DNA of 64,000 nt. Origin: Henriciella sp. Lineage in GTDB: Bacteria; Pseudomonadota; Alphaproteobacteria; Caulobacterales; Hyphomonadaceae. The first letter of the stretch is position 1; every line of letters starts with the position of its first letter. The notes under the pieces were generated by a model. It ran no database searches and was not told the DNA's origin. It saw only the letters and a program-made list of their open reading frames with translations. The position numbers and the translations under genes are program-made. The DNA is taken from assembly GCA_017642885.1 (NCBI GenBank), contig JAEPOM010000001.1, positions 1 through 64,000 of the forward strand, in the 5' to 3' direction. Positions 1 to 64,000 of the stretch are shown in pieces.

Positions 1-77
1 AGGTAGCAGCATGATCGCTGCTACGTGGAAACCGCCGGACTAACAAAACCGGTGGACCACCTCAGTGGGGCAGACCA
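1..77 (+). mobile_element. Right end of an IS3-family element (rest lies left of the window)
   Basis: Bases 3-77 align without gaps to 38702-38776, the right end of the IS3 element in this window, with about 8 differences in 75 positions. The first bases encode the last codons of the transposase (Val-Ala-Ala-stop), as in the complete copy. The terminal inverted repeat ends with GGGGCAGACCA at 77. The orientation is the same as at 37.5 kb, so the metal block from 78 to about 37511 lies between two directly oriented related IS3 copies. At about 89 percent identity they are relatives rather than a fresh duplicate pair. Confidence 0.85.
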
Positions 78-109
78 AGTATCCGTCAGCGCTCCTTGAG
101 ACATTACGT

Positions 110-736
110 TTAGCCCCCAGTCGCTCGATGCAAATCGCGCCTTGCGTGTATGAAAATGTTCCATGCCGAATGAAGAAAAATACCGGCAATGATCAAGGCC
201 ACGACCAAATCCGGCCAGGGCGCGCCGGTGAGCGCGACCAGACCCGCAGCAATCAACACCGCGACATTGCCGATCGCATCGTTGCGTGAGAACAGCCAGA
301 CCGCTCTCACATTGGCGTCGCCATCGCGATATGGAAGGAGCGGCAAGATCGCGATAATGTTGACGATGAGCGCGCCGAACGCGAATATGCCCATCGCAAA
401 TGGTTCGACGGCGCTCTGATCAAGTATTCTGAAGACTGTCTCATATAGGATCCAAATCGCCATCGCGCTGAGAAACAATCCCTGTATCGCCGCGGCCCGG
501 GCGCGCCATGCGAGCGACCAACCGATTGCTAGGATCGCAACGAAGGTGATTGATCCGTCACCCAGAAAATCGAGCGCGTCAGCTTTGAGCGCCTGTGAGT
601 TTGAGAGATAACCGCCGAAGAGTTCAACGATGCCATAGCCCACGTTGAGCGCGACTACGATCCAGAGCGCGCGGCGGTAACCGGGCGACTTCTCGATCAG
701 TTCGTCATCGGCGCTGCAACCGCAATCATCAGCCAT
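110..736 (-). CDS. Cation diffusion facilitator (CDF) family transporter
   Basis: This 208-residue inner-membrane protein probably exports divalent metal ions. After a short Cys-containing N-terminus (DDCGC) come several hydrophobic helices. The early segment has the Asp-containing pattern of CDF transporters (KADALDFLGD), and a later helix has a second one (SRNDAIGN). It is shorter than CzcD-type proteins (about 300 residues) and lacks most of the cytoplasmic C-terminal domain, like the compact cation transporter subfamily. The start at 736 overlaps the stop of the upstream methyltransferase gene by 8 bases, so the two are translationally coupled. Both lie behind the MerR-type promoter at about 1390. 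The metal cannot be read from sequence; the neighbours suggest Zn, Cd, Co or Pb. Confidence 0.85.
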   Translation of the reverse strand: MADDCGCSADDELIEKSPGYRRALWIVVALNVGYGIVELFGGYLSNSQALKADALDFLGDGSITFVAILAIGWSLAWRARAAAIQGLFLSAMAIWILYETVFRILDQSAVEPFAMGIFAFGALIVNIIAILPLLPYRDGDANVRAVWLFSRNDAIGNVAVLIAAGLVALTGAPWPDLVVALIIAGIFLHSAWNIFIHARRDLHRATGG

Positions 737-1337
737 CCGCAAGTTCTTTCTTAAGGTCTTCAGACGCATCGATGCGAAAGTAGCGCGCAACGCGCTGACA
801 ATAGAGTGTGTAGTCTGCGCCAAAGTGGCGTTTCAAATGAGGTTCTTCGACGATCGTGATATAGCCGTGGACCAGTAGCGCGAAGACCAAGGCAAAACCG
901 AATGCCAGCAGCGATCCGCTACCGCTCGCCGCACCGACAAACATGAGCCAATATCCAAGATACTGCGGGTTCCGCGAGCGCCTGTAGATGCCATGCTCAA
1001 TCAGTTCATTTTCTTTTAAGCCGTAAACCCTTTTCCGATCGCCATATGCCTTGCGTCCTAGATAAATGATATATGCGCCAAAGGTGAAAATCAGGCCGCC
1101 TGGAACCAACGACCAAAGTGTCGGCGAATACGCAGAACCGCTATCGCTCCATGCCATGACAAATGTTGCTATCGCGTGGCCATGCATAGCCGCGCCCGTC
1201 CACACTGCCACGGGCAAGGACACGTGACCGAGTCGCAAAAAATCCCTTTTCACCAATACCGCCATCGGCAATGTTAGAACCGCATTTGCAATCATGAGGA
1301 GCGCAAGTCCTTGCTTAAAATTTTCTGCGTCAGCCAT
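729..1337 (-). CDS. Isoprenylcysteine carboxyl methyltransferase (ICMT/PEMT-like) membrane protein
   Basis: This 202-residue multi-pass protein ends with the signature of the ICMT/phospholipid methyltransferase superfamily: GIYRRSRNPQYLGYW followed by EEPHLKRHFG near residues 125-180. That region binds S-adenosylmethionine and the lipid-like substrate. Members are common beside metal-efflux genes, but the substrate is unknown. I placed the start at 1337 rather than 1370 because the predicted promoter (-10 at 1374-1379) would leave no leader for the longer form, and AAAGG lies upstream of 1337. It is the first gene of a two-gene operon with the CDF transporter. Confidence 0.75.
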   Translation of the reverse strand: MADAENFKQGLALLMIANAVLTLPMAVLVKRDFLRLGHVSLPVAVWTGAAMHGHAIATFVMAWSDSGSAYSPTLWSLVPGGLIFTFGAYIIYLGRKAYGDRKRVYGLKENELIEHGIYRRSRNPQYLGYWLMFVGAASGSGSLLAFGFALVFALLVHGYITIVEEPHLKRHFGADYTLYCQRVARYFRIDASEDLKKELADG

Positions 1338-1373
1338 AGAGGATACCTTTGCAAACCATTCAGGGTTCATTAT

Positions 1374-1404
1374 ACGATAACCCCTATAGCGACTGTAGGG
1401 TCAA
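1374..1404 (-). promoter_or_regulatory. MerR-type operator and promoter of the methyltransferase-CDF operon
   Basis: Read on the minus strand there is a -35 TTGACC (1399-1404), a 19-base spacer, and a -10 TATCGT (1374-1379). The spacer holds the imperfect dyad CTACAG-tcg-CTATAG. A long 19-base spacer around such a dyad is the hallmark of promoters untwisted by MerR-family activators. The divergent merR-like gene starts at 1433. Confidence 0.75.
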
Positions 1405-1432
1405 TACGAAAAGCGAGATTCTTTTGAAACCA

Positions 1433-1864
1433 ATGACCATCGGGCGATTGTCCAAAGCGGCAGGCGTAAAAGTCACCACTATTCGGTATTATGAGAGCAT
1501 CGGACTGATGGGCCAGCCCGACCGCAGTGACAGTGGACAAAGGCTCTATGGAGCCGGATCTGTTCAACGCTTGTCGTTTATTCGACATGCGCGAGATCTG
1601 GGATTTTCTATGAATGCCATCCGCGAGTTGATCGAGCTGCAATCCGATCCGGGCGAAGATTGCGCCGTCGTGGAACGGATCGCTCAAGATCAGTTGAAGA
1701 ATGTGCGAACACGCCTCAAACAACTCAGAGCGCTCGAACGTGAGTTAAAGCGGATCGTGACGGGCTGTGATGGCGGAGTCGTCGAGACATGTGAAATAAT
1801 GTCAGCACTGAACGATCACGCATCATGTTTAAGTCAAGCGCATGAGCGCCTTCAGGCGATGTGA
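1433..1864 (+). CDS. MerR-family metal-responsive regulator (CadR/PbrR-like)
   Basis: This 143-residue regulator begins with the MerR winged helix (TIGRLSKAAGVKVTTIRYYE), then a dimerisation helix from about residue 80. Cysteines sit at the positions expected for CadR/PbrR/ZntR-type sensors: one after the DNA-binding domain (EDCAVV) and two in the C-terminal loop (GCDGGVVETC). This points to a soft divalent metal (Pb, Cd, Zn) rather than Cu(I), but the exact metal is inference. I chose the start at 1433 because the HTH begins there; an in-frame extension to 1349 would cross the operator. It is divergent from the methyltransferase-CDF operon. A second, similar dyad at 2020-2050 suggests it also acts on the downstream efflux operon. 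Confidence 0.85.
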   Translation: MTIGRLSKAAGVKVTTIRYYESIGLMGQPDRSDSGQRLYGAGSVQRLSFIRHARDLGFSMNAIRELIELQSDPGEDCAVVERIAQDQLKNVRTRLKQLRALERELKRIVTGCDGGVVETCEIMSALNDHASCLSQAHERLQAM

Positions 1865-2019
1865 CTAGCTATGTCCGTCGAACCGGACTGCCTGAATTTT
1901 CTAGCACCGACGCGGTATGGTGCCATTCGAGCAAAGTCTGCGTCACAGCGCCGCGCTCGTTGAGCTATGTTCTCGACTTTCGGTTATAGTAGTCTATACG
2001 ACGTGACAGAAAAAAGCGC

Positions 2020-2050
2020 TTGCAGCTACAGCCACTATAGATGTTAAGGA
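2020..2050 (+). promoter_or_regulatory. Second MerR-type dyad upstream of the efflux operon
   Basis: TTGCAG (2020-2025), then CTACAG-cca-CTATAG (2026-2040), then a weak -10-like TAAGGA (2045-2050) reproduce the 19-base architecture of the site at 1374-1404, with the same half-sites. Used as a promoter, this site would place the transcript start almost at the ATG at 2057. An alternative promoter lies upstream (TTGAGC near 1962, then TATAGT at 1985-1990). In that case the dyad would lie in the leader. Confidence 0.55.
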
Positions 2051-2056
2051 GAATGA

Positions 2057-2473
2057 ATGAGACTTGAATCCCTAACCATAGCCGCTTTTGTGATCGGCTC
2101 TTCCCTCACCGCTTTTGCACAAAGTGCAGAGAGCGGGATCGCTGGAGCCTGGACGAGCGGCAGTGATGTGGATGCGTGCGATACTTCTCCTATTACACAT
2201 TTTATGTCAGACGGCGTCGTAGCGGTCTTCATGAAAAAAGACGGCGATCTTCACAGTCTCGGCTCTTGGTCGGTCGCGGATACAGAACTGACGATGACGC
2301 ATAACGATTTTCCACTCAGCGGAGATGGAAAATCCAATCCTGCTATCAAGCTCGATATTCTTACAATAGATGCTTCGCGGTTCGTCACTCGAAACAGCGA
2401 CGGTGTTGAACGCGCCCGCATTCGGTGCCAGAACATTGAGATCTCGATGGGACATGACAATCATGACCATTGA
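2057..2473 (+). CDS. Secreted protein of unknown function with His-rich tail, first gene of the efflux operon
   Basis: The protein has 138 residues. A Sec signal peptide (hydrophobic residues 6-21, AFAQS cleavage region) is followed by a small beta-rich body that resembles lipocalin-like periplasmic domains (GAWTSGSD at the start, repeated short strands, Cys pair). The last residues (MGHDNHDH) are a likely metal-binding tail. A good ribosome site (AAGGAG) precedes the ATG at 2057. It is probably the first gene transcribed from the MerR-type region at about 2020. I do not recognise a named family. A periplasmic metal-binding or sensing role is inference. Confidence 0.65.
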   Translation: MRLESLTIAAFVIGSSLTAFAQSAESGIAGAWTSGSDVDACDTSPITHFMSDGVVAVFMKKDGDLHSLGSWSVADTELTMTHNDFPLSGDGKSNPAIKLDILTIDASRFVTRNSDGVERARIRCQNIEISMGHDNHDH

Positions 2474-2525
2474 TCAGCCTTTATCGCTTAACCAAATCGT
2501 GAAGAAATAATTGTAGTCACTAATT

Positions 2526-2870
2526 ATGCCCTTTGCATTCTCTTCTGTTGCCTTCAGGCTCATCACCGCAATGATCATTGCGTGTGTGTTCCTGTATGCG
2601 CCTGTAGCAGAAGCCGAACACTTAGAGACAGTGACAGAAATCACCTGTAACTTTGAGCATAGCTTACAAAAGACAGATAAAGATCAGCCCAATCAAGGCG
2701 ATCACGACCATCATGCTAATCATAGCGGGCCCTGTCTCCAGCATCTGCTGCGTAAAGATTGGAATCAAGACAGCTTCATTTGCGCCAGCGAAGGTGCCCA
2801 CATCCCCTTGTTGAGCGTCAGCTTGCTGTCGCGCCCTCCTGGTAGCCTCTACCGACCTCCCCGTGCCTGA
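2526..2870 (+). CDS. Small secreted His-rich protein preceding czcC
   Basis: The protein has 114 residues. Residues 1-30 form a signal peptide or anchor (hydrophobic stretch ending at APVAEAEH). The mature part has a histidine cluster (DHDHHANHSGPC) around residues 60-70 and two more Cys. The C-terminus (LLSRPPGSLYRPPRA) is the kind of ending seen in small proteins found ahead of Czc-type outer-membrane factors. A periplasmic metal chaperone or buffer is plausible. No catalytic motif is visible, and the family name is not known to me. Confidence 0.6.
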   Translation: MPFAFSSVAFRLITAMIIACVFLYAPVAEAEHLETVTEITCNFEHSLQKTDKDQPNQGDHDHHANHSGPCLQHLLRKDWNQDSFICASEGAHIPLLSVSLLSRPPGSLYRPPRA

Positions 2871-2937
2871 ACCTGACCAATCAGCGTATCGCCGCGAGCA
2901 ATACGTGACCTATGGATCAGCTTAAGGACTACACTCA

Positions 2938-4224
2938 ATGTCATTGTATTTAAGGGGCGCCTTATCCGCCCTAGCATTCAGCGCTCTCGCTGCTGGTGCA
3001 AACGCCAATCCCTGTTCTACTTGGCAAGAACGACCGTCCATCTTAATGCCGGGCGAGCCGCTCACGCTCATCGCAGCTTTTACCGAGATACGCCGGGCTT
3101 CTCCCGCGGCTCGCGCTGCTGGTCTTGAAGCACGCGCACTGAGTGCCGATGCAGATCAGGCTGGGCGACGACTAAACCCGAGTTTATCTCTGGAGTTGGA
3201 CAACTTTTCTGGAAGTGGGCCTCTCTCAGGTTTTGATCAAACCGAGTCTACTTTCGCAATCGAACAGACATTTCGCCTCGGCGGAAAACGAATGCTTGGA
3301 GAACGCGCAGCCAGAGCGCGCCAAGCGCTCGCCAGCGCCGAATGCGAAGTTATTCTTCGCGAGACAGAACTTGAAGCAGCGGTCCTTTTCGCCGAACTCG
3401 TCGCCGCTTCGAAGCTCCAGGATCTCGCATTGGAAAGCGCTGATCTCGCTGACGAACTCGCCAGCACGGTTGAGCGACGGGTCGACGCTGGGGCCGCAGC
3501 CCCTCCCGAACTTGCGCGCGCTCGAGCGGATGCAGCGGCTTTGCGCGCAAGCGTAGCGACTGCAGAAGCCAACGTGGATCAGCTGCGCTATGCGCTCTCA
3601 CTTCTATGGGGAAGCGCTGATCCGACCTTCACGCCGCCTCGAAGCGATATGACTTCAAAGAATTCAGCAGCTGAAACATCAGAGCTTTCACATCCTGCGC
3701 TTGATGCAGCAGATGCGGCTCTGAGGACACGCCAGGCAGAACATGATCTTGCCCGAAGCGCCGCCGTGCCAGACATTACCGTATCTGCAGGTTTACGCAG
3801 ATTCGAAGAGACTGGTGATCAGGCTTTTGTGGCTGGAGTAAGTGTGCCGCTTCCGCTGTTTGATAGAGGCAGAGACGCGGCCCGTGCGGCGTCGCTGCGT
3901 GGTGATATAGCATCCTTAAACCGGGCAGCCACCGAACAACGCCTCCTCGCACGACAACGCGCAGCTGTTGCCTCTCGTAGAGCTGCCCAGACGAGGCTGG
4001 ATATACTTACTAACGAGGCTTTGCCCGCGGCGGAAGAAGCCTATTCTGCAGCGGTCAGAGGCTATGAGATCGGTCGTTTTGATCTTACTACAACCTTAGA
4101 TGCTCGGGCCGCCCTTCTTGAGGCTGGATCCGCTTTGATCGAAGCCGACTTTGCTCTTCAGAGCGAAGATATGCGACTGCGCGCCCTGATTGGGGCTACC
4201 CCTTTTGATGGAGAAATCCGATGA
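2938..4224 (+). CDS. czcC: CzcC-like outer-membrane efflux factor (TolC family)
   Basis: This 428-residue protein forms the outer-membrane exit duct of the tripartite RND efflux pump. A signal peptide (residues 1-23) precedes two repeats of long amphipathic helices rich in Ala, Glu and Arg. These helices are typical of the outer-membrane efflux family, with the beta-strand insertions near FSGSGPLSGFDQTE and in the second repeat. The length matches CzcC/CnrC (about 420). The gene ends 4 bases into the next one (ATGA overlap at 4221), so czcC and czcB are coupled. Confidence 0.9.
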   Translation: MSLYLRGALSALAFSALAAGANANPCSTWQERPSILMPGEPLTLIAAFTEIRRASPAARAAGLEARALSADADQAGRRLNPSLSLELDNFSGSGPLSGFDQTESTFAIEQTFRLGGKRMLGERAARARQALASAECEVILRETELEAAVLFAELVAASKLQDLALESADLADELASTVERRVDAGAAAPPELARARADAAALRASVATAEANVDQLRYALSLLWGSADPTFTPPRSDMTSKNSAAETSELSHPALDAADAALRTRQAEHDLARSAAVPDITVSAGLRRFEETGDQAFVAGVSVPLPLFDRGRDAARAASLRGDIASLNRAATEQRLLARQRAAVASRRAAQTRLDILTNEALPAAEEAYSAAVRGYEIGRFDLTTTLDARAALLEAGSALIEADFALQSEDMRLRALIGATPFDGEIR

Positions 4225-5669
4225 CACCAAGACCATATCTATTAGCAGCTTTTCTCGCGACCCTTACGCTTGGCGCTTGTGGCGATGATGGCGTAACAGA
4301 TGCCAGAGCGCAGTCGACCGTAGACACCCGGCAGACATCGAACGCCGATTTAGATGACCATGATGACCATGATGACCACGAAGATCATGGTGAAGATGAT
4401 CATTCTGATCACGGCGATGATGACCACGAAGATCATGGTGAAGATGATCATTCTGATCACGGCGATGATGACCACGAAAATCATGGTGAAGATGATCATT
4501 CTGATCACGGCGATGATGACCACGAAGATCGTGGTGAAGATGATCATTCTGATCACGGCGATGATGATCATGACGATCACGGAGACGAAGAAGGATCAGA
4601 TCACGTTGAGCTGACGCCAAATCAAGCTTCAGAGTACGGCATTGTTTTATCCCGAGCGGAGCGAGCGCCATTACGACAGTCCGTGAAGCTTCCAGCAGAG
4701 CTTCGCTTTGACGCTGATCGGATAGCCGCCGTCTCTCCAAGGGTCAGTGGACGCGTTATCCGTCTCACCGCCACGGAAGGCGATGAGGTCACCCGCGGTA
4801 CGACACTCGCAATTCTCTCTAGCCGTGAACTCGCTGACTTGAAAGCTGAGTATCTGACTTCTGCAACCGCCGTCGAACTCGCTAGCCAAGCTTTGGCCCG
4901 CGAAGAAACACTGTTTGCAGATCGAATAACGTCAGAGGCAAATTTACAAACAGCGCGCGCGGAGCTGGCAGCAGCTAAGGCAAATCAAAGCGGCATCGAA
5001 AACAAACTCCACGCAGTTGGCGTTTCACACAACGAGCTTGCGACAATTTCTGATGCGTCAGATGGAACTTTAGCAAATGTGCGCGTGAGCGCGCCCATAT
5101 CAGGTGTGATTGCAAGACGTACCGCTACATTGGGCGCTGCGGTGTCCGCAGATGATCCTAGCGTTCCAGCTTTATTCACAATTGTGGATGACAGTGTTCT
5201 GTGGGCAGACATCGCCGTCTACAAACAAAGTGCGGGAGCGGTGCAGCCGGGAGCTAAGGTGGTTCTTCGCACGGAGAGCGACGTGATTCTGACAGAAGGC
5301 GAGATTGCGACGGTTCTGCCATCAATAGACGAGACATCGCGCACCGCAACGGCTCGGATGATCGTGGACAACCAAAGCGCTCGAATGCGCCCCGGCCAGT
5401 TTGTCACCGCAGAAATCATAACTGGTAATGGTGACTGGCGATTGCAGGTGCCTGCGGGTGCTATTGTTGCTGTTGAGGAGCGCGCAAGTGTCTTTGTCCC
5501 AACAGACGATGGGTTTGAACCACGCGCCGTCACCACCGGACCTGAAATCGGCGGTCAGACCGTGATCGAATCGGGGCTCACGGCTGGCGATGAATACGTG
5601 TCTGAGGGCGCGTTCACATTGAAAGCACAGCTTGAAAAAGACGCTTTTGGCGACGGCCACGCGCACTAG
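4221..5669 (+). CDS. czcB: CzcB-like periplasmic adaptor lipoprotein with His/Asp repeat
   Basis: This 482-residue membrane-fusion protein joins the RND pump to the outer-membrane duct. A lipobox (LGAC, Cys20) predicts a lipid anchor. Residues 45-122 are an unusual His/Asp/Glu/Gly region with four 16-residue tandem repeats. Then follow the HlyD-type barrel-sandwich (RVIRLTATEGDEV), an alpha hairpin (residues 210-265), and beta-barrel and membrane-proximal domains ending in His (GDGHAH). CzcB-type adaptors can carry His-rich termini, but this one is long. It probably binds several metal ions before export. It is translationally coupled to czcC; czcA follows after 12 bases. Confidence 0.9.
   Translation: MTPRPYLLAAFLATLTLGACGDDGVTDARAQSTVDTRQTSNADLDDHDDHDDHEDHGEDDHSDHGDDDHEDHGEDDHSDHGDDDHENHGEDDHSDHGDDDHEDRGEDDHSDHGDDDHDDHGDEEGSDHVELTPNQASEYGIVLSRAERAPLRQSVKLPAELRFDADRIAAVSPRVSGRVIRLTATEGDEVTRGTTLAILSSRELADLKAEYLTSATAVELASQALAREETLFADRITSEANLQTARAELAAAKANQSGIENKLHAVGVSHNELATISDASDGTLANVRVSAPISGVIARRTATLGAAVSADDPSVPALFTIVDDSVLWADIAVYKQSAGAVQPGAKVVLRTESDVILTEGEIATVLPSIDETSRTATARMIVDNQSARMRPGQFVTAEIITGNGDWRLQVPAGAIVAVEERASVFVPTDDGFEPRAVTTGPEIGGQTVIESGLTAGDEYVSEGAFTLKAQLEKDAFGDGHAH
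4371..4562 (+). repeat. 48-bp coding tandem repeat, four copies, in czcB
   Basis: Four head-to-tail 48-bp units encode a 16-residue unit of the form DDHEDHGEDDHSDHGD, with single-residue variants in units three (D to N) and four (H to R). The copies are nearly identical at DNA level, so the array is recent and prone to copy-number change. Confidence 0.95.
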
Positions 5670-5681
5670 GAGGACGGACAC

Positions 5682-8600
5682 ATGCTAAACCTTATGCACC
5701 GCCTCGCTGGCGGACGGCTATTAGCTGCAATTGCAGCACTGGCTTTAACCCTTGGCGGTCTCTTCGCCTTTCGCGCTCTACCGGTAGATGCGTTTCCCGA
5801 CCCGTCACCTTCTCTGGTCCAGATATTCACCGAAACCGAAGGGCTCTCGCCTGAAGAAGTCGAGCGGTATGTGACTTTCCCAGTCGAGACCGCCATGTCG
5901 GGCCTCCCACAGGTAGAGGAGATACGCTCGGTTTCGAATTTTGGTCTTTCGATCGTCAATGTCTATTTTGAGGACGGTACGGATGTTTATTTCGCCCGCC
6001 AGGTTGTTGGCGAGCGTTTGCCTGAGGCGAGTGACGGGATCCCGGAGGGATTCGGCACGCCGAAAATGGGACCGATATCATCAGGTCTCGGTATTATAAT
6101 GTATTTTCGTCTGGTCGATGAGACCGGCGATTATAATCTGACTGAACTTCGAGAAATCGCTGATTGGATGATCAAATTTCCACTCCAATCGGTTGAGGGT
6201 GTTACTGAAGTCCTTGCATTAGGAGGATTTGAGAAACAGTATCAGGTCCGTCTTAACCCTGACTCGCTGATTGCATATAATCTTCAAGTCTCAGACGTGA
6301 TCGGCGCACTCGAAAGCGCTAACCGTACGACCGGAGCCCAGTTCATAGAAGTTGGGGCTGAGCAATACACCGTACGCGGTGTTGGCCTTGCGCGCACGAT
6401 ATCTGACCTTGAAGAGACGCCCGTGCGAACGATCGATGGCCGGACTGTCCGTGTCAGCGATCTTGGATCTGTCATTATTGGCGGCGGCGTCCGGCAAGGC
6501 ATGGCGACGGCAAACGGAGAGGGAGAAGCCGTTGCTGGCCTCGTTCTCAAACTGTATGGCACAAACACATCTGACGTGATTGAGCGGGCTAAGGCCCGGT
6601 TCGATGAAATCAATGCGTCTCTTCCCGAGGGCGTTCGCGCCGTGCCGTACTACGATCAGGGCACACTGGTGCAGCGTGCTGCTGCGACGGTGACAACGGC
6701 GCTCTGGCAAGGCGCACTCCTTGTTGCTGTCGTTGTCTTCATTTTCTTGGGCGGCTGGCGACCGAGCTTGGTCGTCGTAATGTCGATCCCGTTTTCCGTT
6801 GGGTTCGCCTTCATCGCGATGAGCGTTCTCGGGATTAGCGCGAATCTGATGTCGCTCGGCGGTGTTGCAATCGCTATCGGGATGATGGTCGATGGCGCCA
6901 TTGTGATCGCTGAAAACGTCGACCGCGGATTCCGTGAGAGGCGCAATGGCGAAGCCGACCGGGATGTCGTAGCCCGGTCTGCGGCAGAAGTCATCGCTCC
7001 GCTGATCGCCGCAGTCGCGGTTGTGATTATCGTCTTCTTGCCGCTCTTTTCCTTGCAAGGTGTTGAAGGCAAAACCTTCAGACCGCTTGCCGCTTCTGCA
7101 GCGCTGGCTATGTTTGGTTCGTTAATTTACGCTGCGCTGCTTGCGCCAGCCATGGCTTACGGCCTCATCAAACCTCCCAAGCGACAATCGTCCGGGGAAG
7201 GCATTATTGTCGGCTTCGTAAAACCGTTAGCAGCAATTTTTGTTAGAATGAGGCTTGCCGCTGTGGCACTGGCGCTCGGGCTGTTGCTCGTCGGTGGATT
7301 GGCAGGTTCTAGGCTTGGTTCAGAATTCACACCTGCACTCGAAGAAGGTGATATTCTGCTCCGGGTTGCGATGGCGCCTTCGATATCACTCTCTGAGGGG
7401 CGAGAAACATCAACACGCGTTGAAAAACGTCTGTTAGAGACCTTTCCGGAAATCGAGTCTGTCGTGAGCCGGATTGGTCGCGGTGAAGTTGGTGCTCATG
7501 CCGATCCCGTGAACAGCATCGAGGCTTTCGTCGCACTGAAGCCACGCTCGCAGTGGAGGCCCGGCGTGAGCCCACACGAATTACGAGCTGAAATTTCAGA
7601 AAATCTAGAGTCGTTTCCCGGCATTCGCGTGAACATTGGTCAACCCATCGCCATGTCCGTCGATGAGCTTTTAACAGGCACGAAGGCGCAGCTAGCCGTA
7701 AAAATCTTCGGCCCGGATACCAATGTTTTGTTGGAAGGTTCGCAGGATTTGCAATCAATCCTTCAAGATGTTCCTGGTGCGAGCGATGTCCAGGCCGACC
7801 AGATTACCGGTGCGCCGCAACTTGTTGTATCCGTCGATCGGACTGCGTTGGGCCGCTACGGCCTCACGGTTGAAGACGCGCTCGATACATTGCGTGCCGC
7901 GGTTGGCGGTGCCGAGGCCGGGGCGCTTTTTGAAGGCGTCCGGCAATTCCCCGTCGTGGTGCGGTTTCAGGAAGATCATCGAAACGATGCCGACGCCATC
8001 GGCCGTCTAATCCTGGAGAGTGAAAGCGGTGCGCAAATACCGCTTTCCAGTGTCGCCTCAATCGGCGACGTGATCGGTCCGCGTCAGATTACGCGTGAGA
8101 ATGGCGAGCGCTTCATTACCGTGCAATTGAACGTACGTGGACGCGATATTGGATCCTTCGTCGCCGACGCTCAAATCGCCACAGAGTCCGCTCTCGAATT
8201 GCCGCCTGGATACCGCGTGGAGTGGGGTGGCCAATTTGAACTGCAACAGCAGGCGAATGCCCGCTTCGCAGTAGTTATCCCGATTACGCTTGGCATCGTT
8301 TTGCTGATCCTGCTTCTGGCCTTCGGACGTCTCAAATCGGCAATCTTGATCCTTCTGAACATCCCGCTCGCCTTGACTGGGGGAGCCTTAGCGCTCTGGC
8401 TTACGGGCCTGCCGGTATCGGTTCCTGCCACAGTGGGCTTTATCGCATTGTTCGGAATTGCACTCGGCAACGGTATGGTGCTGGTCAGCTTCATGGATGA
8501 CTTCGCGCGTCAGGGCCGCGACCGTGACGCTCTTGCGATCGAAGCGGCGGGCCTTCGGGCCCGGCCGGTTCTGATGACCGCGTTGACGACAGCATTAGGT

Positions 8601-8804
8601 CTTGCACCGCTTTTGTTTGCGACGGGCGTAGGCGCGGAGGTGCAGCGCCCACTTGCGACGGTGGTTATGGGCGGGCTCGTCTCCTCCACGGTCCTGACCT
8701 TGCTCGTGTTGCCAGCCCTGCACCGGTGGTTCGCACCTAAGCCGGACAGCCATCACTCACTCGTGGAAACGCCGCACCAGGTGGGAACGGCTCCGGCAGA
8801 GTGA
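5682..8804 (+). CDS. czcA: Heavy-metal RND efflux pump (CzcA/CusA family)
   Basis: This 1040-residue inner-membrane antiporter is the motor of the CzcCBA-type pump. Two RND halves are visible, each with one helix, a large periplasmic loop and a helix bundle. The TM4 motif reads AIAIGMMVDGAIVIAEN: the Asp and Glu of the proton relay (VDG, AEN) are present. The extra Asp typical of CzcA-type Co/Zn/Cd pumps (ALDFG) is replaced, as in CusA-like pumps. The substrate is therefore uncertain: the context suggests divalent metals, the TM4 motif leans to other HME subgroups. AGGAGG precedes the start, and a strong terminator follows the gene. Confidence 0.9.
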   Translation: MLNLMHRLAGGRLLAAIAALALTLGGLFAFRALPVDAFPDPSPSLVQIFTETEGLSPEEVERYVTFPVETAMSGLPQVEEIRSVSNFGLSIVNVYFEDGTDVYFARQVVGERLPEASDGIPEGFGTPKMGPISSGLGIIMYFRLVDETGDYNLTELREIADWMIKFPLQSVEGVTEVLALGGFEKQYQVRLNPDSLIAYNLQVSDVIGALESANRTTGAQFIEVGAEQYTVRGVGLARTISDLEETPVRTIDGRTVRVSDLGSVIIGGGVRQGMATANGEGEAVAGLVLKLYGTNTSDVIERAKARFDEINASLPEGVRAVPYYDQGTLVQRAAATVTTALWQGALLVAVVVFIFLGGWRPSLVVVMSIPFSVGFAFIAMSVLGISANLMSLGGVAIAIGMMVDGAIVIAENVDRGFRERRNGEADRDVVARSAAEVIAPLIAAVAVVIIVFLPLFSLQGVEGKTFRPLAASAALAMFGSLIYAALLAPAMAYGLIKPPKRQSSGEGIIVGFVKPLAAIFVRMRLAAVALALGLLLVGGLAGSRLGSEFTPALEEGDILLRVAMAPSISLSEGRETSTRVEKRLLETFPEIESVVSRIGRGEVGAHADPVNSIEAFVALKPRSQWRPGVSPHELRAEISENLESFPGIRVNIGQPIAMSVDELLTGTKAQLAVKIFGPDTNVLLEGSQDLQSILQDVPGASDVQADQITGAPQLVVSVDRTALGRYGLTVEDALDTLRAAVGGAEAGALFEGVRQFPVVVRFQEDHRNDADAIGRLILESESGAQIPLSSVASIGDVIGPRQITRENGERFITVQLNVRGRDIGSFVADAQIATESALELPPGYRVEWGGQFELQQQANARFAVVIPITLGIVLLILLLAFGRLKSAILILLNIPLALTGGALALWLTGLPVSVPATVGFIALFGIALGNGMVLVSFMDDFARQGRDRDALAIEAAGLRARPVLMTALTTALGLAPLLFATGVGAEVQRPLATVVMGGLVSSTVLTLLVLPALHRWFAPKPDSHHSLVETPHQVGTAPAE

Positions 8805-8811
8805 ACCATTA

Positions 8812-8850
8812 GCGCCTCAGCGAGTTTTTCGCTGAGGCGCATTTCATTTT
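8812..8850 (+). terminator. Rho-independent-like terminator after czcA
   Basis: A 12-bp perfect stem (GCGCCTCAGCGA pairing with its complement ending at 8840) closes a short GTTTT loop. It is followed by a T-rich stretch (ATTTCATTTT). It separates the czc operon from the ATPase gene. Confidence 0.85.
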
Positions 8851-8861
8851 AGGGGCTTAGT

Positions 8862-10907
8862 ATGAATACGTCTGAACATAAAAATCACAATCAACATGAA
8901 GACCATTCCGGTCACAATCATGATGACATCGTAAGCAGCGTCCTCGGCTCCCGCGCAGAAGTGATATTTGCAGGATTGGCGGGTCTTTGCCTTCTTACGG
9001 GATGGCTCGGTCCGAAAGTGAGCATCCTGCCTAACTCTATAGGATTTGGCCTCATAATCGGCGCTTACTTCTTCGGCGGCTATTTCGCGCTGCGTGAAGC
9101 GGTCGGAAAAATTCTCAAAGGCCAATTTCAAATCGACTTTCTGATGCTGATTGCAGCAACTGGCGCAGCCATTCTTGGCGAATGGGCTGAAGGCGCCTTC
9201 CTCTTATTCCTTTTTGCGATTGGTCACGCCCTTGAAAATTACGCGATGACGCGGGCTCGAAACGCCATTTCAGCACTGGCCGAATTGGCACCTGCCGAGG
9301 CACTTGTCAGGCGCGGAAACCAGACCGAAACCGTGGCGGTTGAAGCGCTTGTATTGGGCGATATCGTGGTTGTCCGTTCTAATGAACGCTTGCCGGCTGA
9401 TGGCTTTGTCATCAAAGGAGAAAGCGCCGTTGATCAAGCGCCGATAACTGGTGAGAGTGCGCCCGTCGACAAGCATCCTGTCGAAAATGCTGATCTGGCA
9501 GCGGGCAATCCTGGAAGTTTAGCCCCGGAAACCCGCGTCTTTGCAGGATCTATCAACGGGTCAGGTAGTCTAGAAATCCAAGTCACCAAGCTCTCCGGGG
9601 ACACAACGCTGGCGCGGGTTGTAACGATGGTCAGTGAAGCAGAAACCCGTCAGTCGCCAACCCAAAGTTTTACAAAGAAGTTCGAACGCATGTTCGTACC
9701 TTTTGTGATTGCTCTGGCGATTGTGACGTCTCTAGCCTTCCTGTTTCTGAATGAAAGCCCAGCCGACAGCTTTTACCGAGCTATGGCAGTTCTTGTTGCA
9801 GCTAGCCCCTGCGCTTTGGCGATTGCGACCCCAAGTGCTATCCTGTCGGGAGTTGCGCGGGCCGCACGTGGCGGCGTGCTCATCAAGGGCGGTGCACCAC
9901 TAGAAGCGCTCGGCCATCTCAACGCTATTGCATTTGATAAGACCGGGACGTTGACCGAGGGCGAGCCACGCCTGGTTGAGATCGCACCTTACATCGAAAT
10001 CAGCGAGGAAACCCTGCTTGAAGTAAGTGCCGCTGTTGAAACACTTAGCGACCATCCGCTGGCGCAGGCTGTTGTGCGCGATGCAAAAGCGCGTCTGGGT
10101 CGCGTTCCTGACGGCGCATCAGAGTTTACCAGCATTACCGGCCGCGGTGTGGCGGCCACCTATCAAGGGCAAATCGTCCACATTGGAAAACCCTCGCTCT
10201 TTGAGGAAGTGCCTGGCGTTCCTCTTCCCGTCGATCTGGCCGCCAAGGTTGACGCGATGTCTGCGAACGGTCGCACCACCATGATTGTCCGGCAAGGTGA
10301 TCGCTATCTAGGCGCCATTGGTCTGATGGACACACCACGTCCATCGGCCAAAGGCGTGATCGTTCGCCTGCGCGAGACTGGCGTAACCCGAATGATGATG
10401 ATCTCAGGAGATAATCAAAACGTCGCCAACGCCATCGCCAAAGAGGTCGGGCTCGATGAAGCTTTTGGCGATTTGATGCCCGACGATAAAGTTACGAAAA
10501 TCAAAACCCTCAAAGCAGAAGGTGGGGTTGTGATGGTTGGTGACGGGGTGAATGACGCGCCAGCCATGGCAAATGCGACAGTAGGGATCGCCATGGGTGC
10601 AGCGGGGTCTGATGTGGCTTTGGAAACAGCTGATATCGCCTTGATGGCGGATGATCTAGAAACGCTTCCATTTGCCTTAGGGCTCAGCCGAGCAACAACC
10701 CGGATTATTCGTCAAAATCTCTGGGCCAGTCTAGGTGTCGTTGCATTCTTGATCCCGGCGACGCTGTTTGGTCTCGGCATAGGCCCGGCAGTTCTCATCC
10801 ATGAGGGTTCAACGCTCATAGTGGTGTTCAACGCCCTGCGACTTCTGGCTTTCAACAATGACCGAATGGGTCATGATCAACCACTCGAAGCGGGAGGCGC
10901 TTTGTGA
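8862..10907 (+). CDS. P1B-4-type metal-exporting ATPase (CoaT/CtpD-like)
   Basis: This 681-residue P-type ATPase exports metal across the inner membrane. The first 22 residues are rich in His (HKNHNQHEDHSGHNHDD). The transport site in the sixth-from-last helix region reads SPC rather than CPC (AASPCALAIATPSA), and the last helix has HEGST (near residue 640). Together these are the signature of the P1B-4 subgroup, whose known members move Co(II), Fe(II) or Zn(II). The phosphorylation motif DKTGTLTEG and hinge GDGVNDAP are intact. The N-terminal ferredoxin-like metal domain of ZntA is absent, as usual in this subgroup. It has its own ribosome site after the terminator. Confidence 0.9.
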   Translation: MNTSEHKNHNQHEDHSGHNHDDIVSSVLGSRAEVIFAGLAGLCLLTGWLGPKVSILPNSIGFGLIIGAYFFGGYFALREAVGKILKGQFQIDFLMLIAATGAAILGEWAEGAFLLFLFAIGHALENYAMTRARNAISALAELAPAEALVRRGNQTETVAVEALVLGDIVVVRSNERLPADGFVIKGESAVDQAPITGESAPVDKHPVENADLAAGNPGSLAPETRVFAGSINGSGSLEIQVTKLSGDTTLARVVTMVSEAETRQSPTQSFTKKFERMFVPFVIALAIVTSLAFLFLNESPADSFYRAMAVLVAASPCALAIATPSAILSGVARAARGGVLIKGGAPLEALGHLNAIAFDKTGTLTEGEPRLVEIAPYIEISEETLLEVSAAVETLSDHPLAQAVVRDAKARLGRVPDGASEFTSITGRGVAATYQGQIVHIGKPSLFEEVPGVPLPVDLAAKVDAMSANGRTTMIVRQGDRYLGAIGLMDTPRPSAKGVIVRLRETGVTRMMMISGDNQNVANAIAKEVGLDEAFGDLMPDDKVTKIKTLKAEGGVVMVGDGVNDAPAMANATVGIAMGAAGSDVALETADIALMADDLETLPFALGLSRATTRIIRQNLWASLGVVAFLIPATLFGLGIGPAVLIHEGSTLIVVFNALRLLAFNNDRMGHDQPLEAGGAL

Positions 10908-11135
10908 TGCTCTATCGTTATCTGAATAGAACGTTAGAGATCGTTCCGTCTTTCGGGTCCGGATCTGCCGGTATTGCTAAGCGAAACACCAGTAACGACG
11001 AGGCAAGACCAGTCTGCGGGAGGATTTCGTTACTAACGCGACTCAGCACTGGCGATGATTCTAGCTGTCTGGAAGATCGCAAAGGATGGCTCTGCCCGTC
11101 CTCCCGGCAGTCACGCCAGAAAGTTGTTTTCTCGT

Positions 11136-12056
11136 ATGCCTCATGACCATCACCACATCGATGCCGAAACAGGAGATCGCCGAGTCCTTGTCGCAATTCT
11201 GGTCAATTTCGGCTTAACGGTCGCGCAGATTATTGGCGGCGTTCTTTCCGGAAGTCTCGCGCTAATCGCTGACGCCATCCACAATCTGTCTGATGCGCTA
11301 TCACTGGTTATTGCGTTTGGCGCGCGCCGGATTGCGCGGCGTCCTGCGAGCAAAACGATGACATTTGGTTACGTACGAGTCGAAACTGTTGCGGCACTCA
11401 TCAACTACACAACGCTGATTGTGATTGGTATCTACCTCTCTTACGAGGCTGTGCTTCGCTTTTTTGATCCTCAGGGCGTTGATGGTTGGATCATTGTGAT
11501 CATCGCTGGAATAGCTCTGATCATCGACACTGTGACGGCCTTGCTCACCTACACGCTCTCCAAAAATAGCATGAATATCAGGGCAGCGTTCCTGCACAAT
11601 GTGGCCGACGCCCTCGGATCGGTCGGTGTTATTATTGCCGGAACTTTGATCCTTCTATTCGGCTGGAACATCGTTGATCCTATCGTGACGCTTATGATCG
11701 CCGGTTACATTCTCTGGCAGTCCTTTTCCGAGATTGGGCCGGTCATCCGTATTCTGATGCTTGGATCGCCGCCTGATATTGATGGCGACGCAATCGTTCA
11801 GGCCATAAAAGATCTACCAGGAGTGGAAGATGTTCATCATGTTCATCTTTGGCGCATGAGCGAACATGAAAACGCGCTCGACGCTCATATCGTATTGAGT
11901 TCCGAATTTAACACAGCGGCTCAAGAACTCAGAACCGATATCAAGTTTTTCCTGAACGACAGTTTCAACATCTCGCATGCAACATTGGAAATTGAGTCGT
12001 CGCATTGTGGAGAAACAACTACTTTCGGGCATACCGAAAGGAAGAGTGATTCCTGA
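11136..12056 (+). CDS. CDF family zinc/cobalt/cadmium transporter (CzcD/DmeF-like)
   Basis: This 306-residue inner-membrane metal/proton antiporter has six transmembrane helices. TM2 carries IADAIHNLSDA and TM5 carries HNVADALGS, the His/Asp pairs that form the CDF transport site. A cytoplasmic C-terminal domain (residues 205-295) contains VEDVHHVHLWRMSE, typical of Zn-transporting CDF proteins. The N-terminus is His-rich (MPHDHHHIDAE). I used the ATG at 11136 because the hydrophobic body begins soon after; a longer frame from 11055 has no family support. It is the second, full-length CDF gene of the window. About 230 bases without a convincing gene separate it from the ATPase gene. Confidence 0.9.
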   Translation: MPHDHHHIDAETGDRRVLVAILVNFGLTVAQIIGGVLSGSLALIADAIHNLSDALSLVIAFGARRIARRPASKTMTFGYVRVETVAALINYTTLIVIGIYLSYEAVLRFFDPQGVDGWIIVIIAGIALIIDTVTALLTYTLSKNSMNIRAAFLHNVADALGSVGVIIAGTLILLFGWNIVDPIVTLMIAGYILWQSFSEIGPVIRILMLGSPPDIDGDAIVQAIKDLPGVEDVHHVHLWRMSEHENALDAHIVLSSEFNTAAQELRTDIKFFLNDSFNISHATLEIESSHCGETTTFGHTERKSDS

Positions 12057-12762
12057 CGCAAGTATGATAAGGGGGAGCGAGCAGGGTTACTCGATCAACT
12101 TCAGAAAACGATGGGTGCTATTGGGCGGCAAAGGCATGATATTCGTTCCAGTGATTTGAAATCGCCAAGACTGGTTCAGCTATGTATAAATGCGAACCGA
12201 ATAATGGGTTTAACATGCTCCAAGAAGGCCACTCGCTGAACACGGTATAGGCCAGTCCGATCAGGAGGCTTAAACCTGCTAATCGTCAATTGTGTATGTC
12301 TGGCCATCCATCGCGCCCCGCGATGAGCCAGGCGATCGACGGCGAGGACCCGGCGATGAGGACATCGCCAAATTTGCAGTGCGCAATCGCGAATGCGATC
12401 TCGGCGCGTGTCACATCAATCCAGATCGTGTAAAGCGGCGCGTGGGCGATTTCTCAAATCAAGTTTGCGACCGCGATAATCAGAATCTAGGCGAACCAGA
12501 ATTGTACCAACCGTCAGTTTGAAGCGGTGGTTGGTTTCGGGATGTCCAGTTCTCGCGTCATTGGCGTCTTTTGCAAAAATGCGATCAGGTTAACAATTTC
12601 TGCGTGTCGGCAGGTATCATACCTCACATGCAGATCGGCATTGTCAGGCGCGCGATCGGTGCATACTGATTTTTATGAATGTTTTTTGAGGGGGCGCTAT
12701 CGCTGTTGCGTATCTGAGAATACGTAATCCTCCCTCAATTTGCTTCTCGAAAGGAGAGCGCT
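12057..12762. other. Gene-poor stretch before the sigma-factor operon
   Basis: About 700 bases without an intact gene. The middle holds the possible membrane-protein remnant on the minus strand. The last 100 bases should contain the promoter of the cnrYXH-like operon and end with a clear ribosome site (AAAGGAGAG). I see no convincing sigma70 promoter, and the recognition sequence of the ECF sigma factor is unknown. Confidence 0.5.
12288..12512 (-). pseudogene. Possible remnant of a small membrane-protein gene
   Basis: On the minus strand one frame reads as hydrophobic segments interrupted by stops: ILIIAVANLI, stop, EIAHAPLYTIWIDVTRAEIA, then DVLIAGSSPSIAWLIAG and DGWPD before another stop. 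Two stop codons break what looks like a single membrane protein. I cannot name the family. No other gene is supported between 12057 and 12762. Confidence 0.35.
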
Positions 12763-13080
12763 ATGAAAAATAACATCGACGCGCTCATCAAAGACCTAAA
12801 GGCGGCGCCGCTTGATCGCGACCTTCACCACCTCGAAGCCGAGGTTTGGGAGCGGATTGACGCGCGCAACCCGGCCGAACACCCAGCTTCGCCCGCAGCG
12901 ATTGTCACCGGCGGACGCCTTTTTGCGACACCGGCAGTAAGTCGAACAGCGGCGGTTGTTCTGACGGTTGCAATCGGCCTTTCAGTCGGATTGTTCGGGG
13001 CGCCCAGCCAGTCGTCATCGAGTGATTTTTCGGTCTTCTCTGTTGATGCGCCATATGCCCCGTCTGGGATTCTGAGGTAA
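12763..13080 (+). CDS. cnrY: CnrY-like membrane anti-sigma factor
   Basis: The protein has 105 residues. A soluble N-terminal part with two helices (residues 1-45) would bind the sigma factor. It is followed by one transmembrane helix (about 59-79) and a short Ser-rich periplasmic tail. Similarity to CnrY/NccY is in size, topology and gene order rather than clear sequence identity. It is the first gene of a three-gene operon with a CnrX-like sensor (8 bases downstream) and an ECF sigma factor, which is the arrangement of the Ni/Co-responsive cnrYXH locus. Confidence 0.7.
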   Translation: MKNNIDALIKDLKAAPLDRDLHHLEAEVWERIDARNPAEHPASPAAIVTGGRLFATPAVSRTAAVVLTVAIGLSVGLFGAPSQSSSSDFSVFSVDAPYAPSGILR

Positions 13081-13088
13081 CAGGAGTT

Positions 13089-13523
13089 ATGAAACTTGAA
13101 CACTGGATTATTGTCGTTTTCCTAGCTTTGTGCGCGGGCATGACTGGCGTTTTTGTGGCTGGAAACTGGGCGATGACGCATCCAGTCGAAACACCTTCCG
13201 GTTTACATGAGCTGGTTCATCAAGACTTAGATCTTTCAGCGGATCAGGAAGCGGACCTCGAACAAATTGAACATCGTTTCGCAGCTATAACGGTTGAGCT
13301 GGAACAAAAACTTCGCGCGGCCAACCTCGCGCTCGCTGGCGCAATGGAGGCCGATAAATCCTATTCGCCCGCTGTTCAGGCGGCGATCGATGATTTCCAC
13401 ACAGACATGGGGGAGCTGCAAAAAGTCACTATCGAGCATGTGTTTGAGATACGCGAGATCCTTACTGAGGAACAAGCGATCGTTTTTGACGCTGAAGTCT
13501 TTCGAGCACTGACGGAGCTTTAG
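13089..13523 (+). CDS. cnrX: CnrX-like periplasmic metal sensor
   Basis: This 144-residue protein has one N-terminal membrane anchor (residues 6-28) and a four-helix periplasmic domain of the heavy-metal resistor family. It keeps the CnrX-type ligands at matching spacing: His40 and His44 (GLHELVH), Glu61 and His117 (IEHVFEI). The fifth ligand, Met in CnrX four residues after the last His, is Ile121 here. In CnrX that Met joins Ni or Co coordination, so the response may differ. In the cnr model the sensor holds the anti-sigma factor until it binds metal. AGGAG precedes the start, and the sigma gene follows after 10 bases. Confidence 0.8.
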   Translation: MKLEHWIIVVFLALCAGMTGVFVAGNWAMTHPVETPSGLHELVHQDLDLSADQEADLEQIEHRFAAITVELEQKLRAANLALAGAMEADKSYSPAVQAAIDDFHTDMGELQKVTIEHVFEIREILTEEQAIVFDAEVFRALTEL

Positions 13524-13533
13524 ACATATACAC

Positions 13534-14103
13534 GTGCACAACACAAAGCGAACAGATGCAGAGCTTGCTGCAGCCGCGGCGGGAGGCGAGGAATGCGCTT
13601 TCACCGAGCTCATGCGCCGTTACAAAGAGCCGCTCTACCGCTTTGTTCATCGCTCGATGCGTGGCGATGACGACGCCTATGATGTGCTGCAGGAAGCCTT
13701 TACCGCGGCCTGGCGCTCGATTGACCGTTACGATCCATCGCGGAAGTTCTCGACTTGGATCTACCACATAGCGCTCAACAAAGTTCGTGATCATGGCCGC
13801 AAACGCGCCGTGCGAAGCTTTTTCTTTCAAGCAGCACCTCTGGAGAGCCCGGATCGGCCCGATATCGCGGACCACTCGCAAAATGTTCAAGATGATTATG
13901 AACACCGCGATGAGCTCAATCGGGTCTCGAAACTTATTGACGCATTACCAGAAAAATTGAGGCAGGCCTTTACGCTGCAAGTTCTACAAGACATGCCCCA
14001 AAGTGAAGTGGCCGAAATCCTTGGTGTCTCCATCAAGGCGGTGGAAACACGGGTCTACCGCGCCCGAAAAATCTTGCAGGAACAGGTCGAAAAGCTCGAT
14101 TAG
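13534..14103 (+). CDS. cnrH: ECF RNA polymerase sigma factor (CnrH-like)
   Basis: This 189-residue sigma-70-family protein of ECF type has region 2 at residues 15-85 (RYKEPLYRFVHRSM, DVLQEAFTAAW, FSTWIYHIALNKVRDH). Region 4 lies at about 125-180 (LPEKLRQAFTLQVLQDMPQSEVAEILGV, then VYRARKIL). The start is GTG at 13534 with no good ribosome site, so it probably depends on coupling to the sensor gene just upstream. It is expected to be held by the CnrY-like protein and released on metal stress. Its targets are not visible; the efflux genes nearby are candidates. It converges on the broken EamA gene, overlapping its end by 4 bases. Confidence 0.85.
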   Translation: MHNTKRTDAELAAAAAGGEECAFTELMRRYKEPLYRFVHRSMRGDDDAYDVLQEAFTAAWRSIDRYDPSRKFSTWIYHIALNKVRDHGRKRAVRSFFFQAAPLESPDRPDIADHSQNVQDDYEHRDELNRVSKLIDALPEKLRQAFTLQVLQDMPQSEVAEILGVSIKAVETRVYRARKILQEQVEKLD

Positions 14104-15021
14104 GCTTCTTTTTCAGCAGACATTAGCTGGGACGTTTCCGACTTCGGGCGGGATGCGAGATAGACCCCGATGGCGGCGAACGCGCCGCCGCCGATGACAT
14201 TTATTGTCAGCGGCTCAGAGAAGAATAGCGCGCCAACTGAAACGCCAATGATCGGAACGAGAAAACTAAATGCGGCCGCCTTGGATACATCCAGCGACTG
14301 CAACGTCACCTGCCATAACCAATAGGCCAGCGCCGTCCCGGGCAGGGCGAGGCCAAGAAGTGAAATTGTAAATTGCGGCGACCAGTCTATGGCTGTTGGG
14401 GATTCGGTCGTGAAAGCCAAAATCGAGATCGGGATCGCTCCTACCAAAAGCTGTAACCCCATCGCCATCGCCGCATCGACGCGTGTCGATAATGACTTAA
14501 TGGCGATGTTACCCGCAGCGACGCCGCTGGTCGCCATAATCACAAGGACCAGACCAAAGACTGTTGATCCCCCACCTGAAGCCAATGCGCGCGGTATCGC
14601 GATGAGCGCTACGCCGCCGACGCAAAGCCCAAACCAGCCAATCGGTCCAAGGCGTTCGCGCGGAAACACGACGGCAAGCACAGCGGCGATCAGCGGCTGG
14701 AGGCTTTCGATCACGGTCGCAAGACCGGGAGACACAAACTCGGCGGCGTGAAACATTCCGAAGTTGCCAATGCCGGTCATTCCAGGACCAGAAAGCGTGA
14801 TCCAGCCCCAAACGCTCCACCCGCGAGACCACGCGGCCCGGCTCAGAGTGGCAATGCGTAATAAAACACCACCAGTCAGAATGGCGCGTAGGGCTGCGAA
14901 GATTAGGTGAGGCGCATAGCCGACCCAGCGTGAGGAGCGGATAGCAGGAGGCCCATAAGACCATGACGAGGGCTGCGAAAATGCCGGGATTCACAATCAA
15001 ACCAGGGCTCCGATAATGCAT
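14100..15021 (-). pseudogene. EamA/DMT-family transporter with a frameshift
   Basis: The C-terminal 226 codons (14100-14780 and upstream in the same frame) encode a ten-helix drug/metabolite transporter body with two EamA halves. The N-terminal helix lies in a different frame (MHYRSPGLIVNPGIFAALVM from 15021, reaching LLTLGR). The second segment (GYAPHLIFAALRAILTGG) continues in the body frame. The two join around 14920-14927, where one base appears lost or gained. This is either a true pseudogene or a sequencing error. If intact it would be a small-molecule exporter of unknown substrate, not obviously linked to metals. Confidence 0.75.
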
Positions 15022-15124
15022 GAGAAATAATGGAACCAAATGTGAGGGAACCGCCTGTGTGATGCGTAATACGTTGTGGTTGCCCAATGCCCTTGGGCGA
15101 GAATGCATAAAAAGGACACCCCTC

Positions 15125-15592
15125 ATGAAACCGATCTGGATTGCTGCCGCCACTGTTTTTGCACTGTCGCCGACGGCGCTGGCGCAAGATGCTCACAAAT
15201 CACATGATCACAGCGAAACACCTGCCGTTCAAGCGGAGATAGACGCCGCTGATGCCAAATCCTGTATGGTAGGTCATGAAAGCATGGAAAAAATGGAGGA
15301 TATGGAAGGCTGTATGGCCAATGTGGAAGATAAGATGGCTGACGGCCATATGATGGATCATAGCGGCGATCACAAGATGGATGGCGACAAACCCATGATG
15401 CGCGAGGGCGACATGGCTATGGACATGGAAAAAATGATGGACCACAACGCAGAGGGGCATCAAATGCATAAAGCGTCAGGTGATCATGCAATGTCTCCGC
15501 AAGACTGTCAGGCCAAGCATCAAGCTACGGGCCATGATCCAGCTGAGCACTGCCTAATGATGACGGGCGAGGACGAGGCAGCCACAGAATAA
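15125..15592 (+). CDS. Met/His-rich periplasmic protein, probable copper binder
   Basis: The protein has 155 residues. A clear Sec signal peptide (residues 1-21, ending ALAQD) precedes a low-complexity mature chain dense in Met, His, Asp and Lys (KMADGHMMDH, MAMDMEKMMDH), with four Cys. Met/His-rich chains of this type bind Cu(I)/Cu(II) or Ag(I) in the periplasm (as in PcoE or SilE-like and CopC-like proteins), but I see no strict family match. The start at 15125 is set by the signal peptide. The gene stands alone and is followed directly by the hairpin cluster, which may be its 3' region. Confidence 0.65.
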   Translation: MKPIWIAAATVFALSPTALAQDAHKSHDHSETPAVQAEIDAADAKSCMVGHESMEKMEDMEGCMANVEDKMADGHMMDHSGDHKMDGDKPMMREGDMAMDMEKMMDHNAEGHQMHKASGDHAMSPQDCQAKHQATGHDPAEHCLMMTGEDEAATE

Positions 15593-15625
15593 GGCGCGCG
15601 GGCGTCGTTTGTCGCCGCCCCCGCC

Positions 15626-15810
15626 TTGGTTCTGGGCCTTCGCAATGCGTCCCCCCCCCCACAGCTTGCGAAGGCCCGGACCAAAAATTGTTCGCAGCGG
15701 CGAACAATGAAACAGAACGTGATCATGCCCTCTCCCCCCCTCTCGTGCGATCGCGTTCTGAACTTGCCGTGCCCCATACGTCCCCCAAAGCCACCATGGG
15801 GCGCGGCAAG
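15626..15810 (+). ncRNA. Candidate structured RNA: four tandem hairpins, three with C-rich loops
   Basis: Four hairpins follow each other closely. One: 15626-15645 pairs with 15666-15684, loop with ten C. Two: 15688-15695 pairs perfectly with 15700-15707 (TTGTTCGC, loop AGCG). Three: 15713-15724 pairs with 15749-15760, loop with a seven-C run. Four: 15763-15777 pairs with 15796-15810, loop with a five-C run. The imperfect pairs are G-U wobbles if the plus strand is the RNA, apart from one bulged U in hairpin one. C-rich loops are used as seeds against ribosome-binding sites by several alphaproteobacterial small RNAs. No promoter was identified, so it may be a 3' UTR of the preceding gene. Confidence 0.45.
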
Positions 15811-15907
15811 ACTTTCAACGAAGGACAGCAGGCTGCAATAGGTCTCGTAATGGAAAAGGTATGCCCAGCGTCTATTCCAGTGACTAAGACTTCAGGGAGT
15901 ATAATTC

Positions 15908-16462
15908 ATGTCAGATACCGTTCCCGCAGACCCAGAGCGACGTGATTTTATCTATATTGCGACGACTGCCGCCGCTGCCGCCGGAGCAGGCTTAGCGGCC
16001 TGGCCGCTTGTCGATCAGATGAATCCGGCGAGTGATACACGTGCGTCAAGTTCCTTGGATGTCGATGTTTCGAAGATTCCGGAAGGCGGTGAAATCCGGG
16101 CTATGATCGGTGGTAAGCCGTTTTTTGTTCGTCGGCGCACTGAAACAGAGATCGCCGCTGCCAATAGCGTGAATATTGAGCGATTACCGGACCCTGAGAC
16201 GGATGATGCGCGTCTCAGACCGCGTGCTGATGGTACGCTAAATCCTGCTATATTAATTACGTCGGGCGTGTGCACACATCTTGGCTGTGTACCTGTCGGC
16301 CCTAATCAGGGCGCGGTCGGAGACTATGGCGGGTGGTACTGTCCCTGCCACGGGTCGCACTATGACATTTCCGGTCGGATCAGGAAGGGACCGGCACCGC
16401 TGAATCTAGCTGTCCCAGACTATGCCTATCTGACTGATGATTTGGTGACGATCTCAGCTTGA
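15908..16462 (+). CDS. petA: Rieske iron-sulfur subunit of cytochrome bc1 type, orphan copy
   Basis: This 184-residue protein begins with a twin-arginine type N-terminus (ERRDFIYIATTAAAAAGAG) that serves as the membrane anchor. The Rieske fold has both cluster motifs, CTHLGC and CPCHGSH, and the downstream GPAPLNLAVP loop. This is a complete ubiquinol-cytochrome c reductase Rieske subunit by length and motifs. No cytochrome b or c1 gene is near, so it is an extra copy beside the presumed chromosomal petABC. It may replace a metal-damaged subunit or serve another electron-transfer complex. AGGGAG precedes the ATG. Confidence 0.9.
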   Translation: MSDTVPADPERRDFIYIATTAAAAAGAGLAAWPLVDQMNPASDTRASSSLDVDVSKIPEGGEIRAMIGGKPFFVRRRTETEIAAANSVNIERLPDPETDDARLRPRADGTLNPAILITSGVCTHLGCVPVGPNQGAVGDYGGWYCPCHGSHYDISGRIRKGPAPLNLAVPDYAYLTDDLVTISA

Positions 16463-17099
16463 AAAACCGATTTGGAGCGCTTGTCACCAAGAGCGACAGA
16501 CAATGAAACGCTAATTTGAAAACTCGCGCCTGATTTTTTTTACTTTGCGTGTTGGCCCTTATGGGCGTCATTCTTTTGGGGATGGGGGAGTGGCGGCAAA
16601 TCCAAAAAGTCTCAAGACAAACCGGAACGCGTTTATCTCGTGGCAGGATCTGCGGACAGCGTGGAACTTCAATCTGCCAGGTCGTACGTATTCATCGTGA
16701 AGTTCAAAGCGAATGAGGGGTTAGCTGATACCTTCTTGCGGTTCTCGTCTTTGCGCACCTTTTGGTTTGGCGCTGATAGATCTGCTGAACGAACAGGCGA
16801 GTAGGTGGGGTGGCAATTACACCCTATGCTGTGGACAAGCTGGAAAAGCGTCCCAGGATTTAGGGCATCTCTGCATCAGGGAGGCGCGGATTGAGATAGG
16901 AATCGGCCAGACGGAGCGGGCTTTTCAATCAATCTGTCCGCTGTCTCGCTATAGAGTCTGATATCGTCTCTATGAATTTGAAACAGTATGTCGACGGTCT
17001 GGTGGTGGCCGTACCGCATCAGAAAGGTTTATCCGTGTCGAATGGAGAGCGTTTCGACAATCCCATTCTTCGCATTTTCGATTTGATCTGCGATCGCTT
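16463..17099. other. Stretch with gene remnants only
   Basis: No intact gene is supported. On the plus strand near 16530-16710 one frame has a hydrophobic piece (FFLLCVLALMGVILLGMGEW) without a start or a recognisable continuation. At 16972-17101 there is a truncated ORF, listed separately. The region looks like decayed ends of genes joined by rearrangement. Confidence 0.5.
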
Positions 17100-17103
17100 C
17101 TAA
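16972..17103 (+). pseudogene. Truncated DUF1428-like (YbaA family) gene start
   Basis: The frame starts MNLKQYVDGLVVAVPHQKG, close to the conserved beginning of DUF1428 proteins (YVDGFVxAVP), then diverges and stops after 43 codons instead of about 115. The match rests on some ten residues only. If correct, this is a gene 5' end fused to unrelated DNA. Confidence 0.35.
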
Positions 17104-17753
17104 ACCGGTGCAAAGCCGAAGGCTGCAGCAGCGGGTTCATCGGGAAAGACGCGACGTGCGATGAACAGACCAATAATTTGCGCATTTGGAAATCTCGCGC
17201 GCAGCGTATCTGACATGGCGCGAAAATGAGTGCCTGCCGTAATGACGTCATCTACAATCGCGATTGCGGTTGGCGGTGGGTCGCAGAGTGTTTCGTCGAT
17301 GGCATAGACCTCCATCAGCTCGTCGACGGTGACCCGATCATCATTCTCGTGCGAAGCGCGGGTGCTTTGCGTCTGGTAGACAAGGTCGCGGACGTCGACC
17401 TCATCGTCAATCCCTTCGCAAATCCGCCGCATGCGGTCGTCATATTCAGCATGGTCGCGCGCCTTTGAAGGCGGAATAGGTACAAATGTCAGACGTTCGA
17501 TCACGTCTTCCGGCAAGGCGAGCGTCAAATCATCAGAGCATCGACCTATATCGCGCGTCTTGTAAGCCCATTGCCGCGTTCCGCGTGTCAGCGGGCTTTT
17601 TTTAATATTGGCGATGAGTTGATTAGTTGCGCTGTAGCGAAAGCCCTGTCCGGTAGTATACTCGTACAAGAAATAACAGCTATCGTCTTCGGAAAGGTGA
17701 AAATGCAGCTCTCGAAGCGACTCATCGATTTTGGTTAGTCGCAGGTCAGCCAA
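17100..17753 (-). CDS. Phosphoribosyltransferase-like protein paired with DprA
   Basis: The protein has 217 residues. The C-terminal half contains the PRTase signature AIAIVDDVITAGTHFRAM (about residues 163-180), the loop that binds the ribose phosphate of PRPP. The N-terminal half is specific to this group and includes FVPIPPSKARDH, typical of ComF-like folds. It starts with TTG at 17753, overlapping the stop of the dprA-like gene by 8 bases, so the two products are made together. DprA-PRTase pairs have been proposed as anti-phage or conflict systems; I recall this and could not check it. The link to immunity here is inference. Confidence 0.75.
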   Translation of the reverse strand: MADLRLTKIDESLRELHFHLSEDDSCYFLYEYTTGQGFRYSATNQLIANIKKSPLTRGTRQWAYKTRDIGRCSDDLTLALPEDVIERLTFVPIPPSKARDHAEYDDRMRRICEGIDDEVDVRDLVYQTQSTRASHENDDRVTVDELMEVYAIDETLCDPPPTAIAIVDDVITAGTHFRAMSDTLRARFPNAQIIGLFIARRVFPDEPAAAAFGFAPV

Positions 17754-18636
17754 GAGCGCCCCAGATATCTTCGGGATCGCGTACGCGAATTGCGCCTTGA
17801 TCGGCGAAGCGTTCCGGCCATTTTAACCCCTGGTCGAAGCAAGCGTTCAAAATGAACAGTTTGCGGCCCTGATGAATTGCGGCGCGGGCCTGAGTGAGCG
17901 TTCCGGATGTTTCACTGGCTTCAACAATAATCGTTGCTTCAGTGAGGGCGCTCATCGTCACATTTCGTTCCGGAAAAAAGGTGCGATTTACACGATAGTC
18001 TTGGGCATCATAGCGTAGGGCGGGCACCTGACTGATCAGCAGAAAATCATTTGCGATGCGTTCCTGCAGCGCCTTGTTTTGTTTGGGGTAGACATGGTGC
18101 AATGGCGTCCCGATGACAGTGATCGTTTTTCCGCCTGCCTCAAGCGCCGCCATATGTGCGGCCGTGTCGATCCCTTGAGCCAGTCCTGAGACGACTGTGA
18201 TGTCTCGTTCTACGAGATGGCGCGCCAGGCGCGCTGCGCGCCTTTGGCCCTCTATGGAGGCCTTGCGGCTCCCGACAATGGCGACGGAGCGGGTTTCTGT
18301 CAGTTCCCATGTGCCGCGATAATAAAGCAGTTCGATGGGGTGGCGCGCCTCGCGTAGACGTTTGGGATAATCGCCTGCCTTATTCACCCGCACACCGAAG
18401 CGAGAAATGCCTGCGTCCTTGAACTTTTTGAGCACTTTACTCGCGGCCGCATCTGCAGTCTTGGGGTCTACGAAATCTGACGGCAGCGCAAGCGGATCAG
18501 CTCGAAATCTGTCGGCAAGTGATTTGAAGCTTGCACCTTTTTCGAGCCAGAGCGCTTCATAAGCGCCAAGTTCCCGAAACGGGGAAACGGCCTGCAAAGC
18601 AGGTTCGAGATCTCTTGGTTTGAGTGCCAGGGACAA
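17746..18636 (-). CDS. DprA/Smf-family DNA-binding protein
   Basis: The protein has 296 residues. An N-terminal helical part is followed by a Rossmann-like DprA domain from about residue 105. Visible motifs are RSVAIVGSRKAS, VVSGLAQGIDTAAH and TVIGTPLHHVYPKQN, which are the GxR and GID elements of DprA/Smf. Normal DprA loads RecA on single-stranded DNA during transformation. This copy ends without the usual DML1-like C-terminal domain and is coupled to a PRTase gene, so it is probably not the housekeeping DprA. The start is TTG at 18636, supported by a strong GGGAGG ribosome site. Confidence 0.8.
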   Translation of the reverse strand: MSLALKPRDLEPALQAVSPFRELGAYEALWLEKGASFKSLADRFRADPLALPSDFVDPKTADAAASKVLKKFKDAGISRFGVRVNKAGDYPKRLREARHPIELLYYRGTWELTETRSVAIVGSRKASIEGQRRAARLARHLVERDITVVSGLAQGIDTAAHMAALEAGGKTITVIGTPLHHVYPKQNKALQERIANDFLLISQVPALRYDAQDYRVNRTFFPERNVTMSALTEATIIVEASETSGTLTQARAAIHQGRKLFILNACFDQGLKWPERFADQGAIRVRDPEDIWGALG

Positions 18637-19050
18637 GACGCAACCTCCCCTCGTTAGCGAGCTTTCTCACGTCCGTTCTTGACGCATATTCGCCGTTCGA
18701 CAAGTGAAAGCAGGACAATGCGGAAAACATGCCGCATCGTTTTTTGTGAATCTTTATTATATGTTCATGTATTGTTCTTTTCGATTGCCTTGTCAATGCC
18801 GTCCATTCTTCTCGCGTTTTCGACTACGTACAGATCACCCCAAAATCCAGTTTGTTGCTTGCGCGATCGGGTCGTCGAGATCGACTTGAACGCCCGACGC
18901 GCCTCAGATTGGGGGTGGATGGGCGATACGGGTTTACTCATACATGTTTCTTAAAGATGCGTCGGCTGCAAATTCCAGCGCAGCTTATTGCGCGAAAAGA
19001 TCAAGATCGACCGATGGTCTTGGTTGATTGGCGACGGCGTGTGTCCCGCC
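18637..19050. other. Intergenic stretch upstream of the DprA-PRTase pair
   Basis: About 410 bases with no supported gene. On the minus strand the AT-rich part at 18740-18790 contains a TATAAT-like box at 18757-18762, which could be the dprA promoter with a leader of about 120 bases. A TTGACA further upstream is too distant to pair with it. Nothing else is recognised. Confidence 0.35.
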
Positions 19051-19725
19051 TTACGTTTCTAGCTTGGTCGCTGTGTAAAGCGAGATAGATCCCGTGGGGG
19101 TCAGCGTGACACTGCGTTCTTCGGCATTTGAGAAACCAGCATCCAACATGAAGTCCGGCAATCGGCCATCCTTATTGGCTCGCGTGTCGTCGAAGCCATC
19201 TGTCAGACGAACGAGATTGAAGGCGAGTTTCATAAAAACGGAACGCTGCCGACCATAATCCGCGATCAATAGCATGCCGCCAGGTTTCAGCAGGCGAAAA
19301 GCGTTCGCGAGAATACTCTTTTTTGCTGGGATCGGGCATTGGTGAAGAACAAGACTGGTCAATACCTTATCCACCGTTCCAGGCGCGAGCGTAAGATCGA
19401 CCTCAGCATCTCCCATCGCTGTTATGAACTCTAAATCGGTTCCGGCCTTTGCCGCTTTCGTTTCAGCGATGAGCCGAATGTCCGGATCCGGATCAAGGGC
19501 GACCATGCGGACACCTGGGCGCTTGGTTTTGATCAGGATCGCCATGCTCGCTGTCCCGGCGCCGATATCGACAATGGTTTCCCCATTTTCGGGTGCGAGC
19601 GCCGCCAATAGCTTTGCGCGCCATTGTTTCTCGCGGGTCAACAGCGCGATGACATGGTCATAAAGGCCGATCGAACCGCGAGGGCCGAGAGCGGGGGTGA
19701 AATCAGGGGTCGGGGGCTTTGTCAT
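19051..19725 (-). CDS. SAM-dependent class I methyltransferase
   Basis: The protein has 224 residues. The seven-strand methyltransferase fold is visible: motif I VDIGAGTASMAI (residues 54-65), acidic residue at the end of strand two (VALDPDP), then TVDKVLTSLVLHQC and the post-motif LLKPGGMLLIADYG. It is closest in style to UbiE/COQ5-like and related small-molecule methyltransferases. The substrate is unknown. It is transcribed away from the thioesterase and Rieske oxygenase genes, so it may or may not belong to the same pathway. Confidence 0.85.
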   Translation of the reverse strand: MTKPPTPDFTPALGPRGSIGLYDHVIALLTREKQWRAKLLAALAPENGETIVDIGAGTASMAILIKTKRPGVRMVALDPDPDIRLIAETKAAKAGTDLEFITAMGDAEVDLTLAPGTVDKVLTSLVLHQCPIPAKKSILANAFRLLKPGGMLLIADYGRQRSVFMKLAFNLVRLTDGFDDTRANKDGRLPDFMLDAGFSNAEERSVTLTPTGSISLYTATKLET

Positions 19726-19900
19726 AGGACCGTTTTATCGCAGCGAACGCGTTGCAGTCTTGAACGTTTGAACGCTTTCAGGCGCGTTCTCACTAAAGTA
19801 TCGAGTGTAATGATTGCGGGGGAGCCCCGTTTAAGCCGTATCACCAACTAGAAGGTTTGCATCTCAATCGCGGCAGCCTTCACCCAAACTATATTGAAGG

Positions 19901-20071
19901 ATGCCGCGCGTGACGCACTCGAACTCCTCGACCCTGGCAAGCCCTTTTGCGCGCCAGATCGGTGCCAGAGCAGCAATAGGAGGGCAAATAGATATCGAAG
20001 CGATCGTTGCCGGCGCAGCTCGCGCGATTGTCAGCAGGTCAATCCATGGCATCAGCGAAGTGTCAGAGTGA
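19901..20071 (+). CDS. Possible 56-residue coupled ORF before the thioesterase
   Basis: The frame MPRVTHSNSS...ISEVSE ends in TGA that overlaps the ATG of the thioesterase gene (TGATG), a common sign of translational coupling. The sequence is Ala/Ile-rich, with no signal peptide and no family I recognise. The ribosome site is poor. It could be a remnant. Confidence 0.3.
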   Translation: MPRVTHSNSSTLASPFARQIGARAAIGGQIDIEAIVAGAARAIVSRSIHGISEVSE

Positions 20072-20592
20072 TGCGTTCGGATGTCGTTACAAAATCTGTT
20101 CGCGGTGCGCTGCCAAAGCTTCTGCTTCCGGAGGCGTTCGCGATAGAAGTGACCGCCTCGGATGCTGATATTGACGCCTTCAATCACGTCAATAATGCGG
20201 TGTACCTGAAATGGATGAATGACTGCGCGTCGGCGCACTCGGCTGCGGTAGGGCTGCCGGCGGAGGCGTGTGTCACGCTCGACCGCGGCATGGCGGTTCG
20301 GGAAACAAAATTGCTCTATCAGCATCCCGCGCGCCTCGGCGATGAAATCATTATTGCCAACTGGGTGACACAAAACGATGGACGATTAAGAGCCAGCCGC
20401 GCGTTTCAGATCCTGCGGCGTTCTGATGACACGACGCTTTTTCTGGGCGCATCCAATTATGCCTGCATCGCGCTCTCTACCGGCAGACCGGTTCGAATGC
20501 CAGATATTTTCCGCGACAAATATCGGGTTGATCAACATGTAGAACGCCAGCTCTCAGCGGATGCTGATCTGCGCTCTAGACTCGTATTTTAG
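20071..20592 (+). CDS. Acyl-CoA thioesterase (hot-dog fold, 4HBT-like)
   Basis: This 173-residue protein has the hot-dog signature: TASDADIDAFNHVNNAVYLKWMNDC, with the Asp/Asn-His-Val-Asn motif of 4-hydroxybenzoyl-CoA thioesterase relatives, then RETKLLYQHPARLGDEIIIANWV. It hydrolyses an acyl-CoA or acyl-ACP thioester of unknown chain. I chose ATG 20071 because the conserved fold begins just after it. An in-frame extension to 19894 is unrelated to the family. The Rieske oxygenase gene starts 12 bases downstream, so the two likely form an operon. Confidence 0.8.
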   Translation: MRSDVVTKSVRGALPKLLLPEAFAIEVTASDADIDAFNHVNNAVYLKWMNDCASAHSAAVGLPAEACVTLDRGMAVRETKLLYQHPARLGDEIIIANWVTQNDGRLRASRAFQILRRSDDTTLFLGASNYACIALSTGRPVRMPDIFRDKYRVDQHVERQLSADADLRSRLVF

Positions 20593-20604
20593 GAACACTA
20601 TCGA

Positions 20605-21495
20605 TTGTCCGAACACCTATTCAGAAGGCCCGATGCCATGCTCGCAGAAACCGAAAAAGATCTATGTGCGTCTCGCCCGAACAGCGTGAGCTATGACCGT
20701 GTCGCGGACCTCCACTTTCTCGGAAACTATGTGCGCCGTCTGCCGGTGAATATGACCCGAATGATGGAGAATGCGCATGATTGGGAGCATCTTCCTTATG
20801 TTCACGCCTCGTCATTCGCGTCGATCGATCTGATCAGCAAGGGCCCCTGCGGGTGGCGCGCAAAGATCGGACTTCCTGGCGGCGGTGATTGTCAGCTTTT
20901 GGACCTCATCATTGATGAGACCAGGCACTATTGGGTATCCACGGTGTTTTCCGGAATGGGAACAGGGACCGAAATCCATACGCAGGCGACAGAACTCTCT
21001 GGCGATGAGATAGAAGTCGATGTCCGGTTCTATCTACCCGAAGCGCCTGCGGACAAATCTGTTGCCGACTTCGTTCTGAAGTATCTGACAGATCAGTATC
21101 GCGTTTTGTACGATGAAGACCTTGGCTTAATGTCAGGGCGACAATCTGCGTTGGATGATCGGATAGCGCGGCGCGATGAACCGCCAGGTCTAGCGTCGGT
21201 TTTGGTGGGGGATGTATCTGAGCTGGACCCGCTCGGAACTCATTTGGTTGAGACGCAAGCCGGTCGTTTCTGTGTGCGGCGATGGCGCGATGAGTGGATC
21301 GTTCATAGCGCCGTCTGTCCTCACATGCTCGGCCCCCTAAATGAGGCCAAACTTGATGAACGCGGCAACATCACCTGCCCATGGCACGGTTACAGGTTTG
21401 ATGTTGCCACGGGTCAAAACATCGACGCAAAGTGCAATGACCTAATGCAAGCGCCGCGACTGATAGAACGAGACGGTAAGCTCTATTTGGACTGA
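20605..21495 (+). CDS. Rieske oxygenase-like protein with reversed domain order
   Basis: The protein has 296 residues. The N-terminal 200 residues resemble the catalytic (START-like) domain of ring-hydroxylating oxygenases, with ENAHDWEHLPYVHASSF giving the His-x4-His iron motif near residues 58-63. The C-terminal 90 residues form a Rieske domain with CPH at about 249-251 and CPWH at about 269-272. Canonical Rieske oxygenases have the opposite order. It is likely a monooxygenase or demethylase on an unknown small molecule. The start is TTG at 20605 (AGGAACAC upstream); an ATG 33 bases later is an alternative. Confidence 0.75.
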   Translation: MSEHLFRRPDAMLAETEKDLCASRPNSVSYDRVADLHFLGNYVRRLPVNMTRMMENAHDWEHLPYVHASSFASIDLISKGPCGWRAKIGLPGGGDCQLLDLIIDETRHYWVSTVFSGMGTGTEIHTQATELSGDEIEVDVRFYLPEAPADKSVADFVLKYLTDQYRVLYDEDLGLMSGRQSALDDRIARRDEPPGLASVLVGDVSELDPLGTHLVETQAGRFCVRRWRDEWIVHSAVCPHMLGPLNEAKLDERGNITCPWHGYRFDVATGQNIDAKCNDLMQAPRLIERDGKLYLD

Positions 21496-21678
21496 AGGTC
21501 ATTCTGAAATCGAAATCTTGAGCGATCTTAAAATGGCTCGCCGGCAGCGTCTTTTCTTACTCATCCGGAGCGCTGCGGCGTTTGCTGCGATTATCCGGAC
21601 GGGCCGGAAGTCCGTTTGTCACCTTGGGCGTATCCAAATAAGAGCACCAGCGGCCTAGCGGGGTCTGATGAACCAGTT

Positions 21679-23103
21679 TTACCCAGCGCAGCAGGACAGC
21701 TTGGTTACATCCTTGTCGAACCCTTGCGCGGCAAGTTTCAAGCCCTCAACCGTGGTGAGATAAGGGAAGATGGTCTCACCAAGGTCCTTGGCTGTCATAT
21801 TGAACTTCAGCGCAAGCACGATTGTTTGAATTGAGTCAGCTCCTTCCGGCGCGAGAATCTGTGCCCCGAGCAGACGATCTGTATCTGCATCCGCGACGAG
21901 TTTGATGAGCCCTCGAGTATCGCGCGCGGCAAGCGCGCGCGGGACCTGATCGAGCGGCGCGATTGACGTTTTTACGTTGAATCCTGCGGCCTGCGCCTGT
22001 GCTTCACTCAAACCAACACCGGCAATTTGAGGGTCGGTGAAGACCACCCAAGGCATCGCAGTGTTATCATAGCTCTGCGAGTTACTGTTCAGGGCGTTCT
22101 TTGCGGCAAGTTTCGCACCATAGGCCGCCATGTAAACGAAGAGGTCACGACCCGTTACATCACCGGCTGCATAGACACCAGTGCGGCTGGTGCGCATACG
22201 CTCGTCGACGAATATGCCACCATTTGGAAGCACATCGATACCAGCTTCTTTCAAGCCGAGCATCTCACTGTTTGGTTTTCGACCTGTCGTCAAAAGAAGC
22301 TGTTCTGCTTCCAATGCCTCCTCTCCTTGATCGGTCGAGATGCTGAGACAGACACCGAGTTCAGACTTGGCGGCAGAACTATAGGAGAGGTTGCGTTTAA
22401 CCGTAATCCCTTCTGCCTTAAGGTGTTCGGTAAGCGCATCAGATATTTCCGGCTCGGCGTCTGGCAGAAGCTTACTTCGGGTCGCAAGGGTAACGTGCGT
22501 ACCTGAACGCGCGAACATTTGAGCGAGTTCGCAGCCGATATAGCCACCTCCAACCACAATGAGGGATTGGGGTAGCTCACTAAGCTCTAATGCTGATGTG
22601 CTTGTTAAATAAGGGGTTTCATGAAGACCCGGAATTTCAGGAATGGCCGGCGCGGACCCCGTCGCGATGATGATGCGCTCCGCAGCTACGATCTGATCGC
22701 CGATTTGGACCCCGCCATCGATCAGTCGGGCGGCTCCTTCAAGGTAGTCTATCTCCTTGTACTCACTTAGCAGATCCACATACTTTTTTTGGCGCAGGTC
22801 CGTTACCAAAGCATCCTTGTCGCCGATGAGGGCGGCCCAGTCTTTAATCGATGCGCTTCCGATAATACCGCTGAAACGATCTGCCGTGCGGGCAGCATAT
22901 AAGGCTTCGGCTGCGCGGATCATCGTCTTTGAAGGGACACAGCCCACATTCACGCAGGTGCCACCAATCGTTCCATGCCCGATAAGGGCTACGCGCGCGC
23001 CTTGTTCGGCGGCTGTGATCGCAGCGGAAAATCCTGCAGAACCAGCGCCAATGACGATTAGCTCGTAACGGTCGTGAGTGGCTTTGGTAAACGGGGCTGC
23101 CAT
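21679..23103 (-). CDS. merA: Mercuric reductase
   Basis: This 474-residue flavoprotein reduces Hg(II) to volatile Hg(0) with NADPH in the cytoplasm. Present are the FAD-binding GAGSAGFSAA, the redox-active GTCVNVGCVPSK, the NAD(P) site VVGGGYIGCELA, AAGDVTGRDLFVY, and the C-terminal vicinal Cys pair (KLSCCAG) that receives Hg(II). The C-terminal pair separates it from lipoamide dehydrogenase. The N-terminal MerP-like domain found in many MerA is absent, as in several short forms. It is the last gene of merTPA on the minus strand. Confidence 0.95.
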   Translation of the reverse strand: MAAPFTKATHDRYELIVIGAGSAGFSAAITAAEQGARVALIGHGTIGGTCVNVGCVPSKTMIRAAEALYAARTADRFSGIIGSASIKDWAALIGDKDALVTDLRQKKYVDLLSEYKEIDYLEGAARLIDGGVQIGDQIVAAERIIIATGSAPAIPEIPGLHETPYLTSTSALELSELPQSLIVVGGGYIGCELAQMFARSGTHVTLATRSKLLPDAEPEISDALTEHLKAEGITVKRNLSYSSAAKSELGVCLSISTDQGEEALEAEQLLLTTGRKPNSEMLGLKEAGIDVLPNGGIFVDERMRTSRTGVYAAGDVTGRDLFVYMAAYGAKLAAKNALNSNSQSYDNTAMPWVVFTDPQIAGVGLSEAQAQAAGFNVKTSIAPLDQVPRALAARDTRGLIKLVADADTDRLLGAQILAPEGADSIQTIVLALKFNMTAKDLGETIFPYLTTVEGLKLAAQGFDKDVTKLSCCAG

Positions 23104-23233
23104 GTCGTATTTCTTTCAGTTGATTGGTTTTAGCGAGTAGATAGTGTTGAGAGGAGGGCGACAGGGGCCGCCTCCAACGGCAAGAGGCCGCGTATCGCGC
23201 CGTAACTCTTATCGCCGAGCCAGAGTCTACGGT

Positions 23234-23566
23234 TTAGCTGTCTAGAAGAGCGGCCGGGTATCCGACACTCGTTGATGCTGCGCCAATTTCAGATGCGTTC
23301 GTTTCGTCCGGGTCAAAGACCACGGTTGCAATCTTTGTTGCATAATCAATCTCAACCGATTCCACACCCTCGACCCGTCGCATCGCTTTGCTCACCGCGA
23401 TCGGACAAGTTGCGCATGTCATGTTCTCGACTGAGAATGTCGCGCTCGTTAGTGTGGCTTCTTCTGCGATGTGCACGGTCGCCTCGTCTGACGATTGCGC
23501 CACGACAGTGAGACCGCCCAGAACAATAGCTCCAAAAGCCGCTGCGATAATCAGTTTCCTGTTCAT
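23234..23566 (-). CDS. merP: Periplasmic mercury-binding protein
   Basis: The protein has 110 residues. A signal peptide (1-23) is followed by an acidic linker and one heavy-metal-associated domain with the metal site MTCATC (residues 49-54). It passes Hg(II) to MerT. It is somewhat longer than classical MerP (91) because of the linker. It lies 14 bases after merT in the mer operon. Confidence 0.93.
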   Translation of the reverse strand: MNRKLIIAAAFGAIVLGGLTVVAQSSDEATVHIAEEATLTSATFSVENMTCATCPIAVSKAMRRVEGVESVEIDYATKIATVVFDPDETNASEIGAASTSVGYPAALLDS

Positions 23567-23580
23567 AAGGTACTCCTTGG

Positions 23581-23958
23581 TCAGTAAAATAGCGGGGCCC
23601 AGAAATCAATCGTGGCCGCGAGCAGAACCAGGATCGTCGATGTCCAGAGCGCGGTTTTGGTGAAGCGGCCAGATTCAGCCTTTGCGCAAACCGAACCATC
23701 TTCGCACGCGGCTGGTTTTGCAAAGTACACACGCCAGAATCCGACTGCGATGAAAGCGCCCGCAACTGCCATAAATGCAGGTTTGTAGGCTTCCAATGCA
23801 GTCAGGCTTCCAATCCACGCACCCGAAACGCCAATGCTGATCAGCATCAAAGGCAAAATACAGCATGAAGAGGCCAGAAGCGCGCCAAATACGCCGCCGA
23901 CCGCCAGCCAGGGCTTTTCGTTGCCGGCCTTTTTATTCTGAGAAGCGATTTCGGACAT
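23581..23958 (-). CDS. merT: Mercuric transport membrane protein
   Basis: This 125-residue inner-membrane protein has three hydrophobic helices. The first holds the Cys pair SSCCILP that takes Hg(II) from MerP, and a cytoplasmic loop has the second pair (ACEDGSVC). It is the first gene of the operon, behind the MerR-controlled promoter at 23997-24027. Confidence 0.93.
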   Translation of the reverse strand: MSEIASQNKKAGNEKPWLAVGGVFGALLASSCCILPLMLISIGVSGAWIGSLTALEAYKPAFMAVAGAFIAVGFWRVYFAKPAACEDGSVCAKAESGRFTKTALWTSTILVLLAATIDFWAPLFY

Positions 23959-23996
23959 GAGGTGATGGAACTCGATTGGTGATTAGCGTAAATGAT

Positions 23997-24027
23997 TGTA
24001 TAAGGTCTGTAGTAACTACAGGCTCAA
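23997..24027 (-). promoter_or_regulatory. mer operator-promoter
   Basis: On the minus strand there is a -35 TTGAGC (24022-24027), a 19-base spacer, and a -10 TATACA (23997-24002). The spacer contains the dyad CTGTAGTAACTACAG (24007-24021). This is the classical overwound MerR-dependent promoter of merTPA; merR is read divergently from 24042. Confidence 0.85.
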
Positions 24028-24041
24028 GAGGAATTTTCAGT

Positions 24042-24458
24042 ATGACGTTCACGGTTTCGCGAGATCACATAAAGCGGGGTGAACTTGCTCGCCGTTCCGC
24101 CTGCAATTTGGAAACAATCCGCTATTATGAAAGCATTCGCTTGATGCCGCCGCCCGCACGTACGAAAAGCGGACACAGGCTTTATTCTCCCGAGAATCAG
24201 CAGCGATTGAGGTTTATCCTGCGCGCCCGCGAACTCGGCTTTTCGATTGCCGAGATCCGCAGTCTTCTTTCTTTGGTAGACAGCGGCAGCTACACATGTG
24301 GAGAAATTCACGGGGTCACACAGGATCACCTGCACTCTGTTTCCAAAAAAATTACTGATTTGAAAAAGCTGCAACGCACGCTGAGGACAATATCGAACGA
24401 TTGTGCTGCAGGTGATGAGCCAGACTGCCCAATTGTCGAGACTTTGATTGGTGATTAG
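24042..24458 (+). CDS. merR: Mercury-responsive regulator MerR
   Basis: This 138-residue protein has the winged helix at the N-terminus (GELARRSACNLETIRYYESI). The three Hg(II)-binding cysteines of MerR are present: YTCGEIH after the dimerisation helix start, then NDCAAGDEPDCPI. It represses merTPA without mercury and activates it with mercury. The start at 24042 fits known MerR length; the longer frame to 23976 would run through the operator. Confidence 0.93.
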   Translation: MTFTVSRDHIKRGELARRSACNLETIRYYESIRLMPPPARTKSGHRLYSPENQQRLRFILRARELGFSIAEIRSLLSLVDSGSYTCGEIHGVTQDHLHSVSKKITDLKKLQRTLRTISNDCAAGDEPDCPIVETLIGD

Positions 24459-24518
24459 CAGAGTTGTCGTCGCACCCGGCGTTGGGTTCGAATACCCGGG
24501 CTCTTGTGATTTTGAGTT

Positions 24519-24797
24519 TCACGCGCGCTGAAAATGACCGAGGATCATCCAGGCGCCGATCGCGACAAATCCCAAGCCCGCAATCATTTTCAATGGCAGC
24601 ATGCTTAGCCAGCGCTCTGCGGCGGCTCCTACCATGACGGCGATCGCCGTAGAAGCGGTCAATGCGGCAGCGGCGGCGAAGAACACAAACCATTTGTTCC
24701 GATCGCCGTCCGATGCAAATAGCAACGTCGCCAGCTGGGTCTTGTCTCCCAGCTCAGCCAAGAAAACGGTTACAAACACTGTGAAGAAGGCTGTCAT
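24519..24797 (-). CDS. GDT1/TMEM165 (UPF0016) family small membrane protein
   Basis: This 92-residue protein has three helices, the first carrying the family motif ELGDKTQ (residues 15-21). In bacteria this family exports Mn(II) or related cations (MneA/MntX-like). Half-size members form homo- or heterodimers; only one half is seen here. It converges on merR's 3' end and may be a gene acquired with the metal block. Confidence 0.85.
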   Translation of the reverse strand: MTAFFTVFVTVFLAELGDKTQLATLLFASDGDRNKWFVFFAAAAALTASTAIAVMVGAAAERWLSMLPLKMIAGLGFVAIGAWMILGHFQRA

Positions 24798-24897
24798 TTT
24801 ACGCTTGTTCCCTAATGGCGTGATTGATCGCGTTAGCTAGGGTGACGGGCATTTGCAGCGATTTCTGCTTTTGCCGGAAGGGCGCAGCGACACACGA

Positions 24898-25362
24898 TCA
24901 TTCCTCAGTTTTGCCTTCAATGAGCTGCAGCACGCCCAGATCATTCTCCAGGGGCCGGCCGGCCTGCGCCCAGGTCTCAAACCCTTCATGAGCGACAACG
25001 CTTTGGTATCCTTGCGCATCGAGCGCTTTTTTGACGAGCGCTGCTCGACTTCCGGTCTTGCAGTAAACAATGATTTCGGTTTCCGCATCGCGTACTTTTT
25101 CGGCGACTTCAAATTCGACTCGGCCGCGTGGGATCCAGATCGCATCCGGAATATGCCCAAGTTCGTATTCGTCTTCGGTTCGCACATCGATCAATACTAG
25201 GTCAGGATTTTTGGTCTTCCGTTCCTGAACGTACGTGTTCCCAACAAATTCGATCCCATCTTTCGCCGCTTCGACAACTGCGTCGCGGGTCATGGGTTCA
25301 TCCGCATATGCGGCTCCTCCGAAAATCACGAGCGCGCAATAGATTAGTGAACTCCGCATCAT
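24898..25362 (-). CDS. Periplasmic rhodanese-like sulfurtransferase
   Basis: The protein has 154 residues. A signal peptide (1-21) precedes a rhodanese domain with LIDVRTEDEYELGHIPDA and the active-site loop YCKTGSRA, whose Cys carries persulfide. The start at 25362 has GGAG six bases upstream. A paralogue with the same layout lies at 59772-60227, also with a GGAGATAC ribosome site. Both are close to metal genes, so a role in handling thiophilic metals or thiol stress is likely but not shown. Confidence 0.85.
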   Translation of the reverse strand: MMRSSLIYCALVIFGGAAYADEPMTRDAVVEAAKDGIEFVGNTYVQERKTKNPDLVLIDVRTEDEYELGHIPDAIWIPRGRVEFEVAEKVRDAETEIIVYCKTGSRAALVKKALDAQGYQSVVAHEGFETWAQAGRPLENDLGVLQLIEGKTEE

Positions 25363-25621
25363 TGGTATCTCCACAATATGTTTTTCATCTGCCCAACTCA
25401 CCCCGGCGCTCAAAGCGCCTGTTTGAGATATATCTCGGCATTAAGCTACTACGCGAAACGCAATCAGACCCCTTTAAATCGTCTTCAAAAGCGTTCCAGT
25501 GCCGGCTCTATTCTCCTATGTCGGCCTTCAATACAACAATTGCTCTTGTCACAAAACTGATTGGGCGAGTGACCCATCTCAAAAGTTTTTCGCTGCGCCT
25601 CAGAGCGACTCTTTCGATCCA

Positions 25622-27400
25622 CTACACCTCGGACGAGGGCACAGAATCCAGCTTTTGCTGCATCGTTTTGGCGGCTCGGGAGCATGTTGCCAACTGTTCG
25701 GTATAGCCCTCAGTTTCAAAGACCCGCGCTGCTTTTTGAAAATGGGCGATTGCGGTTTCGCAATCATGCCGAACGCTGGTTGTGCCATCGAGCTCTGAAT
25801 GGGCGGCATAGATTGTTCCCAGATAGGTCTGGATCCTCGCCCACATCAGTGGATCACTGTCTTCGGAGAAGACTTTCAACGCTTCCTCATAGGAGCCGAT
25901 GGCGCGCAATAGATACAGCTCCGTCAATTCGTTCTGCAGCGCCATGGCGTGAGCCTGTAATATTGTCGCCAATCCATATTGGGTGTGGCCGTACTGATAA
26001 GGAAAGAAAGACAGCGGATAGACTTCGATAGCGGCGCAATAGGCGGCGATTGCTTGTATGCGCATGAACGCCTTCTCATCAGCGTTCTCGTTGAGATCAG
26101 ACAAGCTCGCCAAGACGTTGCCGGTATTGACGTGAGCCGCAGCCCAAATGTCGGGCTGATTGGCCTGTGCGCTAAGTACTGTCGCATGTCTAAAAGATTC
26201 GAGTGCTGCGTTGAGCGCCTCGAGATCGTTGTTTTCGGATTTTGCGAGGTGCGCCGTTCCGAGATTGTTGCTGGCGTGACATGCGAGTTCAGGGAAATCC
26301 TGTTCAATCCCTTTTTGCGCCAACACTTTTTCAAATAACGCAATGGCCTCGTCAAAATAGATGATCCCTGCCTCACCGCCGAGCTGTTTGCCCTTATCCA
26401 TCAGGCAGTTGCCAAGATTGATCTGTGTTGTCGTGGCAAAAAAGGCATCTTCGCCGTGAACAAGAACGGCTTTGGCCTCGCGGTTCAAACGGATCGCACG
26501 GTCGACGAGCTCGCTGGCTTTATCCCGGCTTTCCTTGAGCGCTTGGTTTCGGGTGATAAGCGCCGCTTTGTATTTGAACTGCGCCGCAGATTGTTGGTTT
26601 CCCTGGTCAAGCCTGGCTTCTGTCGCCTTGTTGAGTAGGTCAGAGGCAACTTGGAAATGGCTGTCGAGAGAGCGGCGGCCCGCCTCATAGATTCGGTTGG
26701 CCACGACGTCCAGGGTATGGATCAACTCATCCATGTCGAAGGCACCAAAGAAATCTGCTGCGCCCACATAGGCATTATATGCGCCCTGACGGTCTCCACT
26801 GAGGAGTTTGACATCACCGCGCGCGATGCGAATGGCTGCGAGCTTGCGGATCTCGGTCAGCGTATGCTCAGTCTGGCGCAGTGCCTCAGCCTGTTCGAGG
26901 CATTGATCCGCTGCCCCGAAGTCGCCTTGTTCCAGGGCGGCTGTGGCATTGGCTTTCAGCCTTGTTAGTTCGGTTTCTGCACCTTCGAGCGTTTGGATAC
27001 GGTCTCGCAATTCGCGCCAGTCTCTCGCCTTGGCCTTTAGAAACGCGTCGACCTCACCGAAACTTGCATCTGGATTGTCGTGGTCGAACTGATAGAGCAA
27101 GGCGTCGATCAGGTTGCTGGCATGACGGTAGGCGTCTTCAAGGTCGGCATCCGGTTGAAAGTCACTTGCGCGCATACACTGGGCGAGTTCTTCATCACTG
27201 ATATTGAGAGCCACAATCAATGGATCGATGGTCTTGGGATGTGGGTTCGCGACCGTGCCGCTCTCGAGCTCGCTGATGCGACGGACTTTGCTCGGCGATT
27301 GGTAAGCGTCTTCGGACAATTGCAATTGCGTCAGACTCATGATCGTTCGCTTTTGCTTAATCAGCGCGCCCAGTGCTGCGCCAAAGCTTTGTTTCTTCAT
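25622..27400 (-). CDS. XRE-type HTH protein with tetratricopeptide repeats
   Basis: The protein has 592 residues. Residues 5-70 form an XRE-like helix-turn-helix (GALIKQKRTIMSLTQLQLSED, then RRISELESGTVANPHPKTIDPLI). The rest is all-helical with TPR-like repeats, for example INLGNCLMDKGKQLGGEAGI and NNLGTAHLAKSENN. It resembles cytoplasmic regulators that sense a ligand or peptide through TPRs. No membrane segment is seen. I used the ATG at 27400, where the HTH begins; the frame is open to 27475. It stands alone on the minus strand. Confidence 0.7.
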   Translation of the reverse strand: MKKQSFGAALGALIKQKRTIMSLTQLQLSEDAYQSPSKVRRISELESGTVANPHPKTIDPLIVALNISDEELAQCMRASDFQPDADLEDAYRHASNLIDALLYQFDHDNPDASFGEVDAFLKAKARDWRELRDRIQTLEGAETELTRLKANATAALEQGDFGAADQCLEQAEALRQTEHTLTEIRKLAAIRIARGDVKLLSGDRQGAYNAYVGAADFFGAFDMDELIHTLDVVANRIYEAGRRSLDSHFQVASDLLNKATEARLDQGNQQSAAQFKYKAALITRNQALKESRDKASELVDRAIRLNREAKAVLVHGEDAFFATTTQINLGNCLMDKGKQLGGEAGIIYFDEAIALFEKVLAQKGIEQDFPELACHASNNLGTAHLAKSENNDLEALNAALESFRHATVLSAQANQPDIWAAAHVNTGNVLASLSDLNENADEKAFMRIQAIAAYCAAIEVYPLSFFPYQYGHTQYGLATILQAHAMALQNELTELYLLRAIGSYEEALKVFSEDSDPLMWARIQTYLGTIYAAHSELDGTTSVRHDCETAIAHFQKAARVFETEGYTEQLATCSRAAKTMQQKLDSVPSSEV

Positions 27401-27519
27401 AGGCGCATGTGCTCCGCATCTCTTCCGCAATTCATCCGCATATCTGGCGCAACATATCACGCGACGTTGTGACATGGGCTGCCCATGAAGGGCGGCCCGA
27501 TCAACGGAGCCTTCATGTC

Positions 27520-27642
27520 ATGCAGACCCTATCCATACCGAAATTCACTCTATTGATAAGCATCGCGCTATTGGCGGGCGTTGATATCTACACAATTTTG
27601 ATCTTACTGAACGCCCTGAGCCTGTTAATTGAGACAGTTTAA
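27520..27642 (+). CDS. Possible 40-residue single-helix membrane peptide
   Basis: A short frame beginning MQTLSIPKFTLLISIALLAG encodes one strongly hydrophobic helix. GGAG lies upstream but somewhat distant. It is divergent from the XRE-TPR gene. With no family match, it may be a chance ORF. Confidence 0.25.
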   Translation: MQTLSIPKFTLLISIALLAGVDIYTILILLNALSLLIETV

Positions 27643-27875
27643 AATTTGATCTCGCGCTCACAGCAGGGGCGAGCCACTGAGTCTGAAATCGCGCCTCCGG
27701 AGATGACAATCACCAGGATCATGGCGCAACTCTAACTGTGTGCCGGGCCTATGAAAACATTCTCAGACGCCCCGCGGCAGGATGCGCCATCGCATTAAAA
27801 CCAATAAGGATCCCAGTCCTGCTCACCGGTCGCTCGCAGAACTCGATCAGGTTTACCCCTGGTGGACCGGTTACA

Positions 27876-29207
27876 TCACGAGTGAGCGTGCGGATGATCG
27901 GGCGCCTCCTTGTCGCGGATCCGGCCGAGATAGAGCGCTTCGAAAGCAAAGATTGCAGCCATTGACCCAATCGCGATGACGACAATCATAGGGTCTGCGG
28001 TCGCTTTGATGAACAGGAAGGCGCCAAGGGCAATCAAGTCGAATAATATGGCGGCGACTAGAATAGAGGCGCGGGCGCCGACATCTTCGCGTAAATAGCG
28101 CAGCACGCCATAATGGATAATAATATCCATTACGAGATAATAAATTGCGCCGAGTGAAGCGATCCGCCCAAGATCGAAGAAAGCGGCCAGGAAGGCAGCC
28201 AAAACAACGGTATAGACAAGCGTGTGTTTCTGGATGCCGCCGGGCATGCCAAAATGCTTGTGGGGGATCAGGTTCATATTCGTCAGCATGGCGAGCATGC
28301 GCGAAACCGCGAAGACACTGGCGAGCAGTCCCGACGCGGTGGCGATGATTGCAATGATCACGGTAAACGCCACGCCAAAATCACCAAAGGCCGGGCGCGA
28401 GGCTTCTGCGAGCGAGAAATCCTTGGCTGCGACAATTTCTTCAAGTGTCAGTGAGGACCCCACCGCTAGAGCGACAGCCATGTAGACAACAAGGCAGATC
28501 GCCAGCGACCAAATGATCGCGCGGCCGACATTCTTATTGGGGTCTTTGACTTCATCGCCGCTATTGGTGATCGTGGTGAACCCTTTAAAAGCAAGAATGG
28601 CGAGGGCGACGCCTGCGAGGAACCCTGCGGGTCCAGTCTCATTTGTTGTGGCCGAGGAGGCTGCTTCAAAAGAAAGGCCGGACGCCCAGAGCGCAGCGCC
28701 AGCAAAGATCAGAATGCCGCCAACTTTCAGGACCGCAGCAACTTTGGATACGCCGCCAATGATTTTGTTTCCGGATATGTTGATTACAAACGCAAAAACG
28801 ATCAATCCGACGGCCAGAACTGGTACCAGAATACTGTCTTTCGAAACATCAAAGAGTTGCAACGTGTAGGCGCCGAATGTGCGAGCGACGAGGCTCTCAT
28901 TGATGATCATCGACATAGTCATGAGCAGCGCGCTGGCGGCGGCAATTGTCGTTGGCCCATAGGCTTTTTGAAGGATCATCGCGATGCCGCCGGCCGACGG
29001 ATATTTATTCGACATTTTGATGTAGGTGTAGGCGCTGAACCCGCTGACCACGGCCGCAAGCAAAAAGGCGAGCGGAAACGCCGGTCCTGAGAATTGCGCG
29101 ACTTGCCCGGTCAGTGCGAAGATCCCGGCGCCAATCATGACACCGGTGCCCATCGCAACGGTTCCTGCGAGACTTAGCGAGCCTTTTTTATAGGTTTCGG
29201 ATTTCAT
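27876..29207 (-). CDS. APC-superfamily amino acid permease
   Basis: This 443-residue inner-membrane permease has twelve predicted helices. The first has the APC glycine motif (MGTGVMIGAGIFALTG) and the later TM6 region has AILAFKGFTTITNSGDEVKDP, typical of amino acid/polyamine transporters. The substrate is not predictable. Its start overlaps the stop of the DUF411 gene by four bases (ATGA), so it is the last gene of the copper operon from 32315. The His-rich C-terminus (DHPHAHS) is unusual for the family. Confidence 0.85.
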   Translation of the reverse strand: MKSETYKKGSLSLAGTVAMGTGVMIGAGIFALTGQVAQFSGPAFPLAFLLAAVVSGFSAYTYIKMSNKYPSAGGIAMILQKAYGPTTIAAASALLMTMSMIINESLVARTFGAYTLQLFDVSKDSILVPVLAVGLIVFAFVINISGNKIIGGVSKVAAVLKVGGILIFAGAALWASGLSFEAASSATTNETGPAGFLAGVALAILAFKGFTTITNSGDEVKDPNKNVGRAIIWSLAICLVVYMAVALAVGSSLTLEEIVAAKDFSLAEASRPAFGDFGVAFTVIIAIIATASGLLASVFAVSRMLAMLTNMNLIPHKHFGMPGGIQKHTLVYTVVLAAFLAAFFDLGRIASLGAIYYLVMDIIIHYGVLRYLREDVGARASILVAAILFDLIALGAFLFIKATADPMIVVIAIGSMAAIFAFEALYLGRIRDKEAPDHPHAHS

Positions 29208-29701
29208 TGCCCAACCGCCTGTTCAGCCGGGAAGCGGCCGACATAGCTCGCGAATACGCTTTGCTGTTCCGCACTGAACAGAATGACATCATAGGCGTCA
29301 GGCGGGCTTGTGGTTTCCATTCCGGGAGAGCCCATTGGCATGCCGGGCACCGAAAGCCCCGCCGCATCTGGCCGGGTTTCCAGAAGCTTACGAATTTCCG
29401 AGGCCGGGACATGGCCCTCAATCGCGTAGCCATCAACCGACGCAGTGTGGCAGGAGGCAAGCTCATCGGGCACGTTCAGCGAGGCCCGCACAGGTGCAAG
29501 GTCTTCGCGTTCGATAACACGTACTTCAAGACCATCGCGCTGAAGGTGTTTTATCCAGGCCGTACAGCATCCACACCAGGGTGTTTTATAGACGGTAATG
29601 GTTTGCGCATTTGCAGGGCTCGCCAAACCGCCCGAGACGAAAAACCCAGCGGCAAGCGCAAAAAGGGCGGTGGCCAAGGCGCCAAGAATCCATTTTGACA
29701 T
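29204..29701 (-). CDS. DUF411 periplasmic metal-binding protein
   Basis: The protein has 165 residues. A signal peptide (1-32, ending ANAQ) is followed by a DUF411 domain with VYKTPWCGCCTAWIKHL, a thioredoxin-like fold with a CGCC metal site, then SCHTASVDGYAIEGHVP and GLSVPGMPMGSPGM. Members lie in copper operons and probably bind Cu(I) in the periplasm. It comes 17 bases after copA and is coupled to the permease downstream. Confidence 0.88.
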   Translation of the reverse strand: MSKWILGALATALFALAAGFFVSGGLASPANAQTITVYKTPWCGCCTAWIKHLQRDGLEVRVIEREDLAPVRASLNVPDELASCHTASVDGYAIEGHVPASEIRKLLETRPDAAGLSVPGMPMGSPGMETTSPPDAYDVILFSAEQQSVFASYVGRFPAEQAVGQ

Positions 29702-29718
29702 AAGTGTTTCCTTCGAAA

Positions 29719-31977
29719 TTATAGTTTGACGGAGCGTAGTCGCAGCGCATTCGCGATGACCGAGAATGAGCTGAGGCTCATTGCGGCGGCGGCGATAATT
29801 GGACTGAGAAGCAGTCCAAAGAACGGATAGAGGACGCCGGCAGCAACCGGCACGCCGAGCGAATTATAGATAAAGGCAAAGAACAGGTTTTCGCGAATAT
29901 TGCCCATCGTCGCGCGGCTCAGCCGCTGCGCGCGGGCGACACCGCGAAGATCGCCTTTGACCAGGGTGACACTGGCGCTCTCCATGGCCACATCTGTACC
30001 GGTTCCCATGGCTATTCCGATATCCGCTTGAGCAAGGGCAGGCGCGTCATTGATGCCGTCGCCGCACATGGCGACGACCGCACCTTTCGATTGGAGTTCG
30101 CGCACGATCCGGTTTTTGTCTTCTGGTGACACATCGGCCTCTACCTCATCAATGCCGATTTGGCGTGCAACCGCTTGTGCTGTTGCCAGGCTGTCGCCTG
30201 TCAGCATGACGACTTTCATGCCAGCCTTGTGCAAGGCGGCTATGGCTTCAGGGGTCGTTTCTTTGATTGGATCGGCGACACCAATCAGGCCCGCCGGTTT
30301 GCCGTCCAAAGCGGCGAACATCACCGTCTGGCCGTCGCGGCGATAGGTTTCAGCATGGGCTTTCAGTGTTTCGTCAAAAGCACCGACCCGGCGCATCATC
30401 TTGGCGTTGCCGATGGCGAAAAGCTTTCCATCGACCCGGCCCTGCGCGCCTTCTCCGGTGACCGATTCAAAATCAGTCGACTCCAGGCGCGCTGCGCCGC
30501 GCTCTTCGGCCCCGTTGACGATGGCTTGCGCAAGAGGGTGCTCGCTCCCGCGTTCAATCGCGGCAGCGTAAGCCAGGAAGTCTGCTTCTGCGAGACCACT
30601 CGCAGGCTCGACTGTCACAAGTTTGGGGTGGCCCTCTGTCAAAGTGCCGGTCTTATCGACGAAGATCGTGTCGACTTTCTCAAATGTCTCGAGCGCTTCA
30701 GCATTTTTGATAAGAATGCCGCTCTGTGCGCCCTTTCCTGTGGCGACCATAATTGACATCGGCGTTGCAAGACCAAGTGCGCAGGGACACGCAATAATTA
30801 ACACAGCCACGGCGTTGACGATCGCAAAAGCCATGGCCGGGTGCGGCCCAAAAATCGCCCAGACGATGAATGTGATAATCGCGATCACGACGACGGCCGG
30901 GACAAACAGGCCGGCCACTGTGTCGGCGAGCTTCTGGATGGGCGCGCGTGAGCGCTGGGCTTCGGCGACCATGCGTACGATTTGCGATAGCATTGTATCT
31001 TCGCCGACGCGCGTCGCGGTCATAACGAGTGATCCGGTGCCGTTAACCGTACCGCCGGTAATCGGATCCCCTGCTGCTTTCTCGACAGGAATAGGTTCTC
31101 CAGTGATCATGGACTCGTCGACATTCGAACGCCCTTCAACAACCTCGCCGTCGACAGGTACTTTTTCGCCTGGCCGGACCCGTAGCCGGTCACCGCTCTG
31201 GACATCGTCGACGGAAACCTCTTCTTCCTGGCCGTCAGCCATGATCCGGTTTGCGGTTGGCGGCGTGAGTTCAAGGAGCGCGCGGATGGCGCCCGATGTC
31301 GCGCTTCGGGCTCGTAGCTCCAGGACCTGCCCGAGCAATACGAGCGTCGTGATCACCGCAGCGGCTTCATAATATACAGCGACCTCGCCGGCCTCATTGC
31401 GAAATGCGTGCGGAAAAATACCTGGCAATGCGGTTGCAACAAGCGAGAAGACAAAAGCCACGCCGACGCCAAGCGAGATGAGGGTGAACATGTTGAGGTT
31501 CATCGTGCGTACCGACCGAACGCCGCGCACAAAGAAGGGCCATCCGCCCCAGAGGACGACAGGAACGGCCAGCGCAAATTGAGCCCATTGGGACCAACCG
31601 GCGGGCAGGAGCCCTTCGAGGGGTTTGCCGGGGATCAGGTCACCCATGGCGTAAATGGCAAGTGGGATGGTGAAGATGGCGCTGATCCAGAATCTACGGG
31701 TCATGTCGTCGAGTTCTGAGGTGTCTTCTTCGCCTACAACAACACCTTCGGGCTCCAGCGCCATGCCGCATATCGGGCATCCGGAGTTTCGGACGTCGCG
31801 AACGTTTGGATGCATCGGACATGTATAGACCGTGCCTGAGTAGCCCTGCGGGACGAGATCATATTTGCCGTCCGCGCCGGAATCGGCGTCTCCGCCACCA
31901 TGGCAACAATCATGATCATCCCCGTGGTGGTGATCATGATGTCTATGGTCGTGATGTTTATGATCGGTATTGGTCAT
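29719..31977 (-). CDS. copA: Cu(I)-exporting P1B-1 ATPase
   Basis: This 752-residue protein has a His-rich N-terminus (residues 1-35), then the heavy-metal-binding domain YTCPMHPNV...[10 protein letters not shown] (about 51-82) in place of a CxxC ferredoxin-like domain. The transport site is [10 protein letters not shown], the phosphorylation site DKTGTLTEG, the hinge GDGINDAP. The last helix has [16 protein letters not shown], the Met-Ser-Ser pattern of Cu(I) pumps. A strong GGAGGGG ribosome site precedes it. It is the second gene of the operon controlled by the CsoR box at 32390-32408. Confidence 0.95.
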
Positions 31978-32063
31978 ATCCGCCCCTCCGGGGTTTGGCT
32001 TCAGTGTTACTCTTAAAGGTCAGCGCCCGGGTTGGGCGGCTGATCTCTAATCGAGTTCTGGCA

Positions 32064-32315
32064 TTAGGCTATTTGGCGATTGAACAGCCGGTAGAGCGGT
32101 ACGAAGACAAGCGCGATATACCAGCCGTAAACGTAGGACTCGATGAGGCCGAGGAAGAAGCTTGAAACCGAAATGAATTCAAATCCGGGTAGGAGTTGTT
32201 CCCACGCACCGTGCATGTGGAGACTAGGCGGTGCGACCAACCCCCATGCGATACAGAGCGTAAACGTGATGGCTAGAAAAATAGATAGGGCGTGCCCAGT
32301 GGGGATGAGGCGCAT
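32064..32315 (-). CDS. DUF5676-like two-helix membrane protein
   Basis: This 83-residue protein has two transmembrane helices (residues 8-29 and 49-75), and the loop between them contains SLHMHGAWEQLLPG. Proteins of this type (DUF5676) usually precede copper ATPase genes and may deliver copper in the membrane. I use the ATG at 32315 (AAGGAA upstream); a frame extension to 32348 is not supported. It is the first gene of the copper operon. Confidence 0.75.
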   Translation of the reverse strand: MRLIPTGHALSIFLAITFTLCIAWGLVAPPSLHMHGAWEQLLPGFEFISVSSFFLGLIESYVYGWYIALVFVPLYRLFNRQIA

Positions 32316-32389
32316 GGTGTTTTCCTTCTCTTTGGTTGTTGCCGCCACATAATTTGTGCGACAGCGATGCGTTGCTTCGAAAATGAGTT

Positions 32390-32408
32390 AATACCCATAG
32401 GGGGTATT
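32390..32408 (-). promoter_or_regulatory. CsoR box upstream of the copper ATPase operon
   Basis: AATACCCATAGGGGGTATT is a near-palindrome of the TACCC-G-rich type bound by CsoR repressors. It lies 75-93 bases upstream of the start at 32315. It closely matches the second box at 59578-59596. The likely repressor gene is 26 kb away at 58440-58715. Confidence 0.75.
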
Positions 32409-32492
32409 GGTAACTCCGTATATATACTTAGGGCCCGCATCGCTTGTTTTGAGCAAGACAAGCGCGCCGACCAATCCGCGTTGGGTGAGGGA

Positions 32493-33218
32493 TCAGCTGA
32501 GATCATCGACGGACACCTCCAAACCCGAAAGGCCAATTTTAGGGGTCACCCCGAACCATTGTTGCAGTCGGCGTGTGAAATGCGCCTGGTCTGCAAAACC
32601 GCCCGCGGCCGCTGCATCAGCGAGACTGGACGACGCCTCCATTGCCTTGGCGGCGCCGAGCAATTGCAACCATTGCAATAGCTTACTGGGCGGAACACCG
32701 AAGTCCGCCTTGACGATCTCTCGCAGCCGAGTTGGAGACAGCGTGAGCTCGCGCGCCAGAGCGGCGGGATTGGCGAGTGCGCGAACGTTGCCAAGGGCTT
32801 TTTGCAGGCGTGAATCTATGGCCGAACCAGGCAACCGGCCCGCGAACCTTTTCGCCCAATCGCGCGCCTGATTAGTGCCAGTGATGTGCTCTAGAGCGGC
32901 TGATAGATCATCCGAAAGGCAGGCAGGCTGATTGCATTGCTGATCGTTTCGAATTCCGGAAAAGCGCGGGTCAATATAGATCGAGCGCGTCAGGCGTCCC
33001 TCAGGACCGATGGAATGGGTCTGCCCAGCAGGGATGTGAATAGCCTTGCCTTTCGGGGCTATTATCTCTGAGTTTGTCGTCACCACGACTGCGCCATCCA
33101 GCCCGAGTATGACCTGATGTGCCAAGTGAGCATGTGCCGTGTTCTTGCCAAGGCGAGCGTCGAGCGCGGCCCAGCCGACCCCGATGGCCAACGCGCCAGA
33201 CCAGGGCGCCGCGCTCAT
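32493..33218 (-). CDS. AraC-family transcriptional regulator
   Basis: The protein has 241 residues. The N-terminal 120 residues look like a cupin-type sensing domain (AHLAHQVILGLDGAVVV, then HIPAGQTHSIGPEG). The C-terminal 100 contain the double helix-turn-helix (LARELTLSPTRLREIVKADFGVPPSKLLQWLQL and AGGFADQAHFTRRLQQWFGVTP). The inducer is unknown. It is the last gene of a minus-strand operon; its start overlaps the preceding stop by four bases. Confidence 0.85.
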   Translation of the reverse strand: MSAAPWSGALAIGVGWAALDARLGKNTAHAHLAHQVILGLDGAVVVTTNSEIIAPKGKAIHIPAGQTHSIGPEGRLTRSIYIDPRFSGIRNDQQCNQPACLSDDLSAALEHITGTNQARDWAKRFAGRLPGSAIDSRLQKALGNVRALANPAALARELTLSPTRLREIVKADFGVPPSKLLQWLQLLGAAKAMEASSSLADAAAAGGFADQAHFTRRLQQWFGVTPKIGLSGLEVSVDDLS

Positions 33219-33577
33219 TTCAATCTCCCCTGAGTGTCAGGCTCGGTTGCTTCAAGAAAAGCGTAGATCGCTGTTTCGCATTGACCGCATACGGTCCCGA
33301 GCGTGTTCGGGCTGTTGCTCGTCGTTTCCTGCGAGGCTCTTTCAAGGCCTCTGAAAACACCTGCCATCGCCCGAAGTGCCCTGAGGAGATTTTCTCGGCG
33401 GTGTTCGATCGACTTCGCAAATGCCTCAGAAAGAAGAATGCACACCTCGGCCGTCATGAATGCCATTTCTGCAAACTTAGTTGCGGGTGTGTTTTCAGAT
33501 GCACCGCTTATAAGCTTCTCAAATTGGCTTTGAGCCCGAAGCAACGCTTCAATCAGTGAAAGCGGCGCGGAAATCAT
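33215..33577 (-). CDS. Hypothetical helical protein with a CxxC motif
   Basis: This 120-residue, probably all-alpha cytoplasmic protein ends with VCGQCETAIYAFLEAT (CxxC at about residues 101-104). It might sense redox state or metal or interact with the AraC regulator encoded next. A strong GGAGG ribosome site supports the start at 33577. It overlaps both neighbours by four bases (acyltransferase stop upstream, AraC start downstream), so the operon is tightly coupled. I do not recognise the family. Confidence 0.6.
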   Translation of the reverse strand: MISAPLSLIEALLRAQSQFEKLISGASENTPATKFAEMAFMTAEVCILLSEAFAKSIEHRRENLLRALRAMAGVFRGLERASQETTSNSPNTLGTVCGQCETAIYAFLEATEPDTQGRLK

Positions 33578-34647
33578 GCGGCCACCTCCGGCGATACGGT
33601 TTTTTGGTTTATCGGTCGGGCGCGCAGCTTCAGAGCAAGCACTGGCTTTTCGATGACATGCCACGAAGTGGCCGCCACGAGCAGAATGAGCGGCGCAGTC
33701 ATTATAGCCAGGGCAGCGGGGCTAAGATCTGGTTGGCCAACCAGAAATACCTGTAAAAGCGGATAGTGCCAGATATAAATCCCGTACGAATAGTCCGGAA
33801 TTTTGGCGATGCGGACGGACGCACGTTTTGGCAATCCAGCTCGAAGCATTAGGCTTGTGAGGGCAAGGGTCGCAAACAATTCGCCGAGGGGGCCGCCGCC
33901 AAGGAGCGCGAACGCTACAATCAGACCTGCGACCGCCAACAGGGGCGGCCTGCGCAAAATAGGCCAGTGCCAAAGCGTCATTCCGAGCAGAAAGGCCGAT
34001 GAGAGGCGGAGCAAGGACATAACGCTCGGCGGGAGCGCACTCGTATCGATGACGAATGGCGCACCTAGGTAAACCGATTGTACGATTGTGAAGACGCCAA
34101 GTATCCGCCAAGGGCCATTCACCAGCCCAATCATAAAAGCTATTCCAGCAAGAATGTAGGCTGCGATTTCGAAACGGATGGTCCAAAGAGGACCATTAAA
34201 GTCTGTCTCTGGATTAGTTGTGAAGATTTGGGCAGGCGCGCTTTCGGGGTCCCCCAGAGCTAAAACCTTGACGACGTATAGCCAATCATCAGGCTTTAAA
34301 ATGGATGTATCATTTATGGCTCCGAGTGCGGGCGCAAAGACAAGCGCAAAAGCGATAAGCACCACGCCTAGAGCTGGATAAATGCGGAGAAAACGCGATA
34401 ACGCATAAGCGCGCATATCGCGCCGGGTGTGAAGGCTCTTGGCGATCAGGAGACCGGACAGCACGAAAAAGCCATTCACGGCCATGTAACTGGCGGTCCA
34501 GTCGTGGATGCGAAGCGGTTCGAACCCTGTCGTGAGGAGCCAGACATGACCGAGCACTACAGCGATAGCTAGCACCCAGCGCACCGCGGTGAAGTGGTTG
34601 GCGCGAAACAGCGGATCGTTGGCAAAACCGGTCGATGATGCGTTCAT
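33574..34647 (-). CDS. Acyltransferase 3 family membrane protein (second copy)
   Basis: This 357-residue ten-helix protein has the acyltransferase-3 signature: the N-terminal FTAVRWVLAIAVVLGHVW with its conserved Arg and His, GFFVLSGLLIAKSLHTRRD, RFLRIYPAL, and PDYSYGIYIWHYPLLQ near the C-terminus. Such enzymes acylate sugars of surface polysaccharides or lipids. It is a tandem paralogue of the gene just upstream at 34644-35759, overlapping it by four bases. The substrate is unknown. Confidence 0.85.
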   Translation of the reverse strand: MNASSTGFANDPLFRANHFTAVRWVLAIAVVLGHVWLLTTGFEPLRIHDWTASYMAVNGFFVLSGLLIAKSLHTRRDMRAYALSRFLRIYPALGVVLIAFALVFAPALGAINDTSILKPDDWLYVVKVLALGDPESAPAQIFTTNPETDFNGPLWTIRFEIAAYILAGIAFMIGLVNGPWRILGVFTIVQSVYLGAPFVIDTSALPPSVMSLLRLSSAFLLGMTLWHWPILRRPPLLAVAGLIVAFALLGGGPLGELFATLALTSLMLRAGLPKRASVRIAKIPDYSYGIYIWHYPLLQVFLVGQPDLSPAALAIMTAPLILLVAATSWHVIEKPVLALKLRARPINQKTVSPEVAA

Positions 34648-35759
34648 TGCGCGTCTCCCTCAATTGAACTTGCAGGAGACAAGGTTTGAGCTTGGGAAGC
34701 TAAAGTCTTTGACTTGCGATCGCGGATTTGGGGCGCAGTTTTAAAGGCCAGGGCAGGTTTCTCTATGAAATGCCACGAGAGCGCGGCAATCGACAGGTAA
34801 ACCGGGGTAGAGACAGCCAGAAGCGTCAGTGGATTTAGGTCAGATTGCCAAACAAGCAGAGACTGCATCACCGGGAAGTGCCAAATATAAATCCCGTAGG
34901 AATAGTCAGGAATACCGGCTATTCGAGCATTTGCCTTTTTGGGCAGACCGAGGCGCAAAATGATGGCCGTCAACGCCCAGTTTGCGAAAACTTCTCCTAG
35001 AAAGCTGCCGCCAAAAAGACCAAACAGCGTCGCTAGGCCTGCGATCGCCCAGATTGGCGGCCGTCGAAACTCGCGCCAATGCCAAAGCAACATCCCCAAT
35101 AAAAAGCTTGAACTAAGCCTGAGCATAGGCATCAAATTGACATGCAAGTCACTGTCTTGATGCGCCGTTGCGAAATACACGTAAGCGCTCTGCACAGCCA
35201 AATATGTCATCAATACTCGGATGCGGCCGTTCACGAAGCCGAATATGAAAGCAATTGCGGCCAATATATAAGCGGCTAACTCATATCGAATGGTCCAGAG
35301 CGGATCATTGAAGACGGTTTCAAGATTATCGGCGTAAATATGGGCCGGCAGACTTGCATGATCGCCCATTGCGAGCACTTTCAAGACATAGAGACCCGCA
35401 CTCAAAAACCGCGATCCTGTAAGGTCTTCATGGGAAAAAAGCGGCATGAAGACGAGCAAAAATGCAACCATGACCACGATGAGCGCTGGGTAGATGCGCA
35501 AAATGCGCGATTGTGCATAAGCGCCCAAATTGCGCCTGGTGTGCAGGCTTTTGGCAATCAACAAACCAGACAGCACAAAAAAACCGTTGACCGCCATATA
35601 GCTCGCCAACCATCCATGAATTTGTAGCGGTTCTGGCCCAACGGTTAGCAGCCAAACATGGCCAAGCGCGACTATTCCGGCCAGTCCCCACCGCACCGCG
35701 GTGAAGTGGTTTTGACCCATGAGCGGGTCCGCAAGCTGTGTTTGGCCACCCCCAGCCAT
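34644..35759 (-). CDS. Acyltransferase 3 family membrane protein (first copy)
   Basis: This 371-residue protein has the same layout as the next gene and the same motifs (NHFTAVRWGLAGIVALGHVW, RILRIYPAL, PDYSYGIYIWHFPVMQ). The two products look over half identical, so this is a tandem gene duplication that has diverged. It follows the DUF2231 fusion gene by four bases. The products may act as a pair or on two substrates. Confidence 0.85.
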   Translation of the reverse strand: MAGGGQTQLADPLMGQNHFTAVRWGLAGIVALGHVWLLTVGPEPLQIHGWLASYMAVNGFFVLSGLLIAKSLHTRRNLGAYAQSRILRIYPALIVVMVAFLLVFMPLFSHEDLTGSRFLSAGLYVLKVLAMGDHASLPAHIYADNLETVFNDPLWTIRYELAAYILAAIAFIFGFVNGRIRVLMTYLAVQSAYVYFATAHQDSDLHVNLMPMLRLSSSFLLGMLLWHWREFRRPPIWAIAGLATLFGLFGGSFLGEVFANWALTAIILRLGLPKKANARIAGIPDYSYGIYIWHFPVMQSLLVWQSDLNPLTLLAVSTPVYLSIAALSWHFIEKPALAFKTAPQIRDRKSKTLASQAQTLSPASSIEGDAQ

Positions 35760-35763
35760 TTAA

Positions 35764-36822
35764 TCAGTGCTCGTGATCTTCGGTGATCGGCGCGGATGAC
35801 CAATGGACATGGTGAATCTTCCAGAGCCCAGCGTCGCGTTTGAGAACCATGGTTTCCATAGCTTGGCGGTGCACGGGCTCGCCTCTATAGGCGCCATTAA
35901 TTTCCGATTGAGAGATCACCGTAGCGATATCGCCATTCTCGAGAATGTTTCGGTCTTTGAGATCGAATGACACTGCCGCCGCATAGGCCATATCATTAGA
36001 CATATGGTGGCCAGCATACTCTTCGAATGAACGCTCAGCGCCGCCGCCTTCTGCGATCACAGCGCCGGGCGCAAAGAGTTCACGAAGCGCTGCCTCATCC
36101 CCTGCTTTTAGCGCTTCGCCGAAAGCGTCAGCGACGCTCGCCGGCGACCCGGTCTGCGAGGCCGGGATTGCAGGCGGGCTGTCTTCATCGTGGTGCCCAT
36201 CTCTGTTGTCATGGCTGGCTGGCGCGGTGTCGTGATGGCCGTCGGCATTGTCATGGTCATTAGCGGTCGCCGCCAAGTCTGGCATGGCATCCATATCATG
36301 ATCTGCCGCGGCGCCGCTGCCGCCATGATCATGGTCGTGGCCATCTCCGGTTACCTGCGGCAGGCTTTTGACGCCAAGACCGTAGCCATAGACGATTTTA
36401 CCGCCCCACCAGGCTGTGACGGTTAAGCCGAGCGCGGCCGCAGCCAAGCCTGTGACGAAAATACCAGAGGCGGCTTTTGTTCTTCCCGTCCAGCGCCAGG
36501 CCGCCAATAGCAGGATGGCGAGGCCGGATGGTACAGCCCAGTTACGGTGCGTGGTCATCGCTGCATGCGACGGCGCATCATGAGCTACCGTGTAATAGGC
36601 CTGAAACCCTGCTGCTATGGTCAACACGATCGCGATCGCACCAAAGGCCAGCATCCAGTCTGCAGCCGGTCGCAGGGTTGCTCGCCATCGCTCGACAGGC
36701 GAAAAGGCGGCCAACACATAAGAGGCAAAAGCCGTGAGGCTAAGCGCATAGGCAAAATGCACCAGAATCGGATGCAGGTTCGGTTCAATCAAATCGCCCA
36801 AAAGCGCCTCCCAGTTAGCCAT
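35764..36822 (-). CDS. DUF2231-like membrane domain fused to a His-rich linker and a SnoaL/NTF2-like domain
   Basis: The protein has 352 residues. Residues 15-150 hold four helices of a DUF2231-like membrane domain (LHPILVHFAYALSLTAF at the start). Residues 155-215 are a periplasmic His/Asp-rich linker (GDGHDHDHGGSG, DHDNADGHHD). Residues 225-345 form a SnoaL/NTF2-like cone fold (SVADAFGEALKAGDEAALRELFAPGAVIAEGGG, then WKIHHVHWSS). The combination suggests a metal-binding membrane protein with a ligand domain. The start at 36822 begins the membrane domain; a GTG at 36879 is an alternative. It heads the acyltransferase operon. Confidence 0.65.
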   Translation of the reverse strand: MANWEALLGDLIEPNLHPILVHFAYALSLTAFASYVLAAFSPVERWRATLRPAADWMLAFGAIAIVLTIAAGFQAYYTVAHDAPSHAAMTTHRNWAVPSGLAILLLAAWRWTGRTKAASGIFVTGLAAAALGLTVTAWWGGKIVYGYGLGVKSLPQVTGDGHDHDHGGSGAAADHDMDAMPDLAATANDHDNADGHHDTAPASHDNRDGHHDEDSPPAIPASQTGSPASVADAFGEALKAGDEAALRELFAPGAVIAEGGGAERSFEEYAGHHMSNDMAYAAAVSFDLKDRNILENGDIATVISQSEINGAYRGEPVHRQAMETMVLKRDAGLWKIHHVHWSSAPITEDHEH

Positions 36823-36919
36823 ATGCGTGAGCGTCGCTGTCTTCAGCGACTGGCATTGTCTGGGTGATACGCCGGACACTTGCCCGACCCCTCAAGAATT
36901 GTGGGGTCTGCAAGCGGCG

Positions 36920-37126
36920 TTAGGTCAGGTCTTTCATGCGACGATCAAATTCTTCCTTGTCTATTTCGCCGCGCGCATATCGTCGCCGGAGGATATCGAC
37001 CGGGTCACTGGACTTGGAGTCCGACCCGACCCGATTGATGGTTGCACGCACAGCGACATAGATCAGCAATGCCAGGACGCCCCAAAAAATCAGCGCGCCA
37101 AGACGACAAAAAGTCAAATCCGCCAT
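36920..37126 (-). CDS. Small SHOCT-domain membrane protein
   Basis: This 68-residue protein has one transmembrane helix (about 8-28) followed by a C-terminal SHOCT motif (DPVDILRRRYARGEIDKEEFDRRMKDL). SHOCT modules are short oligomerisation helices common in small envelope proteins. Its function is unknown. I used the ATG at 37126. Confidence 0.75.
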   Translation of the reverse strand: MADLTFCRLGALIFWGVLALLIYVAVRATINRVGSDSKSSDPVDILRRRYARGEIDKEEFDRRMKDLT

Positions 37127-37171
37127 TTTTTCTAGTCTCAGTGTCCGCACTGCAAGATCGCGGCAATGCAA

Positions 37172-37401
37172 TGAAGATCAGAACGCCTTTAATGTTTGAA
37201 CGGCCGAGCAAGAAGATCATTACACTCACGAATCACGTCCATGATATCGAATACTAAGTATGTGCGACCAACCAGAACATGGATCTTACAGAGTTGTAAA
37301 TTTCTCGCTGAGTTGCGTTCAAATAACACGGCTAAACCACCGGCTATGAAAAAAGAGGGAAGGGAGCCATTTTGAATGCATCTCAAAAAAGGAGTAGAGA
37401 T
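37172..37401. other. Short stretch between the SHOCT gene and the truncated ORF
   Basis: No supported gene. The last bases before 37402 hold a strong ribosome site (AAAGGAG). Confidence 0.4.
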
Positions 37402-37545
37402 ATGACCAATCAACCAACGCCGAACGAGAGACTAAACAAATTGTCGGTATCGATCGAAGCTGCGCGAGAAAGGCTTCGTTTGCAACACGTGCTTTACGCT
37501 GAGCATGGCCCTGGAATGCTCCCAGCAAAGTGGCCCATAGTTTGA
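37402..37545 (+). pseudogene. Small gene truncated by the IS3 insertion
   Basis: A strong AAAGGAG ribosome site is followed by ATG at 37402. The frame MTNQPTPNERLNKLSVSIEA...YAEHGPG runs into the left end of the IS at 37512 and stops inside it at 37545. The native part is about 36 residues, mostly a charged amphipathic helix. The interrupted family is unknown, and the continuation cannot be identified at the far end of the IS nest. Confidence 0.5.
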
Positions 37546-37574
37546 GTTAGTTCGGCTCCAATATGGAGTTGAAC

Positions 37575-37850
37575 ATGGGCAAGAGATCAAAGCCTGAAGA
37601 GATAATTGCGAAGCTACGGGAGATTGAGGTTCGCCTCGCTCGCGGCGAAACAGCTGCGCAAGCGGCGCGCGCCGTGGGCGTGACTGAGCAGAGTTATTAT
37701 CGCTGGCGCAAGGAGTATGGCGGCCTTCAAATTGGCCAAGCCAAGCGGATGAAGGAGATCGAGAAGGAGAACGCCCGATTGAGGCGCGCGGTCTCTGATC
37801 TCACTCTGGACAATCAGATCCTTCAAGAAATCGTGCGGGGAAAGTACTAA
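37575..37850 (+). CDS. IS3-family transposase OrfA (first element)
   Basis: This protein of about 91 residues has an HTH (EEIIAKLREIEVRLARGETAAQAARAVGVTEQSYYRWRKEYGG) and a leucine-zipper-like helix (IEKENARLRRAVSDLTLDNQIL). It supplies DNA recognition and is joined to OrfB by programmed frameshifting in this family. The start ATG at 37575 is preferred to the one at 37563. Confidence 0.9.
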   Translation: MGKRSKPEEIIAKLREIEVRLARGETAAQAARAVGVTEQSYYRWRKEYGGLQIGQAKRMKEIEKENARLRRAVSDLTLDNQILQEIVRGKY

Positions 37851-37882
37851 GCCCTTCACGCAAACGCATTGCGGTCGATCAT

Positions 37883-38713
37883 GTGGTAAAGGAGCTGGGC
37901 GCGTCAGAGCGCCGGGCTTGCCGTGTGATCGGCCAACATCGTTCCACACAGCGCAAGCCAAGAACGCCTCGTGGCGACGAAGCCGCGCTGACAGATGCCA
38001 TCATCAAACTTGCCTCTCGGTATGGTCGATATGGGTATCGCCGGATCACGGCCTTGCTAAGACGCGATGGCTGGCATGTGAACGAGAAGCGCGTGTATCG
38101 CATCTGGCGACGTGAAGGGCTCAAAGTCCCAATGAAACAACCAAAGCGCGGACGGCTCTGGCTGAATGATGGCTCGTGTCTTCGGTTAAGACCTCAGCAC
38201 AAGGGCCATGTCTGGTCGTATGACTTCGTGCAGGATCGCACGCATGATGGAAAGATCTTCCGCATGCTGTGCGTGATCGACGAATACACGCGTGAGTGTC
38301 TCGCTATCCGCGTTGAACGACGGCTCAACTCCAGAGATGTTCTCGATACGCTCGGTGAACTGTTCGTGCAGAACGGTGCGCCAGAGCATATCAGATCAGA
38401 CAATGGGCCGGAGTTTATCGCCATTGCCTTGCGTGAATGGTTGGCGCGTCTCGGCGTCCAAACACTTTACATAACGCCTGCGAGCCCATGGGAGAATGGA
38501 TACTGCGAGAGCTTCAACTCAAAGCTCAGGGATGAGCTCCTCGCCCGTGAAATCTTCTATGATCTGCGGGAAGCGAAAGTCCTAATCGAGGGCTGGAGAC
38601 ATCACTACAACACCGCACGACCGCACTCATCGCTTGGTTATAAGCCGCCCGCGCCAGAAGCCATCTTGCCCGCGGCGTTCATTCTGCCGTACAGTGTGGG
38701 TGTAGCAGCATGA
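37883..38713 (+). CDS. IS3-family transposase OrfB (first element)
   Basis: This integrase-like catalytic part of 276 residues has the rve core DDE residues: the Asp in VWSYDFVQD, the Asp in IRSDNGPEF, and the Glu in NGYCESFNSKLR. An HTH_21-like segment (RYGRYGYRRITALLRRDG) precedes the core. It looks intact, and its frame is -1 relative to OrfA across the overlap near 37850. Confidence 0.92.
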   Translation: MVKELGASERRACRVIGQHRSTQRKPRTPRGDEAALTDAIIKLASRYGRYGYRRITALLRRDGWHVNEKRVYRIWRREGLKVPMKQPKRGRLWLNDGSCLRLRPQHKGHVWSYDFVQDRTHDGKIFRMLCVIDEYTRECLAIRVERRLNSRDVLDTLGELFVQNGAPEHIRSDNGPEFIAIALREWLARLGVQTLYITPASPWENGYCESFNSKLRDELLAREIFYDLREAKVLIEGWRHHYNTARPHSSLGYKPPAPEAILPAAFILPYSVGVAA

Positions 38714-38858
38714 ACGCCGCTACGTTGAAACCGCCGGACTAACATAGGCGATGGACCACCTTAGTGGGGCAGACCAGGATTGACGTGATCCCTGATTTTC
38801 GGGCCATTTAAGGTTGGAATTTTCCATTTATGATCCCGTCAGGGAGAAGGAAGATTCG

Positions 38859-39125
38859 ATGCGAAAATCTAAATTCACAGACGCGCAGATCGCGTTCATT
38901 TTACGTCAGGCTGAGGAGGGAACGCCCATTGCGGAAGTTTGCCGCAAGGCCGGGATTGCGGAGGCGACATTTTATAACTGGCGTAAGAAGTATGGCGGCC
39001 TGATGCCGTCAGAGATGAAACGACTGAAGCAGCTTGATGAAGAGAATGCGCGTCTCAAACGCTTGGTGGCAGACCTCTCTCTGGACAAAGCGATGCTGCA
39101 GGACGTTATCAAACGAAAGCTCTAA
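38859..39125 (+). CDS. IS3-family transposase OrfA (second element)
   Basis: This 88-residue protein has the HTH KFTDAQIAFILRQAEEGTPIAEVCRKAGIAEATFYNWRKKYGG, followed by a heptad-repeat helix (LKQLDEENARLKRLVADLSLDKAML). AGGGAGAAGG lies upstream of the ATG at 38859. It is a different lineage from the OrfA of the first element. Confidence 0.92.
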   Translation: MRKSKFTDAQIAFILRQAEEGTPIAEVCRKAGIAEATFYNWRKKYGGLMPSEMKRLKQLDEENARLKRLVADLSLDKAMLQDVIKRKL

Positions 39126-39145
39126 GGCCTGATCGCAAACGCGAA

Positions 39146-39964
39146 TTGGTGAAAGACATGATGTCTGTTTGGCGGGTCAGTGAACGCCGCGCGTGCCGGG
39201 TCATGCAGGCGCATCGCTCTACCCAGCAGTACAAAACCATTCGCAGCGATCAGGCCGATTTGAAAAGGCGGATCAAAGAGATTGCCGAAACCCGTGTTCG
39301 CTACGGTTATCGGCGCATCCATGTCATGCTGAAGCGCGAAGGCTGGCCTGTAAATGCAAAGCGGATCTATCGCCTCTATCACGAGATGGGCCTGCAACTA
39401 CGGAACAAAACACCGAAGCGACGGGTCAAGGCAAAGCTCCGAGACGATCGGAAAGATGCGACAGCGGTCAATGAGACCTGGGCCATGGACTTTGTTCACG
39501 ATCAACTCGTCACGGGTCGCAAACTCAGGATTCTGACCGTCGTGGATACGTTCTCACGGTTCTCTCCCGTGGTCGATCCACGGTTCAGTTATAAAGGAGA
39601 AGATGTCGTGCAGACACTTGAACATGCCTGCAAACTGTTCGGTTATCCCAAATCTATCAGGGCCGACAATGGTCCCGAGTTCATTTCTCGAGACCTCGAC
39701 CTCTGGGCTTATCAGAACGATGTCATTCTGGATTTCTCACGACCTGGCAAACCGACAGACAATGCCTTCATCGAGTCATTCAATGGCAAGTTCAGAGCGG
39801 AGTGTCTGAACGCGCACTGGTTCATGGGGCTCGAAGATGCCCGCTCAAAACTGGAAGCTTGGCGTAGAGACTATAACGAGGTAAGACCACACAGCGCGAT
39901 CGGCTACAAAGTCCCGAAAGCGCTCATGAAACGCGAGAAGGCCGAACAGCCAGCTTGCGCCTGA
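39146..39964 (+). CDS. IS3-family transposase OrfB (second element)
   Basis: This 272-residue DDE integrase core has the Asp of WAMDFVHDQL, the Asp of IRADNGPEF, and the Glu of AFIESFNGKFR. RYGYRRIHVMLKREGW precedes the core. It appears intact, so the element may still be active. Confidence 0.93.
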   Translation: MVKDMMSVWRVSERRACRVMQAHRSTQQYKTIRSDQADLKRRIKEIAETRVRYGYRRIHVMLKREGWPVNAKRIYRLYHEMGLQLRNKTPKRRVKAKLRDDRKDATAVNETWAMDFVHDQLVTGRKLRILTVVDTFSRFSPVVDPRFSYKGEDVVQTLEHACKLFGYPKSIRADNGPEFISRDLDLWAYQNDVILDFSRPGKPTDNAFIESFNGKFRAECLNAHWFMGLEDARSKLEAWRRDYNEVRPHSAIGYKVPKALMKREKAEQPACA

Positions 39965-40020
39965 AGCCCGGAAAATCCTCCAACCGGGTGGCCCAGAGAT
40001 GGGGAGCAGGTCAATCTGAA

Positions 40021-40065
40021 GCCAGACTAACTCAAATAATGGACCACTTTTTGGGGAGCAGACCA
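40021..40065 (+). mobile_element. Isolated IS3 right end
   Basis: GACTAACTCAAATAATGGACCAC... ending GGGGAGCAGACCA at 40065 is a right inverted repeat. Its complement matches the left end at 37512 over about 44 bases with about 8 differences, clearly better than the right end at 38776 does. It therefore probably belongs to the same outer element as the 37512 end, with internal DNA lost or replaced. Confidence 0.75.
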
Positions 40066-40314
40066 GCAACTTTCTGGAGTTTGGGTTACACAAACTCAAA
40101 CACGCAGCATTCTCTGAAGTGCATGCATCCAATATGTCCAAGCTCAGTGAAAGGCCGGGAACGGACGATCACTATTTCGGGTAACCGCACGGCCAATAAT
40201 GGCGCCCAAGACCAGTTCCCAGCTGCAAATCGTTTATCCGGGTGGCACAAATCCAAGCCGCCGCATAAGAACGATGATTGACTATATAACTGAGCAAATG
40301 AATTGCCGAGCGAT

Positions 40315-41190
40315 TCACCGTACCGCTCGAACTCTGGGTGCGTTCACCTCACTTTTCAAGAATGCAAGCCACTGATCCATACCTTGGTTGGACTTGGCTG
40401 ACAGCAACAGAACTTTTGCGTCAGGGTTCACCGCCTTGATATTCGCAAGGCAGGCCTCTTCATCAAAATCAACATGCGGTGCCAAATCCATTTTGTTCAC
40501 GATCACAAGGTCCGATGCTCGAAACATGTGAGGGTATTTCAACGGCTTGTCTTCTCCTTCAGTCGTCGAGATTATCGCAACCTTCATGTGTTCTCCAAGA
40601 TCGAACATCGCGGGACAGACTAGATTGCCAACATTCTCAATAAACAAGATCGAACCTGCCGCGGGGTTGAGAGTTTTTACGGCACTAGAGATCATGTCCG
40701 CTTCTAAATGACATCCCGCACCCGTATTGATCTGGAGCGCCTTTGCGCCAGCTTCTCGAATGCGGTTTGCGTCATTGGCCGTCATTTGGTCGCCCTCTAT
40801 AACAGCAATATCCAACTCATCATTTATGGCTGAAATTGTCGCTTCGAGGAGTGTGGTTTTACCTGCACCCGGAGAACTCACAAGATTGAGCGCCAAGACT
40901 CCTCGCCCCTCAAACCATCCTCTATTTTGCAGAGCGATCTGATCGTTCTTTTGGAGTACCGCCGTTTCAAGGCTGATAATTTCACCGCCAGGGCCATGCA
41001 CATGCGGCTTGTCATCCCCTTCATGATGATGGTGATCATGGTCACCATCATGGGCATGATGATCATGCGGTGCTGCGCTCTGGGTTTCATCTAAAATCGA
41101 CCCCGGACGCACGATCTGCGTTTCGCCGGTTTCAGGGTCCGTTATTGTGACAGCATTTTCCGTATCGCTACATCCGCATGTTCCGCACAT
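40315..41190 (-). CDS. hypB: Hydrogenase nickel-insertion GTPase HypB
   Basis: This 291-residue protein stores and inserts Ni(II) into the hydrogenase large subunit with GTP hydrolysis. The N-terminal metal motif MCGTCGC is present, followed by a His-rich stretch (HDHHAHDGDHDHHHHEG, residues 42-58) for nickel storage. Then come the GTPase P-loop SSPGAGKTT, switch IEGDQMTANDA, the metal site GAGCHLEADM, and NKMD. It is the last gene of the hydrogenase operon, downstream of hypA and adjacent to it. Confidence 0.95.
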   Translation of the reverse strand: MCGTCGCSDTENAVTITDPETGETQIVRPGSILDETQSAAPHDHHAHDGDHDHHHHEGDDKPHVHGPGGEIISLETAVLQKNDQIALQNRGWFEGRGVLALNLVSSPGAGKTTLLEATISAINDELDIAVIEGDQMTANDANRIREAGAKALQINTGAGCHLEADMISSAVKTLNPAAGSILFIENVGNLVCPAMFDLGEHMKVAIISTTEGEDKPLKYPHMFRASDLVIVNKMDLAPHVDFDEEACLANIKAVNPDAKVLLLSAKSNQGMDQWLAFLKSEVNAPRVRAVR

Positions 41191-41432
41191 TACGCAGCCT
41201 CCTCTGTTTCAAACTCTTTTATTAAAAATGTATCGCCCTCAGCGGAGACAATCTCTAGTGTCGCATTTTCAACAACCGTACCTTCGGCCACGATACCAAA
41301 ACAAAACTCCAGGGCCCGAGACTCTACACACGCTTGGGGGCCTACAGACAGACAAATCCTTTTAACCTGACGGCCTTTGGCATGTTCCGTCACAATGGCG
41401 ACAATGTTCTTTGTCAGCCCTAACTCATGCAT
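41190..41432 (-). CDS. hypA: HypA-like nickel chaperone lacking the zinc ribbon
   Basis: The protein has 80 residues, against about 113 in the family. The N-terminus MHELGLTKNIVAIV with the nickel-binding Met-His-Glu is intact, and the fold continues to LEFCFGIVAEGTV. The segment that normally holds the two CxxC pairs is absent. The sequence goes straight from VVENATLEIV to SAEGDTFLIKEFETEE, which resembles the end of normal HypA just after the zinc ribbon. The loss therefore looks like a clean domain excision. The start overlaps the transporter stop (TAATG), and the stop abuts hypB. Confidence 0.85.
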   Translation of the reverse strand: MHELGLTKNIVAIVTEHAKGRQVKRICLSVGPQACVESRALEFCFGIVAEGTVVENATLEIVSAEGDTFLIKEFETEEAA

Positions 41433-42151
41433 TAGACTACTCCCCAAGCGAGCGGGCCGGTCTCAACCAAAATATAAGTTCCCATGGCAATGGCTAACCC
41501 GGCAGCGGCGGTATTTAATCCGGCATGCATCCATCCCATGCCTTTATCCACCCATTTCAATGGCCAAGCGACGACATATGTCAGTGCCGCCATACCCAAG
41601 ATAGATCCCAGTCCAAAACTTAGGACGTAAAACACCGCTGTGGACACGTTTTGTGTTGCGGCCACCGCTAAAGCCAAAAGACCTGCTGATCCGGCCGCAC
41701 CATGAATAAGGCCAATGAACAAGGCCTTGACTGGAAACCCTTCAGGATGATCGTGGACGTGCGGGTCAAGATTGTGCGTCTCCTTCGAGTCTGCATGCGA
41801 ATGGACATGCATATGTTTCGCGCCATCCTCATGTTGATGACCGTGAAAATGTAACTTCTTTTTGCGAAACCGCCGAAAGACATCCACGCCCAGCACTATC
41901 AGCATGACCCCTACCCCAAACTCCAATGCGGCGCTCATGCGTTCCGTCAACTTCAAACCAAGCAAGATGACACTTGTGCAAATCGCAAACAGCGTAATGG
42001 TGTGGCCAAGCCCCCAAACTGCACCTCGGAAAGCCAAGGATCGTTTGGACTTCTTCGTGTCGGTCATCATCGTGCCTATGGCCGCCAGATGATCCGCTTC
42101 GAGCGCATGGCTCATTCCTATGAGAAACCCGAGAAGTAGAAAACCTATCAC
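41432..42151 (-). CDS. Nickel/cobalt transporter (NicO/UreH-like)
   Basis: This 239-residue inner-membrane protein has about six helices. The first carries HALEADHLAAIG, the His-x4-Asp-His signature of NiCoT/NicO nickel transporters. A cytoplasmic or periplasmic His-rich loop (HFHGHQHEDGAKHMHVHSHADS, shortened here in notation; about residues 98-125) could bind nickel. It probably supplies Ni(II) for the hydrogenase. The start is GTG at 42151, chosen because AGGAGGG sits six bases upstream; it is coupled to hypA (TAATG). Confidence 0.8.
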   Translation of the reverse strand: MIGFLLLGFLIGMSHALEADHLAAIGTMMTDTKKSKRSLAFRGAVWGLGHTITLFAICTSVILLGLKLTERMSAALEFGVGVMLIVLGVDVFRRFRKKKLHFHGHQHEDGAKHMHVHSHADSKETHNLDPHVHDHPEGFPVKALFIGLIHGAAGSAGLLALAVAATQNVSTAVFYVLSFGLGSILGMAALTYVVAWPLKWVDKGMGWMHAGLNTAAAGLAIAMGTYILVETGPLAWGVV

Positions 42152-42161
42152 GTCGACCCTC

Positions 42162-43220
42162 CTAGCAAATTCTTGGCAGTTGCGCGCCGACGAGCATGTC
42201 AACAATGCGCCCACCGCCAAATATGGTCGTCATTTCCACACGCCCTGGTGTGCCTGATGTGGCTCTTCCTATAATTGCCGCATCCTTACCTGCCGGAAGG
42301 TTTCGCATCACGTTCAACGCGACCTCCGCATCTTCTTCAGGAACAAAAACGACCAGAGTGCCTTCATTAGCCAGATAAAGAGGATCTAGGCCTAGAATCT
42401 CGCACACGCCTTTGACCTCTTTTCGAATGGGAAATTGCGTTTCTTCGATAACAATATGCGTGCCTGATGCTTCCGCAATCTCATTCAAGGCGGAGGCCAA
42501 TCCTCCTCTTGTTGCGTCTCGGGCGCAGCGTGTGCTTGGGACGGCTTTTGTGACAGCCTCCATGAGACCAGCCAATGATTGACAATCAGATGTAATGTTT
42601 GTCTTCAAGGCGAGGTCACCGCGCGCTGCCATTATGGCTGCGCCATGATCGCCCAAATAACCGTTTACGATTGCGACATCGCCAGGCTCAACCGCGCCAG
42701 CGTGAAGGAGCACGCCAGGAGGGATAACGCCAATACCTGCTGTCGTAATGAAGACCTTGTCAGCGCTACCGCGTTCCACAACTTTCGTATCCCCGGTCAC
42801 AATCTTTACACCGATTGAATCAGCCGTTTCTTTCATCGTCGCAACAAGGCGTCTGAGCAAAGTTACTTCAGTACCTTCTTCGATAATAAATCCCGCCGAT
42901 AGCCAAAGCGGGCGTGCGCCACCAACAGCAAGATCATTCACAGTTCCGCAGATAGCCAGTTTTCCAATGTCACCGCCAGGAAACTCAAGAGGGTCGACAA
43001 CAAACCCATCAGTTGTGAAGGCGAGTTTCGCGCCGGCTTCAGATAGCGCGGCTTCACTAAGGCGGGCCTGGTCTTCGTGGCTTTCAGGTTCGAAGACGGA
43101 TGTAAAAACATCATCGATTAAATCCCTCATTGCGCGACCACCCCCGCCATGAGCCATGGTGACATATTCAGCGCGCAGCGTTCGCCGTTTTGTCGGTGCA
43201 GATGTCGCAGGTGCTGCCAT
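42162..43220 (-). CDS. hypE: Hydrogenase maturation factor HypE
   Basis: This 352-residue member of the PurM-like ATP-binding family dehydrates a C-terminal thiocarbamate to thiocyanate, giving the CN ligands of the NiFe site. AHGGGGRAMRDLI at the start, the ATP-binding GDTKVVERGSADKVF, and the C-terminal cysteine (LPRIC) that carries the carbamoyl group are all present. The start overlaps the hypD stop (TAATG). The first 20 residues (Ala/Thr-rich) are an extension. Confidence 0.95.
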   Translation of the reverse strand: MAAPATSAPTKRRTLRAEYVTMAHGGGGRAMRDLIDDVFTSVFEPESHEDQARLSEAALSEAGAKLAFTTDGFVVDPLEFPGGDIGKLAICGTVNDLAVGGARPLWLSAGFIIEEGTEVTLLRRLVATMKETADSIGVKIVTGDTKVVERGSADKVFITTAGIGVIPPGVLLHAGAVEPGDVAIVNGYLGDHGAAIMAARGDLALKTNITSDCQSLAGLMEAVTKAVPSTRCARDATRGGLASALNEIAEASGTHIVIEETQFPIRKEVKGVCEILGLDPLYLANEGTLVVFVPEEDAEVALNVMRNLPAGKDAAIIGRATSGTPGRVEMTTIFGGGRIVDMLVGAQLPRIC

Positions 43221-44365
43221 TACTCTGCGCTCTCCACTTGTGTGCGCACTCCACCGTATTGATAATAAGCTGCGCAAGCACCTTCTGAGGACACCATAAG
43301 GGCACCAAGAGGCATGTCAGGCGTACACCCAGTGCCAAATTGCGGGCATTGTTGAGGCTTCATCCTGCCGGTCATCACAGCACCGCATTCGCATCCCTCT
43401 GGCTCTTCATATTTAGTCCGCGGACGGCCATACCCGATTTCAAATTTTCGTTCAGCGTCGAAAGCAGCATATTTTTCGCGCATCTTCAGGCCAGACTTGT
43501 CAATTTCGCCAAGGCCGCGCCATTCGAAAGTTTCGCGGCGTTCATAGACGTCAGCGCATGCGGCAATGGAAACAGCGTTTCCATTATCCGGTACAATGCG
43601 CGCATACTGGTTTTCAACATCGGCCCGGCCGTCACGGACTTGCTCCAAAACCATCAGGACGGATTGGAGCAAATCGAGCGGTTCGAATCCCGCGACAACA
43701 ATTGGCTTTTTATAATCGCGGGCAATAAACCGATAAGGCTCAATACCGATCACCATTGAGACATGCCCCGGCCCGACAAAGCCATCGAGTTCCATATAGG
43801 GGTCTTCCAAGAGCGCCTTTATGGGTTCTGGTACGGTAATGTGATTGCAAAACAGGGAAAAATTAGTGAGCTCTTCTGCTGCTGCCTGTTGCGCGCAAAG
43901 CGCGGTTGATGGCGTGGTTGTTTCAAACCCCAACGCAAAGAAAACAACCTCTTTGTCAGGATTGCGCCGTGCAAGTTCCAAAGCGTCGAGCGGAGAATAG
44001 ACCGTGCGAATGTCCGCGCCTTCGGCTTTGGCCTGCAACATTGATTTTTTGGTTCCCGGGACGCGCATCGCATCGCCAAAAGTCGTAAAAATGACATTTT
44101 GGCGCTCAGCCAATTCTAAGCAGTCGTCGACGCGCGACATTGGCAGAACACAAACAGGACAACCGGGTCCGTGAATAAACTCCAAAGCCGGCGGGGTTAG
44201 CTTATCCAGTCCATACCTGAAAATCGCATGCGTATGTCCCCCGCAAACTTCCATAATGCGGATTGGCTTTTCGGGTGTTGCACCGATTTCGCCTACGACG
44301 CGTTCGATCGCCGCCAGCGCGCCCTTTGCTGCAACGGGATCACGAAATTCGCTTGCGTATTTCAT
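43220..44365 (-). CDS. hypD: Hydrogenase maturation factor HypD
   Basis: This 381-residue iron-sulfur scaffold is where Fe(CN)2(CO) is assembled together with HypC. Motifs include VCGGHTHAIFRYG, HGPGCPVCVLP, FTTFGDAMRVPG, and the C-terminal cluster region with CECGAVMTGRMKPQQCPQFG and CTPD. The length is normal. It is coupled to hypC by a four-base overlap and to hypE by another. Confidence 0.96.
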   Translation of the reverse strand: MKYASEFRDPVAAKGALAAIERVVGEIGATPEKPIRIMEVCGGHTHAIFRYGLDKLTPPALEFIHGPGCPVCVLPMSRVDDCLELAERQNVIFTTFGDAMRVPGTKKSMLQAKAEGADIRTVYSPLDALELARRNPDKEVVFFALGFETTTPSTALCAQQAAAEELTNFSLFCNHITVPEPIKALLEDPYMELDGFVGPGHVSMVIGIEPYRFIARDYKKPIVVAGFEPLDLLQSVLMVLEQVRDGRADVENQYARIVPDNGNAVSIAACADVYERRETFEWRGLGEIDKSGLKMREKYAAFDAERKFEIGYGRPRTKYEEPEGCECGAVMTGRMKPQQCPQFGTGCTPDMPLGALMVSSEGACAAYYQYGGVRTQVESAE

Positions 44366-44658
44366 CCGTTCTTTTCCATGGCTAATTGTGAGCGGCGCAT
44401 GGCTTCGATTTCTTCTTGAGCCTCCCCCAACATCAACAAGACCTCCATCGTCTTGGCTGCTTCCTCTTCATCAATGCGGCTCATCGCAAAGCCCACATGC
44501 ACAAGGGCCCATTCACCGATCAGAGCATCAATATTGCCATCTTCTGGCATGATACAGGCAAGATTGACCTCTCGCTGAACACCTGAAACATCGATCATAC
44601 CTAGCTTCTTGGTCGCATCAGAAATCGAAATTATTTGTCCGGGAATACCAAGGCACAT
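44362..44658 (-). CDS. hypC: Hydrogenase assembly chaperone HypC/HupF
   Basis: This 98-residue protein begins MCLGIPGQI; the second-residue Cys carries the iron moiety with HypD and later binds the large-subunit precursor. LINVGFAMSRIDEEEA-like C-terminal sequence (here VGFAMSRIDEEEAAKT) is present. The start is at 44658, ten bases after the hypF stop. Confidence 0.93.
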   Translation of the reverse strand: MCLGIPGQIISISDATKKLGMIDVSGVQREVNLACIMPEDGNIDALIGEWALVHVGFAMSRIDEEEAAKTMEVLLMLGEAQEEIEAMRRSQLAMEKNG

Positions 44659-44668
44659 AAATATTCTC

Positions 44669-47053
44669 CTATTGAGGACTGGGTTGAAGTGAGGCAGCGG
44701 CGATAACCGCTTGACCAAGGGATAGACCGCCATCATTGGCGGGAATTTGTGAGTGGCTTAAAACACGATAGCCTAGGAACTGGAGTTGATCGTGAACGAG
44801 CTGAAACAGCGTTCTGTTCTGGAAGCAGCCCCCACTTAGCGCGATGGTTTCAAATTTTCGATCCGAGCCTGAGAGCTTCGCCACCATTTGCACAATGACA
44901 CTTGCAAGGCCTCTGTGAAAACGCGCGGAAATTGTCCCAATCGGTGTTCCAACGACCAAGTCTCCAAGCATGGCGCGCCAGGCCCCCAAAGGTTCAATAT
45001 AGGGCATCCTTGTTTCCTGATGCAGCGGAATAGAAAATGGATATTTCAAACTGTCCGGCTCATTTAAGGCAGCGGGGTCTATCGACGCTTCAAATAGCAT
45101 GGCGGCATGCCCCTCATAGGACTGCTCATCCCTCAAGAGCCCCGTAATAGCGGCAGCAGCATCAAATAATCGTCCGCATGAGGAGGCAAGCGGCGACTGT
45201 GTGCCGCTAGCCATCATCCCATCAAGGGTCTCTCTTGGGGCCTCGTTCAAGTATTTGAAAATATCGAGGTCGGCAAAATTCATTGCAAACTCAGCCCAAC
45301 CCATTTCTGCGCGAATATGGGCATAAGCATTCCGCCACGGTTGGCGAACGGCCTGTTCTCCGCCGGGAAGTGCGACGGGTTTGAATTGCCCCAGCCTTTC
45401 ATATGAACGGTAGTCACAAGCCATGAATTCCCCACCCCAAACGGTTCCGTCAGGCCCCCACCCTGTTCCGTCCAACGCAACGCCCAAAACCCGGCCTGCA
45501 TCCAGTGGCCAATTGTTCTCGGCCATACAGGATGCGATATGGGCATGGTGGTGCTGGATTTCGATCAACGGAATCTCGCGCTCACGCGACAAGCCCCGTC
45601 CGGCCTCTGAAGATGCGAAGGCAGGATGTGCATCAACTGCGATCGCATTGGGCTTGTGATCGAATAAGTTCTGATAAAGAGACAAGTTCCGAACAGCCTC
45701 GTCTCGGGCAGCCGGATGCTCCATATCCCCCAAATGCTGGCTTAATATCGTTTGACCATTTTTGACCAGACAGAACGTATTTTTGTAGTCCCCCCCCATG
45801 GCCAATAGGTCGTCCACATCGACAAAGCCGTCAGGCAGATCCAATGATTGAGGGGCATAGCCTCTGGCACGTCTGATCACGCGTTCACGTCCAGCTACGA
45901 CACTGGCGACACTGTCATCCACGCGGTTGATAATATCCCGGTCATGCAGACAGGCAAAATCTGCAATCTGTGCCAAGTCTTTCCGGGTTTGTTCATTGGT
46001 TATGCATTGCGGGGCGCCTGATTTGTTTCCCGATGTCATCACGATTGGGCGCTTCATGCGCCGCAACATTAAGTGATGTAAAGGCGTATAAGGGAGCATA
46101 AACCCGAGGCGGTTTAGCCCTGGGGCAACGACCTCAGGAAGGGTGCCCGGTTTGGCTTTCAACAGCACGATTGGAGCCGCAACACTCTTGAGTACCGCTT
46201 CCTCAGCCTCGCTAACCTCGCAATATTGGCGAATGATATCGACCGTCTTTGCCATAAGAGCGAAGGCTTTATCTTTGCGGCCTTTCTTGGCCCGAAGGCT
46301 CGCTACCACGTCAGCCTTTGTCGCGTCGCAAGCTAGATGAACACCGCCAATGCCTTTGATGGCCACAATATGACCCATCATCAACATTCCGCCCGTGGCA
46401 TCAACGTCATCCATCATGGAGAAGGCTTCGCAATTGACTACACCTCCCCCTAGTTTTTCAATCCAGGCTTTCGGGCCACAAACGTGACACGCCACTGGCT
46501 GAGCGTGCATGCGGCGATCTTTCGGATTGTCGTATTCTTGCTGGCAATCGGCGCACATAGAGAATGCCCGCATGCTTGTTTTTTCGCGGTCATAAGGGGC
46601 GCCATCAATGATCGAGAACCGTGGGCCGCAATTTGTGCAATTGGTAAAGGGATATCGATAGCGACGCTCAAACGCGTCAAAGCTTTCAGTATTGCAGTCC
46701 GTACAGCTTGCTGCATCCGGCGTGATCGAGACGCGCATGTCTCCGCCTATTGTGGCGATAATCTCAAAACCGTTGGGAGCATTGTCGCTTATCTGTTCTC
46801 TGGTCAGCCGATCAATTTTAGCCAGTGGCGGTAATGCTTCAGGCAGTGAGGTGACAAACTGGTCAATGCTGTCTCCCCAGAGGTGGATCAAAACACCATT
46901 TGCGGTATTGCACACGTCACCGCGCAAACCGAGATCCGTTGCCAGTTTCCAGACCGTTGGCCGGAAACCGACGCCTTGAACCTGACCGCGAATAAGAATG
47001 GCCTCTCCTTTTATGGGGATGGCATCAACCGCGTGTGCTCCATCGCTCATCAT
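44669..47053 (-). CDS. hypF: Carbamoyltransferase HypF
   Basis: This 794-residue protein converts carbamoyl phosphate to the cyanide precursor of the NiFe site. The domains in order are: acylphosphatase-like (RGQVQGVGFRPTVW, 20-105); a double zinc finger with four Cys pairs (CTDC, CTNCG, CADC, CHVCG; 110-195); YrdC-like (205-390); and a Kae1-like carbamoyltransferase with HHHAHIASCMAEN. All catalytic regions look intact. It overlaps the NHL gene by four bases. Confidence 0.95.
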   Translation of the reverse strand: MMSDGAHAVDAIPIKGEAILIRGQVQGVGFRPTVWKLATDLGLRGDVCNTANGVLIHLWGDSIDQFVTSLPEALPPLAKIDRLTREQISDNAPNGFEIIATIGGDMRVSITPDAASCTDCNTESFDAFERRYRYPFTNCTNCGPRFSIIDGAPYDREKTSMRAFSMCADCQQEYDNPKDRRMHAQPVACHVCGPKAWIEKLGGGVVNCEAFSMMDDVDATGGMLMMGHIVAIKGIGGVHLACDATKADVVASLRAKKGRKDKAFALMAKTVDIIRQYCEVSEAEEAVLKSVAAPIVLLKAKPGTLPEVVAPGLNRLGFMLPYTPLHHLMLRRMKRPIVMTSGNKSGAPQCITNEQTRKDLAQIADFACLHDRDIINRVDDSVASVVAGRERVIRRARGYAPQSLDLPDGFVDVDDLLAMGGDYKNTFCLVKNGQTILSQHLGDMEHPAARDEAVRNLSLYQNLFDHKPNAIAVDAHPAFASSEAGRGLSREREIPLIEIQHHHAHIASCMAENNWPLDAGRVLGVALDGTGWGPDGTVWGGEFMACDYRSYERLGQFKPVALPGGEQAVRQPWRNAYAHIRAEMGWAEFAMNFADLDIFKYLNEAPRETLDGMMASGTQSPLASSCGRLFDAAAAITGLLRDEQSYEGHAAMLFEASIDPAALNEPDSLKYPFSIPLHQETRMPYIEPLGAWRAMLGDLVVGTPIGTISARFHRGLASVIVQMVAKLSGSDRKFETIALSGGCFQNRTLFQLVHDQLQFLGYRVLSHSQIPANDGGLSLGQAVIAAASLQPSPQ

Positions 47054-48228
47054 GGCTCAATCCGCCACAATAAAATCCGGTTGTTTCCGCTATCGGAGAC
47101 GACGGCCATCCCGTCATGGCAGGTCAAACCATAAGGCCAACAAACACTATCGCGCCTGGCGACACCCCAGCCATTATCGCCTTTTGATGCAAAATCAGGT
47201 TGTGCCATCAATCGATTGGCGTCTGAGTTCATCGCGCAATCTTGCCAACCCAGAAGTCTCGAATTTGCTGTATCAGCGACCAAAAGCTGATCGCCATTGA
47301 CGGTGATCGCATAAGGCATATTCAAAGCCTTTGCGTCAGGATAATATGCTTTTTGATTGTGGTCGCATTCTGAGAAGTCTGACTGCCCTAATACGAGATC
47401 ACACGCTTGGCCGTTTTGTGTCGGAAACCCAGTCCAAAGCATGACTCGATTGTTCCCTGCATCCGTGACCGCGAAATGGCCATTCCAGAAAGCGGTCGCA
47501 TGTGGCCAGCGCATGCCAGCGGGACCGACCTCTTGACCCGCATTTTCATGTCGCTCATCAAAAGTCGCCTGACCTATGACCAAATCGGCAGGTTGCCCTG
47601 TCACTTCAGGATCATTCCAGACCAGAACGCGCCGGTTCCCGCTATCACTAACCACGAGCCGGCCATCAATTTCCGCGACCCCATAAGGCCAGTGCATCGA
47701 ATTCGCCTGAGGTTGATCCTTGCCGAAATTGGCAAGGACATCATTCGCATTGATCTGTCCCAATATAATATCGGCAGGTTGATTGTCATCGACTGGCACG
47801 GTTTTCCAAAGCAAGACCCGGTGGTTCCAAGCGTCAGCAACAGCAAGCCCCTTCCCCCATGGGCTGACCCCCGTTGGCACGTTTAAAGTTGAGGCGTTCG
47901 CAGCGCCCTTGGCATTGCGTCCTTCGGAAACGAAGTCAGGTTGACCGATCAATAAATCAGCTGGCTGGTTATCGACCTTTGGACCAGTTTTCCATCCCAG
48001 CAAGCGATGATGGCCGGTATCAGCGACCCATAAGGAGCCGTCCGGAAGCAGGCAGGCGCCACGAGGGCCAAACAGGACAGACGGACTGGGTGCATTTGAT
48101 ACTGCAAATTCAGTCTCGACCCATCCCAATACAATCTCGGGCCCGTCCTTATTGAGCAAACTTGCCCCGGTCGTCACCGAGCCTGGTGCTTTTACCGATG
48201 GGGAAAGAGAGATCTTCGCTGTGCTCAT
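47050..48228 (-). CDS. NHL-repeat beta-propeller protein
   Basis: This 392-residue protein has about six repeated blades of the form GKGLAVADAWNHRVLLWK, VVSDSGNRRVLVWN, AVTDAGNNRVMLW, VADTANSRLLGW and VVSDSGNNRILLW. There is no signal peptide, so it is probably cytoplasmic. NHL proteins accompany group 2a hydrogenase genes in other bacteria (recalled); a scaffold or assembly role is plausible. It is coupled to the NifU-Rieske gene and to hypF by four-base overlaps. Confidence 0.88.
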   Translation of the reverse strand: MSTAKISLSPSVKAPGSVTTGASLLNKDGPEIVLGWVETEFAVSNAPSPSVLFGPRGACLLPDGSLWVADTGHHRLLGWKTGPKVDNQPADLLIGQPDFVSEGRNAKGAANASTLNVPTGVSPWGKGLAVADAWNHRVLLWKTVPVDDNQPADIILGQINANDVLANFGKDQPQANSMHWPYGVAEIDGRLVVSDSGNRRVLVWNDPEVTGQPADLVIGQATFDERHENAGQEVGPAGMRWPHATAFWNGHFAVTDAGNNRVMLWTGFPTQNGQACDLVLGQSDFSECDHNQKAYYPDAKALNMPYAITVNGDQLLVADTANSRLLGWQDCAMNSDANRLMAQPDFASKGDNGWGVARRDSVCWPYGLTCHDGMAVVSDSGNNRILLWRIEP

Positions 48229-49085
48229 CTCGTCAGTCGCACTTCAACAATATTTCGTGTCACACGAACGCCATGCGGCTGTAATTGAACTTCAGGAGCT
48301 GTCAGGCATTCTCCGCTTTCGAGCGAATACTGAAATCCGTGGAATGGACACGTAATCAAACCCTCGTCGATAACGCCGTCATCCAGACGAAACCCCATAT
48401 GAGCGCACGAATTATTGAAACAGGTTATCTTATCGCCGAAGCGCGAGAGCAGAACGGACTGGTCGTCAATATCGAGTGTTTGCGTCGTCCCATCTGGCAG
48501 ATCTTTTAGATTGACGGTTTCGGTCCAGCCATCTTTCTGGAATGAGGCAAAAGGAGATACAAATTGAACACCTTCTCCACCGCCCATGCCTTTGACTTGC
48601 TGAATTTCAGTCGCTTCGGGCACATGGGTTTGTATGGCCGTCTTTACACCGGAGTAGAATGTCAGCGCCGAGGCCGGACATCCATCACAAGCACCCAGAA
48701 ACCGAACCACAACCTTAGGGAGTTCAACTTTTACCAGTTCGACATCACCGCCATGACTGGCAAGCATCGGGCGAATGGTCTCAAGAGCCGCTTCAACCCT
48801 CTCAAACAAAGAGGCTCTCAATATTCCATGTCGTCGCAAGACCGTATAAACGATTTCGTCCGATGCAGCAGCCTTCAATGCAGGTCCAAATTCCGGCACC
48901 TCAGTCAGTAATTTGATCAGACGCTTAAATGCCTCGGCGTTCAAGGCATCAATCGCTTCCCCTCTGGCATGTGCAGCATTGCGTTGCTCTTCAGGCCAAG
49001 TATCAGCCAATTGCTCAAGTGCTGCAATGTCACTCAACAGAGATGGCAGATCTTTTTCAACTGATTCTTCGGGGGACGTCGCCAT
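48225..49085 (-). CDS. NifU-Rieske fusion protein
   Basis: This 286-residue cytoplasmic protein has a helical N-terminal part (1-85). It is followed by a NifU C-terminal-like domain with the cluster motif GACDGCPASALTF (about 132-144), then a Rieske domain with CAHMGF and CPFHGF (about 220-250). It may transfer Fe-S clusters or electrons for the hydrogenase. NifU-Rieske proteins are known next to cyanobacterial-type uptake hydrogenases (recalled). They are natural candidates for an electron carrier from HupS. Confidence 0.85.
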   Translation of the reverse strand: MATSPEESVEKDLPSLLSDIAALEQLADTWPEEQRNAAHARGEAIDALNAEAFKRLIKLLTEVPEFGPALKAAASDEIVYTVLRRHGILRASLFERVEAALETIRPMLASHGGDVELVKVELPKVVVRFLGACDGCPASALTFYSGVKTAIQTHVPEATEIQQVKGMGGGEGVQFVSPFASFQKDGWTETVNLKDLPDGTTQTLDIDDQSVLLSRFGDKITCFNNSCAHMGFRLDDGVIDEGLITCPFHGFQYSLESGECLTAPEVQLQPHGVRVTRNIVEVRLTR

Positions 49086-49091
49086 TTACGA

Positions 49092-49313
49092 TTACCTGTA
49101 TTTGAGGTCTTTATAGAGAATTGGCAGAGTAAACCCGCTAACAGCGCCACCAACGACTGCCGCGATCACCACCGAAACAAATTGCCCCAATCCTACGAGG
49201 ATCACCGCCCCTAACAGGGTGGCCAGAATACCGCGCAAGAACACCTGAGTGTAATTTGCAAACAGGCGACCGGTTACAAACAGTTTGACCGAGTCCATGA
49301 CCATAGAAAACAT
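49092..49313 (-). CDS. Small two-helix membrane protein of the hydrogenase locus
   Basis: This 73-residue protein has an N-terminal amphipathic segment followed by two transmembrane helices (about 25-45 and 48-65). It starts one base after the stop of the next small membrane gene, so the two are made together. No family is recognised. It could anchor the otherwise soluble hydrogenase to the membrane, since no cytochrome b gene is present. Confidence 0.65.
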   Translation of the reverse strand: MFSMVMDSVKLFVTGRLFANYTQVFLRGILATLLGAVILVGLGQFVSVVIAAVVGGAVSGFTLPILYKDLKYR

Positions 49314-49314
49314 G

Positions 49315-49515
49315 CTAAACCCCTGCCAAAATCGTAAGTGCAAATATGCCGATAATCACAGCGGCGGCGCCACCGACCAAGCCATATAGACCGCCCATGC
49401 TAGCAGCCATTTCTGCGCCGAGGGCATCCTTACCAATGATCCAGCCCGACATAGCACCTCCCGCTAAAGAGGCAGCAATGCCTCCGAGTATCGCTATTAT
49501 TAGTAGTGTTGACAT
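49315..49515 (-). CDS. Small Gly/Ala-rich membrane protein of the hydrogenase locus
   Basis: This 66-residue protein has two helices rich in small residues (GGIAASLAGGAMSGWIIG and LYGLVGGAAAVIIGIFALT), a pattern that favours tight oligomers. It may form a membrane platform with the next gene product. AGGAT precedes its start. No known family. Confidence 0.65.
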   Translation of the reverse strand: MSTLLIIAILGGIAASLAGGAMSGWIIGKDALGAEMAASMGGLYGLVGGAAAVIIGIFALTILAGV

Positions 49516-49537
49516 TTAATCCTCTTTGTTCTGATGT

Positions 49538-50542
49538 TTATTGATTGATTTTGTGTACGTTTGAGAGTGGCTGCGAACTACCAAACATCTCGGTTTCCAA
49601 TTCTTCCAAAGCGCCGCTGACAGCTTCGACTTTGTGAATGTCCCCCAGCTTGTTAAAGACAGAACGAGCTTCACGATAAAGACGAATTGCCTCCTTCAAG
49701 TTTTCCGGATTGCCTGCCTCTGGATTTTCAGGGTCATCTGGCAAGTTCGCGATGCAGTTCGCCTTGTTAGAAATCGTGTTTGCGTACTCGGCAGGCGTAT
49801 CTTCCAAAGTTCTTACACGCAGCGCTTCATCATAGGCCTCAATTGCCCGAAAACCGTTTTCGACCCTATGACTTGAAGAGACATACTGGAGCGCATTACC
49901 AAGATTGTTCTGCAGCATCGCATATTCACTTGGGTTGTCGACAATAGTTACGACCTTCAACCCCTCTTCAAAAGCTTGCACGGCAAGAGCCTCCCGCATT
50001 TTTGAACGCTCATCCGAAAACGGAATTGACATAAAGGCTGTCGCGAGATTGTTCTGCAGAATGGCAAATTCTGCGGGATGCTTTTGTGCATTGAAGGTGC
50101 GCAAAGAACGTTGATAGGCGGAAATGGAATCGGTGATTGGCGCCCGGTTGTAGGAAGCCAAATTTTGCAAAATGAGGCCCAAATTCATTTCGGCTTCGGC
50201 AACTTCTTCTGACGTCCCCTGAATCCGCAAAGCCTCCAAAGCGCTGTTCATGGAATCACGAGCGCCTTCAAGATAACCGGGGTCATTCGATGGAACGGAC
50301 ATTTGGGCGGTTGCCATTCTAGCCTTGATCCGAGCCGAAAGAAGACCTTCGGTTTCAGGGCATAAATGCACCGCGTCATCGTAAAGCTTTATTGCCTCAA
50401 TCAAGTCATCAAGTGATTTAGGCTTTTGCTGCATGCCCATGGCGATTTCCATCAGCATTTCGGCTTTTTCGGCGTCACTCGCACTTGCCGAGGCGACAGC
50501 CTCTCGGGCCGCTTTGGCTTCTTCTTGTGATCGGCTCACCAT
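49538..50542 (-). CDS. TPR-like repeat protein of the hydrogenase locus
   Basis: This 334-residue all-helical protein has repeats that resemble TPR units in the 160-290 part (FAILQNNLATAFMSIPFSDE, YAMLQNNLGNALQYVSS, YANTISNKANCIANLP). The N-terminal 60 residues are a charged coiled segment. It is probably an assembly or docking protein for hydrogenase maturation. It lies 22 bases upstream of the small Gly/Ala-rich protein. It is unrelated in detail to the XRE-TPR protein at 25.6 kb. Confidence 0.75.
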   Translation of the reverse strand: MVSRSQEEAKAAREAVASASASDAEKAEMLMEIAMGMQQKPKSLDDLIEAIKLYDDAVHLCPETEGLLSARIKARMATAQMSVPSNDPGYLEGARDSMNSALEALRIQGTSEEVAEAEMNLGLILQNLASYNRAPITDSISAYQRSLRTFNAQKHPAEFAILQNNLATAFMSIPFSDERSKMREALAVQAFEEGLKVVTIVDNPSEYAMLQNNLGNALQYVSSSHRVENGFRAIEAYDEALRVRTLEDTPAEYANTISNKANCIANLPDDPENPEAGNPENLKEAIRLYREARSVFNKLGDIHKVEAVSGALEELETEMFGSSQPLSNVHKINQ

Positions 50543-50656
50543 TCTTCGCGTTTCCCTAGAAGCCTTGTACTGGCTTCATATTTTTTGTTTTTTGATAATA
50601 GGCATCACTTTGAAGGTTTGTCTACGTAATACTCACAATGAAAACTTAGTTTGCAC

Positions 50657-50962
50657 TTATGATGAAGGAATGGTGCAAATCAAAGCGGCCTGAGATGGGT
50701 CCCACTCGGCTGTCACGTCATCGCAAACCCACTCCGCTAGGCCGTTTGCGGCAAAAACGTCTTGCGCTGCAACAACGCGGTCTCCTTGAGCATTTCTGAT
50801 TTTCAGGAGGCTACCCCCAGCCCTTACATGCTGAACCGGCATAATGAGCAATTGGTCTTCACGGATGATCGCAATTATAGCCTCGATCCCCTGAAAGTAG
50901 GTTTCATAAACACCGACAGGAACATAGACAGAGCCGCGCCTTATAGAAATTGTCGCACTCAT
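50657..50962 (-). CDS. Small unknown protein of the hydrogenase locus
   Basis: This 101-residue, probably cytoplasmic beta-rich protein (SIRRGSVYVPVGVYETYFQGIEAIIAII, later LIMPVQHVRAGGSLLKIRNAQGDRVV) has no Cys cluster. It follows the DUF3422 gene by five bases. I do not recognise the family. A hydrogenase-specific accessory role is inferred from position only. Confidence 0.65.
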   Translation of the reverse strand: MSATISIRRGSVYVPVGVYETYFQGIEAIIAIIREDQLLIMPVQHVRAGGSLLKIRNAQGDRVVAAQDVFAANGLAEWVCDDVTAEWDPSQAALICTIPSS

Positions 50963-50967
50963 CCGGT

Positions 50968-52194
50968 TTAATCCCTCTCCGTGCGGTTTTGAACTGTGAG
51001 ATCCAGAACGCGCCGGCGTGCTCGGCGCGTCAGGATAAAAGACAAAGTGATTATGACGGGCACTGATAGTGTAACTAAGAGGCTATCGCTTATGGTAAAA
51101 TCTGGTAGCCCTTTTAAGACATAGCTCACAAGCCCGATGCCATAGTAAGAAATAGCAGCCACAGACAGCCCCTCAACCGCTTGCGACAAGTGAACTTGTT
51201 GGCGTGTTCTGTGCTCCATCGAAGAAAGTAGCTTTTGATTTTGAGCTTGAGACATCTGGTCAAGCTGAGTACGGGCCAACTCCATCGCCGATCGTACTGT
51301 CAAGGAAGTCTGCTCCAAACGTCGATCGAAAGCCTGTATTGTTCCCATAGCCGGCGCAAGCCTATGCTCAATGAAGCCCCCCAAGGTCTGGCGTTGGCCA
51401 ATAGGCACCTCACCCAAACTATCAAGACGTGAACGCACAATGTTGTAATAAGCATTCGAAGCCGCAATACGGTAACGTGTCTTGGATTGAAGACTCCCCA
51501 CTTCAGCGAGAATGATCGCCAAGCTATCTATCGCCCCCCCAAGATCTTCACGAGTGACAATAGAGAGGTCCAAAACAGCAGCCTCCGCACGCCCCTCAAG
51601 CTCTCTCAGAGAGTCTGAAGCCATCCGAACGACTGGCAAAGCAAGTAGGGAAATCGATCGATAGATCTCGAGATCAATTAGGCGCTTAACCAATCGCCCG
51701 CGTCCAAACCCATCATCAAATCCACCGGTCACATAGTAAGGCACCAACCCATCACTATTTCGGAATGAGGTTGTAACCACGACCCCATCAAAAAATGTCC
51801 CACCGCCGAACAATCTTTGCTCCGGAAACTGAGTTGCCATATCTACATTTGATTTCTGCGATAGGGTAATCTTGATACCGGATAGCTGCCTTGCTGGTGC
51901 GCTGCGGATCAAGTCTAGTATTTCAGAAGCTGGAGCGGTTTGGCCGACATAAGTTATCGATACAAACTCCGTGTGCCTCTCAAATCTTATTATGCCATCA
52001 TTACGTTGAATGATCTGATGACGTTCTGCTGGATTAAACTCTTCTGACCACGTTCCTGAGCTACCCTCGATTTCCTGGAGAGCCCAGCACCAAACCTGAG
52101 CTTCTGAAAAATCGATGTCCAGTGGTGGTCGTGAGTGAAATTCGGCGTCTATGGCCGCTCGGTCCTGATGCTGTTGAAAGATCCCAGAACTCAA
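50968..52194 (-). CDS. DUF3422-family membrane protein
   Basis: This 408-residue protein starts with the DUF3422 pattern (AIDAEFHSRPPLDIDFSEAQ, then FERHTEFVSITYV). It has a middle region rich in helices (RIAASNAYYNIVRSRLDSLGE) and two C-terminal transmembrane helices (about 340-360 and 372-392). DUF3422 is a family of unknown function found in proteobacteria. Its presence inside a hydrogenase operon is notable. The start is TTG at 52194, preceded by a run of G. Confidence 0.8.
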   Translation of the reverse strand: MSSGIFQQHQDRAAIDAEFHSRPPLDIDFSEAQVWCWALQEIEGSSGTWSEEFNPAERHQIIQRNDGIIRFERHTEFVSITYVGQTAPASEILDLIRSAPARQLSGIKITLSQKSNVDMATQFPEQRLFGGGTFFDGVVVTTSFRNSDGLVPYYVTGGFDDGFGRGRLVKRLIDLEIYRSISLLALPVVRMASDSLRELEGRAEAAVLDLSIVTREDLGGAIDSLAIILAEVGSLQSKTRYRIAASNAYYNIVRSRLDSLGEVPIGQRQTLGGFIEHRLAPAMGTIQAFDRRLEQTSLTVRSAMELARTQLDQMSQAQNQKLLSSMEHRTRQQVHLSQAVEGLSVAAISYYGIGLVSYVLKGLPDFTISDSLLVTLSVPVIITLSFILTRRARRRVLDLTVQNRTERD

Positions 52195-52212
52195 TTACTG
52201 CCCCCCCAGCCT

Positions 52213-52719
52213 CTATGCATCATTCTGCACCGAAATCTCAGGCCATTTTAGCTCCGGCATGCAAGCCAGCTTGTGAACCTGCTTGATCACTTCTTTGGCC
52301 GCGTGGGCAACTTTTTCTGTCAGCCCAATGTGCATTTGCAGTGATTGCGCCTCGATGAGAAAGACTTTCACATGCTTTGGGAACTCATCCTCGTAAATAC
52401 GCTTCCCGGCATAAAGAGCATGATCCCAGCGAAAATCATGCAAGTTCAGACTTTGCTCTTTAGGCGCTGCGAGCACCTCCCCTGGAACCTCATATATGGC
52501 CCCCGGATTACCTTCCGGCGCGCGAGCATCCACGACAATCAAATGCGTGGAACCTCGGGCATGATACATAACCCCCATACCATCTGTACCGGCGTCATAG
52601 AGCTGCACATATTCGGGCAACTCAACATCGCGCAGAACATTGATAACGGTTGCTCCAACGCCGTCGTCACAACGATTGGGGTTTCCGCAGCCAATAATCG
52701 CCAGTTTTAAATTCGCCAT
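52213..52719 (-). CDS. hupW: Hydrogenase maturation endopeptidase (HupW/HybD-like)
   Basis: This 168-residue protein cleaves the C-terminal extension of the large subunit after nickel insertion. It begins with the family motif AIIGCGNPNRCDDGVG and has the nickel-sensing Asp positions (YDAGTDGMGV, VVDARAPEGNPG) and the His of FRWDHALYAG. The large subunit here has a 16-residue tail after its last motif, consistent with a dedicated protease. The ATG at 52719 lies inside the end of the upstream gene; one at 52734 is an alternative. Confidence 0.88.
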   Translation of the reverse strand: MANLKLAIIGCGNPNRCDDGVGATVINVLRDVELPEYVQLYDAGTDGMGVMYHARGSTHLIVVDARAPEGNPGAIYEVPGEVLAAPKEQSLNLHDFRWDHALYAGKRIYEDEFPKHVKVFLIEAQSLQMHIGLTEKVAHAAKEVIKQVHKLACMPELKWPEISVQNDA

Positions 52720-53039
52720 AGTCGGCAAGACCATTCCGGTTCCACAGGAAGCATCAGCTCGGGCAGATCGCAAAATTTGTTATGGGTCTGATAGTACATG
52801 CAAGTTTCACATGGCTGTTCAATATCGTGCGCTTCAATCGTATAGTCCGTGAACCCGGAAATGATCAGTTTCTTATCCAGATCATCGCCAGCTTCGTTTT
52901 GCAGTCGCGTGATAAACTCGTTGACCATTTCGGACGTTTCCGCACGCGGAAAGACCTCAGTCTTAAGGCCTGCCTTTAGCTTCCCAGCTATGACACTTCT
53001 TAGAGCAGTATTACATCCAGGTTTCATATTGTCGTCCAT
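52707..53039 (-). CDS. HiPIP-like four-Cys protein, second of a tandem pair
   Basis: The protein has 110 residues. An N-terminal helical part is followed by a C-terminal motif with Cys at 77, 80, 90 and 105 (C-x2-C-MYY-x6-C-DLPEL-x9-C-RLWRI). Aromatic residues after the first pair and the short spacing to a final Cys-x-x-Trp resemble high-potential iron-sulfur proteins. It shares the motif with the gene just upstream. It probably binds a [4Fe-4S] cluster or Zn. No signal peptide is seen, so it is cytoplasmic like HupSL. Confidence 0.7.
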   Translation of the reverse strand: MDDNMKPGCNTALRSVIAGKLKAGLKTEVFPRAETSEMVNEFITRLQNEAGDDLDKKLIISGFTDYTIEAHDIEQPCETCMYYQTHNKFCDLPELMLPVEPEWSCRLWRI

Positions 53040-53047
53040 CGGCACGC

Positions 53048-53413
53048 TCAAATGCGCCAAAGCCGGCACCACCATTCCGGCTCGGCAGGCAGATTAAGTT
53101 CTGGAAGATCACACCAACGTCTGTGAACGAGATAGTACATGCATTCCTGACATCTCATCTCATCCTCGCCATGTGGCGAAAGCTTCCAACCGCTTACATC
53201 CAATTTGGCGCGCAATTGGTTTGCGTCCATGGCGCGCAACTCATCCAGGAGAGCAGAAAACTCTCTATCGGTCTCAGGAAACGGCTCTAACTGAGTTGTG
53301 AGCCCGTCTTTGAAAGCATCCTCAATCATTTTGATGAGGGTGTCATGATCAGCATTTGCAGGTGCAACGCCGTACTTATCCTTGTATTCCTCTGCAGATG
53401 TTTTTGTGGTCAT
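53048..53413 (-). CDS. HiPIP-like four-Cys protein, first of a tandem pair
   Basis: The protein has 121 residues. Cys88, 91, 101 and 116 form the same pattern as in its neighbour (C-x2-C-MYY, C-DLPEL, EPEWWC-RLWRI). The N-terminal 80 residues are helical and differ from the neighbour, so the pair has diverged except for the cluster motif. It lies between hupL and the protease gene in the operon. Electron transfer from HupS is the likely role, or protection of the cluster during assembly; both are inference. Confidence 0.7.
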   Translation of the reverse strand: MTTKTSAEEYKDKYGVAPANADHDTLIKMIEDAFKDGLTTQLEPFPETDREFSALLDELRAMDANQLRAKLDVSGWKLSPHGEDEMRCQECMYYLVHRRWCDLPELNLPAEPEWWCRLWRI

Positions 53414-53506
53414 GATTTTTTCTTCAGATATGTTTTAGACCCTAAATGGAAAGTCTGGAGCGAAGATCAAAATCAACCTTCGCTCCAGAGATGTCACCAG
53501 GTAGGC

Positions 53507-55105
53507 CTAAGCTGTTCGGAAACGCGCCAATTCTTCACCGGTTTTGGCGTCATGCGCATGCACCGTACACACAAGACAACTGTCATAAGAGCGGCAAACA
53601 TGGCCCACCTCGACAGGGTCAGTTGGATCAGCAATTGGCGTTCCAATCAAAGCCTCTTCGATCGGGCCGCGTTCCCCTGCTGTGGAGCGTGGGCCAACAT
53701 TCCAAGTTGTCGGCGCAATGATCTGATAGTTTTTTATTTTACCTTCTTTGATTTCGACCCAATGGCAAAGCGCACCGCGAATAGCCTCTGTTGCACCCCA
53801 ACCGCGACCGTCCTTTTCCGTTGGCTTAATATACCAAGGATCAGTCAATTTGAACTCGCGCAAGCAACGCTCCGCTTCCCGATAAAGCTTGCAAAGCTCA
53901 TGCATGCGGGCAAAGTGACGGAGCAAAGCAGATGGGCCGCCCATCTTGCGGTACATATCCAAAATCAATGGATCGGTATGTTGCCAAGCCTCGCCATGAG
54001 ATCCGCCAGCTACGAGTTGACGGGCAAGTGGTCCAGCTTCCAGACGGCCATTTTCTTCATGGCTCACAGCTGTGCCCCAAGAGTATTTACCGTCAATATC
54101 AATATCGTTTTTCTGGATCGGATTGGTGGTCCTGTCAAATGGATGCACCATATCGCTGCCCTCATCATACCAAGCATGCAAGGTATCTTCGCGGGCAAAT
54201 TTTTGATCCATAATTTTATGGGTATCTGTCGCACCGTCATACACACCAGACTTCATGATAAGGGCAGCATTTCTGCCTTCAATCGTTGGCTTTTGATATT
54301 TGTCTTCGTGCGGAAGATATCCCCAAGTTACAAACTTGTTGTGACCCCGACCGTAATTCTGAAGACCGATGTCCATCCCCATTCGCCAGTAGAGACCTAG
54401 GTCTGAATTGGCATGCTCAGGCTTCTCGTCGAGCCACGCAATGAAGTCATCATAGGATTTGATCTCCTCATAACGCTCCATGGAACACCCGAACCAAAGT
54501 GTTTCGATCCAATTTTTGCGGAAGTGTTCCAGGATCGCGATAGAGCGTGTGACGTCGGTAAGTGTTGGCGCACACATAACCCCGCCCGGAACCATGAATG
54601 AGGAATGCGGCCACTGCCCACCCAAGAGAGCATAGATTTCAACCGGGCGCCCTGAAATGGTGACACCAGCTTCATAAGACGTGCCTGTGAATGGTGAGTA
54701 TCTTTTGACCGCTTCTTCGAAATACTGACTCTTGGAATAATTCTTATTGGTAAAATCAATCATGAAGAGGCCATAGTGATGGCGCGGCAATGATTGCAGC
54801 GATTCAACAATCTGTCCCAGATTACGAGCCAGAATAGCGTTTCGCGGAACCTCTGTTCCCCATGCCGTATCGAGCGCCCACGCTGCGCAGGTCAAATGTG
54901 ACGCGCCGCAAATACCGCAGGCACGTGGTGTGACCACAAGACCCGCTTGGGGATCTTTGTCTTTTAGAATGACCTCAAAGCCGCGGAAAAGCTCCGCATG
55001 CGTCCAAGCATTGGTAACAACGCCGTCTTCAATATCGACGCGAACATCAAGATCGCCTTCAACACGGCCAACGGGTGAAATATCGAGTGTTTGAACTTGT
55101 GACAT
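53507..55105 (-). CDS. hupL: NiFe uptake hydrogenase large subunit (group 2a, cyanobacterial type)
   Basis: This 532-residue catalytic subunit holds the NiFe(CN)2CO site. The N-terminal ligand motif is RACGICGASH (about 62-71) and the C-terminal one is SYDSCLVCTVH, followed by a 16-residue tail that the protease removes. The sequence style throughout (HAELFRGFEVILKDKDP, GLFMIDFTNKNY) matches cyanobacterial HupL and its group 2a relatives. A good AGGAG ribosome site lies upstream; hupS ends 22 bases before. Confidence 0.95.
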   Translation of the reverse strand: MSQVQTLDISPVGRVEGDLDVRVDIEDGVVTNAWTHAELFRGFEVILKDKDPQAGLVVTPRACGICGASHLTCAAWALDTAWGTEVPRNAILARNLGQIVESLQSLPRHHYGLFMIDFTNKNYSKSQYFEEAVKRYSPFTGTSYEAGVTISGRPVEIYALLGGQWPHSSFMVPGGVMCAPTLTDVTRSIAILEHFRKNWIETLWFGCSMERYEEIKSYDDFIAWLDEKPEHANSDLGLYWRMGMDIGLQNYGRGHNKFVTWGYLPHEDKYQKPTIEGRNAALIMKSGVYDGATDTHKIMDQKFAREDTLHAWYDEGSDMVHPFDRTTNPIQKNDIDIDGKYSWGTAVSHEENGRLEAGPLARQLVAGGSHGEAWQHTDPLILDMYRKMGGPSALLRHFARMHELCKLYREAERCLREFKLTDPWYIKPTEKDGRGWGATEAIRGALCHWVEIKEGKIKNYQIIAPTTWNVGPRSTAGERGPIEEALIGTPIADPTDPVEVGHVCRSYDSCLVCTVHAHDAKTGEELARFRTA

Positions 55106-55126
55106 AATAATAACTCCTGATGTCGC

Positions 55127-56092
55127 TTATACGACGAAAATATCTTCTTCAGCCCAAGCTGGTGAAGCTCCCTTCGCGGCGGCCGTTAGCTTCATATAAC
55201 CCTTCTTGTTCACGCCGGTGGGCATGTCCTTTGGTACGCCCATAACCGTTTGTGTCTTGAAGACCGTACCGGGTGCCAAATCGAAGAACGGAAACTCAGG
55301 TTCGGTACAGCCCAGGCACGGCATACCAGCACGTGTCTTGGAAGACTGACGGTTCCAGAGAATTCTATTACATGGACTATGTGTCATCGGTCCCCGACAC
55401 CCAAGATCATAGAATAAGCAACCCTTGCGCTGACCGAAGGCCGTCGTCGAGACCTTGTAAGCAAAGTGCATGTTTCTCGTGCACCCCGTCTGCGTAAAGC
55501 TTGAGAAGAAGGTCTTAGGCCGTTGGAATTCGTCCAAGGTTAAGTCCCCTGCTCGTCCTGATGCAACGGCCACGAGGATTTGTGTAACCCAATCAGGGTG
55601 CGCCGGGCAGCCTGGAATATTGATGACAGGAAGGCCAGCTTTCGAAACGTAATCTTTGCCAAGCAATCCGCCATCATGATCTCTTTTCAAGAATTGAAGC
55701 CCGGTGCTTTCACTTGGGTTTGGCGCCATGGCAGGAATGCCGCCATAAGTCGCGCAATCGCCAATCGCTACAACAAATTGTGCCACGTCGCATAATTCTT
55801 TGACCCAGTCTTTCATTGGGCGACCGCCAAAACGGTTCCAATTGCCAGTACCGTCTGGCGCGTTCACGATTGATCCTTCGAACACAAAGATGTCCAATTG
55901 GATTTCGCCTGAGACACATTTCTTCAAAATGTCCTGAACCTGATCGCCAAGTTCCAGTCCCAATGAGGGTTGCCAAAGAATATTGATGCCAAAGTCTGTA
56001 ACCAAGTCACAGGCGCTCGGCTCCTCAGCATTGAGAAATGACATTGTATTGCCGGAACACGCTCCGCCTTGAAGCCAGAGAAGATTTGCCAT
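55127..56092 (-). CDS. hupS: NiFe uptake hydrogenase small subunit (group 2a, cyanobacterial type)
   Basis: This 321-residue iron-sulfur subunit passes electrons from the NiFe site. There is no twin-arginine signal, so the enzyme stays in the cytoplasm, as in cyanobacteria. The N-terminal cluster motif reads GGACSGNTMS: the usual second Cys of the proximal cluster is Asn. This substitution is known in cyanobacterial HupS. The remaining ligands (GDCATYGG, PGCPAHP, TGCTRN, RKGCLFYDLGCRGP, PCLGCTEP) are intact. It is first in the operon; AAGGGA precedes the ATG. Confidence 0.95.
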   Translation of the reverse strand: MANLLWLQGGACSGNTMSFLNAEEPSACDLVTDFGINILWQPSLGLELGDQVQDILKKCVSGEIQLDIFVFEGSIVNAPDGTGNWNRFGGRPMKDWVKELCDVAQFVVAIGDCATYGGIPAMAPNPSESTGLQFLKRDHDGGLLGKDYVSKAGLPVINIPGCPAHPDWVTQILVAVASGRAGDLTLDEFQRPKTFFSSFTQTGCTRNMHFAYKVSTTAFGQRKGCLFYDLGCRGPMTHSPCNRILWNRQSSKTRAGMPCLGCTEPEFPFFDLAPGTVFKTQTVMGVPKDMPTGVNKKGYMKLTAAAKGASPAWAEEDIFVV

Positions 56093-56319
56093 GATGAGTC
56101 CCTTTTCAGCAAGTTTATCTTGACGAAGATCACGGTCTCCTCGCTGATTGCGCAGTACACTCAGCTATAGATTGCGAACCTCTTGATTCCATATGAGGAA
56201 ACCAGACACGCCTTGTAAAGCCTTATTTTCACGCAATTTTTTTCGATTTAGTGCAAAGAAACTTTCTTTGTCATGGTGCAAATCAAGTTTCAGCGCGTGC
56301 AAAATTGCAAGTCAACAGA
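56093..56319. promoter_or_regulatory. hupS upstream region with a 17-bp palindrome
   Basis: The perfect palindrome CAAAGAAA-C-TTTCTTTG lies at 56254-56270, about 165-180 bases upstream of hupS. It is flanked by TTTGCAC-like words on the minus strand. That is the right distance for an upstream activator site of the NtrC-type regulator encoded next. I searched for a GG-N10-GC sigma54 promoter between it and hupS and found none that is convincing. Confidence 0.45.
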
Positions 56320-56538
56320 CTAGCCGTTCCGGTTTCCGCAGACTGGGCACTCAACCTCAGCCCTTAGGCCATACCAGACCCCCTCGCATGGCGTGCACCA
56401 ATGCCCGACGGCATGACTGGGTTTGTTTGATAGCGCCGACAGTAAAGAGGTATGGCCTAGCTCTTTGGCTGGCTGGTTTCGATTCGAGCCTGGCAATCTT
56501 GAGAATGGAAAACGTGTGACATTCGTCTCTGTTGGCAT
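56320..56538 (-). CDS. Small zinc-ribbon protein between the regulator and hupS
   Basis: The protein has 72 residues. The C-terminal part is WCTPCEGVWYGLRAEVECPVCG, two CxxC pairs 12 residues apart (Cys48, 51, 64, 67 approximately), a treble-clef or zinc-ribbon pattern. The spacing is close to that in the zinc ribbon of HypA, which the local HypA lacks. The N-terminal 45 residues are low complexity. CAGG lies upstream of the ATG. It follows the regulator gene by about 40 bases on the same strand. No family assigned. Confidence 0.5.
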   Translation of the reverse strand: MPTETNVTRFPFSRLPGSNRNQPAKELGHTSLLSALSNKPSHAVGHWCTPCEGVWYGLRAEVECPVCGNRNG

Positions 56539-56577
56539 ATTCGCACCTGTGTCTTGCGGAATCGTCTCGCGATCAAA

Positions 56578-58020
56578 TCAACCTTGGCTCAACTCATAAC
56601 GCTTGATCTTATTTGCAATTCCCACCCGCGATACGCCGAGTTGTTCTGCAGCCCGTTTTTGGTTCCAACGATGACGCTCAAGCGCTTTGGAGACCACATG
56701 CTTTTCTAATTTCTCTACCATTTCCTTGAGAGTTGCGCCATCGACCTCAAAGTCCTCCGTGGTGGATTTATCAATATTGATACTGGCAATGTTTGGAGAA
56801 AGATGCCGGGTGAGGATATAGCTATCCGTGCCTGCGATCGTGACAGCCCTTTGGATCTCCATTTGAAGCTCGCGCACATTTCCAGGATAATTGTGGAGAC
56901 TAAGTCGCTTCAGCGCGTCCATTGCAATGCCCAACAAATGTCGACCAGACACTTCTGACGCACGCTCCAAGAAATGAGTCGAAAGAGCCGGAACATCTTC
57001 TAGGCGCTGCCTTAAAGGTGGGATGTTAAGCTCAATCCCTTTGAGACGATAATATAGATCTCGCCGAAAAGTGCCTTTGACAACCAATTCCTCAAGTGGC
57101 CGATTACTCGCAGCGATGACCCGCACATTGGAATAGAGCGTTTCATCCGACCCGAGCGGCTTGACCTCCCCTTCCTGCAAAAATCGCAGCAAGCTGACCT
57201 GGAACGCAGGAGATACTTCAGAAATTTCATCCAGGAAGACGGTCCCGCCATCAGCAGCGCGGAAAAGGCCCAAACGCGGCGTCAATGCGCCCGAATAGGC
57301 CCCCGCCACATGGCCAAACAATTCAGAATGCAAAACATCATCGGGAAACCCTCCACAATTTTGGACATGCATAGGAGAGTTTTTACGATCAGAATTGTAG
57401 TGCACCGCGCGCGCCATTAGTTCTTTGCCGGTGCCCGTTTCGCCCTGTATCAAGATTGGAATTTCTGTCGCTGCGGCTTGTCGAGCCAAGGCGCACAGCT
57501 CATCCATTTTGGGGCTGACATAGATAAGTTTTTCAAATCTGGACCAAGGGCTCTTTATATCCTCAGATTTTGTTGGCTTGAAGATATGGTCATCTATCGA
57601 CAGTTTTAGCTCTCGAGATAAAAGCCTATGACGACGCGAAAGCTCACTTATCTCAAGCGCGCGTTTGACGACGATCTTGAGTTGTTGTGCCTGAACAGGC
57701 TTTACCAGATACATAAATGTTGCGGCTCGAGATGCCAGATCGACCGCCTCGGCGGATATCTCCCCATCCGTAATCAAGATACGCGCAGTAGCTGGAGCCC
57801 TCACCCTCAAACGCGTTAAAATATTATCAGATGAGTCTTCAAGACTGTCATCGTCACAAATCAATAAATCACACTCAACGTCACTCATTGCGCTTTGTGC
57901 TTCCCGCTCGTTTTCGAACGTAATCAAGCGACAATCATTCTCGGCAACTAAGACTGAATGTGCAGCCTTGGTCAGCTGCTCATCAGACGTCAATAGGATA
58001 ATCGTGTTGTACTGCGACAA
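56578..58020 (-). CDS. NtrC-family response regulator controlling hydrogenase genes (HupR/HoxA-like)
   Basis: The protein has 480 residues. The receiver (1-115) has acidic residues in LLICDDDS and the conserved Lys in VKPVQ. The AAA+ domain (about 160-400) has QGETGTGKELMARAVH, the sigma54-contact loop GAYSGA in place of GAFTGA, and DGGTVFLDEISE. A Fis-type HTH ends the protein (NQKRAAEQLGVSRVGIANKIKRYEL). The start is TTG at 58020, with AAGGAAG upstream. It is expected to be phosphorylated by an unlinked kinase; none is in the window. Confidence 0.85.
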   Translation of the reverse strand: MSQYNTIILLTSDEQLTKAAHSVLVAENDCRLITFENEREAQSAMSDVECDLLICDDDSLEDSSDNILTRLRVRAPATARILITDGEISAEAVDLASRAATFMYLVKPVQAQQLKIVVKRALEISELSRRHRLLSRELKLSIDDHIFKPTKSEDIKSPWSRFEKLIYVSPKMDELCALARQAAATEIPILIQGETGTGKELMARAVHYNSDRKNSPMHVQNCGGFPDDVLHSELFGHVAGAYSGALTPRLGLFRAADGGTVFLDEISEVSPAFQVSLLRFLQEGEVKPLGSDETLYSNVRVIAASNRPLEELVVKGTFRRDLYYRLKGIELNIPPLRQRLEDVPALSTHFLERASEVSGRHLLGIAMDALKRLSLHNYPGNVRELQMEIQRAVTIAGTDSYILTRHLSPNIASINIDKSTTEDFEVDGATLKEMVEKLEKHVVSKALERHRWNQKRAAEQLGVSRVGIANKIKRYELSQG

Positions 58021-58044
58021 ATAAACTTCCTTATCATTGTGCAA

Positions 58045-58439
58045 ACTATGTTTGTATCATTGATTTTACAGCACTCGTCAATGGTGACTGTCCATTCGCG
58101 GCAACGAGAAATGGACATCCGGCGCCGGCACCTCAGGCGGGGATACAACTGGTAAGGTCCAGCTCCGGTTCGCCCGCTAGGCCCTTCAGGATGAGGCCGG
58201 TAACACCCGGTATCACCTTACCTACACTGAGATATCGGACCCGCCACAATAGGTCGTCATTGCGGCTTTTCGATCGCCGGGGGCGCGACCAGCAGACTCG
58301 ACAGCTCCCATACGGAGGCATCGATTATCTGCTCCGTCGCTACAATCACAACAGTGAGCGTTAGTTTGAGTATGTTCCCCTCATTTCGAAGTAGTTCCGA
58401 TTAACACCCGTATACGGCTGATGGGGTATTCGTCCCAAA
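58045..58439. other. Gene-free junction between hydrogenase and copper clusters
   Basis: About 395 bases with no supported gene; short frames here look like fragments of decayed DNA. The end (58404-58433) has CCCGTATACGG and GGGGTAT words, but no symmetric CsoR box. This is a junction between unrelated blocks, and it has the look of recombined sequence. Confidence 0.45.
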
Positions 58440-58715
58440 TTACTTCTTGCGCCCACCAAGTACTGCGACGAGCTCTTCGACTTTCTCACGACGTTCAGCC
58501 ACATCGTCGCTGCTCAGGGCATGGTCGACGCACGTGTCCAGATGATCTTGGAGCGTGAGATTTTCGAGCGCCGACAGAGCGGCCTTGATCGCCTGCAGCT
58601 GCCGCACAACATCGATGCAATAGCGGTTATCATCAATCATCTTCGAGACACCGCGCACCTGACCTTCGATACGAGCAAGGCGTTTGAGCGCGGCCGACTT
58701 TGTTTCTAACTTCAT
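58440..58715 (-). CDS. csoR: CsoR-family copper-sensing repressor
   Basis: This 91-residue all-helical DUF156 protein has Cys33, His58 and Cys62 (RYCIDVV, DHLDTC), matching the Cu(I) ligands Cys36, His61, Cys65 of CsoR at an offset of three. Cu(I) binding would release it from DNA. Two matching boxes are in this window: 59578-59596 (just upstream of its own operon) and 32390-32408 (copA operon). It lies 56 bases after the glutaredoxin-MauE gene. GTATACCCC precedes its start. Confidence 0.92.
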   Translation of the reverse strand: MKLETKSAALKRLARIEGQVRGVSKMIDDNRYCIDVVRQLQAIKAALSALENLTLQDHLDTCVDHALSSDDVAERREKVEELVAVLGGRKK

Positions 58716-58771
58716 TTCGTATACCCCAGCAGCGTATGTCGCCAGACGTGGAAAGCGGCTCGGCTAAACCC

Positions 58772-59563
58772 TCAAAACACGAACGCTTTGAGCGGTATCC
58801 AAATCCCCATCGCCATCATGACTAGGTTCTCTGTCAAAGACACGAAGCCGAGCGGCACATTGGAGTCGCCGCCAACGCACGCGCATTTTAGGTCGCGCTT
58901 GTCGACATAAACAGCCTTGTAAACTGAGATCGCGCCAATCGTACCAATAAACAGCGCGATGGGCGCGCCAATCAAGGCCGCAGCTCCGCCGCCAATCATC
59001 AGGACGCCAGCAACCACCTCGGCGAAGGGATAGACATAACCGTACCCAACCTTGCGCTGCGCCAGGAGGTCATAGTTCAAGAACATGGTTGAGAAGCGCT
59101 CAACGTCCTGAAGCTTCTGAAGCGCCAAAGCCGTCATCGCGAAAGCGGCAAAGAGTTCAACGGTGCGGACCGCGAGCACATCACCAAGCAGTCCCCAAGA
59201 CACAGCGAGAGCCATAAGGGCGCTGATCGCGAAGATCATCAAAACGGGGGTGTACGTCTTTTTGTCACTACTTTTCTCATACGACGTCAAACGCTCGCGC
59301 AACGCTTCGTACCCGCCGATGCGCTCGCCTCCGATAAAGGCTTGCGGCGTCGTTTTGACATCATGCTTTTGTTTGAAAGCATCGGTTTCTTCGCGCGTCG
59401 TTAAATGATGGTCTTCAACGTCAAAGCCCTGTCGCTCGAGCAGCCATTTCGATTTAAGTCCATAAGGGCAGAGATGCTGATCCATCACCATACGATAGAG
59501 CGCCGCCGTTTTCTGCGAGACTTGCGGCGCCTCTGCACCATTGGTCGCGTCTAATGATGACAT
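58772..59563 (-). CDS. Glutaredoxin domain fused to MauE/DoxX-like membrane protein
   Basis: The protein has 263 residues. Residues 20-95 form a glutaredoxin domain with HLCPYGLKSKWLLERQGF and TTPQAFIGGERIGGYEAL. Residues 105-263 form a MauE-like membrane domain with four helices, including FLNYDLLAQRKVGYGYVYPFAE and a CACVGGDSN metal or redox site. Such fusions occur in CsoR operons and are thought to move reducing equivalents for copper or thiol homeostasis. I chose the ATG at 59563, just downstream of the CsoR box. Confidence 0.8.
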   Translation of the reverse strand: MSSLDATNGAEAPQVSQKTAALYRMVMDQHLCPYGLKSKWLLERQGFDVEDHHLTTREETDAFKQKHDVKTTPQAFIGGERIGGYEALRERLTSYEKSSDKKTYTPVLMIFAISALMALAVSWGLLGDVLAVRTVELFAAFAMTALALQKLQDVERFSTMFLNYDLLAQRKVGYGYVYPFAEVVAGVLMIGGGAAALIGAPIALFIGTIGAISVYKAVYVDKRDLKCACVGGDSNVPLGFVSLTENLVMMAMGIWIPLKAFVF

Positions 59564-59577
59564 CCTGAGACTCCAAA

Positions 59578-59596
59578 TATACCCTATGGGGGTATA
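59578..59596 (-). promoter_or_regulatory. CsoR box upstream of the glutaredoxin-MauE/csoR operon
   Basis: TATACCCTATGGGGGTATA is a palindrome with arms TATACCC and GGGTATA. It lies 15-33 bases upstream of the start at 59563, over the expected promoter. It closely resembles the copA box at 32390-32408, so one CsoR probably controls both. Confidence 0.8.
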
Positions 59597-59771
59597 TTGA
59601 TAAGAGCGCACCTTCCGTCAACCGCTCTAAGCGATGAAGATCTGCCCAAGAGGTCAACGGGCTATTCAGCGGGCTACGCCAATCCTGCCGGAATGGGGCA
59701 AATCGAGCCGTATTTGGTCCTATTTTTCGAACCACCTCTATTCACGAAGCAGCAATGGCGTTCTTCGAACC

Positions 59772-60227
59772 TCACTCCTCGACGACTAATCGAACATTCC
59801 CAAGCTCTGTCTCAAACGCGCGGCCATCGCCAGACCAGGTCTCGAAGCCCTCATGTGCTGAGACGTTGTGATAGCCTTGTGCGTCAAGCGCCTTCTTCAC
59901 GAGCGCGGCACGGCTGCCGGTTCGGCAATAGAGTATGATCTCAACATCTGCATCTCTGACTGTATCGGCGACTATGAATTCCGCTTTGCCGCGGGGCAGC
60001 CACTGCGCTCCAGGAATATGCCCCAGCTCGAACTCGGACTCGGTACGAACATCATAGAGGAGCACGTCCGGATTCGCGGCCAAGCGCGCAGCGACGTAGT
60101 CATTATCAACAAATTCAATGCCTGCCTGAGCCGCCTCAACCACATCTTCCATCGTCATCAAATCGTCCGCCTGTGCAGCGAACGGCAACCCAGCACATAA
60201 AACCACAAGGGCCATCATTCTCATCAT
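59772..60227 (-). CDS. Periplasmic rhodanese-like sulfurtransferase (paralogue)
   Basis: The protein has 151 residues. A signal peptide (ending AAQADD) precedes a rhodanese domain with LLYDVRTESEFELGHIPGA and the active loop YCRTGSRAALVKKALDAQGY. It is clearly paralogous to the protein at 24898-25362, with long identical blocks (GSRAALVKKALDAQGY, AHEGFETW). The start at 60227 has GGAG six bases upstream, exactly as in the paralogue. It ends the block of island genes next to the integrase. Confidence 0.85.
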   Translation of the reverse strand: MMRMMALVVLCAGLPFAAQADDLMTMEDVVEAAQAGIEFVDNDYVAARLAANPDVLLYDVRTESEFELGHIPGAQWLPRGKAEFIVADTVRDADVEIILYCRTGSRAALVKKALDAQGYHNVSAHEGFETWSGDGRAFETELGNVRLVVEE

Positions 60228-60241
60228 CAGTATCTCCAATC

Positions 60242-61654
60242 TCAATCACTAAATTTAAGCCCGTCCGGCACCAGATGAGCAATCTTCATCAATTCGTCCC
60301 GCCGGTAGGCCATGGACCCACCGTCTCCATAGGCTGGTCGATCTGTCTTATGCCCCATCAGCGTGCAGCGTAATCCATAATCCAATCCAGCTTCGAGCAT
60401 TCGTTTCTCGAAAGCGTGTCGGAACGAGTAGATTACGTGGTCTGTTGTTGGAAACAGCCCCCTTTGCCGAAACGCCTTCATCAGATTGGCGGATACGAGT
60501 TCGCCGCGATCACGGTAATGCTCGAAACCTTCCGGAGCTGCTCGCATCGCTTCAAGCGCGACGCCGACCAGTGGAATATCGCGTATGGATGTCTCGGTTT
60601 TGATTTCACGGTTCTGCCGAGGGCGGATGCGAATAAAAGGGACGTTGGCTTTTAGCTTTATGTCTTCTGGCAGGAGATTGCAGATTTCACTGGTTCTGCA
60701 ACCTGTTTCGATCAGCACATAAATGATGCACCGTAGCTCCCATCGCAGATCATCAAAGATGCCGGGCGCGAGAATTTTGCTGCGAACCCAGTCATCCTCG
60801 AACGGTGGCACGTCGACCCGAGATTCGCCCTTGAAGAACATTTTCCGAAAAGGATTGAGCCGCTCTTCGTCGCCCTTGTGGGAGAAGTAGGCCTCGTGCA
60901 GCGTTCGCATATTGCCAATATGCCGATTGGCCGTGTTCGGCTTGGCCGGTTTCTCACCTTCCTCGCGTGGGATCATCCGCTCCATCCACCAGTTGCGGTA
61001 AGACAGTGCATCGTCACGTGAGATCGCAGCTATGGGCAGATCGCCGATCACATCAATGAAGTAATTGATTGAGGTCCGCTTGGTCTTTTCCCAGGAGTAT
61101 TTCTGTTTGGGCGACTTGTTGTACTGCTCGTCGAAAGCGATTTCATCGAGATAGAGCTGGAAGGCTTCAGACACGGTTGTCTTGTCGTCTTCAGCGACAG
61201 GTGCAGGCACTGCGCCGAGCAAGGCTTCAGCGTCCTGCATACTTGGTGGGTGCGCTGGAGAGGTGCCCCATTCGAGCAACTGTATGCGTTGCATCAAGTC
61301 AGCCAACTCAGCAGAAGCGCCTAAGGTTTCAGCGGGTGCATAGGCAAACCCTCTCGCCATGGCCCGGGCATTCGCTGACTCGTAGCGTTTTGCTGCCGCG
61401 GCCTTAGCCGTATCATTCGCGCTGTCTCCTTCCACCTCTGCCAAGAGAAGCGAGGTCCAATAAGCATCATCTGCTTCGACGAGTGCGTCACGTCTCATGC
61501 GCGCCACTTTCAAGACTTCAGTATCAAGCCCGACACGCACAAAGGTTCGAGGATCGACATGTTTGAATTTGGCCGGGACCCGCCGATGGTAGTGCCAGCG
61601 TTCGCCTCTAAGAAGCAGGAACTGGTCGGAATGCCTGAGAACTGTCATCCTCAA
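60242..61654 (-). CDS. Tyrosine-type integrase of a tRNA-targeting genomic island
   Basis: This 470-residue protein has an N-terminal arm-binding part, a core-binding SAM-like domain (residues 165-270) and a catalytic domain. The catalytic Arg is in ETGCRTSEICNL, and a His-x-x-Arg box reads SFRHAFEKR, followed by LMGHKTDR. The final Tyr is likely within AYRRDELMK. It is oriented with its start near the tRNA-Asp 3' end (134 bases away), which is typical of islands that integrate there. It looks intact. Confidence 0.9.
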   Translation of the reverse strand: MRMTVLRHSDQFLLLRGERWHYHRRVPAKFKHVDPRTFVRVGLDTEVLKVARMRRDALVEADDAYWTSLLLAEVEGDSANDTAKAAAAKRYESANARAMARGFAYAPAETLGASAELADLMQRIQLLEWGTSPAHPPSMQDAEALLGAVPAPVAEDDKTTVSEAFQLYLDEIAFDEQYNKSPKQKYSWEKTKRTSINYFIDVIGDLPIAAISRDDALSYRNWWMERMIPREEGEKPAKPNTANRHIGNMRTLHEAYFSHKGDEERLNPFRKMFFKGESRVDVPPFEDDWVRSKILAPGIFDDLRWELRCIIYVLIETGCRTSEICNLLPEDIKLKANVPFIRIRPRQNREIKTETSIRDIPLVGVALEAMRAAPEGFEHYRDRGELVSANLMKAFRQRGLFPTTDHVIYSFRHAFEKRMLEAGLDYGLRCTLMGHKTDRPAYGDGGSMAYRRDELMKIAHLVPDGLKFSD

Positions 61655-61788
61655 ACTGTATCACAATTTGGTTCCAATTTGTATCACAATTTGAGTCAAT
61701 AACCGGACTCGAGTGGCGAAAACACGTGATGCACGCAACATTTCTACAATGTTTTCAAGGAGTTAATTGTTTGAAAAAATTGAAGAAA

Positions 61789-61865
61789 TGGCGCGAGTGA
61801 CGGGACTCGAACCCGCGACCCCCGGCGTGACAGGCCGGTACTCTAACCAACTGAGCTACACCCGC
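61789..61865 (-). tRNA. tRNA-Asp (anticodon GTC)
   Basis: This is a full cloverleaf on the minus strand: acceptor GCGGGTG pairs with CACTCGC, D-arm TAGCTCAGTTGGTTAGAGTA, anticodon arm with GTC (CCTGTCACGCC), T-arm GGGTTCGAGTCCC, encoded CCA end at 61789-61791. The 3' end points toward the integrase, so bases from 61789 to about 61815 are the probable attachment core. Confidence 0.95.
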
Positions 61866-62003
61866 GCATGGGCTTCCCCGCCGAAGCGGTGAGAGGCTGA
61901 TCTATACGTGCAAAAATCCTCGGTCAAGCGGCAATTGCCATGACTTTGACATCAGTTGCAGCTATTCACCTGCAATACAGAATAACAAGGCCATATTCCT
62001 CCC

Positions 62004-64000
62004 ATGAAACGTCTCCTGATCATCCTTTGCGCTGTAATTGCGGCCCTGTTGGCAGCTGCTGTGATTATTCCGTTTTTGATCCCGACATCGGTTTATAAAG
62101 CCCAGATCGAGAGCGCGGCTACCGACGCGCTCGGCCGTAAAGTAACGCTGAGAGGCGACCCCAAACTCTCCATCCTGCCAGTGATTTCCGCGCGAATCGA
62201 AGGCGCTGAGATTGCCAATCCGGACGGATTCTCTGATCCGCTGATGATCGAGGCGGGCGCCCTGCAAGCCAATGTCAAACTCCTGCCATTGCTGTCGCGT
62301 CGGGTCGAGATTGGCAAGATCACGCTGGATGATGCGACAGTGCGTCTGGAACGCCTCGCGGATGGCCGCGTCAACTGGGTGTTCGGAGATCCCAATCAGG
62401 AAGGCAGTGAGACCGATCCGGAGTCCGGATCCGGCGGGTTTAAGACCGGCATCGATCGCGCTGCGCTTTCAAATGCCTCCATTTCCTATCGCGACTGGGT
62501 CACCGGCGAACAATATGTGCTGACGGAGTTCAACGCGTCAGCCCAGCTGAAGGCTCTCGATAAGCCGCTGACATCGAACGGTGACGGTCGCCTCAATGGC
62601 CAGCCTTTTGATTATCGCATCCGACTCGACACCTTGCAGCAGCTGACCAGTCAGCAACCCGTAATCCTCGACGCAAAACTCGGCACTATTTATGGCGATG
62701 TCGTTTATGACGGCGCACTCACGCTGGCTGAAGCACCGGTGCTGGATGGTGCGTTTGAGGTGGAGTCCGATACGCTGGGCCAAGTACTGACCATACTGGG
62801 CGACGCGGACCTACCGATCGTTGCAAGCGCTCTCAAATCTGTGCGCGCCAAAGGGACGATCAGCGGCCCTGCCATGACCGCCGCGATTGATTTTTCAAGC
62901 ATGAAACTCGCCGCCACGGGTCTCGACCTCGACTACCGGGGAGAACTTCAACTTGGCACTGAGCTTAGCCTGAACGGAACGGTCGACTTAAACGCGGCAG
63001 ATGCGCAGAGGCTTCTCAAGCCTGGGCATCCTTGGACCTCAATCCTGACCCTATTGGGCGACGTGGATCTCCGCGCGACCTTGTCTGGTCCGCTTAGCGC
63101 ACCAAACCTGACTGGCATTCAGCTGAAACAACGCAGCGTTGATCTGGCGACGGATTATTCCGGCGATATCTCTTTGGCCAGCGATCAAGCCGTGAACGGA
63201 ATGCTCGACTTTAGCAGCGACAACCCGCGCAAGGTTCTCGAGACCTTCGGAACCGTGCTTCCCGAGGGCGAATCACTGAACGCGCTCTCGATCAAAGGTC
63301 AGACCACGGGAAGCCTCATGGCGCCTCAGTTGAGCGGCGCGTCTCTTACTCTGGACGATACCAAGGCCACGGGCAGCGTAGGTGCAGATCTTCGCGGTTC
63401 GCGTCCGCGCATTGTTGCCGACCTCACAATGGACACGCTTGATGTCACGCCTTTCCTTGGCAGCGGCTCTCAACAGCAAGACCAGACGCCAAGCCTCAAT
63501 GAAGACTGGGATGATACGCCGTTTGATCTTGCCGGGCTCCGCGCGGTTGATGCGACGATTACCGTTGCCGCCAACACGGTTGTAATTGACCAGATCACGC
63601 TGCAGGACGCTTTGCTCAACACCCGCCTCGACGATGGTCGTCTATCCGCCTTGTTCCGCCGCGATGACGACACGCCCGGCTTCCGGGTCTTTCAGGGCGA
63701 CTGGTATGGAGACCTGGTGCTGGACGCATCTCGTTCCACGCCGACCCTGCAAGTCGAAGCTTTGGCCTCCAGCATTGCCGCGCAAGAAATGCTGACGGCG
63801 CTGACCGGGTTTCAGAACCTGAGTGGGCTTGGCGATGTCCACGTCAATATGAGTTCGGAAGGCAACAGCCTGAAAGCGCTGATCAATGGGCTCGACGGCA
63901 AGTTTGAGTCAGATCTCAATCAAGGCGCTTTGAAAGGTCTGAACCTTGCCAAGATGGTGCGCGATACCACCAATCTGGGCGAGCTGCTGCGCAGCGGAAA
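62004..64000 (+). CDS. asmA: AsmA-family envelope protein (partial, runs off the window)
   Basis: This is the first 665 codons of a large protein. An N-terminal transmembrane helix (RLLIILCAVIAALLAAAVIIP) is followed by the AsmA domain (ALGRKVTLRGDPKLSILPVISARIEGAEIANPDGF, then RVEIGKITLDDATVRLERLADGRVNW). It continues as long beta-rich repeats through the end of the window (NGLDGKFESDLNQGALKGLNL). AsmA-like proteins help carry lipids to the outer membrane. The gene lies beyond the tRNA and looks like core chromosome. Confidence 0.9.
   Translation, partial: MKRLLIILCAVIAALLAAAVIIPFLIPTSVYKAQIESAATDALGRKVTLRGDPKLSILPVISARIEGAEIANPDGFSDPLMIEAGALQANVKLLPLLSRRVEIGKITLDDATVRLERLADGRVNWVFGDPNQEGSETDPESGSGGFKTGIDRAALSNASISYRDWVTGEQYVLTEFNASAQLKALDKPLTSNGDGRLNGQPFDYRIRLDTLQQLTSQQPVILDAKLGTIYGDVVYDGALTLAEAPVLDGAFEVESDTLGQVLTILGDADLPIVASALKSVRAKGTISGPAMTAAIDFSSMKLAATGLDLDYRGELQLGTELSLNGTVDLNAADAQRLLKPGHPWTSILTLLGDVDLRATLSGPLSAPNLTGIQLKQRSVDLATDYSGDISLASDQAVNGMLDFSSDNPRKVLETFGTVLPEGESLNALSIKGQTTGSLMAPQLSGASLTLDDTKATGSVGADLRGSRPRIVADLTMDTLDVTPFLGSGSQQQDQTPSLNEDWDDTPFDLAGLRAVDATITVAANTVVIDQITLQDALLNTRLDDGRLSALFRRDDDTPGFRVFQGDWYGDLVLDASRSTPTLQVEALASSIAAQEMLTALTGFQNLSGLGDVHVNMSSEGNSLKALINGLDGKFESDLNQGALKGLNLAKMVRDTTNLGELLRSG

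Follow-up and report, generated by a model that had tools for sequence, protein, structure and literature searches.

The structure-based answer known for how soluble group 2a [NiFe]-hydrogenases hand over their electrons is of the HucM type. In Mycobacterium smegmatis (PMC10017518), the soluble Huc enzyme is linked to the respiratory chain by HucM, a small extra protein encoded beside hucSL, upstream of hucS, that forms a coiled-coil hydrophobic tube and holds the Huc oligomer together. Proteins of the DUF1641 family, to which HucM belongs (see below), are also found as partners of a formate dehydrogenase linked to menaquinone (PMC8808070), and one such protein heads the list of operon genes given for a Huc-type hydrogenase in Parageobacillus (PMC12976888). 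For Nostoc, Agervald et al. 2008 (PMC2408588) and a 2011 follow-up (PMC3126725) describe a run of small genes between hupSL and hyp, asr0689-alr0693, for which a role in HupS maturation was proposed. Lastly, in Acidithiobacillus ferrooxidans a putative HiPIP, DN052_04130, adjoins hupLS, and Kucera et al. 2020 (PMC7735108) suggested that this protein, a Rieske protein or both supply the connection to ubiquinone that is otherwise missing.

The window analysed here, 64,000 nucleotides of Henriciella sp. (contig JAEPOM010000001.1, positions 1 to 64,000), carries on its minus strand a hydrogenase cluster that includes two small proteins, P2 and P1. In reading order, it starts with a sigma-54-dependent (NtrC-type) regulator (56578..58044), matching genes annotated as sigma-54 dependent regulators in plasmid loci L101 and L116, and a 72-aa protein with two CxxC pairs (56320..56538), which has no Pfam match and has relatives in 41 of the 50 loci of the P1/P2 type described below. 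These are followed by hupS (55127..56092; GACSGNT near the start; Pfam Oxidored_q6 and NiFe_hyd_SSU_C), hupL (53507..55105; Pfam NiFeSe_Hases), P2 (121 aa, 53048..53413), P1 (52707..53039) and the maturation protease gene hupD (52213..52719; TIGR00072, E 7.8e-34), whose likely ATG at 52719, picked by reading the sequence, overlaps the end of P1. Downstream lie a DUF3422 gene (50968-52194), a conserved 101-aa protein (50657..50962; relatives in 48/50 loci, the contigs of the other two ending before its place) and a TPR-like protein with weak Pfam TPR matches (49538..50542; relatives in 47/50 loci). The run continues with two small proteins with two hydrophobic stretches each, TM1 (66 aa, 49315..49515) and the small membrane protein TM2 (49092..49310), a protein joining a NifU C-terminal domain (Pfam NifU, 2.1e-22) to a Rieske [2Fe-2S] domain (1.2e-16; 48225..49085), an NHL-repeat protein (Pfam NHL, 4.7e-25; 47050..48228) and hypF (44669..47053), which matches by tblastn genes annotated hypF in plasmid loci L101, L104 and L116.

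The Nostoc products are described as small membrane, TPR, NifU and NHL proteins, and thus correspond by kind, and in N. punctiforme by gene order, to TM1, TM2, the TPR-like protein (alr0691 / Npun_R0367), NifU-Rieske and NHL of the window; the P1/P2 family is not described there in the text available. We had considered asr0689/asr0690 as possible counterparts of P1/P2, and dropped this candidate because these are described as proteins with two membrane regions (PMC2408588), which fit TM1/TM2 by kind and place.

The window large subunit is closest to Huc and cyanobacterial HupL. In a PDB search, its closest solved relative was the Huc large subunit of M. smegmatis (7uus_A, E 2.2e-187), the next hydrogenases appearing at 6.5e-61 and above; likewise, we saw no export signal in HupS on reading the sequence, and its start region is the same in the HupS of cyanobacteria and Mycobacterium. 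By sequence, then, and with maturation protease, NifU-Rieske, NHL and hypF genes in its cluster as expected, HupSL is a group 2a hydrogenase, most likely cytosolic, in agreement with the initial annotation, which had also correctly placed two small paralogous genes between hupL and the protease gene.

P1 and P2 are homologous: a P2 query matches P1 with 43% identity over residues 26-121. The pattern C-x2-C-x9-C-x14-C-x5-stop closes 47 of 48 P1 and 52 of 53 P2 sequences from the loci, the two exceptions being one substitution and one ambiguous residue. Sixteen columns are invariant in an alignment of 33 P2 and 27 P1 sequences, most in the Cys part and three before it (G37, L38 and G75), where several nearly invariant columns also lie. 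Of the initial proposal that the two proteins are alike only in their C-terminal part, therefore, the shared four-Cys C-terminus stands (99/101 sequences) and the unrelated N-terminal parts do not. That annotation had also started P1 at 53075 (122 aa); the start is probably 53039, because this ATG sits just past the P2 stop and gives a protein of 110 aa, and because the longest version allowed by our script is 103-115 aa in 42 of 48 relatives. In a tree of 60 rows, which has four long end branches, a fully supported split (100/100) separates all P1 from all P2, indicating that the doubling is old. Both genes are in tandem in 45 of the 50 fetched loci, a recurrence that argues against a chance pairing; of the remainder, two lie on contigs that stop after P2, and three (L047, L048 and L052) have a single copy, which is P2.

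These 50 loci came from a P2 pattern scan of the genomes of 84,980 species, made with short exact stretches that distant relatives can escape. hupL neighbours P2 in 49 of them, and in the remaining one, L047, the contig starts with P2, after which comes the remainder of the cluster. P1, P2, TM1 and TM2 occur together in 44/50 loci, and a single P gene with TM1 and TM2 in 3/50; TM1/TM2 are missing from L024, L032 and L036, whose contigs stop short of where TM1/TM2 would lie. The linkage extends to the kind of hydrogenase. A HupL relative (E 1e-30) is present in 49 of 398 Pseudomonadota genomes, and the P1/P2 profile matches four, exactly the four with a HupL at least 80% identical to that of the window; the HupL of the 45 without P1/P2 is at most 45% identical. 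Among 260 Alphaproteobacteria genomes, a sample that partly overlaps the 398, the family was found only in the window's own. Likewise, P2 is present on 12 of 72,556 plasmid records, the same 12 with a HupL ca. 80% identical, while five further records carry a HupL ca. 55% identical and a HupS 65-70% identical to those of the window. Four of these five plasmids, HucM-type or Bacteroidota, gave no match when searched whole with the P1/P2 profile, and in the fifth, from Hymenobacter, neither tblastn nor the fetched 19.6-kb stretch yielded the family. P1/P2 hence belong with one branch of HupSL by genomic linkage.

Cyanobacteria have a HupSL closely similar to that of this branch. Among 244 genomes of Cyanobacteriota, the phylum of L052, 32 encode a HupL 71-80% identical to that of the window, and one more has it at 43%. 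Only one of these 33 carries the P1/P2 family, that of 'Cyanobacteria bacterium SZAS LIN-3' (G398), which holds L052; the family is absent from the other 31 genomes with a close HupL (71-78%), and HupS is 70-77% identical in 15 stretches fetched from cyanobacterial genomes without P1/P2. Relatives of TM1 or TM2 occur in five of these 15 stretches (L148, L152, L153, L158 and L160), others of which may be too short. TM1/TM2 are thus found in 47/50 loci of the P1/P2 type and in some cyanobacterial loci, but we found them in none of the five plasmid loci that lack P1/P2. Relatives of NifU-Rieske and NHL are also present in cyanobacterial, HucM-type or Bacteroidota loci without P1/P2. As a separate observation, one cyanobacterial genome (G475, L148) carries hupSL twice within a few kilobases, with hupL split in two in one of the copies, and many other cyanobacterial hupL matches start only around residue 167, which is what an interrupted gene would give.

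The gene for HucM corresponds to DUF1641, as a protein encoded upstream of hupS on a Mycobacterium intracellulare plasmid matches the solved HucM (E 2.9e-34), and DUF1641 is also carried by the Thermus and Sulfobacillus plasmids; of the five plasmids with HupL and without P1/P2, three have it. It was absent from all eight genomes with the P1/P2 family that were searched, the window's own genome lacking it, and from the 31 cyanobacterial genomes (31/31). A three-sequence HucM profile matched nothing in the 50 loci of the P1/P2 type, and showed no relation to the P1/P2 profile. Like P1/P2, HucM is a small extra protein encoded beside the structural genes; unlike them, it is described as a tube encoded upstream of the small subunit, and the two never occur together in our sample. 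The Bacteroidota plasmids (Runella and Hymenobacter) have neither P1/P2 nor DUF1641, so the division between HucM and P1/P2 is incomplete. In a quick HupL tree of 72 rows (44 P1/P2-type, 17 cyanobacterial, three HucM-type, two Bacteroidota and six outgroup; matches shorter than 480 query residues and identical rows left out), each type lies on one side of a branch, with support that is moderate for the P1/P2 type (88) and for cyanobacteria (84) and reaches 97 for the HucM type, and with a warning from the program of long branches meeting. Together, our results suggest that group 2a clusters come in at least three types, one with HucM, one with the small membrane pair and without P1/P2, and one with the membrane pair and P1/P2.

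Neither Pfam nor NCBIfam has a family for P1/P2, and several observations point to HiPIPs (PF01355) as their nearest likeness. Both have C-x2-C followed by two further Cys near the C-terminus, with aromatic residues around the Cys and one three positions past the last of them; the spacing, x9 and x14, compares with x8-13 and x12-15 in 12 HiPIPs, and W-x-C in P1/P2 with the GWC of HiPIPs. In a joint profile, all four Cys align with those of HiPIPs, and HiPIPs were the only matches listed for the predicted P2 model by a second-look structure aligner; no zinc protein was listed there. However, Foldseek with the same model against PDB gave no match that reached E 0.001, and HiPIPs were entirely absent from its output; PF01355 did not match the window proteins at E 1, and it is not among the 21 families matched by any of 60 P1/P2 members. 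P1/P2 also differ from HiPIPs by an extra conserved part before the Cys, predicted as helical, and in that we saw no signal for export to the periplasm, where HiPIPs are found; in a simple hydropathy scan neither contains a hydrophobic 19-residue stretch. The earlier idea of HiPIP-like carriers or HupS assembly proteins is partly supported. Sequence searches of PDB with P1, with P2 and with the profile yielded matches that we read as chance, among them designed helical repeats and a zinc finger (E 0.7); the lowest E-value, 5e-5 for P1, corresponds to a designed repeat, and no single stretch passes alone.

We tentatively favour, at somewhat less than an even chance, that P1 and P2 are cytosolic HiPIP-like [4Fe-4S] proteins that relay electrons from HupS towards the membrane in a branch without HucM. 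Each would combine helices at the N-terminus with a four-Cys C-terminal part holding one cluster, the pair would most likely dock on HupSL, and electrons would pass from HupS to P1/P2, to the membrane and to the quinone pool. As HucM is missing, the membrane contacts would most obviously be TM1/TM2, which may anchor group 2a hydrogenases without HucM, and P1/P2 would be plausible cluster-bearing intermediates; besides TM1/TM2, the NifU-Rieske protein encoded in this cluster is a candidate partner on the membrane side. A comparison of HupS between the P1/P2-type and cyanobacterial branches (49 and 17 rows) gave 14 diagnostic sites by our cut-offs, mostly mild, and no clear docking surface. A narrower version, in which the pair would be a dedicated two-step electron wire in place of the quinone-shuttling stalk of HucM, appears unlikely to us; if true, it would be, to our knowledge, the first HiPIP-like carrier known to work intracellularly and as part of a hydrogenase complex.

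The same gene neighbourhood also invites the reading, which we consider improbable though serious, that P1/P2 are dedicated to assembling or protecting the iron-sulfur clusters of HupS, which they would supply, retain or shield until HupL is bound. They lie between hupL and the protease gene, in one run with NifU-Rieske and hypF, and the Nostoc run located between hupSL and hyp has been proposed to act in HupS maturation (PMC2408588); its genes, however, are described as encoding membrane, TPR, NifU and NHL proteins and not the P1/P2 family. Moreover, the 31 cyanobacterial genomes have a close HupL, and the 15 stretches a close HupS, without P1/P2, and the four plasmids negative by profile lack P1/P2 too, while NifU-Rieske and NHL relatives occur in such loci. 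As what separates cyanobacteria from the P1/P2 type would be the electron chain of the host, a role in the electron route is favoured over one in building HupS. Somewhat more doubtful is that P1/P2 are structural subunits, with four Cys binding zinc or an inert cluster, that would replace HucM as a scaffold of HupSL and transfer no electrons. That they never occur with HucM in our sample, and that HucM itself holds an oligomer together, is consistent with this, their strong aromatic conservation could serve packing, and the Cys part of P2 resembles the UHRF1 zinc finger, at chance level; however, the fold comparison of P2 gave HiPIPs and no zinc protein, and P1/P2 lack a hydrophobic stretch as membrane anchor, for which TM1/TM2 are better candidates. 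Very improbable is a function as regulators or redox sensors, for instance in O2 switching with the cluster as sensor, suggested only by their position and likely iron-sulfur cluster, as no DNA-binding or enzymatic domain was found in them (Pfam, NCBIfam) and the cluster already contains an NtrC-type regulator.

The electron relay that we favour would bring P1/P2 close to DN052_04130 of A. ferrooxidans, likewise a candidate iron-sulfur protein near group 2a hupLS, in an operon that also contains a NifU-Rieske gene; judging from its position it may belong to the same family, although the text available names a single gene rather than a pair. A putative HiPIP near hupLS was thus already known, whereas the pairing of P1/P2, their two clades and their non-overlap with HucM are apparently undescribed: the open-licence literature searched, as far as its text was available, yielded no description of these or of a structure. 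P1/P2 are two small unclassified proteins whose part in the electron route can be tested by knock-out or purification, and Sphingopyxis alaskensis RB2256, with a plasmid-borne cluster, is a named test case.

Several minor features concern the surroundings of the cluster. The DUF3422 gene is inside it, between hupD and the 101-aa gene, in the window and in L003, and a relative lies directly upstream of the NtrC-type regulator in L004, L014, L015-L017, L044, L045, L050 and L116. Genes that we named by eye as hypB-like and nickel-transporter-like are found at its far end (40315-42220). Two transposase-like genes and one integrase-like gene, also named by eye, flank the cluster (37883-38713, 39146-39964 and 60242-61654); given these genes, and the presence of such clusters on 12 plasmid records, the cluster may be mobile between strains.
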